Assembly (NCBI GenBank): GCA_031213475.1
Contig: JARUPZ010000037.1
Coordinates: 1,676,222-1,740,221, forward strand
DNA length: 64,000 nucleotides
Direction of reading: 5' to 3'
DNA from: Nereocystis luetkeana
Taxonomy: Eukaryota; Sar; Phaeophyceae; Laminariales; Laminariaceae
Under the pieces are notes generated by a model. The model saw only the letters and a program-made list of their open reading frames with translations. It had not been told where the DNA came from and made no database searches. Made by a program: the position numbers and the translations under genes. Positions 1-64,000 of this stretch are shown here, one piece after another. Position 1 is the stretch's first letter, and each line of letters begins with the position of its first letter.

Positions 1-948
1 TTTCGACAAACTACGAAGCTTTTCGAGCCTTATGTGTACGCATAAAAACTTGAAAAATGGGAGGTTTCGAGAGTTCGTACTATTAACAGTGAACATGCAC
101 ATACAGGCTCTGCATGCCGCAGAAAAACATCAAAGCGGCACCAATTCCATCCCTTGTCATCGATGAAAATAGCTTGCTGTTTCCCTCTTGCCTCTCGTCG
201 GAGATCTCTTCCCTCTTCCACCGCTACATGCCTGAACGCCACACGCGCTGCGAGAAGAACACACCCCAAGCAAAAATGTGTTAACCGACAACAACAACAA
301 CGAAAAAAACACGCCTCTCAGCGAGCTATTCCAATACACTACGACATACCAGGCTGCCCCCAAAAGCGTTCAGCATTACACGGGGCCTTCACCGGAAAAG
401 TACCCTCTTCTCGTCGCACATGCTGCTACTGCTGCTGCTGCTGCTGTGATTTCCCCGCCCGTGGCATCCGAAACGTTTGCGCGTAAACCTCTCGCAAAAA
501 ACCCACCGTGTCTCTTCTTTTTCTCTACATCTACCATACATGTTCAGACCAAAGACGAGACAAACAAAAACAGCCGAGCGGGGGGGTTTGTTTAATGCAG
601 TACCCGCGAAAACACGAAGACACCCTAACGAGTACTATACGCACAAAAGCGCTCTCCAAACGAGCCTCACAATTCAGGCTACCGCTTTGGCTTTCTTTCG
701 TGATTCCAGCTCAGAGCACGATTGATTAAAGCTTTTTAGTTTTTGTTTCGTTTCGCCTGTTTTCGTCACCGCTTTGCACAGCACGCAGCACAACCTGACC
801 CTCTTTCGACAAAACGTTGATGCGTTTCCCTGTCCATCGTCGCCATAGGCGAAATATGCCGCTGATGTCTGGAGGGTCCGACAAAAAAAAAAACCAACGA
901 AAAAAAAGGAAAAAAAACACCAGATGATCTACAAAAACATGAGTAAAA
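1..948. other. Region downstream of the Rieske-like gene
   Basis: No gene recognised. A CTG triplet run lies at about 421-448 and homopolymer tracts at 880-920. Short overlapping frames in all phases show no domain. Confidence 0.4.
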
Positions 949-3900
949 TCAGTAGTATCCTCCGTCGGCCTTCCCCTGAGCGTCCAAGATACCCGTCCAG
1001 TACTTCGACTCGTACGCGGCCCTGGCGTTGACGTCGATGAACACCTCGAGGTTTCCCTTTTGCGACCGCACCTGGAGGGTTTCAGTAACCGAGCAAGAAG
1101 GGAGAAGGCGTTCGTCGCGGGGGGGGGGGGGGGGGGGGGGTAGTACATTAGACAAGTAGTCGCACTTTTTAGTGTATTTATGTTGTAACATTCCGTCGAC
1201 GTTTCAACTCGTACATTATTGGGGATTAGTGAGGCCTCTCTGCTGCGACCAGCCGAGAGGAGACTCTTTCACCCGGGGCTACTGCCCCTGCCGGTAATCA
1301 ACGCGGCATCTCATCGTAAAAAATATATATTTTTCTTCAGAGTGGGGGCTAGTAAAAAAACTGAAAGACTTTTCGGGCCTGCCTTTTCCTGATTGATCAC
1401 TTTTTCAGATCGCAATTTTCGATTGGTGGCTTACCCCTGGTCGACATTTGTCGTCATCGGGGATCGTGACGTCACATTTATCAAAATGCAGCAAAAAAGT
1501 TACAATATTGTTCAGTTTTCAGAGTATTGGTTTGGTGAAGGGTAGAACACGGTTTTAGTACAATTTCGATATGAAAAATACTACCAGTATTCGTTGTGCG
1601 TATGATAATGTCGTTGGTGCAGCATACACTACTGCATTCCATGTCTAGCGTAAGAGCCAACCGAAGAACGTACCGATGAGTTCCTCTATTCAATCAAATC
1701 CCTCAAGTGCCGCATCACACGCGTCATAAGATACCGTATACGTCGTACTATAATCAAGATATTATCAAGATAACACAAACCCTCTTCTAGGACGAACTTC
1801 AGAGCCGGTTTCCTCCCAGAAAATGGGGGACACACACAACGAACATGGTAGCTTTGGAAACATTTCGTCGAGAAGGTTTTTTATTTATAGGCTGTTAATA
1901 TATCGCCGGTCGTATTCAGTACACCCTCCTCCCCGTTGTCGAGAAACCCAGCGCTGAAAATAGTCCGAGGGGGTGTGTTATCTTATCACACGGGTGATAC
2001 GGTACATACGTAAAACACAGGTGGTAGGGTACTGTAGCACACCCCCTCCAGTGAATTTCCAAGCTGGTTTTTAGGCAACGGGGAGAGGGCAAACACCGAA
2101 CGACTTGTCCGTGGAAATATATCGACGAGGTCTTTCCAAAAGCCCAATTTTTGCTGTATATGCCCCTTTTACTTCGGAGAAAAACGCCTCAGAAATTCAT
2201 CCAAGGAGGCGTGTTATCTCAAGTGCTATACGACGGTGCTATGGCGGAGTTTCGAATGTAGTTACGATGGATACAAGAGCAACCGACAGACGATACTCTA
2301 CTATATCCTTCCCCATGATTTCTGCTGTACTGCTGCCGCACTTCTTAAAGAATGCTGAATAAGCTACATCAAATAAAAAACATGTACCTGGTAATAAATA
2401 GTAATCCAGCATTTTAATATGCTAATCACAAAGCACGTATGTACGTAAAAAGTTAAGAACAAATCAACCGGCTAGAAGAGGGAGCAGCACAACGGAGAGG
2501 GCCAAAAACGTCCGTCATATTGATAGCAGTATGACTGCTGCATTAAGAAAATCCACTCGGGAACTGTTACGCTGATGACATTCGCGTAGAGTAAGTAAGC
2601 ACTCTTCCCCAAATAGTCTAAGCCCCCTATAAATACCGATAGCTGCAGCCACGTTTTCCGCGGGGCATACTACTTGTAATTAGTGTGATATGTTTTTGCA
2701 GTAGTTTTCAGCAGCAGCAACAGATACATACATGAGCCTGAGCCGGTGGTACTGCCCTGGCTGCCGTAGAGTAAGCGTCCTGCACTCAAACTAGTGACTG
2801 AGTTTTTTGTGTAAGCGAGCAGACCGGCATCGTAACGCCTACACCAGAACCTACCGTGCATACCGTACAGTATTACGCACTATCCAGATTCTGGGAGAGC
2901 ATGGGTCACCTATCCTCGGCTCGGCGTGGGGCTCTGTAAAATAAATCGGGACTCTCTATATACATACGTAGCCATGCACTAACGGCTTTTCTTATGCCAT
3001 ATTTTCTCGTAGAGGGATAGTATGCGCCAAACGGTCGTGGACGGCAGGCATACACGGTAGATCCGCTGATTCTCTCGCGTTTGGTGGTTATGATTTTAGG
3101 GGGGCAAAACGCACGAAAAAAAACAGCGGCGAAAGCCAAATTTTGACACGGGAGAACACATCAGTTCGAGAGACCTGTAGCTCCTATGAATAGAGACAAG
3201 CTGTGTGTACTGTAGGGGGAGAACGTCGCATGGTGTGATGATGATGCAACCTGGCATCAGCGACTTACCTTGAACGTGGGTACCACCGGGCCGTCGGGCT
3301 TCGGGCCGAGGATAGGCCGCAGCAACTTCCCAAGGAGGGACGGGCACCACTCGAGCGCTTCGCCGGTTTCGATGTCCACCTTCGTTCCGAGCACGGGGTC
3401 CTTCAAGTAGTTGCCGCTCACGGTGCCGAAGGAGAGGGGCTGGTTGGTCGGGGGGCACTTGTTGCCCAGCACGAACAGGAGGCCCTGCGAGTCGGCCGCT
3501 ATGCAAAGGTCGAGGTCGGCGATGAAGATGGCCCTCGTGGTGCCCGGGGTGGGGGCCTCATCGAGCGGCAGGACGGGCACCCACTGGAGGGAAGACTGCA
3601 CGGCCATGGTGGTAGTGGTGCTCGCCTGTGCAAGGTTTTCGGTGTCAATGCATCAAACGTGCGCGCGTCGGGAGTACGAGTAGACAGTTGCAGCGGGGGG
3701 TGGGAGGGGGTTGTGATGTTGTTTTTTTTAGTGATGTTCGGAGAATTGCAGCTTAGCGGGAAACGCGGGGGGGGCTTTAAGACAGCCTTTTGGCGACGCC
3801 GAGATAATGCTGCTGGGTGAAAAATGTTGTCGTACATGTGCGCTGCAACGAGTGGCGTATAGATACCCGCACTATTAATAACAACACTGCTTATACCATA

Positions 3901-6608
3901 AACGAAGCATTCATATGTAGAATTATATGAATACCATGCACAGTATGGGTAGACATGACAGGTCGTTTTATTTGGTACGGGTACGTGTATACGTAGACGG
4001 GGTGTTTCGTGACTGGGTTGATTCATTCGCTTTTATTCCTTCGAACGTTACTATCTGCGAGTACACCTCGGGTACAGTTGAAGGGTTCCTTCACTCGTAC
4101 TCGCGTGCCGTGCGTCTAGTGTCTACTCTGCTGCTGTACGAACATTATCAATACAGTATTCGTGCTTTTGGTCGGATACATGCCGTGCCAGGTGTATTTT
4201 ACACGTACGAAGTATTGAATGGAAACGTTAGTTTTACAGCCAACACAACAGCAGCAACCATATAAAATACTACTGGTAGCTCGGCGCCAACACGTAGCCC
4301 TTTCGACTTTGCTCTATGGGTCCAAGGACCTAGCAAACGATGGTATGCTCGTCGAAAAGTGTGATATCGTGCAGTCTCATCGAACGTGGAGAATAACAGC
4401 GTACGTGAACATTAGAATCATCAAGCTGCGCGCGAGTATCGCCATGTAGGGTTAGGGTTTAGGTTCAACGTGATGTGCTCCATTTTGCTGTACTTTCGGG
4501 GGCGGCACCTTAGCAGTTCATACCAGGTACTGGTGTCTAGCAGGATCCCGGGCTGATTGGTGTGACCGATGGTGCAATCGCCACTATATTTTTTGAGACG
4601 CTTCACCGCTTAAAAGTCCCGACAAGATTCTATTCGCAACCCTTTAACTGAAACCCCTTTCACTAAATCCAAGCGTTGCCCCTTGAAAACGTGGGTGTAC
4701 TGCAGTTTTAAACGGGCACAAGGTCACACTACCGGTATCCGTCGCGAGACCACGATGCGGCTGCTGCGCTCTAGCCATGTACCAGGCAGAGGTATGCCAG
4801 GTAGTCTGGACTACGTACGCTAGTCTAACGAAAACGAATATGAGCGGTATAAATATCCGAGGATACTACAGCAGTACTATGATTAATAATAATACTTCGA
4901 AGTATTTCATTACTACAGCAGCAGTAATGTAATGTCGGAAGGAAAGGCGGGGGGGGGGGGCTCGTAGGTTTTAGCCCCGTAAATGCGGTAGGCGGTACAA
5001 CAAACTCATCAAATTCGGACACACAGCAGAATTGTACTTGGTTGCTAATGTATACCTGGTACATGTATTTAAGACATGCCCTGCGGCCAGCGGCAATGTA
5101 TAAATACCACCATAAATCTGACATTTGTACGAATAGAAAGATAGACTATTGAATCTGAACGTAGGAAGCGTGACTAGGTAGGGGGAAACGGGATACATTT
5201 ATTTTTATCAATGACATGTGGTACCCAGGAGAGAAGCAAGGACACGGAGGTGTTGGAGGAGTAAAGTATCCGCAGAGTGCATACAGCTGGTCGGGTGACC
5301 GAGTGGCAGAAACCACTGCTGCTGCGCCGTCATGATTAAAGGCTACAAATGTTTGGCAGAAACTTGGCGTATACAGCAAAGTGTTATTAATACTACAGCA
5401 GCGAGCAGTATTCGAAAACAAAAGCATAGCAGTAGGCGACTGCGAATGCTTTGCTTTTCTGCTGGCGATCGCAATCGCGAGGAACAACATGTGTCATGTG
5501 GTGTTTCTTCGTGTTTCAGCGACTTTGTCTACGTACTTCGGAGTATTAATTTAACAGACTCAGAAGGTAAATGTCGGCGGACAAACTGACATACACAAGA
5601 CATACATGCAACAATAATTATTGCAGTCTTGATACAAGTACCAGGTACTGCTGAAGCACCTGAACCATAATTTGGTGTACCCTTCGTATTAACAGTAGAC
5701 AGTTTAGTACCGCATACCAGCAGCACACAACACGTACGTGGTTGGCAGGGAAATCTTCGAAGACATGTAGGCATGCTGCTGCTATCCCCGTGCCAAGCTA
5801 TTCCAAGTAAAAATACCCCTCGGACTGCTGTAAATGCGGCAGCTGTTGGTGTGACGTACGTGAACCACAGCAGTACGTGTATTGGCAATCGTAACCCCTA
5901 ATCCTGGTGCACGCAGTTACCCAGTCTTTACAGCAGCAGCACACTACTGGCTGTAGCACTACAGCAGAATCCACCACCCCTCACATGTGCACTGCTGCTA
6001 TCCAACTGCGGTGAGCGCTTGTCGGTTGCTTCCATTCGCACGTACGAACCAGGTTTTCGCTACGAACGTGGACAACACCTCCTACTCCTGTGTACAGCAG
6101 TACCGCAGTAGTTACAGCAGTACTGTTGTTTGCTGTACGCGTTCACATGACATTTACCATTAACTTGATATTAATAGTACAAAGGGGGGAAATTGGACAA
6201 AAAATCATATCGATTTCAGCATCGGCCAGTCCCAAGGGCATTCACTATTCCCAATACGAGAAATGTCAGGTTTGGTGTCCGACCGAGCCGCCTCCCCTCT
6301 TGCTGCTCCGCGCTCACACGGCACTACTATCAGTACTCGTACGTACACTACTACCTACCAGGGTACCAGGTGTCACTTTGAATTGTCGCTACACCTCTGG
6401 GCTCCATCTCTCAGCCGAAGAGAAACTAGCTATACATGCGCATGTGTTTTATCTCATCCAACTAGCTGGAAACCTCGCCACACACCTGAGCAGGCGACAC
6501 CTTCGCGCCGAAGCTGCGAGCACCGGAGGTCGCGACGAAGCCATTGGAGAGGGGCAGCAGCGCAGTCGCCAAGGCCAGAATAGAAGCGGATAGTTGGGGA
6601 ACCATCAT
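949..6608 (-). CDS. Plastid-targeted Rieske-like protein, three exons
   Basis: Three minus-strand exons at 6608-6486, 3625-3269 and 1071-949 join in phase 0 to give 200 residues. The introns are GT-AG: GTGTGT donor with GCACAG acceptor, then GTAAGT donor with CTCCAG acceptor. Residues 1-23 form a signal peptide followed by FVATSGARSFGAK, which fits an ochrophyte bipartite plastid leader with Phe at +1. Residues about 54-160 match the Rieske/ISP fold: WVPV start, LFVLGNKCPPTNQPLSFG and a TGEALEWCPS strand. The tail ends YWTGILDAQGKADGGYY. The canonical first box (CxH) reads CPP at 98-100 and the second (CxxH) reads DPVLGT at 117-122, so three of four cluster ligands appear missing. From memory, diatom and other heterokont homologues share this loss and the tail. 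An electron-transfer role is therefore doubtful and the function is unknown. The ATG at 6608 is followed by a second Met; either could start translation. Confidence 0.8.
1072..3268 (-). other. Intron 2 of the Rieske-like gene
   Basis: About 2.2 kb without convincing coding sequence. It holds a poly(G) run at about 1120-1140, close to the 3' splice site on the minus strand, and scattered short palindromic motifs. The open frames here are short and have no family resemblance. Confidence 0.7.
3626..6485 (-). other. Intron 1 of the Rieske-like gene
   Basis: About 2.9 kb separating the plastid-leader exon from the mature-domain exon. It is rich in CAG/CTG triplets and contains several copies of the TACCWGGTA and TATTAATA motifs (for example near 3879, 5053, 5388 and 5639). 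No exon was recognised inside it. Confidence 0.6.
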
Positions 6609-7396
6609 GATAGGTTTCTTCTACAAATAGAGCTGACGTGGAGTGGAGCTGCTGATCGGCTGATTGTTTGTGCTGGAAGGGGGTGAGAGAAGGTCGGTGG
6701 GTCGGTTTGCGTTGCAGTTGTTGGGTTTGCTGCACCTGCTGTGCTGGTCCGTAACCTAGTAGCACACGCCCTCGTCGCGTGCCCTCCTTGGCTTCCCATC
6801 GCATCATTTTATTATTTTCGCCGCATCATTTAAATTTTTACAGCGCTTTGATTGGTCGGAGGTCGCGCTTCGGACAGTCCCGTCAAAGAAAGCTTGGAGA
6901 CCGTGATTTGACGTCTTGACTGACCGCCGTACTGATTAAACCCAGCATAATATTGACGAAAAAGGCCTTGACGTCCCCCAAAGACCCGTCTCCTAGCATC
7001 TGTGGTCCCTACATATCGAAGTATCGCAGATCCACACGCCCACGACCCGTGGTACGTGCCCATTGTTCTTGTCTGATCTCACGAGGTCACGGACGCACGC
7101 GAGAGAGAGAGAACAACGCTCTCCCTCTCTCGGTGAGTTTGAAAGAAGACCCCAACGACACCCACCACTACAGCAACGGGGTGCAGCCGTACCCCCAATC
7201 TCAGAGCCCTCCATCGACGTGTCTTCAAAGTAAATGCTACCCCGTACATCTGCTACTGCCGCTGCTGCTGCTGCTGCTACTGCTGCTGTGATCAAAGCTG
7301 CGAAGCTGAAGCTGTGCGTGCAGTCAGAGGATTAAGATTCCTCCCCAACCGCCATCCACCAAATCTGCGCTTTTGTGTGTTTTTTTTTTCTCAGTT
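6609..7396. promoter_or_regulatory. Divergent promoter with two TGACGTC boxes
   Basis: This 0.8 kb interval separates the start codon of the minus-strand plastid gene from the plus-strand start at 7397, so it probably serves both. TGACGTC occurs at 6909-6915 and 6969-6975. A CCAAT box on the minus strand lies near 6850, about 240 bases upstream of the Rieske-like start. A GA run (about 7099-7112) and a CTG triplet run (about 7250-7290) lie on the plus-gene side. TGACGT is the reported core site of ochrophyte aureochrome bZIP-LOV photoreceptors; use here is inference. Confidence 0.4.
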
Positions 7397-7856
7397 ATGA
7401 GCCGCTTGCATCAAGGCCGCGCGGGGCTGCTGCCGGCGCTTAGGTCCACGGCGCTCCTGCTATGCTTCGCTATGCCATCGACAAGACCCTTCGTCCTGAC
7501 GCCCGTGGCCATGTCGTCCACACCGAGGGAAGGCCGGCCGTTTTCGACGAGACAACTCAAAATCGGCGGTCGCCCCGCTCCGTTCGAAACTATATCCTCC
7601 AGCGGCCCGACAGTTGAAGCCGCGATACGGTCCTTACGCGAAGCAGTCGCCCACGACCCCCAGGTGTCGGAGGGCACGGGGACCGGGGGGATGACCCGCA
7701 CAGCGATGGGCTTGCTCTTTTACACGCGGTGCGGCGAGCACGATCGGCCCGCGGATCGTCACGCTGCCCTTGAACACGAAGGCCCCGGCAACAGCGGCAT
7801 TCGCGAGGAGCTCTCTCAGCTGCATGGGCGGCTTCCCTTCGTGGACCACGTTATCG
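7397..7856 (+). CDS. First exon of a gene with a targeting-like leader
   Basis: An ATG at 7397 opens a GC-rich frame of 153 codons ending at a strong donor (G then GTGAGT at 7857), phase 1. The N-terminus has basic residues, then the hydrophobic stretch ALRSTALLLCFAM and a Ser/Thr/Pro-rich part, which looks like a signal or organelle leader. The remainder (about residues 46-153) matches no family I recognise. A GTGTCG at 7662 could be an earlier donor, which would shorten the exon. The opposite strand is also open at 7634-7849 but lacks a splice acceptor where one is needed, so the plus reading is preferred. The exon may join the large exon at 12146; the phases agree. Confidence 0.45.
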
Positions 7857-8329
7857 GTGAGTCAAGTCGAAACACAAATTGCCCGCGTACGTAGTCTACG
7901 CCTGTACGTACGTGAGATATATGATAGACGATCTTGCAAGCGGTGCATACATCATGTATACGTACACGCTCAAAACCAACCCTGGTGTTCAATGCTGAGT
8001 GCAGAAAGCACTATCACTGCTGCCCCTGTTGTTAATTGTACAGACATGGTGTGTGTTCTTTCTAGTCTCTATGTCAATAATCACATCCAGTGTCCGAGCT
8101 GAGAGAAGCAATAGGTACTGGTGTCGTCAATACGAGAGACACGTGAATATACTGTAGTAAGTACTACCGCAAAGGAGCAGCATAGTCCACGACGTCCTGA
8201 AAACTTTTTTTCTTCGCTGCACGAATAATATGTTGTCTGTGGTATGTATTTATTATACATGTATCTTTTTTTTTTTTTTTTTTTTTCCATCCCATTCATT
8301 ATCTTCGCACATCTTCTTCTCTCTCTCCT

Positions 8330-8625
8330 TCCAACTCGTAACTCAGATCCGGGGTCACATAGCAGGCTCTTCTCCCCCCTTCCCGCTACGGTACGTGCCT
8401 TCATTTTTATCGCGAGAAGATTTCAGCCTTTTCTTCCCTCGTCGACTCGCATCGAATTGTGCCTACCCACGCTGCAAGGCGCTCTCAACAATTGAATCCT
8501 TTTTTATTTTTGCTAATAAAGTCAAAGTCCGACCCACCTGGGGCTCGAACCCAGGACTCAAACAAGTAGAATTCGAGGTTAACCACTTGAACCACCGGGG
8601 CGACCGGCTATCTATCTTGGATAGA
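8330..8625 (-). mobile_element. tRNA-derived SINE, minus strand
   Basis: On the minus strand the sequence begins with a tRNA-like head (about 8612-8530) with an A-box-like GGTGGTTCAAGTGG and a B box GGGTTCGAGCC inside a good T-arm stem. A tRNA-unrelated body follows (AGCGTGGGTAGGC, GAGTCGACGA, TTCTCGCGAT), ending in a GGGGTCAC-containing tail. The same body recurs at 9600-9770 (plus), in part at 46868-46990 (minus) and at about 63945-63975 (plus). Confidence 0.65.
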
Positions 8626-9282
8626 GACGGCGGTATTGAAAAAATCAAAACAAGAAAAAAACGATGGGCCATTTTTTTCTAGTCCCATGGCAGACAGGGT
8701 ACACGAACACACCGTAAACTGTTGTACAACGAAGTGAACGTCATTATTAATAAACACCCTTTTTTTCATTCATCCCAGAACATTATCACCCTTCTATTAA
8801 TAATATAGCTTGTTTGTCACCATTCCCAAGGAGCATTCCCAAGGAGCGTGTTGTATTAATAGTAGTCTACAGCACTACTGTTCTGTACGAGAGTCGTTTT
8901 CTCTTTTTTTCGTGTACTCTCGTTTCGCTCGGACAAACCCGGTATTATTGCGTAATTGTACGATATCGTAGTATGCGTTGCTTTGTTCCGTGTCGAGGTA
9001 GGGGGGGTCGCATGCCACATGTCACACGGGGTGGCGATGTGCTTCAAGTGTCAAGTACAGCAGCAGTATCACATCATACACACACGAAGACAGCACGCGC
9101 TGGGTCTCTCTCCCTCTCTCTCATGCTTGAGGTGCTGTTTATACAAAACTCCGCCGAGTCACGCGTAAGATCCATTCCAGTTGCCCCCCCCCCCCGCGCC
9201 TAAATGTGCCGAGCAGCAACGTTGCTCCCTAACGATAGCGTGCCGAGAAAAAAAAAACATACCCGGGGCGCATACTATTTAT

Positions 9283-9770
9283 TAGCCGGGCGCCTCGGTG
9301 GTTCAGTGGTACCCCCGAATGTTGTTAGTAGAGTTGATTCAAATCCCACCGCGGTGATCATTCGTTATTATTATTATTTCCCTTGCCATCCGACAATGTA
9401 CAGCATGATCTTCAACATTGATCACTCATAACTTTCCTGAAAGACGAAAACCTCGGAAACAAAAGGAAACCCATGCACCAAGTCTACTTCCCTTCCGTGC
9501 CAACTTTCGGCTTGTCTACTCCATTCTCTGTCCTTGCTCCTTCCTTCTCATCACGTTCTATTCTTAAATCATTCGTTATCCTTTTTTCCCAGAAAAAAAA
9601 AGGAATCGACTTCTGAGAGCGCGTAGCGTGGGTAGGCGCAATCAATTAGACGCGAGTCGACGAAGGAAGAAATGTCTGAAGTCTTCTCGCGATCAAAATG
9701 AGGGCACGAACCGCGGTGGGGAGGGAAGGGGGGAGCCTGCTGTGTGACCCCGGATTTTAGTTACTACTCC
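9283..9770 (+). mobile_element. tRNA-derived SINE or composite, plus strand
   Basis: A tRNA-like head at about 9290-9358 has an A box TGGTTCAGTGGT and a B box GATTCAAATCC. Next comes the CCATCCGACAATG block (9383-9560), then the same body as the 8.3 kb copy in opposite orientation (about 9600-9770). It may be one element with an extra module or two nested insertions. Confidence 0.55.
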
Positions 9771-10372
9771 TATACGATTTTAGAAGGGGGAGAGAAAAAG
9801 AAAAGCAAGGAAAGCAAATGGGGACGAAAAAAAGGAAACAAAAAAACAGAAAGGATATCACGGGTGCTGCTGTCGTATACCTGCAACCAAGCAGTGGTAT
9901 TAATAGTACTACTTTTTGTAGTATTAATAGCGTAAGGCGACGTGGCCCCGGCGGGAAAGGTCTATACCGCCTGCTATACTTTGTGCCACTTACTGCAAAA
10001 GCATAGCGACATCGAATACACGAATACTTATTATGTGAATTAACACAGTAAAATTGGCACTCGAGTGCCCATTAATTGCTCAACACTTACTTCCCCATAC
10101 GTACACGTTTGTTTACCGGTACGCCGACGAAAATTCTTCTTGGGAAAAACTTGAAAAAACGTCCGACGTGTCCGCCAGGTTTCCCCTTCCACTGTCCACT
10201 CCGACTTTGATACTCCTGCTGTACGTGCAGGAAACTAGTGTCAACGGGTGTGACTTATTGATAATCGAACGGCAAACTACGAAAACAGTAGCGGCGTATG
10301 TATACTGCTCGCAATGTACCAGGCAATACATTATTAACCTAAAAATAAAACACCGAAAGTTGAAACGTTGAA

Positions 10373-11195
10373 ACGCTAAAATTAGGGCGATCACCAAAAA
10401 CGGGTACGCCCAGCCCGATTCATCTGAAAAACGGGTACACTCTAAAATAAACCCCATCACACGATTGGGCAAAAAACCATATTAATAGTACCAATTTATG
10501 AGGGATGATAATTACAACACTAACACAACAACACGTGCCAGCGGCTATTATTTTGTTGAAAAGTTCGACGTATTTAGGCTGCGCGAGGGCTCAGCTCCGG
10601 GTGGGGTCAGGGCTCCAAGCGTGTCCAATGGGTTTAAGACATATTATTGGTGGCAAGCGTGTCTGGTTTACTTGGTTTCAGAGTGTACCCGTTTAATGCC
10701 CTACGCCATTAATATTAATAGTACAATAGCACAGCACAGCGCAGTCGTTCGTGACATCCGAATATCGGTGCATGCCTCGAGCGCATGGATGTGTAGACGT
10801 ACGCCTGCCTGTAGTCTTACGATGTTAGACGTACCCAGGTTGAGTGGGAGTGCAATGGCGGTGGAAGGTGGAAGGTGAACGAGCTCGGAAGACAACGAAA
10901 GTGCAAAAGAGCAGCCGCAGCAGCAGCAGCAGCAGTGAAACACAGGCGACATACACTATACGCAAGTAGTCGAGAAAAAAATAAGAAGTAGAAACGGTTG
11001 AAAGCTAAGCAAAGCAGGCGTTTATGTCATCGGTATACCGGGGTCATTTCTCCTCGAGAACGGGCACACGCTTTGTTTTTGACCAATCGCATGGCTCGTG
11101 GGGTGCGTTTTCGACTTGATTTTAGTGTGTACCCGTTTGTCAGAGAAAACGGACCGGGTACCCCCGTTTTTGGTCATCGCCTCTAGAATTACCCA
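10373..11195. mobile_element. Non-autonomous element with long inverted ends
   Basis: The left end (10373-10470) and the reverse complement of the right end (about 11075-11195) align over about 100 bases. They share GGCGAT.ACCAAAAACGGG, AAACGGGTACAC.CTAAAAT and GCGATTGG.CAAAAA in the same order. The 0.6 kb interior has no recognisable protein. The size and structure fit a MITE or foldback element. Confidence 0.5.
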
Positions 11196-12145
11196 GAGGA
11201 AAAACAAGTCATAGTCGTGTATACAAGGTTTATCCGCTGACGCAAAACGCTCACGAGAGTGAGTGCAATAAACCAAGAACAATGGCACGGTGATTGGAAA
11301 CCGACGGTAGTATTGTAGGGCCACGTTATATTGTTGCGGTTGGCACGCTTGCTTCGACAGCAAGGATGCTTTTAGTCGCAATACTACTTGTCCGCTGTAC
11401 TACAGAAACGCATGTATACATATTTAGATCAGATCATACCAAAGGCAAGAGAAAATACCTACCGCGATTGTACCAATATAGTGTTGCTGCAGTTCCTCGG
11501 ATTTTTCATTCGTTCTAAGTCAAAGCGAAAACCCTCACGTACTCACACACGCCAGGTACTGATGTAGTACTGGAGTCAGGAATAGACGGAGCGAGACTTC
11601 TCCGAGCTCGAACAACCAGAAAATCAAGAACTTTTTTGCCAAGAAGGGAAGTAAAAATACTTTTGGGACCCCCATTTGTGCTTCAGCTACAGTACAGTGT
11701 ATGCACACTAACTACGCACACTAACTACGTTACATGTACGGTGAAACCTACAGAATGCCAACCAATGCGCTAGAACGCTAGAACCTCGGCAAAACTGCAC
11801 AAGTTTGGTACGTCCGTGACCTGTTTTGAAAGCAAAGAGTGAACGGCTGCAACAGAGTGCTGTACATATACACGCCAACCTCATCCACTATCACGCTACG
11901 TAACAGATCACCCCCCTCCAGTGAGTCTATGGTGGGGCCTCTCTCTGCCGCCAGCATACTTCGTATCGTCTGAAATACTCACTAGAAAAACACGCCCCAA
12001 TATACCTGATAATTCGTATGTTGTTACGTATTCAATGCACGAAAGTCAGTGGCCAATACACACACGCCTGATAGCCCCCCCCCCCCCCCCCCCCCCGTCC
12101 CGACGAACCCTCTTTCCGTCCCTCCCGTTTTACCCTCGCGCACAG

Positions 12146-13743
12146 CTTCTCCAGCGCTGGCAACAGCAACATCAGATGATGGGTACGACAACACGCAGGG
12201 TGGTATCACCGAAGCTAGCGATACACCGACTTGCTCCGCCACCCTCGTCCTCATCAACAACCCGGACATCGAGGTCACCCCGTTCGTCTTGGGCGAGGAT
12301 TTTTCGTCCTCAGATGTCGCGACCACCGACCGCGAGTCCTCTCTTCTTAGGAAAGACGACGCGATCGAAGATGCCGTCGCGCGGGCCCTCGAACAGCGCG
12401 CCTCTTCTTGCGACGATGGCGTCACCGGCGGCGGCAGCGGTAGAGCTAATGCTCCGGTTGGGCAGTTCGGGTCGATCTGCCTGGCGTTTGGAGGGGGCAG
12501 CAGCGCGGACGGTGGTAACGCGGAGTGCATGTCCCAGCTGCGCCGGCTGAACGCCATCCTGCGAAGGGCTCGGACAACCTCTGGAGCAAACGTCATCGCC
12601 GACAGTGGCAGCGGCAGCGGCAGCGACAGCAGTGGCAGCGGCGATTGCAAACGCTGTCCGCTAGTAGCAAGCGCTACCATGACCGACGCGGGAGACGAGA
12701 CAATCGTGTCCACTTGGGACGAGCGGAGGGGTACGTTTCGTACAGCCGCTGGCGCTGTCGTCGGGGCTCTAGTCAGCGCTTCCCCAGACAGCACCACAAC
12801 GGCGTTCCAGCTTGTGCACGCCGGCGACCACGTCCCTCTACGCGGGTCGCAGTTCCGGGTAAAGCGCATGCAGGGTGGCGACATCGTGGAGGTGATGCCG
12901 GTGCGGCCGCTAACGGTGGACGAGCACATGCGCCCCCGCTGCGGCGACGGAGCGATCGCCGCCGCGGACTGGTGTCGAGACTCCGTCGTAGCCTCCACGT
13001 GGTTCGAAAAGATAGCCATGCAGTCCGCGCTAGGCATCGGGGTGCTCCGCCGGGTGAATCACGACTCCAGGACGCGGAACAACCACATCTTGAGCAAGGA
13101 GGCTCTGCACCAGGAGGGAGTCATTCCGTATTTTCCTGCCGACGCGTGCATTGGCATCGCAGAGGTTGAAACGGGGGGTTCTCTCTTGCTGACACCGCCG
13201 TGCTCGGGCGAAACGCTGGCCGAACACGTGCACCCCTCGGGGTTTACCTGGCGTGGTGGCGCCGCAACCGCGGGGGGGGAAGCCGCCGCTACCACCGTCA
13301 AAGGCTTGCGGCCGGGAGATCTGTGCGACTTTCGCGCGATCGGCAGCCTGGCCACCATTCAGGCGGAGCACGACGCCTACGCCTGGTTGCACGCAGCCCG
13401 GCTGTCCGCGTCAATTCTGCGACCCGCCAGCAGCAACGAAGACGGCGACCCTAGTGGTGGTGGTGGTGGTGGTGGTGGTGATGCTACGACATCACCGTCG
13501 GGGGTACAGGGTATTCAGGGGTGTTTGTCGGCGGGGGCGGCGGGTAGATTTGGGAGACAGTTTGTGCAGGAGGGGTGCGATGGTGTGGCCAGCGCGGCCG
13601 CCGAGCACGGAGGCTGTCCCGCCGTGGGGATCGTTCCCGGCATGCAGGTTGTATCGGTGGACAACGAGATGGTCACGTGCTCCACCGATGCCTGTCTAGC
13701 CAGCGTCTACGTGTGCGGACAAGTCGGGTCAGATTGGTGTTGA
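12146..13743 (+). CDS. Large terminal exon, unknown protein
   Basis: A single open frame of about 530 codons ends with TGA at 13741-13743 and has strong GC bias at third positions, unlike its surroundings. There is no in-frame ATG at its 5' end. It is preceded by a poly(C) and pyrimidine tract with acceptors CACAG (exon from 12146) or CTCCAG (exon from 12155). Both are phase 1 and would join the exon ending at 7856 to give about 685 residues in the first case. Visible features are an acidic N-terminal part, a Ser/Gly linker (about 12600-12645), a compact central part with several Cys, a nine-Gly run (about 13455-13481) and a C-terminal stretch GIVPGMQVVSVDNE that weakly recalls a PDZ carboxylate-binding region. 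I do not recognise the family. Confidence 0.6.
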
Positions 13744-14870
13744 AAAACGAAAAGGCAGACGAGTTTGAAAGTGTGATGATGATGGTGTGGTGTAGTCTAT
13801 ATATCGGGGGTGGTGTTTTGGTTGTACAACTGGAATGCATGTTCGTCTTTGACATTTACTGTGGAAGGAGTTACGATACCACACGCGTTTTTGTTATCGG
13901 TGAAAGACTCGATACTACATACATACTTGGTGTGGTACATTTGGGTTGAAGAACCGGAGATTTTGTTTGGTGGATCGGTGGGTTGTCGCCTGAGGTCGAG
14001 GTTGGTCTGTTCATAATAGTACGTGTCTTTGTATACCGCTGTGTGTTGCGATTTTCTTGCTTGCGTTCTCTCTCTCCCGCCCACGTTCAGGACGTACGTA
14101 GCGAATCCACGTTTTGTTGTTGTAATGAGTCTATTGATGCCAGTAGTTTGGCCACCACCCTGCCCCTTGCCAATTCCCCGGAAAGCGGCGGGTTTAGGTT
14201 GTTGGTGGTTGCTGAGGGGGGCGGTGTGGAAGCAGTGACTTGTTGTAGTGACTCGTTGTAGTTCGAGTACCAGTATACTGTGGTTGGAGCGGAATAAAGC
14301 TTGGTCCTGTGGCATGTTGACGGCTTAATACTGCGCCGTGGGGGATCGGGTGTCTTATGTTCTGACTACAGTGGTGGTTTTTTTTTAGGTTGGAATTGCT
14401 CTTTTGCCGACTTCTCTTACCGACTGGGACCTTTTTGTCAATGTTCTTGGCGACTGACTGACACATGCGCTGGAAGTTATCGGAGGGCAACTAATTAATA
14501 TACATTTTTTGTCATGTATCTGAAACGCTGTTATGCTTGAGACGGACATCATGGATACCCCGCCAGGGGTCTTATGTACCCCTGCATGGCGGTGTGTTGT
14601 GCTACTATGGTTTTTACCACTAAAATCAAAATGCTGCGGGCAGGATAGCGGTGAAACTGGTGCTCTCGAATAGTAAACATTTTGTTATCAGCCAGTATTT
14701 TTGTATTGGCCGTACATATCTCACCAGCCGCCAGCACGAAGTAGACTTATCAGGGTGTGTTCGTCTCGGCGGTGCTTCGTGCTGGCCATCGTTGCTCTGC
14801 CTATATAAGCCTCCGGCGCATCAAGCAGTCTCGCCTATATCGAGGCCCCGACCACTGCGGTAACCCGCAG
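13744..14870. other. Downstream spacer
   Basis: Lower GC than the preceding exon, probably 3' UTR followed by spacer. No gene or repeat family recognised. Confidence 0.4.
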
Positions 14871-14904
14871 AACCTTGCTCTGCCTCCACCACCTCCTTGC
14901 TTCC

Positions 14905-16250
14905 ATCCCCCTCCCCTTCCATCTCTTCTGCTGACCACCACCGCCGCCTTCACGGCCCTCCCCTCGCCAATGCTCTCACTGCCGCGCCCAACCTCCTCTA
15001 CCTCTTCAATATCCACTTCTACCGTTGGTTCCACATCTACGCACCCGCAACTGCCACTAATTCTAGCGCCCTATGACTCAACCAACTCCCTCTACCTTCT
15101 CCACCCGTACCGCTTGCCCCTAGCCGCTGCCGCTACCGCTCTTCTTCACCTCTTCCTCCGCCGCCGCCTCCACAATCCCTCCCCCGCATCGCTTCATTAT
15201 TGCTCCCCCCCCCCTTCCCTATGGCCATACGACTACGGCCATGCATGATATCGAGACCGCCCCCCCCCCCTTTTTATATAGATTGGGTTGGCGTCGGTTG
15301 GCAACGACACTGTAAAACATGCCGCTCACTACGTGAGCTAAACAATCAGGGTACCGTTTTGTTTTTTGGCGGTCTCCCACAGCTGGTTGTCGAGTTAGAT
15401 CATTTGTGCGAGGTAAAGAACCTTCACTCAGCACAAGTGGGAATGGTCGTATCACGTAGTGTTCAAGGTAAGGCACCCGAGAGGCAGTTACATAGTACTC
15501 CCGTTGCTGTCTCTGGAATTGCCTACACCGGAAATTAAATTAACTCATTGGAGCTGTCATCTAAAATGCAAGTCCGCCTCACATGCGGTTCTTAGTAGGA
15601 TGCAGCTCACCCTTCATGTGACTCGCCAGACACCTCACGGCGCTTCGCGCTTGGTGCAAGCAATGTCTGCCTGGTCGGTGAAAACCCGACATGCTCCGTC
15701 CCGGCATGGTAGGGATGCGAGGATCGATGATCATACGACTACGGTCATGCATGAGATCGAGTACATCTCTCCTATCGAGTACACCCCCCCCCCCCTTCTC
15801 TTTCCGCTGCTCCTACCGCTCCTCCACCTCCTGTACCTTCTCCACCCCTCCCTCTTACCCCAGCCGCTGTTGCTAAAGCTATTTCCACCTCCTCCTCGGT
15901 CTACACCGCATACCACCACCCCCCTTGCCCCCCCCCCCAACCTGTTGATCCTACCCCACTCCCTCTTTTCGTTGCTTCTATCACCCCGCGAGGGAGCACG
16001 AGTGGCGGAGGCGGAGGAAGAGGCGAAAAAGAGCGGTAGCGGCAGCGGCTGGGGGCAAGCGGTAAGGTCGGAGAAGGTAGGAGAAGTGGCTCGAGACGTA
16101 GGGGTGGTAAGTGGCAGTTGCAGGTGCGTAGATGTGGAACCAGCGGTAGAAGTGGACAATGAAGAGGTAGGTGAGGTAGGGCGGGGCAGTAAGAGCATTG
16201 GCGGGGGGAGGGCTGTGAAGGCGGGGGTGGTGGTCAGCAGAGCAGGTGGT
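14905..16250. repeat. Inverted pair of 0.27 kb pyrimidine-rich arms
   Basis: 14905-15175 and 15985-16250 are inverted copies of each other. They share the pattern around CACTTCTACCGTTGG and GCAACTGCCACT, plus CGCTGCCGCTACCGCTCTT. They enclose a poly(C)-ended repeat. Open frames in both arms arise from the low-complexity sequence and are not taken as genes. Confidence 0.55.
15281..15795 (+). repeat. Poly(C)-ended dispersed repeat, copy 1 (full)
   Basis: It starts GATTGGGTTGGCGTCGG and runs through GTATCACGTAGTG, GAGGCAGTTA, GCTTGGTGCAAGCAATG and CGGTGAAAACCCGACATG to a poly(C) tail. A poly(C) tract also lies just before its start. It has no recognisable pol III boxes or protein. Confidence 0.65.
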
Positions 16251-16284
16251 GGAGAACCTCAACTCCGTACAAAGGAAATTATCG

Positions 16285-16648
16285 TACTTCAAAAAGTATC
16301 ACGTAGTGTGTACCAGGTACCTGGTGCCTGGTATATGATAAGGCACCCACGAGGCAGTTACGTAGCATACCCATTGCTGTCTCTGGAAGCGGTCACTCCA
16401 GAAAATATATCGAGTATTTCGACGCCGTCATCCATATGCAAGAAACGTGTCCTCACAAGCGGTTCTTAGCAGGATACAGCTCACCCTTCATGCGACTCAC
16501 CCTTTGGCTCTTCGCGCTTGGTGCAAACAAGGTCTGCCTGGTCGGTGAAACCCCGGCTTGCTCCGTCCCGGCTTTGTATGGATGCGGGAATCCATGGTCA
16601 TACGACTACGGCCATGCATGATATCAGTACGCCCCTCCCCCCCCCCCC
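16285..16648 (+). repeat. Poly(C)-ended repeat, copy 2 (5' truncated)
   Basis: It shares the 3' two-thirds of the family. Between GTGTGTA and TATATGATAAGGCACC it carries about 21 extra bases made of CCAGG/CCTGG units separated by TA or TG; other copies lack these. Confidence 0.6.
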
Positions 16649-17259
16649 ATACCCCCCTCTCCCACTCCAGCCGCCGCCCCCTCCATTCCACATCTACCAC
16701 CTCCACCACCCCACCGACCCATCGGAGTCCGGCAGAACCGAGAGCAACGCTGCTGTAGGGGAGAGAGTCCACGAGAACCAGAACCTACTTCTGTGCGATA
16801 GACGCTTTTGCACGATGAAGGTTCGCGTAATTTCGGAGCACCGGGACGCGGAGGAGCTGGAGCAGTTCCAAGTGAGTTTGGCTTGAAGGGGGGTCAGCTA
16901 GACAAGCCAGGGAGGGCTGGAGAGGGGGAGGTGTACCCCGCCGGTGAGGTGTGTGGAGTTTTTGATCTGCCTCTCTCTCTCTCACACCATGTGGTCCTCA
17001 ATCACCTAGTTGGGCCCTCGTCTAGTGGGCTGAAACCCGATTTCAACTCCTGGACTAGAGACGATCGGTATCACGCCAAAGCAGCAGGTTTGTTGTCTTC
17101 TTTTGAATCGGCACCATCACAGTACATTCTCGTAGGCGAATTGTAGCGAAAAACGTGGTAATTGTCGCTAGGGGACATGGCCCCGAAACTGTGCAGAGGA
17201 AAAAACGCTGGCGTGGAACTTCCTGCCGACGGCTTGCGAGAGAATAAGAGGTGAACACA

Positions 17260-20200
17260 CCCTGCACAGGTGTACCTCGCCGAGGGAAGCGCTGGACACC
17301 CTCTTCGCGTCGAGGACCAAATCCGACCTCTCTCGATGCATAAATGTTGTAAGATGACGCTGGGGACTAAGCCGCTCGAGGAGGTGGGTAGCATCGTAGA
17401 TCTTACCGCGGAGATGCGCTCAGCAGGCCTGGCAAGTAACGACCACATGCTGCACACCATCTCCATTAACGCTCTGCCTGCCGTATACGAGGTGGAGGCA
17501 CGGCACATGGCACTTCGCGACATCATCGGCCGCGAGGAGATCAGCAGCGTCGTTCGAGGGTGGTCCCACCGACGTTCCAGAAACGGAAAGAAGGGGTTCC
17601 ACGCTTACCATGCAGGTCATGCTATGTGCGCCAGCGACGGCGGCGGCGGTGGTGGTCGTGGGAAACGTGGAGGACACGGGCAGAGGGAAAGGCGGACGAC
17701 GAGAACAGCACACACGAGACGGTAGAGGCACCAATAAAGGGCGGTGGTGGCTCGGCCGCGGCTGCGGGTGGAGATGGCAGCAACGTCAAAGCCGCCGAAG
17801 GTAGTACCCCTGTGAGGGGGTGCTTCAGGTATGGCAAGAAGGGCTTGCAATCGCCGAAATACACGGCGAAGATATGCAGCAGATGCAACGGACGGGTGCA
17901 CACGCTGCTCATGTCTGCCCCATGTCGAAGGAGCAGGCTGTGCTGGCGGCGACGGACGAGGTTGGAGCGAGACACGACGACGGTGATAATGGTACGGTTA
18001 AGGTCAGCCCTCAACTTTCGAGGCCGAAGAGACAGGGCGGGTATAGCAGGGATGGGTTAGGCAGAATGGGAGACGGGGTGTTGGCCCGGCAGGTAGGAAA
18101 TGAGGCTTGGGTATGCAATAGTGGAACATCTACTCACATGATGCCCTCAGCAGACCACATATCCAACTACTGGACAAATAGTGAATCATATTACTGCCCA
18201 TCGCTGACGTTAATACTCGCCCCATCGAAGGATACGGTGGCATCAATATTCTCCTTCGGTTCGGAAACGGTCTTTGGCAAGTGCTGCTGGCTAACGTTGC
18301 AAAAAATGCTGGACCTCCTCTACCACCTATTATCCCTACTCACTCTCGTCAAGGATGGCCGCACCTTCGAAGGGCGCCCGCCACACGGGAGTTGCAACTA
18401 GATAGGTCAAAGCGCTCGATTGTGCTTCTGTCGAGTGGAACGCTGTTCAGCCATTATGGCTACAGGGTCGACACTAGTAGTAAAATTCCGACGCTTCAAT
18501 CGCACCGGGGCAGACACCTAACAAGTCTGAGATTACCAACTTCCGTTGCGCTGCTCGACACTCTCACGAGGTTCTACTCCGCAAGACCGCGGAGCAACAA
18601 GGGATCATTGTCGAGGGAGAGCTGTTGGAGTGCGGGGGTGCTCGATGAAAAAATGTCCTCGGAACGATACCAAGCAGTCCACGTCAGTACGAGGTGAAAA
18701 TAAACTCGGGAGAGGGTTTATGGATTTGGGTGAGCCTAAGGTGGCAGAATCTATCGGAAGGAAACTGTACACTCTCATAGTGCGCGATGGATTTTACGGA
18801 ATACGTGGGTGTATTTCAGGCGCCACACGTCGGACGTCGTGGAATTGTTTGAGCAGTTTCTTGTCGATACTCGTGCAGACGGCGCCCCTTCCAAGGTGAC
18901 AATCGCTCGATCAGATGATGGCGGCGAGTAACACGGGGGGGATTTAGACTGGTGTAGATCGAGAGGTATCAACGAGGGATTCACGACGGTCGGCTGTCTC
19001 CAAGTCAACGAGGTAGCAAAGCGCGCGCTAGGTTTGATCGAGACGGCCGCGATGGCGAGCAGAATCCAGGCTCTGTGATATTTTTTCCCGGCGGGCAAGT
19101 ACCGGCATCTGCGTCGGTACGGACTGGCCCGTTCCACTGGGTGCGCGATGCATTGAACCTCACAACGAACACAGCCATCCCGGGGAGCAAGTCGCCGTAT
19201 GGGAGGTGGCATGCTAGCCCTCCCCAGGCACTGTAGCACTTCCACCTTTCCTCAAGCCTGACCGCTGCATGGCAAATAGGGGTAATAAGTTACAGGCGAA
19301 AGCGCAGGAGTTTGTTTTCCTAGGCGCTGCACCCAACTACCCTCAAGACTCTGTACGAGTGCTGGCTACATACTGTGCTGTGCTAGTAACGCAAAATATC
19401 ACCCGACAACGCGTGTCGCCTGCACCACCTGCATCGCTCAGATAAATGACTCCCTGTCTACAGAAGAGGGGGGGACCGTGGCGGACGACGAGAGCACGTC
19501 GCATCAAGGTGATGGGGGTGGTGGTAAAATGGGCTGGACGACTGTTTGGCTGACCAGAACGACCTCGACGTGACGTGGGGTTTTATCTGAACGCGATTTT
19601 GGAGGAGCGCGCACAGAAGGCACCTGCTGCGGGAAATGCCGGCGACGGGACGGCCGAGACGATCGGTTCGTCTTAAGGGGGCACGGTGAACGCCTCCTCG
19701 GTCCGGGCAGGCGGGGCCGAAAACGACCCCGGCGTAGCATCCACCTCCGACACCGTCCAAGGGCACGGTGAGGACCCCCGCGCGGTCCTGTCGGAGAGGG
19801 CAGCACACGAGCTCATGATCTGGGGCACGCCCCCCTACGACAATTACGTAGTACGCGGGGTCAGAGCCAACGCCTGGGGGGTGAACCTGCTAAAAACTAT
19901 CTAAGGCTGGATCCTGGGGTCGCGGACGCGCTGCTTGCCGCAGAGTACGAGTGGACGCAGTCCAGGAGTACCCTGGAAAGTACATCCCGGGCCACGGAGG
20001 ACTCAACGGCTATGATGGCTGGAGGAAGGCGTTCTACGATAGAGGTCCACCCTATTTTTCTGAGGCTCCATGTCCCCTCAAGGTATGGCGTGGAATTCAA
20101 CGGCGACGAACATATGAATACGACTGGTGGCGCTACACGCATCTCGCACGTGTACGTACGCATTACGCCCCAATAATGAAGAACACGAGTTACATAATCG

Positions 20201-20713
20201 TACGTATGCGGCCAGGATCTATCGCGGTCTAGACACGAGTGAGTGAGGAGCCTGCCCGGTACGGACGATGTGGTGGTTCAGAAACGTTTTTTTCCCCAAA
20301 TGTGATAGCTCTATCGTAGAACGCCTCGAGAACCCGTTGAGAACGTAGGGGAGTTACACGTGTGCTTGCCGAGGTATTTCCCGGCGGGCGTAGAACCGCC
20401 CCCGCAGTCCGCACAATGTGCTGAGCGTTCTAAGCACAAAGCGGCATGGCATGAGGCCATGGAGATTGAGAAGGACCCGTCACCAAAAACGACCGGTCCG
20501 TACAAAGCCGCGACACCGCCGCAGGGGCGGAAACCTCTAGGTGTGAAGTGGATGTTTACTTACAAGACGGACAAGGATGTCCTAGTAGTAAAGACAGGTG
20601 CTAGACTTGTGGTAGAGGGATTAAGCCAGGTGCAAGGTGCCAACGTTTCGCACCAACTCCCTCGTCAGCGCCAGTTGAAACTCTGGCGGCTGTTGCCAAT
20701 GAGCCTAGAGTAA
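17260..20713 (+). pseudogene. Decayed Ty1/copia retrotransposon polyprotein
   Basis: Successive domains of a copia gag-pol appear in order but in different frames with stops. They are a gag-like segment (about 17370-17560), paired CCHC zinc knuckles (about 17815-17935), a protease core (about 18110-18140), an integrase core (about 18719-19000) and the start of a reverse transcriptase (about 20440-20710). The protease core reads NSGTSTHM, so the expected Asp is Asn. In the integrase an Asp lies in VRDGF, RSDDGGE supplies the Asp and Glu region, and a stop follows. The RT has the family motif GVKWMF.YK.D followed by AR..VEGLSQ.QG. The RT breaks off soon after 20713. No LTRs were identified. The element cannot be active as it stands. 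Confidence 0.75.
20023..20328. mobile_element. Short TIR element inside the copia relic
   Basis: It begins GGCGTTCTACGATAGAGGT and ends with the inverted form (CTCTATCGTAGAACGCC). A second copy lies at 49868-50130 with matching ends and matching subterminal sequence (TTTCTGAGGCTCC on the left, GTTCAGAAA on the right). It sits between integrase and RT sequence, so it inserted after the retrotransposon. Confidence 0.6.
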
Positions 20714-22414
20714 AGATTTTTCTTGTCTGACCCGGTCATGGTGTAGTTTGGAATGCAAGCGGTTGTTTCAATTGCAATGGTTTGGAGCGTACCAGGCATG
20801 ACATTGTGTTATACAAAGCGTTTTTATTCGGTGGTCGGGTTTTCTCCTGCGGGACTGTCGTCGACTATTCTATAGTTAGTTTTAGCCTACCTTGATTTTT
20901 CCTTCGGTCTTGAAACTTCTTGCTGTGAAGAACCGCGAGGGGCTTTGTTTTTATATAAAAATGAAGTAATTCAGCTTAGCTGTGAGTTCGACTGATTAAA
21001 TAGTTGATACTAACATTTTAAAGCTGCGAAATACGCCTCGCCTATACCCCATTTTTTACTGATTTTTACAAGTCGTTGTATGTTTGGAGCGTTTCAGCAA
21101 TAATGACGGTTACAAGTTGTAGAGGTTTGCACACAACTTCGCAGGCGTTGTCGTTACTAGTTAGCTTTAGGTGGCAGCCTATGGGCTATGGCAGTAAAAA
21201 AAGGACCTTTCATGGCCCATAGGTGGCAGCATCAAGAAGACTGCACTATCCTCGTTCTGTCCTATAATGCAACGCATACATACAATCCTATCTGACCGCG
21301 GGCCGGTCAGGGCATCCAGACATGGACTTTTTGGACAGCAACCAACCTCCCCCGACCACTATCGCCAGCAACTAACTGGAGTAGGGCAATTTTATACACT
21401 TTAACTGCTCAATGAAAAATGCGATCAGTGTTAGTTGCTGCCGGGGGTGGGGTGCCACACGCTGCTGTGTCCCGTGTCCGCTGCAGATCTTTCCAACGTA
21501 CTGGGTAACGTAGTACAGCTCACTCACGGGTGACGCATGCCACGGTGGGGGTACACGTTGCACCTACCATACTTTTTCTGGCGCCCCGCACTTGAGTATC
21601 TCTGAAACCTCACCCAATGATTGATTTTCGAGCTAGCTTGCTGTGCAATAACCGACTGGGTATACTTATTGATACGACTACTTTTAATACTGAAAATACC
21701 CCAAAACGGGGTTCCGACGAGATTTGAGTTAAAGTAGTTTCTCTGACGAAGAATGCAGGACGCATGCGGCGGTAGGGTGAGCCCTAAGGTTTCTGAGGCT
21801 TCTCGCTCGGTAATAGTATAGGAGGAGCCCTATACCCCACTCTAATAACATTTAATTCGAGCAAAGCTACGAGGGCAAAGCGACAAACAACCCGACAACT
21901 AACTCGTAGGTGTATCACGAAAGCAAAAGAGAAACACACGCATGATATTCCAGCAATATTGGGAACGTAGCCCCGCCATGTCAGACGTGTTTTGGGCAAA
22001 AAGGACCATTTTTACTCCTCCTGTCGTACATGCGTGGCCGCCAGTCGGAAAAATAGATGTCCAAGACGAGCTACACTGCCCCTAGTTGCAACTCCTATCG
22101 TTGCACGTGTCGGGTAGGGTTCTGGTAGGCCGCGAAGAACACATGCATCAGGGTAAACGAAAGATCGATAGCTACGTACGTACATGGCTACAGTCCAGAA
22201 AACAACGCGCATTATAGCGGGCAAACCCGTGCTCGACATAAGAACGCTACAACCTATCATACCAGTCATTAGAGTCAACAGTAGCAGTATAATAGCACTG
22301 ACTGGAAAGAGAGTAACCTACCGACATGCCAGGGGGTCGACCCTTGAATACACCTATCAAATATATCCTTGCATGGCGAGCGCGGCTGTTTTTGGTCAAT
22401 ACTGTAGTAGGGTA
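20714..22414. other. Spacer without recognised genes
   Basis: No coding sequence recognised. A short near-duplication of TAGGTGGCAGC with an inverted ATGGGCTATGG/CATGGCCCAT pair occurs at 21169-21228. Confidence 0.4.
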
Positions 22415-22715
22415 GAAGGGGGGTGTACTCATTGTCATACATGGCCGTAGTCGTATGTCCGGAGACCCTCGCATCCCTACAATCCCGGGACGGAGCACGT
22501 CGGTTTTTCACCGACCGAGCAGACATTGCTTGCACCAAGCGCGAAGCGCCGTGAGGTGTTGGGCGAGTCGCATGAAGGGATTTTCATGCATATGGATGAC
22601 AGCGTCAAGGTACTGATGTACTTTCTGTTGTGGACACTTCCAGAGGCACCAATGGATGTACTGCGTAACTGCCTCGTGGGTGCCATACCATATACACATT
22701 ATTACGTGCTACGAT
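22415..22715 (-). repeat. Poly(C)-ended repeat, copy 3
   Basis: Reverse-strand partial copy with the CGACATGCTCC-type core, GGGATTGTAGGGATGCGAG and GAGGCAGTTA, ending in a short poly(C) tail on the minus strand. Confidence 0.6.
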
Positions 22716-24298
22716 CATCCCACCCCACAGGCCGCGGTTAAACTGTACGCCACCCCGCCGCACCTTGCTCCCATCCACAAGAAGCAAAAATGAAGTTAGC
22801 CGTCAGCAGGAGCCGCCGGAGGCCCACCAGCCACCCTGGTTCCGCTCACAGGCACCCTACCGGGCCATCCTGATCCCATGTAGGCAGCAGCAGCAGTCAC
22901 CCACAGCTACCAAAAAACAAAACAAAGCAAAACAAAATTAAGTTGCCTACCTTTGAGCTGGTATCGAGCCCGGAACCGATACGTGTACGTACACACAGCA
23001 AAGTGCGGGTACATATGTACGCGGAGCCATGCCAACTATCAATCTTTCGATTGCCGCTCCCCCGACCACCACTCGCGTATTTCAGCCTATCTTGAGCCAA
23101 GTACAGTCTCGACTCGGAACCAAAGATTTTTCCTGGAATCAGGTTGCTCCATAAGTCCTTGATACACGCCCGGGGGGGGGGGGGGGGGGGGGGGATTGGG
23201 GCGGATCTGGTATACGCTGTTTCTGTGCCCCGAAGAACATGATGATGTGCACTCGCGAGTAATTTGGGTAGGCTTCGGCACAGCCGTCGTTGGTGGTGTT
23301 CGTTCTGTGATAATTTCGATAGGTAGGTAGGTAGGTTAGGGGTAGGGTGTTGGCACGCGCCACGATGGGCGTATAAATATCTACAGAGCTTATCACTCAG
23401 TCGAGGTTTGATCTGATTGGCTTAGGGTCAGGATTAGGGTTGCTCTGATTGGCTTAGTAGGGCTAGGGTTGGGGGTCTGGGTTCGTTCTATTCTTCCCGT
23501 ACACACTCAGTGTGTATCAACGATTTCCTCGAATAAGTGATCAGCAGCCCTCGTAAATATAGAACGTTTCGACCGGAATAGTCGTGATTGACGCGGCTCT
23601 TCACCTGAGGAACTACGTACCCGGTATCCTATTTGGAGGACCTTTAACAATCTATCTGGGAGAAGGGATGGAGGCTTAGCAATCTGGGAGAAGGGACCTT
23701 TAGGTTGGTAGACTGTTCAGGTGTTTTGGTTCCTGTTGGGATCAAGGTACGGGCGAAGATCCAACCCAACCCCTGAATCTAACCCTAACCCTAACCCTAA
23801 CCCTAACCCTGACCCCAAACCGCAGCCAAAACGGGCCAATACTCGCGATAAACGCGGCCGCGCCGCGTTTGCATCGAACCAGGAAATTTCTCAGTTGAGG
23901 ACGACGATTCCGAAGCGCAGACCACGCTACGAATTTTTCAAGTCAAAAACATCCCTAAAGATCCCTTCTCCCAGATTGCTAAACCTACTTACTCCCTATT
24001 TGTTGCTGAACGACAAATCTCAGTTTCTGTTTAGACTGTGGGGATGTTCGTCGGCCAAAACCCACACATTTTTATAGAGGCCAGCCAGTTTTTGGATGGC
24101 CGCGGAACAGTATTCATAGTACTGTTAGTACGGAGCTACCTCAAGCGAGGAGACTCAGAAGAATTAGGTGCCATCCCTACAAGGCAAGCACGCGCCCCTT
24201 CACCGTCGCCTTGTTGTGGGAGGTGCGTCGAGTGGGCGTTGCCGGCGCAGTGTGCCACGTGCCAAGCAGCTCAACTCCGAAAAAAACGCCGCTATGGC
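22716..24298. other. Spacer with telomere-like tract
   Basis: No gene recognised. It holds a poly(G) run (about 23172-23193) and degenerate TTAGGG-like stretches (about 23420-23480), followed by the CCCTAA tract. Confidence 0.4.
23779..23812. repeat. Interstitial telomere-like CCCTAA tract
   Basis: Five uninterrupted CCCTAA units. They sit inside a longer dispersed sequence beginning GGATCAAGGTACGGG that recurs at about 59897 with only single CCTAACCCT-like units; a shorter related stretch lies near 30625. The tract is probably a local expansion in a repeat, not a chromosome end. Confidence 0.6.
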
Positions 24299-24302
24299 TT
24301 GA

Positions 24303-24391
24303 CCCTTTTAGGACTGCAGTCCCGTTTTGGGGACAAATTACTTTTAATTTGACTGGTTTGTCCCCAAAACGGGATTGCGGTTCTAAAAGGG
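24303..24391. mobile_element. TTAA-flanked hairpin MITE, copy 1
   Basis: 89-base near-palindrome with ends CCCTTTTAG and CTAAAAGGG and core CAGTCCCGTTTTGGGGACAA. Flanks are TTGA on the left and TTAA on the right. Confidence 0.65.
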
Positions 24392-24779
24392 TTAAGTCGA
24401 GAGGTCGAGACCCTTGTAATTAAGTGCAATAGATAGACGCGGCGCGGAAAATACCGAGGGTATATCCTAGGAGGGTGAGATAAGGAGGACTCTTGACGGG
24501 GAGGGGTGGCCATGGCCAACAGAGGGAGAGGCGGAGCGGGGGGGGGGGGGGGGTGGAAGAGGTACGACATTGACACTGACGGAAGCAGCGCGGTAGTCTG
24601 GTCGGGGAGATAAGGAGCATAAATCAGGAGGAAGTGATGGTGCGAGGAAGGGACACAGGGACACGGGGGAGGGGGGGGGGGTGGAGCTCATTTGTTGCTT
24701 GCCTCAGCATTTTGATGGGTTTAGCGGCGGCGGAGGTCTCGAACAGGACGACAGCAGCAAGTAGTCAGTCAAATTGTTG

Positions 24780-25045
24780 TAAATGTGAACATTGATGTCA
24801 TGGTCTCGATCGTGGAGGAGGAGGAGGGGGAGGAGGGGGAGGAGGAGGAGGAGGAGGAGGAGGAGGAGGAGGAGGAGGAGGAGGAGGAGGAGGAGGAGGA
24901 GGAGGAAGCGGATGAGGAGGATGAGGAGGAGGAGGCGGATGAGGAGGAGGAGGAAAAACACGCGTATGCCGCCATCGCCATGGCTCGAAACCACACGGAC
25001 AGGGAAGGGGCGTACAAAACGAATCAGCTATCGATAGGAAGGTGA
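24780..25045 (+). repeat. GAG triplet microsatellite
   Basis: A long GAG/GGA run at about 24815-24955 opens all frames (poly-Glu, poly-Arg or poly-Pro depending on frame). No splice sites or flanking domain suggest a gene. Confidence 0.7.
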
Positions 25046-25615
25046 GCAACACAACTGTGACCCTTCGGTTTTATCACATTGAAAAGACGGCCATCTTGAC
25101 GATAACTGAAGATGCGAACTCTACGTAGTCTGGACCGGTACCTACATTTCCTGTTGTGTTATATTCTACACCTATTGATCCATCTCCGAAAGAACGCGGT
25201 GAATATGCGTATTACGTTCTAATTAGACTGGCCCAGCCTATACTTTGAAATGTATCCGAAGCATACAGTAGTATATATCCTGGAAATACACATTTTTTTG
25301 CTGTATATCCTTCGAATAGTCATGTCATTAGTATTCTCTGCGACGTCGGGGGGGGGGGGGCTCCACTGGCATGGTACGGTACGAAAGCCGCGACACCGGC
25401 CGCTGCTCTCGTTCCCTGTCGTACTGCCAGTAGCCGGGAGTCCCCACGCCCAGCCGACTGGCCGGGGCCCTAACACACGCAGTCTCGGACGACCGAGACC
25501 CCCAATATTTGAAAACCATTGGCAAACCCCAACTCCGAGATCGCGTCGATACTATGGTATTTGACCCGGCACGGTACCCTGACCTGCGGCCTCTGCTCTA
25601 TCTTCCCCGTTTTGG

Positions 25616-26280
25616 CTAGTCTACGAGATACCATACCCGCGTCCTCAGGGTTGTTGCGGGTATGTTCCTCGGAAGGTTGTGAGGATTGCCATCTCCCCTA
25701 TATCTGGTGATCATCCTCTGCGGTACGTCCCCCTCAGCCACCAGCGTAGTGGCCGCACCGATATGCGATGAGTGTAGGGCAACTTCGCGGGGGTCATATC
25801 TTGTCTTGTCCACCACCTGGCGAAGTACCCCGAGGGTCCCCGTGTACCTTCACACTCTAACCTCGTTACCGTACCGGTACGACGATGGGGGAGCGCTTTC
25901 CAGCAGTGTCGAGTAACCCGACATCAACTTAATGAGAGCTACGGCGCCACCTCTTGCAAGCTACCCCGGACTGCGCCCCTCCCAGGCGTCGTCGCACGTG
26001 CGCACGACAACCGACCCCTGTTGGGTCTGGTCGCCTTCATGGCCTCCGAAAAAAAAAACTCGATACTCGGGGCCTGGTGCCACTGCAAAGAGGTGAAACC
26101 ACCGCCCGTCCGGTACAGCGCTGCGTCTTCCCTCGAGACGAAGATTTCGTCCGACCTCGCCACGAAACAAGTATCCCAACGTGAGGGGACTCGCCCTCCC
26201 GCCCCCCCGCAACGAAGCCAAATCGTATCCTCCCAACAATGTGCCCCGCTAGGGAGGATGACGAGGCCTTAAGGAGGCTC
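25616..26280 (-). pseudogene. Tyrosine-recombinase (YR element) relic
   Basis: The minus-strand frame 25816-25616 reads ALHSSHIGAATTLVAEGD, then PQRMITRY and RNIPATTLRTRVWYLVD. This follows the C-terminal pattern of tyrosine recombinases from DIRS/Ngaro/Crypton-type elements (HSLRIGGAT, then GRW, then YTRNNPEDTLR). The catalytic Arg of HxxR reads His here and the GRW region is lost. The minus strand upstream, to about 26280, is open in shifting frames and may be the rest of the domain. It is inactive if the identification is right. Confidence 0.45.
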
Positions 26281-26859
26281 CTGCGGCAACGTGTGGCCAT
26301 GCATCCCCTTTCCGTGCGCGTTTCAATAAGCGGCGACGACGTAGGCAACTATATCTATCTGCACACTGCGTAACACGCCTGACAGGTTACTCGCGATAGT
26401 TTGTTTCCGGCTTTATTCTTTCAATGGTGCAAGGAGGGAGAGCAAGGGAGCTGACCACAACAGTAGACTAGAAACCACGAGAGTAGACCTACAGTCAGTA
26501 GTCTAGGCCCTATCAATCGGCCGCGGGGAGTGCCGTGCCGTATGCTCGTGTGCCTCTCTGCTCTGCACGCGCAGCTATGCACATCAAACACGAGGTACTC
26601 GAGCGTGACTTCCTCCTCGCCTTCTGCCAGGATAACACCTTCAACTCGGTAGAGCCCATGCGTCGATACTCGTTGAGTCCATGACTATCAAATCTAACGG
26701 TTGATAAGAAAACTCGCATTTCTTTCTGTGTGGTTGACGTTAGAAATGTTATACATTACAGTAGGCATACTGCTACTCTGTGTACAGGTATGTATATACC
26801 AGGTGTGTAAATAAGTGACGACAAGGTATGCGCAAGTGAAGATATTTTAGAGTGGTACA

Positions 26860-28017
26860 TATATGTTGTTGTTGTTGTTCTCACAATTAACTCTGACGAA
26901 GGAGTCCGTGGTCACACAAAGGTGCTGGAGCCCTATTAATAGGAAGATCCGAAAAAAAAAAATCCGAAAATTCGGCTGCCTCAAAATACACGAGACGAAG
27001 AAAGCGCACACGAGCTAAAACCAATGTGCAAACTGAACTAACATGGCCGCGGGTATATCCTCTCAACTATAACATAGAGTACCCCCGTTCCCACCACTAA
27101 CTAACTCGTGGCTGCTGACTACTGCGGGTGCTGTCTGAAGTGCTGCCTGCACCGTACGAAACGCACGGAAGTCGTGAAAACGAAAGAGAAACACACCAGG
27201 TCCTGCCTGCTATCTGGAGTGCTGTCAGAGTGAAGACTCGCGGATATATATGCAGTGAAAAAAGGAGCAATCGAACCTTACTACCACACGAATATCAACG
27301 ATCGCTGTCTCTTCCTGGACTGTCTGACACAAAAAGGTGCAGCACAGTTATGATACCACGTCCGTCCCTGATAATTGCGTAGGCTATTCCCCATGAAGGG
27401 TATACAACTCGTTAAACTACAAAGACCAGTGACGACGTTAATAACAAGTACCGGTAGATACTATTCTGCCTCGTGAAAAACAATACCAGGAGAAAACAAA
27501 CTATGACGCTTCTCTCGTGATGGTGGTGTGCGCGCAGATCATGGGTCTCCGTGCACCGTCTTCCTGCCGCTCTTCATGGCCGCCTCATCGCCTTGGCCCA
27601 ATCCACCCGCTCCTTTGCGCGTGCACTCGTTGCCATTCCCTTCCAGTCGATTTCCTTTCTCCGTCATCCTGAAAAACAAAATGCTCCTCGCACTTGCGGT
27701 TCTGATCTGAAGAATAAAAATTCTCGCGCTGGGGGAGGTCAATCCTTTTCTTCCCCGCACGTCGACGCTCAGTCTCCCTCCTCCCTCGTCGTCGAATCCA
27801 GCCTCCTACCGGCGCAATAGACTGTGCCGTAGTGTGGCCTGTGGTGGCGCCTGCCTCCGCGTACGGACACCCCGATTGAGCATTGCTGCTCTGCCGCAGC
27901 TGCCTAAAAAAGACGCGCGAATCGTAGGTCTCCGTGCCTGACGCACCACGTACGACCCAACTCTACTGCCGCCTGAGCCTCGCGGCCACAGGCAGCAGCA
28001 AGAAGGTATCACTCCTT
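26860..28017 (+). repeat. 1.1 kb repeat, copy A
   Basis: It begins with a GTT run and TTCTCACA.TTAACTCT, ends GAAGGTATCACTCCTT, and aligns with copy C along its whole length. Compared with B and C it has an extra TTAATA at 26935 (CCCTA then TTAATA then GGAAG). Shared short open frames in A and C are unremarkable and I do not call them genes. Confidence 0.7.
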
Positions 28018-28533
28018 ATGTGTATACCTGGTACCTCGTGCCTCCCTCCTACCAGGTATGTACCTAAATGCTGTACATAATAATAGGTACGCACGCCTTG
28101 TCGTTTTCTTACATCCCCTCCATGGCGAGAGGAATACTCGAATGTTCACTGTGTGTGTTCTTCACATTAAACCGTTCTTTCTACCCGTCGACATCCAGCA
28201 CAACCAGTGTCCGTGCCGATTCTTCAATCCTAGAAGAAATACAAGTTCTGTGGTCACAAAGCTACGCCACAGAGATACTACGTTGCCACGTATGTATGCA
28301 GTAAGCACAGCAGTGGGCAATGCAATGCCATGTCGTCATACTACAGTAGATACGACAGGCACGCCATACACATTCAGTGCAAGTATTCGGTGGGGGTAAG
28401 TCTTTTTACTGCACTTATAGTATACACGGTGTTCAATGTTTCAGCTCGAACTGACTGGCACACGGGGCAATACAGGAGTTTTTCATTTATACTGGTACGT
28501 ACTATTAATAGCTAACTGGTATATTCCTTCAAC

Positions 28534-29098
28534 TGTTGTTGTCGTTGTTCTCACATTAACTCTCAATCTAAAAGGAGTCCGTGGCCACACAAAGATGCTG
28601 GAACCCTAGGAAGATCCGAAAACCATAGAAATTCGGAATTCTGCTGCCTAAAATACACGAGACGAAGAAAGCGCACACAAGATACACACCAATGTGCAAA
28701 CTGAACTATTAATAACATGGCCACGGGTATATCCTCTCAACTATAACATAGAGTTCCCCCGTTCCCACCATTAACCCTTTTAGAACCGCAGTCCCGTTTT
28801 GGGGACAAACTACTTGAAGTTTGAATGCTATGTCCCCAAAACGGGACTGCGGTTCTAAAAGGGTTAACTAAGTTGTGGCTTCTGACTACATAGATAGCGG
28901 CTGCTAGCTGCTGCTGTCTGAAATGCTGCCTGCACCGTATGAAACGCACGGTATCATAGTCGTGGACACAAGAGGGGGACACACCAGGTCCTGCCTGCTA
29001 TCTGGAGTGCTCTGCCAGAGTGGAGACTCGCGGATATGCAGCGAAAAAGGAGCAATCGAACCTTACCACCACACGAATATATATCAGCGATCGCCATC
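28534..29098 (+). repeat. 1.1 kb repeat, copy B (3' truncated)
   Basis: It matches the first half of copies A and C, carries the hairpin MITE at 28775-28863, and has an extra TTAATA at about 28708 (GAACTA then TTAATA then ACATGG). Confidence 0.7.
28775..28863. mobile_element. TTAA-flanked hairpin MITE, copy 2 (intact)
   Basis: 89 bases, nearly perfect inverted repeat with ends CCCTTTTAGAACCGCAGTCC, flanked by TTAA on both sides (28771-28774 and 28864-28867). It interrupts copy B of the 1.1 kb repeat; copies A and C are uninterrupted there. Confidence 0.8.
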
Positions 29099-31998
29099 AT
29101 CAATAAAGCATAACAGGTAACTAACTCATACAAATCGTCACTTCTTATCCTTCCCATGAGAGGAATCTTCGATAACACCAAAAAGGTACTCAAACACCGG
29201 CATCGTCTATCCATTCTCAGAATTCTCCGGGCGGGATTGATTCCTGCCTGTCAGCTGAGTATTTTATATATATATCTGAAGTACGGCCCTTCAGGGTGAG
29301 CCTGTGTTAAGATATATGCATCCCCTTTCCCCTGTCGCGGCGTGATTATTTGCAGCAAGTGTCCCCCTTATCACACGCGGCAGGGGTTATCGCCTGCCTG
29401 TAGGATGGTGATCGTCTCGCTCCTTCGCTCAGAAGGCATCCGGTAAGCAATCAAGCAACGGGTACAGTAAACTATAGCATCCAAGTATCCTTGTGTGAGT
29501 GAGAGTACAGCCAGAAACACCACCTGCATAGCAACAGTCGGTCCCTCGGTCCATACTGCATTACACGTTTACATGCTAGCTAGTACTCCGACGACCTTCT
29601 TTGCGGATGTTCGAACCAAAAATGGTTGGCCCCGAGTTTGTTCTAAGTATGTATGTGCTCGATCCATGCTCTTGGACCACGATTTAGCTACGTACCTGGT
29701 ACAGTAGTAGTATTTTGTTTACGCTCTCGCCGACTATTCAACGTAAGCATTGAATAGGATGATGCCTCCTGCCCCGGTCGGTGTGGACCCACCCACACCT
29801 CATCGTGTTCTTCGGTTAGCGGTGACCACTTGGCACTGCCTTGTCCCACGCTAGTTTATTACTGCACTTCGGGTGGGTGTACTTCGCACGCAGAGGCATC
29901 GGACTCCAATGCCGGCGACAAACTGGTCGCAGCTCGATCGTGGTCGCGTAGTCGTTGCCGCGTTGCCGACCCGGGTGCTTCTTTGACTAGGTCCTGCGTC
30001 ACCCCAGTAGTTGCCCACCTCGAACAATTTTGCACACACCGCCGGTTGCTATTAATAGGTAGACCAGTAGAAAAAACAGCCCACGGCACAGCGCATACAA
30101 CACATACAGCGCATACAATACATACAGCGCAAACAACGCATACAGTACGCATCATGTTTTTCGGTTGATGCGTCACTCCACTTCACCACACCCCGGTGCG
30201 TATGCATCTCGGCTCCCCCGGAAACTGTCCTAGTTAGAGGAGCATTGCCGCACCGTGTCTCAACGAATCGTTGATTGACCGCGCCCGGAACATTCATACT
30301 TGTGGTTTCTTCTACGATCATACCGCCTGAGCCCGCTCCTGACATCGCCTGAATGAAGTCTACGCCCGAGAAAGGCTGGTATGATCGGGCTAAATCGAGA
30401 CGGAGAGAACACAACCCCCCTTCTTTTTTTGGCGTTTGGATTCACGTGTCTCGATCATCGACATACATGAAAATAAAAAACATCTCCAAAATGAAACACT
30501 ATAAAAAAACTTGACCGCTCCAACCCGCGGCCTTAACAACGGCTGAGTAGGATGTATAATAGTAGAGGGGGCGGACCGTACGCTTGTTTTCACGATTTAT
30601 TGACGGGCTAGGAGGCCCAGGTGTAGACCCAACCTAAACCCCGATCCAAAGAAAACCAAACCCACACCTCAAACAAGCCAGAAACACGGCTGCCCCCCCC
30701 CGCTTTCAATTTGATTTCTTCATTATTATTACGAGAACACTCTTCTTCTTGCGGAACGTGGAACGCGACTTGCGAACTGCCGGCCACGATTCCTCCCTGA
30801 TACCGAGAGTGAACTCCAGCCCCGTTTTGGGGACACACCACTCAAATTTCAAGTAGTTTATCCCCAATCGTCCCCAAAACGAGACTGCGGTCCTAAAAGG
30901 GTTAACACTACTTACTTCCCGGAAAGTTATTGACGTGTCGTCACCTCTCCTGGAAGATTCACCCTTATTATGACGTATAAATGCGGGAGAGCTTCGACAA
31001 AGTATTTATGCTTAGATTTTTGACGTAGTAGGCGGCCTCTCAGATGATGCCATCCTTTTTTCCACGGTGTAGTATATACTATTAATAAAACAAAAAAAAG
31101 CAACAACAGCTAGCTAGCTGTGAGAGCGAGGATTTCGTCGAAACTCATCTTTGCAAGCTGTGTGTGATATTTCGATCGCGCGTACGACGTGTTTATATGT
31201 GGCCTTATGCAGGAAGTACACTCCGTATATTTATGAGGAAGGCAGAATCTGCAGCTTCAGAATTCAAGGAGTGGGCTGTGTCCATGTTTTTGGGAAAATA
31301 ACAAGATTTTGTTTTTCGAGGTTGTACGTATATTGTATGTGTATGCACCTACCTGGTGGTAATAATGTACATACCAGGTATTTTACTTGAAAAATTTCGT
31401 ACCTTGGCGTCAAACTCCTTGCTGTAGCACACACATTATCATCGATATAATACATTTTCACGAGTGAGAGTGCCACTTTTTTTCCTGGTACGGGTAGTTC
31501 ATTTTTGTTGTGTGTGACGCACACACGCACACAAGCACATACATATACGAGTATATGCGTCGTGGTCGGCGGTCGATCTTGATTATTCTCCACAATGACA
31601 TTACAACCTCTCCGCCACGGACAATCGTTGCCAAGGAATTCGCATAATTACATACCGATATCTTCATACCGGGGGTATTATATTTATATTTTATAAAATT
31701 ATGTTATACACAGACATAGAAGTATATATATCATGCTCCGAGATACCCCGTGCTTCGGATTCGGAAAATAAATCCAACATTTCATACGCAGTACAGATAA
31801 ATAACGTGAACGTGAGGTCGTACACAATGCCACAACAACATAATAAAAAATACAGCAAAGACGCAAAGAACCTCGACGAGCCCCCTCCCCAGCCCTCAAC
31901 CCTCAACCTTCGACCCACACACACTTACTTACTTTCGATCCCACTCTGCCCTCTTCTTCTTCCGCTTCTTCTTCTACCAGACGACGCAACCACCACCA

Positions 31999-32029
<31 letters not shown>

Positions 32030-32100
32030 GTACCTGGTGCTGCAACACTATCCTTACAGTACTGCTGCTGCTGCTGGTGGTGAGGTCGACACTACTGGAT
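29099..32100. other. Spacer upstream of the beta-helix gene
   Basis: No gene recognised. It contains hairpin MITE copy 3 and an imperfect tandem repeat of about nine bases (ACATACAGC/GCATACAAC) at about 30084-30150. Confidence 0.4.
30817..30901. mobile_element. TTAA-flanked hairpin MITE, copy 3 (5' truncated)
   Basis: Right half and core are conserved, and TTAA follows the right end. The left end lacks the CCCTTTTAGAACC portion. Confidence 0.6.
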
Positions 32101-32128
32101 TTTGACGAGTGGTATTGCCAGCTTAAAT
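32101..32128 (+). promoter_or_regulatory. Conserved 5' leader of beta-helix genes
   Basis: GACGAGTGGTATT lies 13 bases before the ATG at 32129, and a matching GACGAGTGATATT lies 9 bases before the ATG at 61718. A conserved leader in both paralogues supports both start codons. Confidence 0.5.
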
Positions 32129-35100
32129 ATGGCAAAGTCCTGGGGTCTGAGAGCACTGCTAGCACTTGTCACCTTTGCAGCAGCCAGGTGCGATGAGTCC
32201 GTAGTTGTTCGATAATTAATTGTAATTCGATAATTCAATAGTTCGATGGTTCGATGGTTCGCTCGTTCGCTCGATGAATGGGCCAATGCCTCGATGGTTC
32301 GACAAGCGAGAGAGGAGAGAAACATTGGAAGCAAGTATTTATGCTTTCATATCATACGCGTATTTATGTACTCTGTATATATCCTAATAATAATATAGTC
32401 TCACCAAAAGAAAAACACAAGAAGCAAGCTGTCATACCAGGCACCAACACCCAGCAGTATATCAATTGTTTCCGAGGTTTTCTTCTTTCGGGAAAGTTAT
32501 GAGTGATCCATGTTGAAGATCATTGTCGGATGGCAAGATGAAAAATAATAATAGAGTGTAAGCGTTCAGAACGTTCAGTTTAAATACACTTCTCCGTACG
32601 TACGTATACATTTTTTGTATTTTCTATGTCGAAGTGAGAGCGAAATACAACAATACAACAACAGAGTATTATGGGTTATTATGGACTCGGGCGGGGAGTT
32701 TCTTTCTTTCTTTCCCAAGGGATGTTGGTGGTGTCTTTCTGGAATCGAGAAAAAAGTAAACACCCAGTTTGTTGGATTTTCTGGAAAACATGCTCTCCGA
32801 TAACAACACCCAGCAGTATGTTAATAGTATGATATTATTGCTGCCTACCAGGCAGGGTATACGTGGACGGCTACTTGATGCTACAGCAGTACCGGCATCC
32901 TTCTTTCATACCAGGTACCTCTGGTAATAGACGACAAAGTTTCCCCGAGGTTACTGGTGCTGCTGTTTGTTGGTGATGTCATACGAGTACCTTTTTGTTT
33001 TTAAATTACACCAGGTACCTCGTACCAGGTGCCTGGAATACAGCAAGCCGTACTCGTAGTCTGTAGTCTATAGTCTGGAGCTATACATTGACTTGTACCT
33101 GGTAGTGTTTTTACACAGGAACCGTATCAGTACTTACTTGGTTAGACGAAACGTGAAAGGAGAAAGATTTCTGTTTGAAACCTTCAAATTTCTTTTGCTA
33201 GAATCTTATTATCTCGTGGAGTGTACAAACGTGCAGAGGCCCTTCTTGCGAGGGTTGCGCTATTATTCCCTTCGCCCCCCCCCCCCCCCTCCCCCACCGC
33301 CTCCCACCGCCCCCCGTTTACTTGTATGTGTACGCATAGATTGGGTTGGTGTTTTGGTTGACGACGATGCCGTGAAACACGCCTCTCACTGCGTGAGCTT
33401 GACAACCAGGGTATATATAGTAGTACCGTTTTCGTTCGGCGGTCACCAAAAAAAGGCTGGCCGTCGAGTGTGAGGGGAGGAGAAAAAGGATGTTTACATA
33501 TCGTATCATGTAGTAGTGTCTATCTCGTATGTATATAGTAAGGCGCACACGAGGCAGTTAGATAAAATACCGATTATTGCTGTCCCAGGAAAAGGCCACA
33601 AATCAATTACTTCGATGCTTTCGTCCATTGCAAGTCCGCCACACGAGCTGCAAGCGATTCTTATAAAAAAAGAGTAGGATGCAGCCCACCCTTCATGCGA
33701 CTCGCCCAACAACACCCCACGGCGCTTCGTCGCTGGGTTCAAGCAATGTCTTCCTGATCGGTGAAAACCCGACGTGCAGCGTCCCGACATTGCATCTTGG
33801 GATGCGAAGGCCTATCTATGATGACCGTACGACTACGACCATCCATGACATGAGTACCCCCCCCCCCCCCCCCCCGCCCCCTCCCCTGCCGTGTTTGAAA
33901 TGGCTCGTTTTTTCTTGGTCTGTACTTTATTACCAAGCAGCATATTTTAGTACCAGGTATGTTTTTTTTCTAGCAGCGGTGTATACCACGGGTGGTATAC
34001 GTTTCCGTCGATGGAGGCGTGCTGCAGTAAGTCGGGGTAACGCCTATTTTTGCGCTTCTGAGGCTCCTCACTTGAAGAGCTGTACCTTCCCCATACACAT
34101 CTCACCCATTATTAGCCCACGCTGAGAACATTGTGAGCTATGCATGGTCTGTACACGACGCAAGTCTCTGAGGAGGATACAGCAGTAGTAGTAGTATTAG
34201 TATACTGCAATGTAGTATTAATAGTAGAAAGCACGTCGGATGGAGAGGGGTATTGGGCAGCACCCAGAGAGCGAGCAAGGTTGTGGACCTCGAGAAAGTG
34301 TAACCGCTACTACCTTACGTACGTACACATTGTCGGCCTTCTCGTGAGAAACCTGACATCTGATATCATGATGTAGCTTGGATGGAGCTTGGATGCAGTC
34401 TAGGATTCAAGGATAGAACGTAATGAGAAGGAAGGAGCAAATACAGCAAATGAATAGATAGAGTAGACAAGCCGAAAGTTGGCACGGAAAGGGAGGTAGA
34501 CTTGGTGCATGGGTTTCCTTTTGTTTCCGAGTTTTTTTTCATCCGGAAAAGTTATGAGTGATCCATGTTGAAGATCACGCTGCACATTGTCGGATGGCAA
34601 GAGAAAATAACAATAATATGTATTCTAGTTAGGCTGACATCCATCCCCGTTCTGACGGAGCGAGATAGGGGTACTATATACTACCTGGTATAATATTGTA
34701 GATTTCTGGCAGTCAGTGTACTACTCTAGACGGCGGGCGCCTAGGCTACAAACTCACTTAAAATATTTCATACTGACTGGTATTTTGTTTTGAAATTTCT
34801 GGGCTAGAATTTGTCAAAGTCTGTTCTCACGCATGCGGGAGGGTCGATACTGTGTGTAACAGCACGCCTCTCTCTACAAGAGAAGAGTTTACCTTCACTC
34901 GACCCCTCCCCCCCCCCTTTCGTTTCTTTCGTTGGGCACAGTTCTTCCTTGTTCTGCGACGATGTCAACGACTACTTGGACGCGCCCGTGCCTCTGGAGA
35001 GCGACACTGTGATCAAACTGGACGACATCGGGCAGCTCGAATGCCCTACTCCGCAGAGTGGCAGCGAGGAGCTGGCGGAGGTGCTTGTCAGGGGTGGGGC

Positions 35101-35214
35101 CCTCACCCTCAGCAGCGAGAGCAAAGTAAGGTAACTAACACAGAACATAACATACGTACGCCAGACGGAATGCAGAAAAATCTGAGGTTTGTCGAGCGGG
35201 ATTGAATATTGACA

Positions 35215-35255
<41 letters not shown>

Positions 35256-38200
35256 TGTTATATATGGAAGGCATGTTTGGTTAGGCGGTACATACGGCGA
35301 CTATATATAGCAAGAATGGCTTCTTTTCAGGCGAGAAACAAGGACATGACGGGTGCGAAAGTAGCCCATCGAAGTATTGTAACTCAGCGGTGAGGTGACG
35401 CAGTACGATAAGAAGACAGTAAATTAGCACGGCAAGGTGGCACAGCAAGCAGCACAGCAAGGCAACACACATCAAGCAGTATAGGGTATTCCGGCGAGTT
35501 ATCACATTAACTAGCCACGAGGTAACACAGCAATAGTAAGGAAACACTTTTATCGTTTATTTGCTGACCTCTCACCTTTTCTTCCCCCTTTTGGGGCAGA
35601 TTTATTAATCCGCAAGGTAGGTCCTGAGTCGCCTGTTTTCACTCTTCTTGCCTACGACATCCGGCGAGCAACATCAATAATATTAAGGCTCATCAGGCGC
35701 GTGTCACTGGCGTCAAATCTGGACACCGTCAAAATCGATGATTCTATTCTTGATACTGATGCAACCGGAAGCCGGTTGGGTAATACACAACAACTAAACA
35801 TCTCTGCTGCCTCTAACTGCGCTGCGGTGTCGCACAGGTTCATCAATGTCCGTTTCACGGTGGAGGATGGGGCCTCGCTAATCTTCGATATGCCCGAGAC
35901 ACAGTTCGGGCCCAACGGTAACGTGAGAGAGAAAAATACAGCATTTTGACGAAAGCGTCACAACCTACATACACTAGCAGAGGGGACCAGCTGTACGAAA
36001 ACGAGCAACAACAAAAAAGGCAGGCTGAGAGGTACAGGAAAACAAGAAATTCGGAAGCGGTCATCCTGGAGTTAGCGTAGAACGCGCCCACTCGCAAATA
36101 AGAACTCCAGCTTGAACCAGCCTTCCAGTTTCTTGTTGGGTGCCCTGCACTGTCCTTTACATACCCGAGTAGCTCGTGATTCTGAAGCAAATCATACCTT
36201 ATTTATAGTCTGGTAAGCAGCGTTGTTGAGGTCACGACACGACGGCGACGTTGGTCAAGCGCGCATCATCCCTCCTCCCTGCCGGATATTCGACCGCGCA
36301 GCTAGGGTTACAAAAGTTGGACGAATCACGATCAACTCCATCAGCGTATAATTTGGATTCTAACCTGCTGTTGTTGTCAGATGGTATGCAGGATCTGTAT
36401 GCATCATCGTATAGGACAGATCCAACCCAGGAAACATGAGCTAGATCATGCAGTATACGCAGCTCTCACCCGGCAACATCAGCTAGAGTACGTAGATCGC
36501 ACAGGCAGACCAGAGAAATATGTGCCCTGAAATATCTAGATGATGATCTGTATATGATCTATCTGTAGATGCTCTGTCTGAGGTGTGTAAGCAAGGTTAG
36601 AATACACCTACCTGTTGGTATGTAGAATATAACCATTCCGTACGTATTGATGACTTATCTAACCCGTTTAGAACCGCACTCCCGTCGTGGGGTAAAATCA
36701 CTTGAAATTAGAGTCTAATTTAGGTACATGTACAGTGCAGTACTAAAAGGGTTTCGATTATGATCGCATCTGCCATCCTCAACAATGTGCCCTGCCGCAT
36801 GATGAGCTTCAACTTTGACCCCTCATAAAACATTCCCCGAAAGCGAAACTTCCAACAACAACAACAAAAAAGAAGCCTGTGCACGAATTTTAACTATGTT
36901 CTGTACCTACTCCTGCTTAGCGACTATTTGCTTCAATTGCTGTCCTAGCTCCTTCCTTATCATTTTACATGCTCCCCTACCTTCTACTCTCAAGTCCTAA
37001 GCCGCGTCCAGGCTCCATCTATTCGCTATCGTCGTGGGTCTGTCACCCCCCCCTCTCCTCTCCCCTCTCCCGCCTCCCTATCTGTTGTATACCTGGTATA
37101 TATATAGGTTGGGTTGGCGTCGGTTAACGAGACGATGTAAAACACGCCTCTCGCTGCGCAGGCTTGACACCCAGGATACCGATTTGGTAGTTTATTTGTT
37201 TGTTGTTTGTCTGTCTGTTTGTTTGTTTGTTTGTTCGTTTGTTTGTTTGTTTGTTTTCTTTGGCGGTCACCACGGCTGGCGGTCGAAAAAAAACGTTTTT
37301 TGTGCGGGGGGAACCTTACCTCCGCACAAGCGGGTGATCGTATCACGAAGTGTGCATATGTTCAGGCACCCACGAGGCAGTTATATACTAAGCCCTTTGC
37401 TGTCTCTACACCAAAAAATACATCAGTTTATTGACGCTATCATCCACATGCAGGAGAATCCGCATCAATAGCTGTTCTTAGTAGGATGCAGCTAATCCTT
37501 CGTGCGACTCGCCCAACACCTCGCGGCCCTTCGCGCTTGGTACAAGCAATGCCTGCCTGGTCGGTGAAAACCCGACGTGCTCCGCCCCGGCATTGTAGGA
37601 ATGCGAGGGTCTACGACCATACGAGTACTGTCTTGTACGACGTACATGATACTGAAGATACCCCCCCCCCGCTCCTTCTCGCTTCCTGGCGATCCCTGAG
37701 CTGATGCTTGAGTCGCGACATCCTTCGCGTGGTTTGAGTTGATTATGATCGGAGTGGGATTGTAATCTACACGGGCGGCGAGTATACAGGGTATCTCTGC
37801 TTTTCGAGCCGTCTGTGAAGCTGAAGATCCGCGCTGTCCGACAGGAACACTCCGTTCTTGCTGTTGTGCCATCCAGCGTACACATAATATTTGACGACAG
37901 CTCCAAATACACAGGTGGCCGGGACCTCCCCCCCCTCCCCCTGCACAATGTATGTGGGTATGAAAAACTCCTTGTGGAGAGACATGGACAATGCAACAAA
38001 CTCCACAAGGTGTCGACAACTTATCAATTCGGTACGGCTAATGGTGTGGTACATTGTCCAACGTCTCCCCAAGTGTTTTTTACGCTCATATTGTGGGCGT
38101 CTCGGCCACATGTAATGTGTATTCACCAGCGCATGTTGATATTATACCCTATCTCTTCTTCTATGACAACCATTTAATCTACGTGTATGTAGATGTAAGG

Positions 38201-39641
38201 TCTGTGTGATGTGTGAGGCAGCATCCCGCCGACACCATAGCCAAGCACTATATATATAATTCCTCGTCGAAGCCATGCCCGCGGTCTTTTCCTTGCCTCC
38301 TTGCTTCCCGACGTCAACGCCGCCGTCAATTTTACATCTCCCTCAGATGCCTCCATCGACTCTTCCACCAATACCTTCACCCTTATCCCTACTACGGTGC
38401 CTCCATCAATACCTCCATCAATACCTTCATCAATACTTTTATCGATATTTTCAAGGACTTTTGCATCAAAACCTCCGTGAACACCTCCGTCAATACCTTC
38501 CTCAACATCTCCATCAACGACTCCACCAATACTTCAATGGAATACCTCCATCAGCAAACCTATACCCCCATTACTGATTACAACGACATGTTTTTTTTAC
38601 ATCCATCCATAAAAGCTCCATCAATACCTTCATCATCAATATCTTCATCGGCGAATCCATCAAAATCTCCAGCAATACCCCCATTGACGCCTCCACCAAT
38701 ACCTCCATCAATACCCCCATCAGGATCTTCATCGAACACACTTCACTCAACACCTCCCTCAACACCTCCATCATTACCTCCATCGTGTACTCATTTCTTT
38801 GTGACGATACAGGACGTGGAAAATGCCCCGGGGTTTTTGATCGACGTGAAGGAGGGTGGAACCGTCACGTTTACCGGAGACTTCGTCGGCCAGGAGGTGG
38901 ACAACGTTCGCTCCATGTTCTTCAACGCGGGGAGTATGGAGTGAGTACCCATTACGTGATGATGTCATGATACCATGGTAAAACGGCTAACCCGCCACGC
39001 CCATCCTTTGCGGATTACATACACTGCTGTGCGCTTTCGCTGTGTATCGATAAATATACCCCCCTGGGCGCAGTCTCGCACCGTTCAGGCGACTCACAAT
39101 CAGTGCCCAGTCATAGCGCACAAGCAATTGCGACGGGGGTAGCTTTGTTTTCGTGTGGTAAGTTCAGAGAGCATTCCTTGAAGAATCGTTAGCCGATTAA
39201 ATTGACCACGGTACTATTAACAGTGGTAACAAGTTAGTTTTCTCTCATGGCTTACCTTAAGTACTGCGCTGAGATCAGATACATCACACCCGGGCCGAAT
39301 AATGCCCAAGACACAGAACTTAGCACGGTTTAACCCCACACTGTTCCTGGCTGAGGAGCTACCGGTTAGATTGTGCTTGCCATCCGACCATGTGCAGCAT
39401 GAGCTTCAACTTTGATCACTAAAAAAATTCCCGACAGAAGTAAACCACGAAAAAGGAAACCTATGCACAAGGTCTAGCTACCTTTGATGTCTACTTCCCG
39501 CTATGCTTTATCTACAACAACACTCCAATGTTGTTCTTGCTCCCTCCTCCTTCTCAAAATGCGCTCTTTGCATTCTATTATTACAGTAGATCCTAAGCCG
39601 CATCCAAGCTCCAATCCCACGCCACCGGTGTGGGTCTGTCA

Positions 39642-39676
<35 letters not shown>

Positions 39677-42600
39677 TCTGCTCCTTCTCGCCTTTCTGGC
39701 GGCCCCTAAGCTGGAGTTTGAAGCGCGACACCCTCCTCGAAATGGCGACCCGTGTAGTCACCGAGACGATTTTGAAGCGGGCCTTCCTTCACTACCCCGT
39801 TCCTTGCCATCGACCCACCGTCCCTCCCCCCCACGACACTACTAGCTGCCAGCTGGTCGATGAACTTACTGCCCTCTACTCCGAGACGCCCAAAGGTTTC
39901 CACCGCTAAAGTGGCAACTTTGGGACTCCGTTCGTAATCGTTTAGTTTTTTGTACAATAAACCGTTTTGTCGTATACCTACAGCAGCACGTACATGTACA
40001 AGCGCTCCTTGAGATTGTTCGTCGGGTTAACCTTCCCTTTTTCCCAGATCCCGGGTTCTGGATGAGTTCTGAGAGGGTCCGGCATTTGGGGAGCCTCGTA
40101 AACATCCGGGGACACCCCATACCATACCGTACCTACTGCTTGCTGCTGCATACCCACCCAGTACAATCTGTTCCACGCTATCAATACACCTCTATCTTGC
40201 AGTGCCTCTACTGTATATACTCGTATAGCGTATGCCCAATCAACGTAGTTCGTACCAGGTATATATTAAGACAGCAATCAACGCGTGCCTGACGTATACC
40301 TGATACTCGCTGGTATGTTTTTTTTTGTTGCGTGAGTCAGATTCCAAGGCGATGCACTCTTCCAGGACAACGGCAACGTGTTCAGGAGCAACAGCGGCGT
40401 TCTCAAGTGAGTCGTGGGCAGTCAGCTCCAACCTTGCTGAAGTACCCGCAATCACTTGGCTCTCGCGAGCCTACCCCGTTTGCTGAAGTGCCCACGATCG
40501 TTAGGCTCGCGAGCCTGTACCCCGCGACCAAGGCTACGTACGGTAGGGGGAGAACTGCTTCTACTGATAACAGCAGGGAAGCTTTATTTCAGGGGATCAG
40601 GGCTCCTCTCGCAGCACCAGTGGCTAGGTATCCGATTTCCCTGCAAGTGTCTAGTTCATGTGGGGAATTTTGATTTCGCTACCTGCACCGCCATGCATGA
40701 ATGTGCCTACTACCTGGTAGTGGCTTAAGATTTTGACATCGGTAGGGAGAGTGTGGGTACTGCCGATACCCGCGCAGCCTTGGCCTCGCGGTTGTACGAT
40801 ACAAAATGCATGAACGCACCCGCCAACTAGACGTTTTGACCAAGGAGAAGTCATATACGAAGTATATATGGTAGGCCACCATCAGTGGATTACATTTAGA
40901 GGTATTAGAAGATATGAGAGTATACTGTATGTAGTACAGCACTGTCGGGAATGGTAAGAGGGATGTCTTATCTTTTCACTCAATCTGAAAGTAACTCATC
41001 TTGTTCCTCTAATCATGCACAAAACTGACACGTAACACGTTTGTCTATTCATGAACACACGAATATGATAACATATACCTGGTATGTTTTTTGGTACTAA
41101 TATTTGCATGCGGTAGTATACATCCTGCTGCTTTTTGTGCTGTCACTTCGGTCTAGCCCGGATCGGCGGATCTAAGCCCGGATCGCTCGCGCTTACCTCA
41201 CTGGATTGATTTGAAAACACAGGTTCCGCGGAGACACAACTTTCAGGGACAACAGGTTCCTGCCCATCGACAACATCGACGGCGGATTTATTAGGTGTGA
41301 GACGTGCTATGATATATGATGATGTCGTCATATCAACTCATATCCCTCAAGTCTAGCCCATGGGCACACAACAGGCCACACCGAAAAGCGTGTCTCAATC
41401 GGAAGGAAGCAGAACAAGTACGTACACAGAAATAGGCGCACCACTGCACCGGTATAATACGGTACATTTCTATGGCATGGGTAGCACCCACCATTGCGGG
41501 GGGGCATATTTAAAAGTAATCAACACCTATCATATTCCAGTATTTTTACCAAGCGCGTTCGGTCCTGATTGCTATTACGGGGGACCATAGTAAATAGGAC
41601 CAAATTTTGTTAGTGGCAATAGGTATATATATAGGTTTTTGTCTGTAGCGTAGGTCCTATTTAATATGGTCCCCCGTACTATGTTATACCGTAATATTAC
41701 GGGGGACCATAGGACCAAATACCTCGTTTACACATCTCCACGGGAAAACGAAACCGCAAGGCAGTGCTGGTGGGTGTAAGACGTCCTTTTCGCGCTCGCC
41801 TGGTTGGTTACCCGCTGAGACACCTTCTCCATTGTTGCTCACACTTCCTGCAGGTTTTCTAAGACGGCCGTCTTCGACACCAATGCACGGGTGAGCTGTT
41901 GCTATTGCACTTCGTATGCTATTGACAATTTCTAAAATTGAAGGCGCCAATATTATTCGGACTCCTTTGAGCTCGCTGAAGCGTCTGGCATCGGACTTAC
42001 GCCGTCCGCCATCCCCGAACAATCGCTTGTGTTTGTCCCTGACCGCACCATCAACGCACACAAGTTGGCGACAGTTACAAATATCCCTCTGCGCGAGTTC
42101 TTGGCGACAGCTATACTATCCTTGTTAGGGGGATGGTTTGAGTCTCGCTCCCGATCAACATTCGAAGGCGCCACGCCCTCCCCACCCAATCCAGGGGGAA
42201 ATTGTGGTAAAGGAGATCGTCATCCACACTCTCCATCCACGTTTGACAACACAGCACTAGGAGTCTGACCCCGTCCAAGGGGAAGACTATGACCCACTTT
42301 CTCCATCGCAGTGTGACCGGACTATGATAGGGCTTCGACCACATCCAACGGGAAGCGATAGCCAAGAAAACTGTGACCCAGATTCTCTCCATCGACTTTT
42401 GAGTTGTGCACCACCTAAGGGGAACTGACATCCAGTAACACTCCCATGATCGCCATCGGTGTTTAACCGCACGATAATAGGCGTTTGACGGTGGTGATGG
42501 CTGCGCGGTCGGCAATAATGACCCGGAGGGCACTGTCATGTGAGTGGGGTTAACGCTGGCGTACTCGGTGGGCAGTCAGTCGTCCGATCTTTTGTCGTCG

Positions 42601-45600
42601 CGTAAATCGTGTTCACCCTAAGGTCGCTTACCGCTGAAGGCCATCCCATTGAAGGCCGTATCGTTCAAGGCCATACTATCGAAGGTCACACCGATACTAC
42701 TCTACGACAAAAGGGGGCTGACGGGGGTGTCGTTCTCGCAGTATAGTAGTTGCATTGGTCGATGATGTTGAGGAGGTTCATGGGGGGTTTCTTGCACGAA
42801 ATTCTCCAATTAGTCTACGCTTTAAAGGGAATTAGCGCTGGGTTTATATAGACGGTTGACATTCTTTGGCTTTCATATGGGTACTGTTTCGTGCATTTCA
42901 TGGGCGTTCCACGGACTTCCCATGGGTTGCCCGCGGACACCCCACGGATACCCCTTGGACACCCCACGGATACCCCTCGGACATCCCACGGACGCTCTAC
43001 TGACATCCTACGGGCACGCCACGGACACACCACGCACACCCCATGGGCACCCATGGGCACCACACGGGCGCTTTACGGACCTACAGGCACCCCACCGGCC
43101 CGCTACGGACACCCCGCGGACTGTCCACGGACACCCCATGGGCACCCCAACCGCACCAATGGACGCTCCAAGCACACCCCAGGAGCACCCCATGGGCTCC
43201 CCAAGCACACCCCACTGACACCCCATCGGCGTTCCAAGCACACCCCGCGTACACCCCATCGTGAACCCACGGGCGGCCCACAGACATCCGGATATCCCGC
43301 GATAACCCCACAGATAACCTACAGACGCCCCACGGACTACTGACGGGTGCGCCACGTGTGACTCAAGGACACCTACCAGACAACCCGCGGGCAGTCCACA
43401 CACACCCCACGGACACCCTCAGAAAACTCCACCCTCAGAAAAGTCCATGGGCGCTCCACGTACAGCCCACGGACAGCCCATTCACACCCGACGGCGCCAT
43501 CCCACGGGAACCCCACAGACATCCCACGGAAAGCCCACGGACACCTCACGCACACCCAACAAAAAGCCCATGGGCACCCCACGAACACGCCACGGACACC
43601 TCACGGACACCTCACGGACACCCCACCGACAACCTGCAGACATCGCTTGGGCACCCCATGCGCACCCTACTTCCGCCAGAAACGTTTGGACCCCAAAGCG
43701 CCCCCCGCTACCGCACTGTACCGCACTGTGGAAGAATCACTCCTTGGCACACCGCGGTAAAATCACAAGGACAGCAGGACGGCTGGTGTAATAATGGCGA
43801 CAGTGTAGCGACGAAACCCATGTTGGGCCTCCTTTTGCCAACCCTTGCAGTAGCGTGGATATGCATTACCAGGTGCCACCTATATAATCTTAGCCCTCTC
43901 GTACATATATCCAGGCCCACGCGCTGACTGACGCGGATATAAATTACTAGGTGCCAGCTATGCATACGTATGCTCAGGCACACGTGCTGACCTTAGATCA
44001 CCCAATGATCTCGCCCCCCTGGTTTCGTTTCCTTCAGCTTCCGAGGTGATGCGGTGTTCAGCAACCACGCTTGCGATTCCGCCGGGGCGGTGGCCAACTC
44101 CGGGAAAATGCGGTAAGCATCATCAACATCCTTCGATTGCAAAAGTGCAAAAGCACGCAGGTGTCTTGTCTGACCAGTACAAAGCTACAGCAGTATACAC
44201 ACCCTTTCCGCTATCCACCATGATGTATGCGACCCATGATTCTGACGCCTGTTTTGATAGGGCATGCCTTATACCTGGTAGCTTTTTCGGGCCGAATTGT
44301 GCATCCCTTTGAATAAATCATGACCTTGATCATCTACTGTAGATCGTCTAGTTGTTCCTCACCTGCCGCTGTAAGAGGTTGTGCAGGGATCTGCAGAGTA
44401 CAGATCCAACCTAGGGACCCCGCCCTAGGTCATGCAGATTACACAGCTCCTACCAGGCAACATGAACTAGATAATACAGATTGGGGGTATATTTGCTCTG
44501 GGACATCTAGATGGTCAAGTGGGAATGGTCTGTGGATGATCCATCTTTCCATAGTGTGAAAATGTCTTACGGCCGACGGCATTCCCTAGGGTCACTGGGG
44601 AACTGCCCAGTAAGGCTTGCCTTGCCTCATTGCTATTGTTCTTGTCAACCTCGACAATGTGCAGCATGAGCTTCAACGTCGATCACTCGTAAGCATTCCC
44701 AGTAGGCGCAAGAAAACAAAAAAATGAAGGCGAAACGCGAAGAAAAACCTGCATGCGCAAAGTCTGCTGCCACCCCCTTCTGTGCCCATTCTTCAATGTG
44801 TTCGCCATCCGGCAAAATGTGCAGCATGAGCTCCAACCCTGATAACTTAAGAAGCATTCCTAAATAGACAATAAGAATACCAAGGCGAACCAAAAACGGA
44901 AGTGTATGCATGCGCATGGTCTAACTCCCCCCTGTACCAACTTCCGGCCTAACATCTACAGTATCTACCCCGCATATCGTTGGAATGCCGATACGTTCGA
45001 CGGTAGGGATGGGTGTATTCGTTTCTTTGGGTCCTCGTGTTGAGGAGCTTTATGCTGCTCCCAAAATATTATTTTCGAGAAGAAATACAACGCTTTACCC
45101 AGTGAAGCATACCATAGCATGTAGGTACCAAATACATACTATAGTGGGTATCTCCGCCCCATGACAGATCGGCCATAATTTGCATTTCCACGGAGTTTTT
45201 TGGTAGCGGTTTAGAGAAAAAACGTTTCCGCACCAACAGCATCAGTAAAACACCTTAAACAATCGGTCGCAGTCCTAGCTGGTACATTTTAATAAAATGA
45301 CACCACCAACAGTAGCGTCTATATTTCCTAGTTCCTCGAGTTGAAGAGCCCCGTCGGCCTGATGCTTTTGTTTTGATCAACATGTGCTCCACCCCTACCC
45401 CCCCCACTGTAGCGCGCCTCTATACCCTTTGTGATTCGCCACATCATTCGTTGTTATCCCACAGTAGACTATGATATTCGATTGTTGCACTTTCGGTTTT
45501 CTCAATGTCAGTGCGTGAGTGAGGCACAGAGGTCCTCAAGTCAGGAGCTTCATAAACAGTGTTTCGGCGCACCGCACCACTGCCGTAGTGTATGCGCCTC

Positions 45601-47702
45601 TCCCTTCATTTAGTATACCTACAACATCAAATATCACGGGAAGGCGAGAAACAAGCAATCAATACCTGCCGGCAGCTTACAGCAGTCAGATGCGTTTGTG
45701 TGTGCGCTTGAAGGCCAAAGCGAAGACAAGGCACACTCGATGCTCAGGTAGATCGTGCAAACGGAATCCGAGTTTTTTTCGCATCCGACCCGACGCGATG
45801 CAAACGAATTATTCGATCCGTCTCCACACCCACCCACCCACCCACCCACCCACCCACTCGTCTACCCTGTACCGACGGAACTTGTACCGACACCATGATC
45901 GGCAGGTTCTACGGAAAGGCTTTCTTCAACGACAACAGGAGCGGCAATGACGGAGGTGCCGTTTCCAACAGCGGATCCCTGATGTAAGCTCTCTCTTGTG
46001 TCTTGCCGTCAGCCGACGTGAATCCGTCATGTGAGCCCGTTACATACTATTTGATAAAGTCTGAGAAACGACATGACCCTCCACAGCAACCACTTCGAAG
46101 AACACGCCAAAAATGGCCCTAGGGCATCGCCCCGTCATCTACACCCGACTCACCGGTATATTCCAACCCGAGTTTCTGTTTTTTTCCATCGCTGTCTGTC
46201 CTCGCTGCTGCTGTCGCTGCTGCTGTCCTTACTGGTGGTGTCGCTCCTCAGCTTTGGGGGCGCGACTCAATTCAACCGAAACCAGGCCGACTTCTCGGGC
46301 GGTGGCATCAGCGTACGCGGTGGCGACGTAACGTAAGACCTTACCATCCACTCCCCACCTTTATTCAACCTACTGTGAACTCGCATTTCCGCTCCTCCTG
46401 CACGCGTTTGTTACGAGCGAACGCGAACTTCTAATTTCGAGACGGCGGTGCCATAAAATAGGGATCACTGTATGTCGAATTTTCGACATGGCTGCAGTGA
46501 AGCATGTATTGCTTGATTTTGATTGGCGCTTTTCGACCGAATTTATCGAATGGCTTCGTTTTAAAGAGATGAAACGACCGCGCCAACGCAGACGAGTTGA
46601 CCACAGCCACAACCATATCATGCGGTAGCATCTCTGCGGTTTCCTATAGCGACGACCGAGCCTCGCTACGGTGGTACGTATAGGGGATGCGACATTTTGA
46701 ACGCCCATACATTCATCAGTGGCCGAGCAGAGATACCCATCTGAGGAACCAATACCTTTCGGTCCCGTGAACGGTTCAAGGTTATTTGATGGATGCCTTG
46801 TTTTTTTATTTCAGGTTTGTTTTTACTAATGATTATCTTCGCCTCTCCGATTTTCTATTCCTCCTACAGTAGTCGGAACTCAGATCCGAGGCCACATATC
46901 AGGCTTCCCGCCCCCCCTCCCCCCTTCCCCACTATACGGTTCGTGCCTGGCTATTTTTTGTATCGCGAGAAGACCTCAGCGTTTTTTGGCACTTTATGCA
47001 GCTCCACCTGTGCTGTCGTTCTTTGCACCCCCCTCTATGGCGGCATGCCTTTTTCATTGACATAACCAGGAAGTGGAAGCAATCCCGGCTTGGGGTACCG
47101 CTCCACCATCTGTATACGCACCCAAGGAATGTACCCGGTATATACTACAGTCTAACTCCCGTCCCTGAAATGTGCCATTGATCGCGCTGTGCTCGCCGTG
47201 GGGGGCGGTCTCCAGCTTCAACCGTGCGGCCCGATTCAACGGAAACAAGGTGTCCGATTACGGAGGTGGCCTCAGCGTAGAAGGCGGCGATGTCATGTAA
47301 GAGGCGTCTTCTGTACGTTCTATTCATACAATAGACTACTACTGTACGGTTTATCATGTATGTACAATAGCAGCAACGACACCAACAGCAAACAGTGGGG
47401 CCCCCACAGCAAGTGAATCCCCTGCGCTCGGCGGTCTGTATGTAGACTTGCGTACGCTCGTGAAAAACTCCAGTTCTGTCCTCACACTAGGCGCACATAG
47501 TGCAACATCCCCGATGTCTGCTCAGGTTTAGTTTCTCGTGATAGGCACCCTTCGTATATGCTCAACTTGGGCCGTGGAAAAACGTGAGCGCGTTCCACCG
47601 TATGACGGCACCGTAGCAAGGGCACGAGTGTACGGTAACTAGTGTACTACTCCCGTACGGAGACGACAGTGCTACAATCAATGCACGTTGCGTTGCGTCG
47701 GA

Positions 47703-47744
<42 letters not shown>

Positions 47745-50700
47745 GGTATATAATATATATATGCCGGGTAAACAATATTTCGATATACCTGGTAGTATTC
47801 TATATATCCCCTTATTACTATTGCCAGTTGCACCCCCCTTTTGAGGAATAGTGGCATAGCTAACGTGTACCTGAAGTGGTATACTCGCCATTGGTCGTAC
47901 AGTAGAATCAATTCCCATGGGTGAGTGCTGCCACAGTTTAAAGCTCATGAACGCCCGAAATCGGGTCATTGCGCCGCCACCGCTCTGTAATATTCCCTGC
48001 TGGTTTTATTGCCTCAACAGATTCCAGAAAAGCGTCTTCTTTAGTGAAAACGAGGTGTTCACGTCTGGAGCGGCCTTTAGCGTCTCCGAAGGGTGAGTCA
48101 TGGACCACAGCCGTCTCTCACAGCATAATCATGTCACACCTTACTAATAATGTCACACTATAACCATGCCACACCATAGAAATGTCATGCCATAATACCA
48201 TGCCACACCAAAACCATGTTGATTCGTAACTGTGTTACACCATCTCAACCATGTCACCCCTCAACCATGTCACACCATTTTGGTGCTTTAGTTCGATCGA
48301 CGTCGACGTCGGGCGCGCAACAGAGACAACAGCAGAGAGGGGGGCGACGCGCTTACAACTGTTATTATCGTACGAGTACACGCATCCTAGCGGTTTCGGG
48401 AACCCAGCGCTCATTGAGATCATCATGTATTACGTGGCGAACTAATTAATTCACTTTCAAGTCCGAGCGATACAACATTATACCAGCCGTGTCTTTAGCT
48501 CACCCGAGCCGGTTGTTTCCTCTTGGCTAGTGCGGCTTGGCAGCAACCTACCACCTCGAGCGTACAACACACGTTGGCGCCGGGTAGTGACCAACACTGG
48601 ATCGTCTATCACTCTTTGGCCTGAAACACTCAACTGTGTAGGGGGAGTCAGTCGCCCTTGTAGGCGTATGGGGTACAACGCCCTCGGCAACTTCACTGGA
48701 TTGTTGTGATCATGTGCAGGCTACTGTCAGAAATACTATATAGTGTGTAGTATGACATGCGGATCGACCTACGACAGAAGAGCTGGCGCTAGAGCGCGAT
48801 AAAACTGCATTGCGTTTGTAGTAGCCGGGGGGGGGGGGGGGGTGTACTCGATAGGAGAGATGTACTCGATCTCATGCATGGCCGTAGTCGTATGACCATA
48901 GACCCTCGCATCCCTACAATGCCGGGACGGAGCATGTCGGGTTTTCACCGACCAGGCAGGCATTGCTTGCACCAAGCGCGAAGCCGGGGGGGGGGGGGGT
49001 TCTCGTCCGTTCCGAGCCTTACTCGTAGTCATTTGACCATTGACCACGTGACCTTCTCGACACGGACGCAGCACCATTCCTACTCCTAATAGAGACATCT
49101 CCATCAGCCAGGCGCGCCCACGATCGTTTTCCATATATATATTGCAGCGAAGATGGGAGGGGGGGTGTACCCATCATTATGCATGGTCGCAGTCGTTTGA
49201 CCACAGACCCTCGCATACCTACAATGCCTGGACAGAGCACATTGGGTGTTTACCGACCAACAGGGATGAGGAGGGGGGGGTGTGTGTGTACTCGATAGGA
49301 GAGATGTACTCGATCTCATGCATGGCCGTAGTCGTATGACCATACACCCTCGCATCCCTACAATGCCGGGACGGAGCATGTCGGGTTTTCACCGACCAGG
49401 CAGACATTGCTTGCACCAAGCGCGAAGCGTCGTGAGGTGTCTGGCGAGTCGCATGAAGGCTATTAGACGACGGGTCTGAGTTGCGACGAAATGTCGGCAG
49501 GTAATACAATAGAGCCTAGCTAGGGCTAGAGGGAAAGTGTACGATGAGAGCCAAGAGCTAGAGCGGGATGGCAGCTTAAGCTTCGTAGTCCCACGCCAGA
49601 AGGCATGAGTTATGCGATGACAGCGTTAGCCTTCCCCGCTTCATACTGTACACGTTGTATTTCTCAGCTTGAACATACCGTAGGAAACGCACGTGCGGTC
49701 GAACCCTTCCCACACACATCTCGCGTCTGACGGATGCCGCACCGTCACGTACTCCAAGTCGACAAGTACCTGTTTTTTTTTTCACGGCGATTTATCTCTT
49801 TTCTGGCGCCTGTTTTGGAGTGTAGTTTAGTCGTATATGATGCGTGCCTTAAGGAACGCGGTGAAATAATTGGAGGCGTTCTACGATAGGGGTTCACCCT
49901 ACCGTTTCTGAGGCTCCTCACTTGAAGTGCTGCATACTAATAATAGTAAGCCACCCGAAAACTCAACTCAGCAAAAATCGAATTGCATCCCGATGAATAA
50001 TCCTATCGCCCAAGTATACCAAAGCGTCGTTTTTCGAAACAAGATTGACGTTCCGACGATTTTGGGTTATAAGGCGTCCCGTCGTTCAGAAAACATTATG
50101 GCGGAAATGTGTTACCTCTATCGTAGAACGCATCATCGAGCTTACTCTGACAACCACACAAGATATATGCTTTGAAATATACATATGCTGTAGTATACTA
50201 AGTTGTTGCCAACTCGCAAAAGGAACCGCGCTTCAGTACATAGACGGGATGGAGGGAAGAAGTAAAAAAAAGAAAGAGATGAGGCACTACCATAGGGGTC
50301 AGCACTATTTGCCCAAAATATTTCTGACTGATGACACTACTACCCAACATCGTTAGTTTTTGCAATCGTTTTCGCTGACAAAAACTAGGCCCTGGGATTG
50401 CTCATCAGTTCTATTCTTCCTTACCTATTTTGTTTTTAGTGATACATATGTGGACCCCCCTCGAACAAGAGCCTCAGAAAATTGCAGGTGCACTGATACC
50501 GTGTACCAGGTATATATATAGCATGCGTCACTTGCTGGTTTGATTCTCCTGCTATCTTGTTTTCTGCCCTGGTTTTACCATACCGCGCGCGTTCCTTCCC
50601 CCTGTCATGTGTTGTGATGCTGCGACCCCCACCTCTCTCGCAGGACTAGCGGAAACGGTGCGCTGACATTCAGCAAGCCTGACGAGGTGCAGTTCATGGA

Positions 50701-50887
50701 CAACGTCGTCACCAGGACCTCCGCGAATCCGGTGCGGTTTTCCACTTCGATGCTTGTCCGCACCACACGACGAGGACTGTCACGCACGCAGCACCAATGC
50801 ACCGACAATACATATATGCTATATAGTACATACAACATATATATGGATTATATATATATAGATCTACCACTCTGGCCGGAAATGTAA
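32129..50887 (+). CDS. Secreted beta-helix (Pmp-like) protein, twelve exons
   Basis: Exons: 32129-32187, 34942-35130, 35697-35922, 38813-38940, 40341-40406, 41223-41294, 44038-44112, 45906-45983, 46252-46332, 47216-47296, 48021-48092 and 50644-50887. Joined they give 456 residues with no frame conflict. Exon 1 is a signal peptide (MAKSWGLRALLALVTFAAA), so the product is secreted or surface-bound. Residues 20 to about 200 are a Cys-poor N-terminal part. Exons 5-11 each encode one 22-27 residue repeat of the form FxxxxxFxxN...GG[AG][ILV]S..G. This resembles chlamydial Pmp FxxN/GGAI repeats and right-handed parallel beta-helix rungs. All internal junctions are phase 2 except exon 3/4 (phase 0). 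The last exon runs into low-complexity sequence, so the true C-terminus may use a further exon. Exon 2's end (35125 or 35130) and exon 3's start are the least certain junctions. Confidence 0.75.
33339..33876 (+). repeat. Poly(C)-ended repeat, copy 4 (full)
   Basis: About 540 bases from GATTGGGTTGGTG to a 20-base poly(C) run, again preceded by a poly(C) tract (about 33272-33290). It lies in intron 1 of the beta-helix gene. Confidence 0.65.
35212..35266. repeat. TA microsatellite
   Basis: Uninterrupted TA run in intron 2 of the beta-helix gene, ending in a short palindromic stretch. Confidence 0.8.
36370..36590. repeat. Dispersed repeat D, copy 1
   Basis: It shares AGATCCAACC, GGCAACATCAGCTAGA, TGTGCCCTGAA and TCTAGATGATG blocks with copies at 44335 and 55085. 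No coding capacity. Confidence 0.5.
36663..36751. mobile_element. Hairpin MITE, copy 4 (diverged)
   Basis: Ends CCCGTTTAGAACCGCA and CTAAAAGGG are recognisable; the inner part is diverged. It lies in intron 3 of the beta-helix gene. Confidence 0.5.
37107..37670 (+). repeat. Poly(C)-ended repeat, copy 5 (full)
   Basis: About 560 bases, interrupted by a TTTG tetranucleotide run at about 37195-37258 and ending in ten C. It lies in intron 3 of the beta-helix gene. Confidence 0.65.
38290..38795 (+). repeat. Minisatellite of CTCCATCAATAC-type units
   Basis: About 0.5 kb of degenerate 12-15 base units (ACCTCCATCAAT and variants) fill the end of intron 3 up to about 18 bases before the exon 4 acceptor. 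The plus-strand frame is open through it into exon 4, giving a long spurious ORF rich in Pro, Ser and Ile. Confidence 0.7.
39372..39650 (+). repeat. CCATCCGAC.ATGTGCAGCATGA repeat, intron 4 copy
   Basis: It shares the CCATCCGAC...CAGCATGA.CTTCAAC block, CCTATGCACAAGGTCTA and the following pyrimidine-rich section with copies at 9383, 60652 and 63577. It ends in a poly(C) tract of about 30 bases. Fragments of the family occur at 32497-32537 and 34552-34603 (both minus) and 36774-37010 (plus). Confidence 0.55.
41573..41681. mobile_element. Second hairpin MITE family, copy 1
   Basis: Ends TATTACGGGGGACCATAG and ATGGTCCCCCGTACTA are inverted copies around a TA-rich centre with a second inner pair (AATAGGACC / GGTCCTATT). 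A solo left end (AATATTACGGGGGACCATAG) lies just after it at about 41694-41715. It is in intron 6. Confidence 0.65.
42905..43680 (+). repeat. Minisatellite of CACGGACACCCC units
   Basis: About 0.78 kb of degenerate 12-base units in intron 6 of the beta-helix gene. The period is a multiple of three, so several frames on both strands stay open and yield His/Pro/Thr-rich or Trp/Gly/Val-rich pseudo-proteins. Confidence 0.75.
44335..44560. repeat. Dispersed repeat D, copy 2
   Basis: Matches copies 1 and 3 in block order (ACAGATCCAACCTAGG, GGCAACATGAACTAGAT, CATCTAGATGG). It is in intron 7 of the beta-helix gene. Confidence 0.5.
44648..44930 (+). repeat. Two tandem CAGCATGAGCTTCAAC repeat copies
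   Basis: Two adjacent diverged copies (about 44655 and 44812) of the same family, each with ATGTGCAGCATGAGCT.CAAC and a following GCATGCGCA.GTCT block. They lie in intron 7. Confidence 0.5.
46868..46990 (-). mobile_element. SINE body fragment
   Basis: It matches the 3' body of the 8.3 kb SINE (AACTCAGATCC, TATCGCGAGAAGA and the pyrimidine-rich centre) with no tRNA head. It lies in the intron between beta-helix exons 9 and 10. Confidence 0.5.
47705..47765. repeat. TA microsatellite interrupted by TACCTGGTA
   Basis: A TA run in intron 10 is split by a single CCTGG between two TA dinucleotides (about 47741-47749), then TA repeats resume. Confidence 0.75.
48120..48275 (+). repeat. Degenerate CCATGTCACACC tandem repeat
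   Basis: About ten imperfect units just inside intron 11, starting roughly 30 bases after the exon 11 donor. Confidence 0.6.
48825..49000 (-). repeat. Poly(C)-ended repeat, copy 6
   Basis: Partial minus-strand copy, flanked on both sides by poly(G) as read on the plus strand. It lies in intron 11 of the beta-helix gene, next to copies 7 and 8. Confidence 0.6.
49156..49262 (-). repeat. Poly(C)-ended repeat, copy 7 (fragment)
   Basis: Short diverged copy carrying the CATGGTCGCAGTCG and CCTCGCATACCTACAATG core. Confidence 0.5.
49274..49470 (-). repeat. Poly(C)-ended repeat, copy 8
   Basis: Very close to copy 6 (same TACTCGATAGGAGAGATG junction and CGGGACGGAGCATGTCGG core), which suggests a recent local duplication. 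Confidence 0.6.
49868..50130. mobile_element. Short TIR element, second copy
   Basis: It starts GGCGTTCTACGATAGGGGT and ends TACCTCTATCGTAGAACGC. A related left-end fragment (TTCTGAGGCTCCTCACTTGA) occurs near 34058-34080. It lies in intron 11 of the beta-helix gene. Confidence 0.6.
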
Positions 50888-53800
50888 ATATCGTTTTGGT
50901 ACGAAGATTAAGGCCCGGATATCCCTTGCATCTCCGGGCAGAGTCGTGCAACCTTGTCGGTTGCGCTCATGGCTTAAACGAAAGAAATCACACCGGTCAA
51001 CGCATAGTGCACCAGTAATCAGGCATCTGGTGGTTGGGAGCACATTCCAGTTGTCGTGTGAGACCGGTACACAGCAGTATAAGCAGACTCTATGGCTATT
51101 CATCCGAAGTATCTTCAACGTTTGTTTCAGCCATTCCCCGTTCAAGCCTCACTATTTTCGGGCTCACCAAGCCCTGTGGGCAACTGTTTGCCAAAATCCC
51201 CCTTCTTTGTCAGACATTTCACTAAATACTGTTCTCTGCCCGAAACCAAACCTATTGTTGCCCGTGCCGCGTACCCAAATTGGCATTTCGTAGTCAGTCA
51301 TTGTGCATGTCTAACTTGGCGATTTGCCATTGGCACCCGTCCCTTCCCAACGTTTCGTCCGTACACACCGAAACGAAACCATCGCAGTCGGAGCCTTCAT
51401 GCACTGTGGGTTTTGTGGAGGAAGGGTCAACGCTCGTTGGGTTTCCCGGAGATGACGTCTGCGTTGACAAGTTCGCCTAGAGGGGCCAAACGCGCTCCTC
51501 ATCGGAGTAAGAGAAAGCTCGGTTTTATCTGAAGCGTTTGTTGATGCCGCTCAGTATGCAGTGTGTGCCTGCCAGCGGACGTTCTGGTGTTGCTGTTTGT
51601 TAGAGTAAAACTGTTTCATTGAAGGCAGTCACCATTTATTTCGAATAAAACCGTACCAAGTATACACGAGCATACGTCGTGCACATGTATGTACGTATGT
51701 TTTCATTTCACACGTAATTGAGAGCCACCATAAAGGCTTGTGTAGAGCATGGCCACCGGCAAGCGACCCCCTCTCCCCCGGTCGGATGAGGGGTGGAGGC
51801 GTAGCCAACGCCTGGAGAGGGGCCAGGCAAAACTCCTGTCTTTGTCGAACACATTTCAACTTTCCTAAATTTCAACCTTGGTCTGTTTCTGTGCCAGCAA
51901 CAAGTTGGCGCGATGGACGACGAGTTCTATTCGCCTATTCGCCTATATATACTAAGGCTAGGCCATGCTCAATCAGGCGGACAGCGTTGATTAAATATGC
52001 GCAGTACCATTGGTAGCGGTGCTAGCGGAAGAGAGATGGTGCGTGATGCGAGCTACAGCAGGGGGGGGCACGCACAGTTTTTCCTTGTTAACCTGGAGGG
52101 GGTCTGTAGCGAATTCATGTGGCCTATGTTCTGTCGAGTGAACCACGTTGGGCAAGGAGTGCATTATATATACACGTATGCCGAGGTGGTCAATGCTGTT
52201 TATGGTAAGCCGCGTGGAGCATCGGATCGCCTAGAAGCAAGTTCGGAAACGTTCAAGTTGGGTGGACCGCGTGCGCAGCGATTGACTTAGAATATATTTC
52301 GAGAGTGCTCGGTTGGGTGGACCAAGTTAAGCAACTACAGGACCATAACGTGAAGATACTATATATAAGCTTACTTACGAGTAGACCAGTATGGGCAGGG
52401 GGTCGGTTATGATGAGTTGGATTGACCAAGTTGGCCGACAGGCTGACTACAATTGTCGAGCTGTAGTCTATGCTCAGGTGCACGACGTCTGGTGACAGGT
52501 AGGTAGGCTACATCCAGGGCTCTTCACAGGCCAAGAAGGGGTTTTAATCTCACGGGCCGGGTCACGTCAAGAGATTTCTACACTCGCGCGGGTCGGGTCG
52601 GGTCACCCTTACCGGATCCGAACGTGTACCTGATCGGTCAAGTTTTACCCGACCCGTCAACAGCCCTGGATGTAGTTGCCCGCTTTGACAGTCGTGTTCG
52701 TAGCGCCCTTTCGTTTGCCCATCGAATGGACACGTCACACGACTGCACCAGCGAGTAGCAACCTTACCATTGATTCCCCAGGTCTCGGGGTATCATCTGC
52801 TGCGCCCTGATCGCGTCCATACTTAATTGTTTGTTTTTGATTGTTCGGCTCTTGGCTTCGTATGCACTCTTCGTTGTTTGTTCCAGCTGTACCTACAGTA
52901 GTATGTATGACACCATGTTTTTTCCCCATGACGTAAATTGATTTGCAGATAATACAGGATGTCATGCCACAGTCCACGTTGATACCGCTTCCCCCGTTCG
53001 TACTGCGGTGCATGTTATTGGTATTGTGTGGCTATACCCTGGCAATGTAGGCGAAGGCTGTGTCCTCAGCGTAAGCCGAGTGATGACACCGGTCACGCAG
53101 TGACCAGGAGTGCGATACTCCGGTGTGGTAGTGAGAAAAAGACGTGATAACACGTAAACACTGGCGCTTAGTTGGCCAACACACACAGATGAATTCCACA
53201 GAGAATGCAGGAGTCCAGATGACGGCAGCTTCCAGAGATGAACAGGCAGCTAGGTTACCATCACGATTCGTCGAGATCAACACGAGAGAGTGAGGTACTC
53301 GGTCCTACCAGCTCGGTCCTACCAGCAGATATAATACGAATGCTATTCCTCCGCATAATATACGTTACATGCCGAAACGGTACATAGACTACGATCTACG
53401 ATACAGTGCAGTGCTACTGAACATTGACTCATACATGGTCATGTGCTAACATTTCCATAACAGTGCACGTTGCACGTTGTGCTTGTTTCTTCTTCCAACG
53501 GGGCGTATTTCGGTTGTTAGCCTGTTTTTTTGTGACCACGGACTAGTTTTCACGGAAATGCTTGCATGGTAGTGAGCCTACGTACGTAATGTAATACCAT
53601 TATCACCATCATCATCTCCATTGATTGATCGTCGGCAAGGCTTGGCTGGGAGGACCACATCGAAGCACGACTCCGCTGCGAAAGTCGGCAGCATTTGTTT
53701 GGGTGGACCACCAACTTTGAGCAACGGGTCGGCAATAGAGAAGTTCGGCAATTAATTATCAACCATCAGCTGGATCAACGATCAATCAAAACCGATGCTC

Positions 53801-53987
53801 GGCTGGATGGGAAAAATCTAGGAGCGGATCGGCTACAAAGGTTGAGCTATTCCTATGCTGTTAATAGTATGTGCCCTCGTTCTGTGAAGGGTATAGTCTA
53901 CAGTGGCAGAAAGGCTGGTCAGACTCATACGCATTTTGTTTGTTGGTTGTTAGGTGGGCCGTATTAGGGTAGTTTCGTTCGTCGTCC

Positions 53988-54096
53988 TATTACGGGGGAC
54001 CATATTAGATAGAACCTACGGCCCATACAAAAACCTGTATGTTTTGCTATTTTTACCAACAATATTTGGTCCTGTTAACTATGGTCCCCCGTAATA
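53988..54096. mobile_element. Second hairpin MITE family, copy 2
   Basis: Ends TATTACGGGGGACCATAT and ATGGTCCCCCGTAATA, same length as copy 1 (109 bases). It lies within an outer GTGGGCCGT / ACGGCCCAC inverted pair (about 53954-54108). Confidence 0.65.
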
Positions 54097-55084
54097 GTGA
54101 CGGCCCACGAAAATAAAGTAACGAACAAAACAAGGCCCACATTGGTAAATATAATAAGGCGTGTCTGTATCGAGCACTGGGAAGGCGTATGGGGGTAGGT
54201 TAAAACCTGACGGCCCTGCATGCAGTTTTTCCCATAAATACATCACGTGCAGGTCATCATCTCCACGTCGGGCGCAAACAAGCACGAATTTCCTGCGGTG
54301 AGCGCGAGCAGGCGTGAGGTAGTCACTGAGTTGGACATCCAAGCCAGTAATGTGTGCCCTTTTTCTGCCGCGTCTTTTCTTTCGAAGGGGCAGAGGCACA
54401 AGCAGCCGGGATTCCGGAATACTTTTCTTTTCGTCATTGTCTCTCACATGGGTTAGATCGGAGGAGTCGAATGATACTGTATCATTCCGAGACGTGGTCA
54501 TCCGAGAAAGCTGCAGGCCGTACTAGTTAGGAACCCGGCCTGTATCACAGCGAGGAGATAAATACGGTAAAATATGGTGGTCGGAATACCCAGGGGATTG
54601 CAGGAGACCGCGATACCGGTATCTGGTCGAGGGGGGGGCGTCTCTTTCTCCCACGACCCAGATAACTAAGATGACAACGCGTTTCAAAAGGTATGCAATA
54701 ACTGGTTCGGCCACGGTCCACAGTTTCGTTGCTAGGTTTGGAGTCGCGCCACAAGAAAAGCAACATGAGCAGCGCAGTGTAGAGCGATAAGCTCGAGGGC
54801 TGCAAGGTGCTGGATGTAATATTATATTATGCTGACTGATTCGGTATATTACATACGAGCACACCCTCACCATACCCATCAGTGCATATACTCTCGTTGT
54901 TGCAATCCATTTCGGATGTAGGCACGCGAATAGTGTCGTTGACAACGTCGATCTCTTATTCAGCGATTAGTTGTACATCAACCCAAGGTCTTCTGTTGCC
55001 CATCAAAAGCATGCCGTAACACGGTTCACACTCATGCTGCTGCTGTTGTCATTCTGTGCACGCCTTGGATATTTAATGATCTAT

Positions 55085-55310
55085 CTGATCTATCTGTAGA
55101 TCATCTAGAGCTTAACCTGCCGCTGGGATAAAATGGTACCTGGTATGCGGTAAAGCCCCTACCCAGCACACATGTCCTAGACCACGCAGGTTATATGGTT
55201 CCCACGCGACTCCGTGAGCTAGATCATACCTATCAGGAATCTGTACGCCCTGAAGTACCAGGATAACCAAGCGGGAACCAATCGATCTCTGCTCGATGCG
55301 TGAAAATCCG
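55085..55310. repeat. Dispersed repeat D, copy 3
   Basis: Same family, with ATGGTA then CCTGGTA then TGCGG near 55130 where copy 1 reads ATGGTATGCAGG. The extra seven bases are a clean insertion at TA. Confidence 0.5.
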
Positions 55311-55834
55311 TCAGAAGTGAAATCTCGCGCAAGCAGACGAGTTGTTCGCAATGACGTTCGCAACTGAAATCCCTCTCGAAAAATGAAAAGCGTGGTTTAA
55401 GCCCCCGCTGCCTAGCCGGTGCTACCAGGGAAATCTAAAATATACCTGGTACCTGGTATATATTACTAGGTCTGTCGGGAACATAGTGCACATCGGCTAT
55501 CCCAAAACAAAACCCCATGGAGCCTACACTTTATCCCCATACGCGCACATCAAAGGGGGTAATCTCGCCAAAGTATACCAACGAAATACATTGAGCACCT
55601 CGAAAGCAAGAGGCTAACACGTGCGTGCCGGCAGTACGCAAGCCGCATGAAACCACCATGCATGTTCCCGAGAATGAGGGCGTCCACAGAAATACATCAC
55701 ACAGTCCCGTCAATTTCTCGGCCCCAACCACTGCTGCTACACCGGCAGACTCTTCTTGCGCTGCCATTACTTTCTCCATCTCCATCCCTGCTTCACCCCC
55801 CCTCGGACATTAGATGAATTTATTGAAGCTGCCC

Positions 55835-56069
55835 TCCATATGCAAGTTCGTCTCACAAGCGGGTCTTAGTAGGATACAGCTCACCCTTCGTGTGAGTCGC
55901 CAGACACCCCACGGCGCTTGGCGCTTGGTGCAAGCAATGTCTGCCTGGTCGGTGAGAAGCCGACATGCTCCGTTCCGGCATTGTAGGAATGCGAGGGTCT
56001 ATGGTCATACGACTACGGCCATACATGAGATCGAGTTTATATCTCCTATCGAGTAACCCCCCCCCCCAC
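55835..56069 (+). repeat. Poly(C)-ended repeat, copy 9
   Basis: 3' half of the family ending in a poly(C) run. It is followed by a pyrimidine-rich stretch to about 56260 like that after copy 1. Confidence 0.6.
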
Positions 56070-56599
56070 CCAGCGCGCGCGCCACTACTCCTACCGCCCC
56101 TGTCTCATCTACCGGATACCATCTTCACCTTTACGATCGCTCCATACTTCGCTTCTTCCGTTGCCCCCCTCCACACACTGGCATTGCTCCTACCGCCCCC
56201 CACCCCCCCCGCACCTTATATTACCGCCCCCATACGAACCCTTAGCCTTCGCCTCTTCCCTATTTCTCAGCACCTCCGGTACCCTGCTCGTTTCTCCTTG
56301 CCACATGTTGAGGCCTCGGTTGAGGTTCACCACGTGCGACAATTTCTATGATTTCGGCATCATGTATTGAACGGTCCTTCGGTAGTCATCTCCTACCTGT
56401 CCCCCGTCAAAAACGCGTAGTATGCGCTCACAAAAGGTTTCCGACAGGTGGTGGTAAATTTCCCACGTTACGTTTGCAGCATGCTTCGTTCCTGCCACCG
56501 ACATCCCTACTTCCTAGCGAGCCTTTGCCAGTATGGCCATTCCGTCCGCCAAGGGCACCGGCTGCCCAATATCCAAGACCTCCAAGACTACTTGCTAGG

Positions 56600-58962
56600 T
56601 CTCAGACACCAACAACCAGTGCAAATTGCACAGGAATGTGTGGTCTAGTGCAGGTAGAACAGAAGTGACGCCACTGTGAACGCTGATCCCTTGTCTTTTA
56701 TCCAGGCCTTCTCCTTGCCACGGAACTGTGCGTCACACAGGTTGCAGAGGGTACCTCCGTCTTTGACGCAGCTGCTCCTTGACTCGCCCGATGAAAACCA
56801 TCTCTGGAACAGGCCTACCTCCAACGAAAAGTTCCCACAAAAGTTCCGCAGGCAACACACCTCTCAGCTGCATATTTCTTATCGGCGCAGTCTCATCTCT
56901 TCAACGTGGCGTGGAAGCACTCGAACCTGGTGCACAGGCACTTGGAAGTCGCCGGTTTAAACCCCGGCTTGACAAGGGTTTTCAACTCCGGCGGCTTCGC
57001 CAAATGCGCCCGCCACAAACTGCGAGCTCTATCCACGCCTCCTTCGTTCGTGGTGTTCCTCCATGCCGCTTCGTTTGCGGTGGTCTGTAACGGATGAGAG
57101 TGGCACACGCTGCAGAGGAAGCGTCCTGCGTGACACGGCCTCATGTGGCACACACTGCAAGGGTCTTCCTGAAACCCTTTTATATCGCCGCAGACGGTTT
57201 GCCCACTCGCAGGTAACCTCTCTGATCGCCTTGCTCAGGCAATCGTCGGTTGCACGGAAGCGGGAGCGGGAGGGCAGGATTGTGACCGTCTTGGTGCGCA
57301 AGCTGTTACAGATGGGTCATGAGGCGGGTCGCCTAGTAGTAATTCCGCCAACCGAGTGCTGGAAACACGACGACGAACCGACCGCCAACAACTGCTCAAG
57401 CCAAGGTGTGACTGTGTTTTGAGGCGCGGGCTCCACCACGAAGCCGGAGGCGCCAAGCGAGGGGTGATGTTGTCGTTTCAACAACCTTCCTTTCGCTGGG
57501 TAGCCTCGCGTGCTCGCCTGAACCTGCGTTTAAACGTCACACTCATGCAGTTAGCCCCAGATTTCTCGAGTGAATGCAAGCTTGCCGTGCTAACGAACGG
57601 CGCATGCTACGGTACGGGTGCAACGAGTTTTTCTGGGGCGGCTTAGGCTAACTTGAAGAGCTTTAAAACTCACTCGAAATGATTGACTTTGAGGGAAACG
57701 ATACGAATGTGTGTACTTCGTATATGTCATGTCCTATGAAATTGGGTACAGTAGCTGGTTTGTCTGTTGGGTACAGTCATACATATTTCGGGGCATAAAT
57801 TGCGACACACGGCTAACATATAATAGCATGCGTTCAACAAGACGCAAACCGGATTGGTGCTTCAGTATAGTGTCAAGTGACCTGTAGGAGGAATCAGCGG
57901 CGCAGCAACAACGCCCAATACCCCGGCGTGGCCATGTTGACTGTGGGCAGCGTGGCATGGCGAGTACCGACATGTTTATTGTGCGTACTCCAACGCGTTC
58001 GCACTCAAACTACCGTAGGTTATGGTCGTTTGTCAATAATCGGCTTGGCCTCCGTCAGCCCCTCCTGCTCGCTAATTTCTAGTCTACTGCTCAGCACTCG
58101 TCTGACCTTGCCCAGAGACGGATGTGCTTCCTGCCTCGTGACCAAGGCCGGATCAGCGACTGGACGACACGCTCAATCACCGGCGAATTTCGCAGGTCGG
58201 TTTGGACGTCACGACCCCTCCCCCCTCATGGCGCTATGGCCCACTGCGTGTTTAGACGTCCGCTCTGTATCGGCGAGTTGCAGTGGCGACCTGGAGCTCA
58301 CGGACAAAGGTAAAGCGCTCGCGGTAGTCGTCGCCTTCGGCAAGGCTTTCAATCTGTCTCTTGGTTGCGCGAGGGGGCTTGGGGCAAACGTCGGGCGACG
58401 GAGGCACACAGGGGAGACTGGCAGGCGGATTATACGCACTGATGGGTTAAGCGTGCGGCCCGATCGTCTCAACGACCTCCCCCGGTCCATTGGCACGAAT
58501 TGGCGCAACTTGGTCGAGGAACGGCAAGGCTGCCAACTGTTCCTCGCTTTCAAATACGCTCGGGGCTACGGCTCTCGCGGAAAAATCGATGCCGCTGCTG
58601 GGCGTTCTGTTTATGATGGCGGTGAGCATTGACCGTAGTTCGCGTCGTCTTGTAACCGTCTGGTGTACCTCGCGGATGACATCCTTCTCCTCGATACCAC
58701 CCGGAACGATGGTCCCGTCGCTAAGGGGCCTCAACTTGTTTAACCGCTACCCCTCGGTGACGGGACTCCATGGGTCGACGTAAACAAGCGGCCTGACCAA
58801 GCTATACTGGAAAACCCCTGGAAATCCACCGCTACTGATAAAAAACACCGCCATGTTACTCGCTACTTCCCTCGCTGCATTAGACGATACGTTCTCGGCC
58901 AACGCTTCTGCCACTTCAATATCATTCTCTAGCACTGCTACCAGATTCTCTCCTTCGCACAA
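56600..58962 (-). pseudogene. Decayed minus-strand coding relic with CxxC motifs
   Basis: GC-rich minus-strand frames follow one another with stops and shifts. From the 5' side they are 58962-58747 (EVASNMAVFFISSGGF), 58734-58447 (VIREVHQTVTRRRELRSML), 57301-57029 (CLSKAIREVTCEWANRL), 57153-56893 (CSVCHMRPCHAGRFLCSVCH) and 56860-56645 (TLCNLCDAQFRGKEKAW). The repeated CxxC pairs suggest zinc-binding repeats. I do not recognise a family. It may be an old transposon protein or a dead host gene. The competing plus-strand frame at 57877-58632 looks like a shadow. Confidence 0.3.
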
Positions 58963-60651
58963 GTAAGTGCTCTGGCATAGCTTGCACCATCGGGATTGAC
59001 ACGGCCAGTTGCTGCTGCACCATATCGCCCAACCTAGCAGTATTTTGGGCCACCTGATCTACCATATCGACTCCACCCCCACCACCTTCTGTCAGCTCTC
59101 CCCGTCTCCAGCTGCACCGCCACCTTCGGCACCAACACCCACTGTCACCCCTCCATCTCCAGCGACAGCGCCAATATCAAGTTTTCCGCCACTCCCGCCT
59201 GTACACCACCATCCTGCCGTTGCCTCTCAGCTTCGGCGACAACTGGCGCAGCACGACGAGCCTCCTCGGTCTCGGGGCGATTTTCCTTCTTCCGCCCATG
59301 AACCACGCCGTCAGACAATCAATCAGCTAAAATTAACGGGAAACAGTTGCTTCGAAAACTTCCTGCCACACGCTTCTATCTGCGTAAGTCCTCCCACAAC
59401 AACCGCAAGCGGTAAACTTTTTGTTTTGCCCGTCAGTGCCAACTGGCTTCCTGTAAGCTGCCGCATAAGATTTGGTTGCCATTACTCGTCGTGTCCTTGC
59501 CTCTCTCCCAAATGCGAGTGAGTTCAACCACTGTAACCTCAACCATATTCATTCGCTGTTTCACACCAATTAAATATGTACCTGGTATCCCCTAACGAAA
59601 CATGCCTTCCATGCATGTTGGCATTCAATCCCGCTCCACAGACCCCAGAGTTTCTACAGTTCAATCTTACACCTGCCTTACATGGAAGTTTACCATGTGT
59701 GTTTTTTTCACGAACCCCTTGGGCGCGTTTACCTGTCCCCCCCCGAAAGATATGCTCTGACGCTTCGGTACTTGTCCTCGTCGTTTGAGAAGAGTCTTGA
59801 TTAACATCATACTACTAACGAGAACGGATCGTTCGGTAAGATCTTCCAGGGGTCGGGCTGTTCGTTGTCAGGGGGCTAGGAAGCACTTTCTGACGGGATC
59901 AAGGTACGGGTGTAGACCAAACCCAGCACCTAACCCTGATCCCATACGTACCGGACTCAAAACGCCCCCAAAAGCAAAAGGGGCGAGAAACGCGGCTGCG
60001 TCGCGTTCGTTTTTATTGTTTGGTGACTCCGAACCTACGGACCACGTTTCCACGCCCCTATAATATCATCAATACAAGGGACTGCGGTGTTGCCGGAAAC
60101 TTCCCAGAAATATCCTACCGCGGATGAAATGTGAATAATACTGATCATAATATTTTCGGTATTTTCAATATACCAGTATATATTTGTATATCTTTATTAT
60201 GCTTGCCATCCGACAATTTCCAATGTGTAGTGTTTTTTTTTTCTGCCCCGGAGAGCGAGAGGAAACCCCTGTCCACACATATTTCTCAAGTTTTCGTGTA
60301 CCGGTTCGAACCCGGTTCGTTTCTTCCACCTTGGTCGGGCCTGTCTGTGACCGCCATTAAAGTGTGGTTTACTCCGAGGATGTAGGCACCTGCGTCTAGA
60401 ATGTGTAGTGTTGTTAAAAAAAAAATCCAACAGAAAGTAAACAACTCTCCGGAACAAAAGCGCGGCAGTATTATACGATTAATATTAAATCAAAACTGAT
60501 GTGACGCTGAATACTACTGTTAATATTTAAATATTAATACAACCAACATCTCTCCATCCTCCATCTCACCCACCAAAAAAACGACTACTACTCCCCTCCT
60601 TAAGCACCCCCTAAAGAGGTATGTACATACCTGGTATATATGATTATTTCT

Positions 60652-60770
60652 CTTGCCATCCGACAATGTGCAGCATGATCTTCAACATTGATCGCTCCTA
60701 ACTTTCCCGAAAGAAGAAAACCTCGGAAACAAAAGGAAACCCACACGCACCAGCAAGTCTACCTATATTG
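60652..60770 (+). repeat. CCATCCGACAATGTGCAGCATGA repeat copy
   Basis: Near-identical to the 63577-63720 copy over the block ending GGAAACCCA. A fragment precedes it at about 60200. Confidence 0.55.
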
Positions 60771-60944
60771 TACGACGCACTTCTGGGTACTACAGGGTAA
60801 AATGCTTAAAAATTGGCTAAATTTTCTTTCCTATTCTCCTCAAGAAGGCCGTGTGGACTGCTGTACGGGGGAGATTTAATTTATTATTTTGATACGTTCG
60901 AGGGGTGGGTGGGTGGGATCGTCGGATCTGTGATGATACCTGGG

Positions 60945-61031
60945 CTTTTAGAACCGCAGTCCCGTTTCGGGGACAAACTACTTGAAATTTGACTGGTTTG
61001 TCCCCAAAACGGAACTGCGGTTCTAAAAGGG
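60945..61031. mobile_element. Hairpin MITE, copy 5
   Basis: Both arms are conserved (TTTTAGAACCGCAGTCCCGT and inverse). The right flank is TTAA and the left tip is eroded. Confidence 0.65.
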
Positions 61032-61692
61032 TTAAATACGTAGATAGTGGCCGTTGAACGAGGAACACCTCAGCATTCAGTCATTTAACTGGCTTCCTTT
61101 TCTTCACGTCTTCGCCGATACTTCTTTGTTTCGGTATGATTCATGTTTCATAATGTTCAATGTGAAGAACACACACTGCACTGAATAACGAAATAACCTA
61201 TACCGGTACGTACGTATCGTATGCCGTCAGTCGTGTTGTTCTTGTCCGCATTGAATTTGTATGCTTCATTCATACCACCAGTACCACATACACACGCTCT
61301 CCGCGGTCCGCAGCCAATCTGGATACAGCAGCAGCAGCAGAATCTAGATCTATTCCGCGAACCAGGAAGCACTGCCGTACACGAAATACGCACCAGCTTT
61401 TTCTGACTTTGCACACTACTAGTATAATATTGTGTTGAGATATATACCCCGTACATTTGAGGTCGGAAAATAAAATACCTTGAGGTACCGCCGCCGTGGT
61501 ACTGCTGTACGTAGGTAGGTATATGATACCTGGGACTCACATTTCAACATAGACACTCGGCCCTCGATCCCCTCCCATCTCCAATCCACGCCAACCGATC
61601 CACACTCTGTCTTCTTCTGCTTCTTTTTTTGCTCCCGAACACTGCCACAGCAGTACTACTAACTACACTACACCGGAGCCGAGACACTCGAC

Positions 61693-61717
61693 TTGACGAC
61701 GAGTGATATTCTCCAAT
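61693..61717 (+). promoter_or_regulatory. Conserved leader of the second beta-helix gene
   Basis: GACGAGTGATATT at about 61697-61709 matches the leader before the ATG at 32129. The surrounding upstream sequence is only loosely similar. Confidence 0.45.
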
Positions 61718-61776
61718 ATGGCTACGTCCTGGGGTCTGAGAACATTGCTAGCACTGGTCACCTTCGCAGCAGCCAG
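61718..61776 (+). CDS. Start exon of a paralogous secreted beta-helix gene
   Basis: 59 bases encoding MATSWGLRTLLALVTFAAA plus two bases, ending at a GTGCGATG donor exactly as exon 1 at 32129-32187 does. The two exons differ at 6 of 59 bases by my count; three changes are silent and three change residues. Length, phase 2 end and leader are conserved, so the exon looks functional rather than a random copy. No later exon is seen before the window ends, which is expected: intron 1 of the first gene is 2.8 kb. It could instead be an orphan duplicate. Confidence 0.6.
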
Positions 61777-62138
61777 GTGCGATGGCTCGATTGATTGACG
61801 GGTTCGATAGAAGAAGTAAGAGCTATACATTGGACGCAAGCAATAAAATAGCACGTCTCATCCAAAAAGTACGACTGATGACTGCTGTAAAACATCATAA
61901 GAAAATGTAGACATTTATACGTACTCTTTTACGTACAGTATTAATGGTCAGCATAGATACATATATATACGTAATAATGTAAAGTTAACACTCATGAATA
62001 ACCAAAATTGTACCAGGTAGTGGTAACGATAGATCAGATATGTTCTACCATTACAATCAATAGATTTGTAGTAATAGTTTCGGCACACACAATTCGACTT
62101 GAATTGGATATTCTCTTGGTACATTACCAGGCATAATA

Positions 62139-63272
62139 TGTTGTTGTTGTTGTTGTTGTTGTTCTCACATTAACTCTCTGACGAAGGAGTCCGTGGTCAC
62201 ACAAAGGTGCTGGAGCCCTAGGAAGATCCGAAAAACGAAAAAAATCGAAAATTCGGCTGCCTCAAAATACACGAGACGGAAAAAGCGCACACAAGATAAA
62301 ACCAATGTGCAAAACTGAACTAACATGGCCGCGGGTATATCCTCTCAACTATAACATAGAGTACCCCCGTTCCCACCACTAGCCAACTCGTGGCTGCTGA
62401 CTACAGCGGATGCTGTCTGAAGTGCTGCCTGCACCGTACGAAACGCACGGTAGTCGTGAAAACGAAAGAGGAACACACCTGCCTGCTATCTGGAGTGAGT
62501 GCTGTCAGAGTGAAGACTCGCGGATATGCAGTGAAAAAAGGAGCAATCGAACCTTACTGCCACACGAATATCAACGATCGCCATCTCTTCCTGGACTGTC
62601 TGACACAAAAAGGTGCAGCACAGATACCACGTCCCTGATAATTGCGTAGGTTATTCCCCATGGAGGGTATACAACTCGTTAAACTACGAAAACCAGTGAC
62701 GAGTACCGGTAGATACTATTCTGCCTCGTGAAAAACAAAACCAGGAAAAACCAAACTATGACTGCTTCTCTCGTGATGATAGTGTGCGCGCAAATCATGG
62801 GTCTCCATGCACCGTCTTCCTGCCGCTCTTCATGGCCGCCTCATCGCCTTGGCCCAATCCACCCGCTCCTTTGCGCGTGAACTCGTTGCCATTCCCTTCC
62901 AGTCGTTTCCCTTTCTCCGTCATCCTGAAAAACAAAATGCTCCTCGCACTTGCGGTTCTGATCTGGGAAATAAAAATTCTCGCGCAGGGGGGGGTCAATC
63001 CGTCTCTTCCCCGCACGTCGACGCTCAGTCTCCCTCCTCCCTCGTCGTCGAATCCAGCCTCCTACCGGCGCAATAGACTGTGCCGTAGTGTGGCCTGTGG
63101 TGGCGCCTGCCTCCGCGCATGGACACCCCGATTGAGCATTGCTGCTCTGCCGCAGCTGCCTAAAAAGACGCGCGAATCGTAAGTCTCCGTGCCTGACGCA
63201 CCACGTACGACCCAACTCTACTGCCGCCTGAGCCTCGCGGCCACAGGCAGCAGCAAGAAGGTATCACTCCTT
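62139..63272 (+). repeat. 1.1 kb repeat, copy C
   Basis: Closest to copy A; lacks both TTAATA insertions and the MITE. It lies downstream of the start exon of the second beta-helix gene, presumably in its first intron. Confidence 0.7.
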
Positions 63273-63576
63273 GAGGGTGAGTCCGGCCTTACACCCGCCA
63301 GAAAGACCTACCCCACTCGCTATTAGCCTGATAGGGCATGCCTCGCAGCATTCCTTGCCGAGGCAGCGAGGGGAACGGAAGTGTATGTGCCTGTTGTGAC
63401 CCTGGATTATATACATACTTCCCGGGAAGTTGCTTGCTACGTATATATATACCTCACAGGAATGGTGGTGTGGTTTCGTTTTTATTGCGGGCGATCCCGA
63501 CATCAACCCTGAGATTCATGTCGACGGCTGTTGCTATTAATAGTTTGTTAGATATTATGATTATTTTGTTGCCCCC

Positions 63577-63750
63577 CGACAATGTATGTCATGACATTGT
63601 GCAGATGTGCAGCATGATCTTCAACATTGATCACTCATAACTTTCCCGAAAGAAGAAAACCTCGGAAACAAAAGGAAACCCATGCACCAAGTCTACCTCC
63701 CTTCTGTGCCAACTTTAGGCTTGTCTACTCCATTTATTTGCTGTCAACAG
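63577..63750 (+). repeat. CCGACAATG/CAGCATGATC repeat copy
   Basis: Same family, followed directly by the interrupted SINE head near 63770. This order is the reverse of the 9.3 kb copy. Confidence 0.55.
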
Positions 63751-63764
63751 ATAAAACTCACCAA

Positions 63765-63990
63765 ACAGCCGGTCGCCCCGGTGGTCAATCTATATCCATA
63801 TTTTAGAAATAGTATTAATAGTTAGCCTCGAAAACTATACAGGGCTAAGTGCAGGTCGAAGGTCAGGGTTTCGAGCCCTGCCATGGTGCGCGGTCATTTA
63901 TTTTCAACATATATATTCGACTGCTGCTGAGTGGCGCAACTCGACGCAACAAGTCGACGAAGGAAGGAAATACTGAACACAGAATGAACC
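63765..63990 (+). mobile_element. tRNA-derived SINE, interrupted head
   Basis: GGTCGCCCCGGTGGT and a B box GGGTTTCGAGCCCTG are present. The A-box region is split by about 40 bases that contain a TATTAATA motif. The body segment GTCGACGAAGGAAG follows near the window end. Confidence 0.5.
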
Positions 63991-64000
63991 CTCCCGCCCG

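Follow-up and report, generated by a model that had tools for sequence, protein, structure and literature searches.

TATTAATA as the probable footprint left on excision by a Stowaway-like hairpin MITE in a dispersed repeat of Nereocystis luetkeana

Repeat copies and TATTAATA in the window

The 64,000-nucleotide stretch of Nereocystis luetkeana DNA analyzed here (the window) contains three plus-strand copies of a dispersed repeat, delimited by self-BLAST. Copy A occupies 26864..28017, and copy C, at 62148..63272, is 92% identical to it. Copy B, at 28534..29094, aligns to A or C with 82-86% identity in two separate blocks (28534-28776 and 28912-29094) and is therefore a partial copy, broken up by a TTAA-flanked palindromic MITE. 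One end of the repeat is fixed and (TTG)n-rich, lying at 26864 in copy A, and the opposite end is variable. A set of 26 copies was listed, and 46 alignments run across the first of the two sites described below. Reverse-transcriptase frames lie near the repeat in some copies, but at differing distances, and the repeat is at most a candidate LINE. Six open frames of the window had no match in Pfam, and the window itself had none in Rfam at gathering scores.

The copies differ by short inserts at two TA dinucleotides, which the first-pass annotation had read as TA-duplicating insertions. Direct reading and genome patterns support this at both places. At site 1, copy A has GAGCCCTATTAATAGGAAG / CCCTATTAATAGGAAG, with the scar TATTAATA (CCC-TA-TTAATA-GG) at 26934..26941, in place of the CCCTAGGAAG of copies B and C. 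At site 2, copy B has GAACTATTAATAACATGG, with the scar (GAAC-TA-TTAATA-ACATGG) at 28707..28714, where copies A and C have GAACTAACATGG, so that both sites are empty in copy C. The same word stands in the context C-TA...TA-G, which is the preferred one, at 28503..28510 (a short way left of copy B), 30050..30057 and 63535..63542, and seven occurrences are clustered in 8745..10720 (8745, 8795, 8854, 9898, 9922, 10480 and 10713).

An eye count had put TATTAATA at about 20 occurrences where about one was expected, and the exact figure is close to it, with 19 in the window against a mean of 0.87 and a maximum of 3 in 100 shuffles. Simple repeats aside, it is the window's top over-represented AT-only 8-base word. 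A 262-kb sample, composed of the window and 20 stretches of 9.9 kb round other genome copies of the repeat, and non-random in being centred on those copies, holds 92 occurrences, 77 of them with distinct contexts, where 3.0 (dinucleotide) or 1.7 (second-order) are expected. Among the 16 AT-only 8-base palindromes tested in this sample, with ATATATAT and TATATATA set aside, TAATATTA ranks next with 15 occurrences.

The 105-bp MITE and the states of its target sites

The first-pass annotation had predicted an element flanked by TA that starts with TT and finishes with AA, and such an element exists. Sequences following TA with diverse left flanks led to a hairpin element of ~105 bp with the ends TTACGGGGGACC...GGTCCCCCGTAA, reading TTACGGGGG...CCCCCGTAA, whose start is found at both sites in other copies of the repeat. 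The 262-kb sample contains 16 full elements of 103-116 bp, taken from 19 script rows of which the other three were mispaired ends. Two of the 16 are inside the window, each 105 bp long with TA on both sides, at 41575..41679 (GCTA-TTACGGGGG...CCCCCGTAC-TATG) and 53990..54094 (CCTA-TTACGGGGG...CCCCCGTAA-TAGT), and the latter has a predicted hairpin of -38.5 kcal/mol (RNA parameters). TA stands on both sides in 14 of the 16, the exceptions being L018:9534, with TG as its left flank, and L023:4515, with one extra base on each side. The element is short, dispersed, uniform in length and non-coding for transposase, and it has the terminal inverted repeats TTACGGGGG/CCCCCGTAA and a hairpin fold, as a MITE does. 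A comparison with phage records gave no match.

The genome (465 Mb, 1987 contigs) was surveyed with exact patterns and reversed-pattern controls, and because the patterns are exact, all of these counts are lower bounds. Site 1 is empty (GGAGCCCTAGGAAGATC, CCCTAGGAAG) at 1886 places, carries an insert of 1-30 nt at 159, and has its left flank joined straight to the MITE start (GGAGCCCTATTACGGGGG) in 28 exact matches, with a reversed control of 0 in each case. Site 2 is followed by the MITE start (AACTGAACTATTACGGGG) at 11 places (control 0); in one of them, L072, GAACTA, the 105-bp element and TAACATGG follow one another, and site 1 of that copy is empty. Among the first 100 of the 159 inserts at site 1, 45 are exactly TTAATA, 9 are one base off and 4 are longer with TTAATA inside; 87 end in TA, and the 55 other than exact TTAATA include a remainder of scattered short strings. 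All 84 inserts at site 2 were read, and 31 are exactly TTAATA, 8 are one base off and 3 are longer, which leaves 53 other than the exact form; 58 end in TA and 26 do not. The anticipated bias of the insertions to TA and TTAA is present in both listings. The MITE inserts at a bare TA and duplicates it, and empty, occupied and TTAATA states are found at two sites of one repeat family. As a separate observation, GCTA (TA-GC-TA) ranks second among the inserts at site 1, with 5 of the first 100 of 159, and TAGCTA is below expectation in the 262-kb sample overall.

These counts bear on the opposite polarity, in which an ancestral TTAATA form would have lost 6 bp to give the copies free of TTAATA, an outcome named beforehand as one that would overturn the insertion reading. 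The 26 listed copies might seem to favor it, as 17 have a 6-nt insert at site 1, exactly TTAATA in 15. However, the scarred fraction, which is 20 of 46 in the larger alignment, is inflated, because the genome copies were fetched by their similarity to copy A, itself a carrier of the insert. In the whole genome, the 1886 empty places against 159 with an insert make the insert-free copies a large majority at site 1, so they are not deletion-derived; site 1 is also empty in copy B, which is more divergent, and at site 2 copy B alone of the 26 has the insert. We therefore reject a deletion origin and give it practically no weight.

Which TA is duplicated can be read from an independent empty site. 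The MITE at L028:8952-9056 sits in a second dispersed repeat family, which is present in the window in both orientations with ~68-97% identity (15358-15794, 16339-16638, 22424-22723, 33336-33857, 37250-37635, 48829-48984, 49273-49459 and 55804-56067). Its flanks, joined at one TA and then aligned to paralogs, matched six of them, one in L011 and five in the window, with 72-93% identity. At the junction, five of the six, the one in L011 and four of those in the window, read a lone TA free of TTAA (CTACTAAG four times and CTGCTAAG once), and the sixth, at window 22447-22715, has a gap. Because these empty paralogs hold a single TA without TTAA, the element starts with TTACGGGG (TTGCGGGG in the L028 copy) and duplicates the outer TA. 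The MITE L020:9738 aligns to one place with 70% identity that reads ACAAGC and contains neither TTAA nor the TA, and two L018 MITEs align only with each other or themselves and are uninformative for the empty site. Altogether, empty paralogs with a single TA were found at three sites, which is the TA target-site duplication of the Tc1/mariner superfamily (Stowaway type).

The ends can also be read as TATTA...TAATA, with the inner TA duplicated as well, and on that basis the element could be CGGGGG...CCCCCG inserting into an existing TATTAATA, which would then be the target rather than the residue. The empty sites speak against this, as single-TA, TTAA-free forms are found 1886 times at site 1, in copies A and C at site 2 and in 5 of the 6 L028:8952 paralogs, and this reading, being very improbable, was rejected on these grounds. 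Two established element types were also set aside. A piggyBac element duplicates TTAA and excises footprint-free, and it is ruled out by empty sites that hold TA and scars that read TATTAATA. PIF/Harbinger elements (Tourist) make a 3-bp TTA/TAA duplication and mostly excise precisely, but the empty sites here hold TA alone, and TTA...TAA are inverted ends and not a direct repeat.

The scar and the MITE have a common target preference, because C is enriched at the flanks of both, standing outside the TA at 22 of 31 MITE TA flanks (mispaired rows contribute two of the 31, both lacking C) and on 84 of 154 sides of TATTAATA scars, against a C before 20% of all TA in the 262-kb sample. The corresponding share is 12% for TACCWGGTA words and 0.45 for TAC(A/T)GTA words, and since the latter show the preference too, it cannot by itself single out one element. 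The strong over-representation of TATTAATA would also suit a functional motif under selection, such as a promoter, factor-binding or splicing signal. We regard this as highly unlikely, given that TATTAATA arises by TA-duplicating insertion in repeat copies, at sites that the MITE also occupies, and that its flanks show the MITE's own target preference. Over-represented palindromes may accordingly be transposon scars and not regulatory motifs, which serves as a warning for motif searches.

We read 24 of the 28 occupied places at site 1. The MITE lies one way in 13 and the opposite way in 9, and its orientation is not assignable in 2; the right MITE end is directly followed by TA in 17 and is damaged, displaced or missing in 7. 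Two of these places, L054 and L055, are 22 kb apart and alike, and may be a single duplicated copy. As the MITEs at site 1 differ in sequence and are found in both orientations, the same TA has been entered more than once, and probably many times. In L069 a MITE stands at the first TA of an older TATTAATA, which is a re-insertion after excision, and L053 and L070 are read as MITE entry into a CCCTAATAGG form. Tandem scars are also present at site 1 (for example TTATATTAATA and TTAATTATTAATA) and agree with a course of insertion, loss and re-insertion.

A tree of 42 copies served to assess the independence of the scars. The inserted letters were left out of it, as were two copies whose site 1 is damaged and partial or <88% matches, copy B included. 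The scar label changes 9 times on this tree (8-9 in bootstraps) against a mean of 14 for shuffled labels, of which 3-4 in 500 need no more changes than that, suggesting that scars are partly inherited and partly independent; the well-supported branches force at least 2 changes. A pairwise table of 36 non-tandem indels of 6 bp, with TA duplicated in 22 and TTAA in 18 of those 22, overstates independence, because 15 of the 18 TTAA events are site 1. The high-copy repeat offers a natural assay, in which the same TA is seen in about two thousand copies as empty, occupied or scarred, so that excision products, target preference and the reuse of one site become countable.

Footprint formation and comparison with known transposons

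We consider it very likely that TATTAATA is the excision footprint of this Stowaway-like hairpin MITE (~105 bp, TTACGGGG...CCCCGTAA), which inserts at TA with a preference for C-TA-G and duplicates the TA. The standing scars point to excision that keeps both TAs and terminal bases, as in Stowaway elements of the Tc1/mariner type. In the mechanism that we propose, a TA-specific transposase supplied in trans would excise the MITE by cutting both ends in a staggered manner, three bases in, leaving 3-nt 3′ overhangs, TTA, on both flanks. The terminal TA of the two overhangs would pair, one base would be filled in per side, and ligation would give TA-TTAA-TA. If the overhangs overlapped along all 3 nt, leaving a T:T mismatch, the rarer product TA-T(T/A)A-TA would form. 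Overhangs of 2 or 3 bases at the 3′ ends are reported for Tc1/mariner elements in PMC3878927.

Among the residue combinations tested, TTAA stands out, with 77 distinct sites where 2.95 are expected. The residues TA (285 versus 39) and TAA (69 versus 22) are enriched as well, yet they overlap AT-rich simple repeats and are without flank preference, and GTAA (16 versus 5.5) is a weaker candidate. T(T/A)A products make up 2 of the first 100 of the 159 inserts at site 1 and 5 of the 84 at site 2. A second major product of the form TA-T(T/A)A-TA was rejected, and this form is used in site-specific cases only, because the TAATA/TTATA words as a class are without the C-TA-G preference.

The main rival to transposase-mediated excision is loss of the MITE between its inner TAs (TAT-TA-CGGGG...CCCCG-TA-ATA), through replication slippage or microhomology-mediated repair that bridges the hairpin. 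It would likewise give TATTAATA, since recombination between the inner TAs, which form a direct repeat, yields exactly this word, and the MITE folds into a strong hairpin; a few site 1 inserts (TTA in 3 and ATA in 1 of the first 100) also resemble joins of an inner with an outer TA. On the other side, T(T/A)A products would follow from overhangs of 3 nt but not from joining TA to TA; words shaped like the Sleeping Beauty footprint, TA-C(A/T)G-TA, are enriched too (78 versus 26 or 42); and the spread and repeated insertion of the MITE imply that a working transposase once existed. The outer TA pair would be equally usable for slippage, but such joins would be traceless and uncountable, so that this point is not decisive. 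On balance we hold slippage to be unlikely, though it deserves more weight than the other alternatives to a transposase footprint.

Stowaway elements are among the closest known counterparts of the MITE. The Stowaway elements of PMC1925063 and the rice OsMar 14T32 element (PMC4561436) are short TA-flanked hairpins like the MITE here, their excision retains both TAs and a few terminal bases, and they insert repeatedly at one TA, also beside an older footprint. The termini differ from those of Stowaway, being TTACGGGGG here. In PMC1925063, a Stowaway element in a Triticeae beta-amylase intron left five unequal footprints of TIR fragments, whereas the commonest footprint here is a single symmetric TTAA; most rice excisions are described in PMC4423477 as showing deletions and filler. 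Because these two sources describe mixed footprints, the regular TTAA is unusual, and this regularity sets the MITE apart from the mixed footprints of grass Stowaway elements. It raises the question of which end feature or host repair makes TTAA so regular. The papers compared read excision footprints at single loci or between two genomes, whereas the states of a site are countable here, unlike in the Stowaway cases, through the many copies of one repeat. Full-text searches of open-licence papers turned up no description of a TATTAATA footprint, and TTACGGGG is absent from the eight papers listed of 5,715 matches.

The ends of the mariner element Hsmar1 start with TTA, as do those of the MITE here. 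According to PMC3878927, Hsmar1 targets TA and leaves the footprint T(T/A)A, which equals the minor product here, and the two differ in that TTAA is the major product here and T(T/A)A is rare. In the same source, the Tc1-like elements Sleeping Beauty and Frog Prince also target TA and leave C(A/T)G plus TA; TAC(A/T)GTA is mildly enriched here, and no element with ends of the Sleeping Beauty or Frog Prince type was found in the stretches examined. With piggyBac, the MITE has only the letters TTAA in common, as piggyBac duplicates TTAA and is footprint-free in that account (PMC3878927), whereas here TA is the target and TTAA the residue.

The label Tc1/mariner-like, given by the first-pass annotation, is supported by the anatomy (TA duplication and residual bases). 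Profile searches of the genome with DDE_3 (PF13358; control positive in 3 of 14 genomes, all bacteria or archaea) and with Transposase_1 (PF01359; control silent) each gave 0 hits. Likewise, Pfam revealed no transposase when ten long frames from the fetched stretches were compared with it; these comprised three reverse transcriptases, one endonuclease, one PPR protein, one weak gag-like frame and four with no match. Because these searches found no transposase, we use Stowaway-like for anatomy and behavior and not for membership in Tc1/mariner.

Other TA-flanked words and palindromic elements

Scars had been put forward as a main source of the genome's short-motif texture. This stands for TATTAATA; for other enriched TA-flanked words the pattern is present, but a source element is lacking. 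In the 262-kb sample, TACCWGGTA occurs 148 times where 1.7 are expected, and a terminal-inverted-repeat search of ~300 kb for its source element gave nothing convincing. TACGTA (166 versus 52) and TAC(A/T)GTA (78 versus 26) are also in excess, although second-order expectations of 78 and 42 reduce this to about twofold enrichment, and TACCGGTA occurs 34 times, 19 with distinct contexts, where 3.4 are expected. In the window, TACCAGGTA/TACCTGGTA, the words with 148 occurrences in the sample, occur 27 times (for example at 28025, 28050, 47740, 55443 and 55450) and are more over-represented than TATTAATA; the base beside their TA is mostly G or A, not C, and they look like a second scar class.

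Fifteen insertions of at least 5 nt are private to one aligned repeat copy, of which 6 duplicate TA and 9 do not. The TA-duplicating inserts are TTAA (copy B), CCAGG (L044), CTAG (L036), CCTTG (L009), CTG (L020) and TCA (copy B). TTAA, CCAGG, CTAG and CTG are palindromes, either perfect or around a central A/T, as annealing of two identical overhangs would produce, and CCTTG and TCA are not. At a single TA, copy A position 27378 (flanks GATAATTGCGTAN/GGCTATTC), CCAGG is found in L044 and CTAG in L036.

Several TA-specific families may each have left a self-complementary residue as a barcode, namely TTAA (with the MITE as its probable source), CC(A/T)GG, CTAG, C(A/T)G, CG and CCGG, a suggestion that we advance tentatively, at somewhat less than even confidence. 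Annealing of two identical 3′ overhangs predicts residues that are perfect palindromes or palindromes around one central A/T. As the source elements of the other word classes were not found in ~300 kb, their status as scars remains a proposal. If it is true, some of the short words in greatest excess would record past excisions and the cutting stagger of each transposase (2 to 5 nt).

Further repeats were noted in the window. A palindromic element of ~97 bp (ACCCTTTTAGAACCGCAGTCCC...) lies at 24299-24395, 28771-28867, 30811-30905 and 60945-61041; the one at 28771 is TTAA-flanked and interrupts copy B, and the element looks like a hairpin MITE of the piggyBac type (TTAA-duplicating). Two degenerate tandem arrays, with units of 11 bp (CCCACGGACAC) and 12 bp (CCTCCATCAATA), occupy 42909-43678 and 38349-38798, respectively, and a short interstitial telomere-like array with a CTAACC unit is located at 23763-23815.
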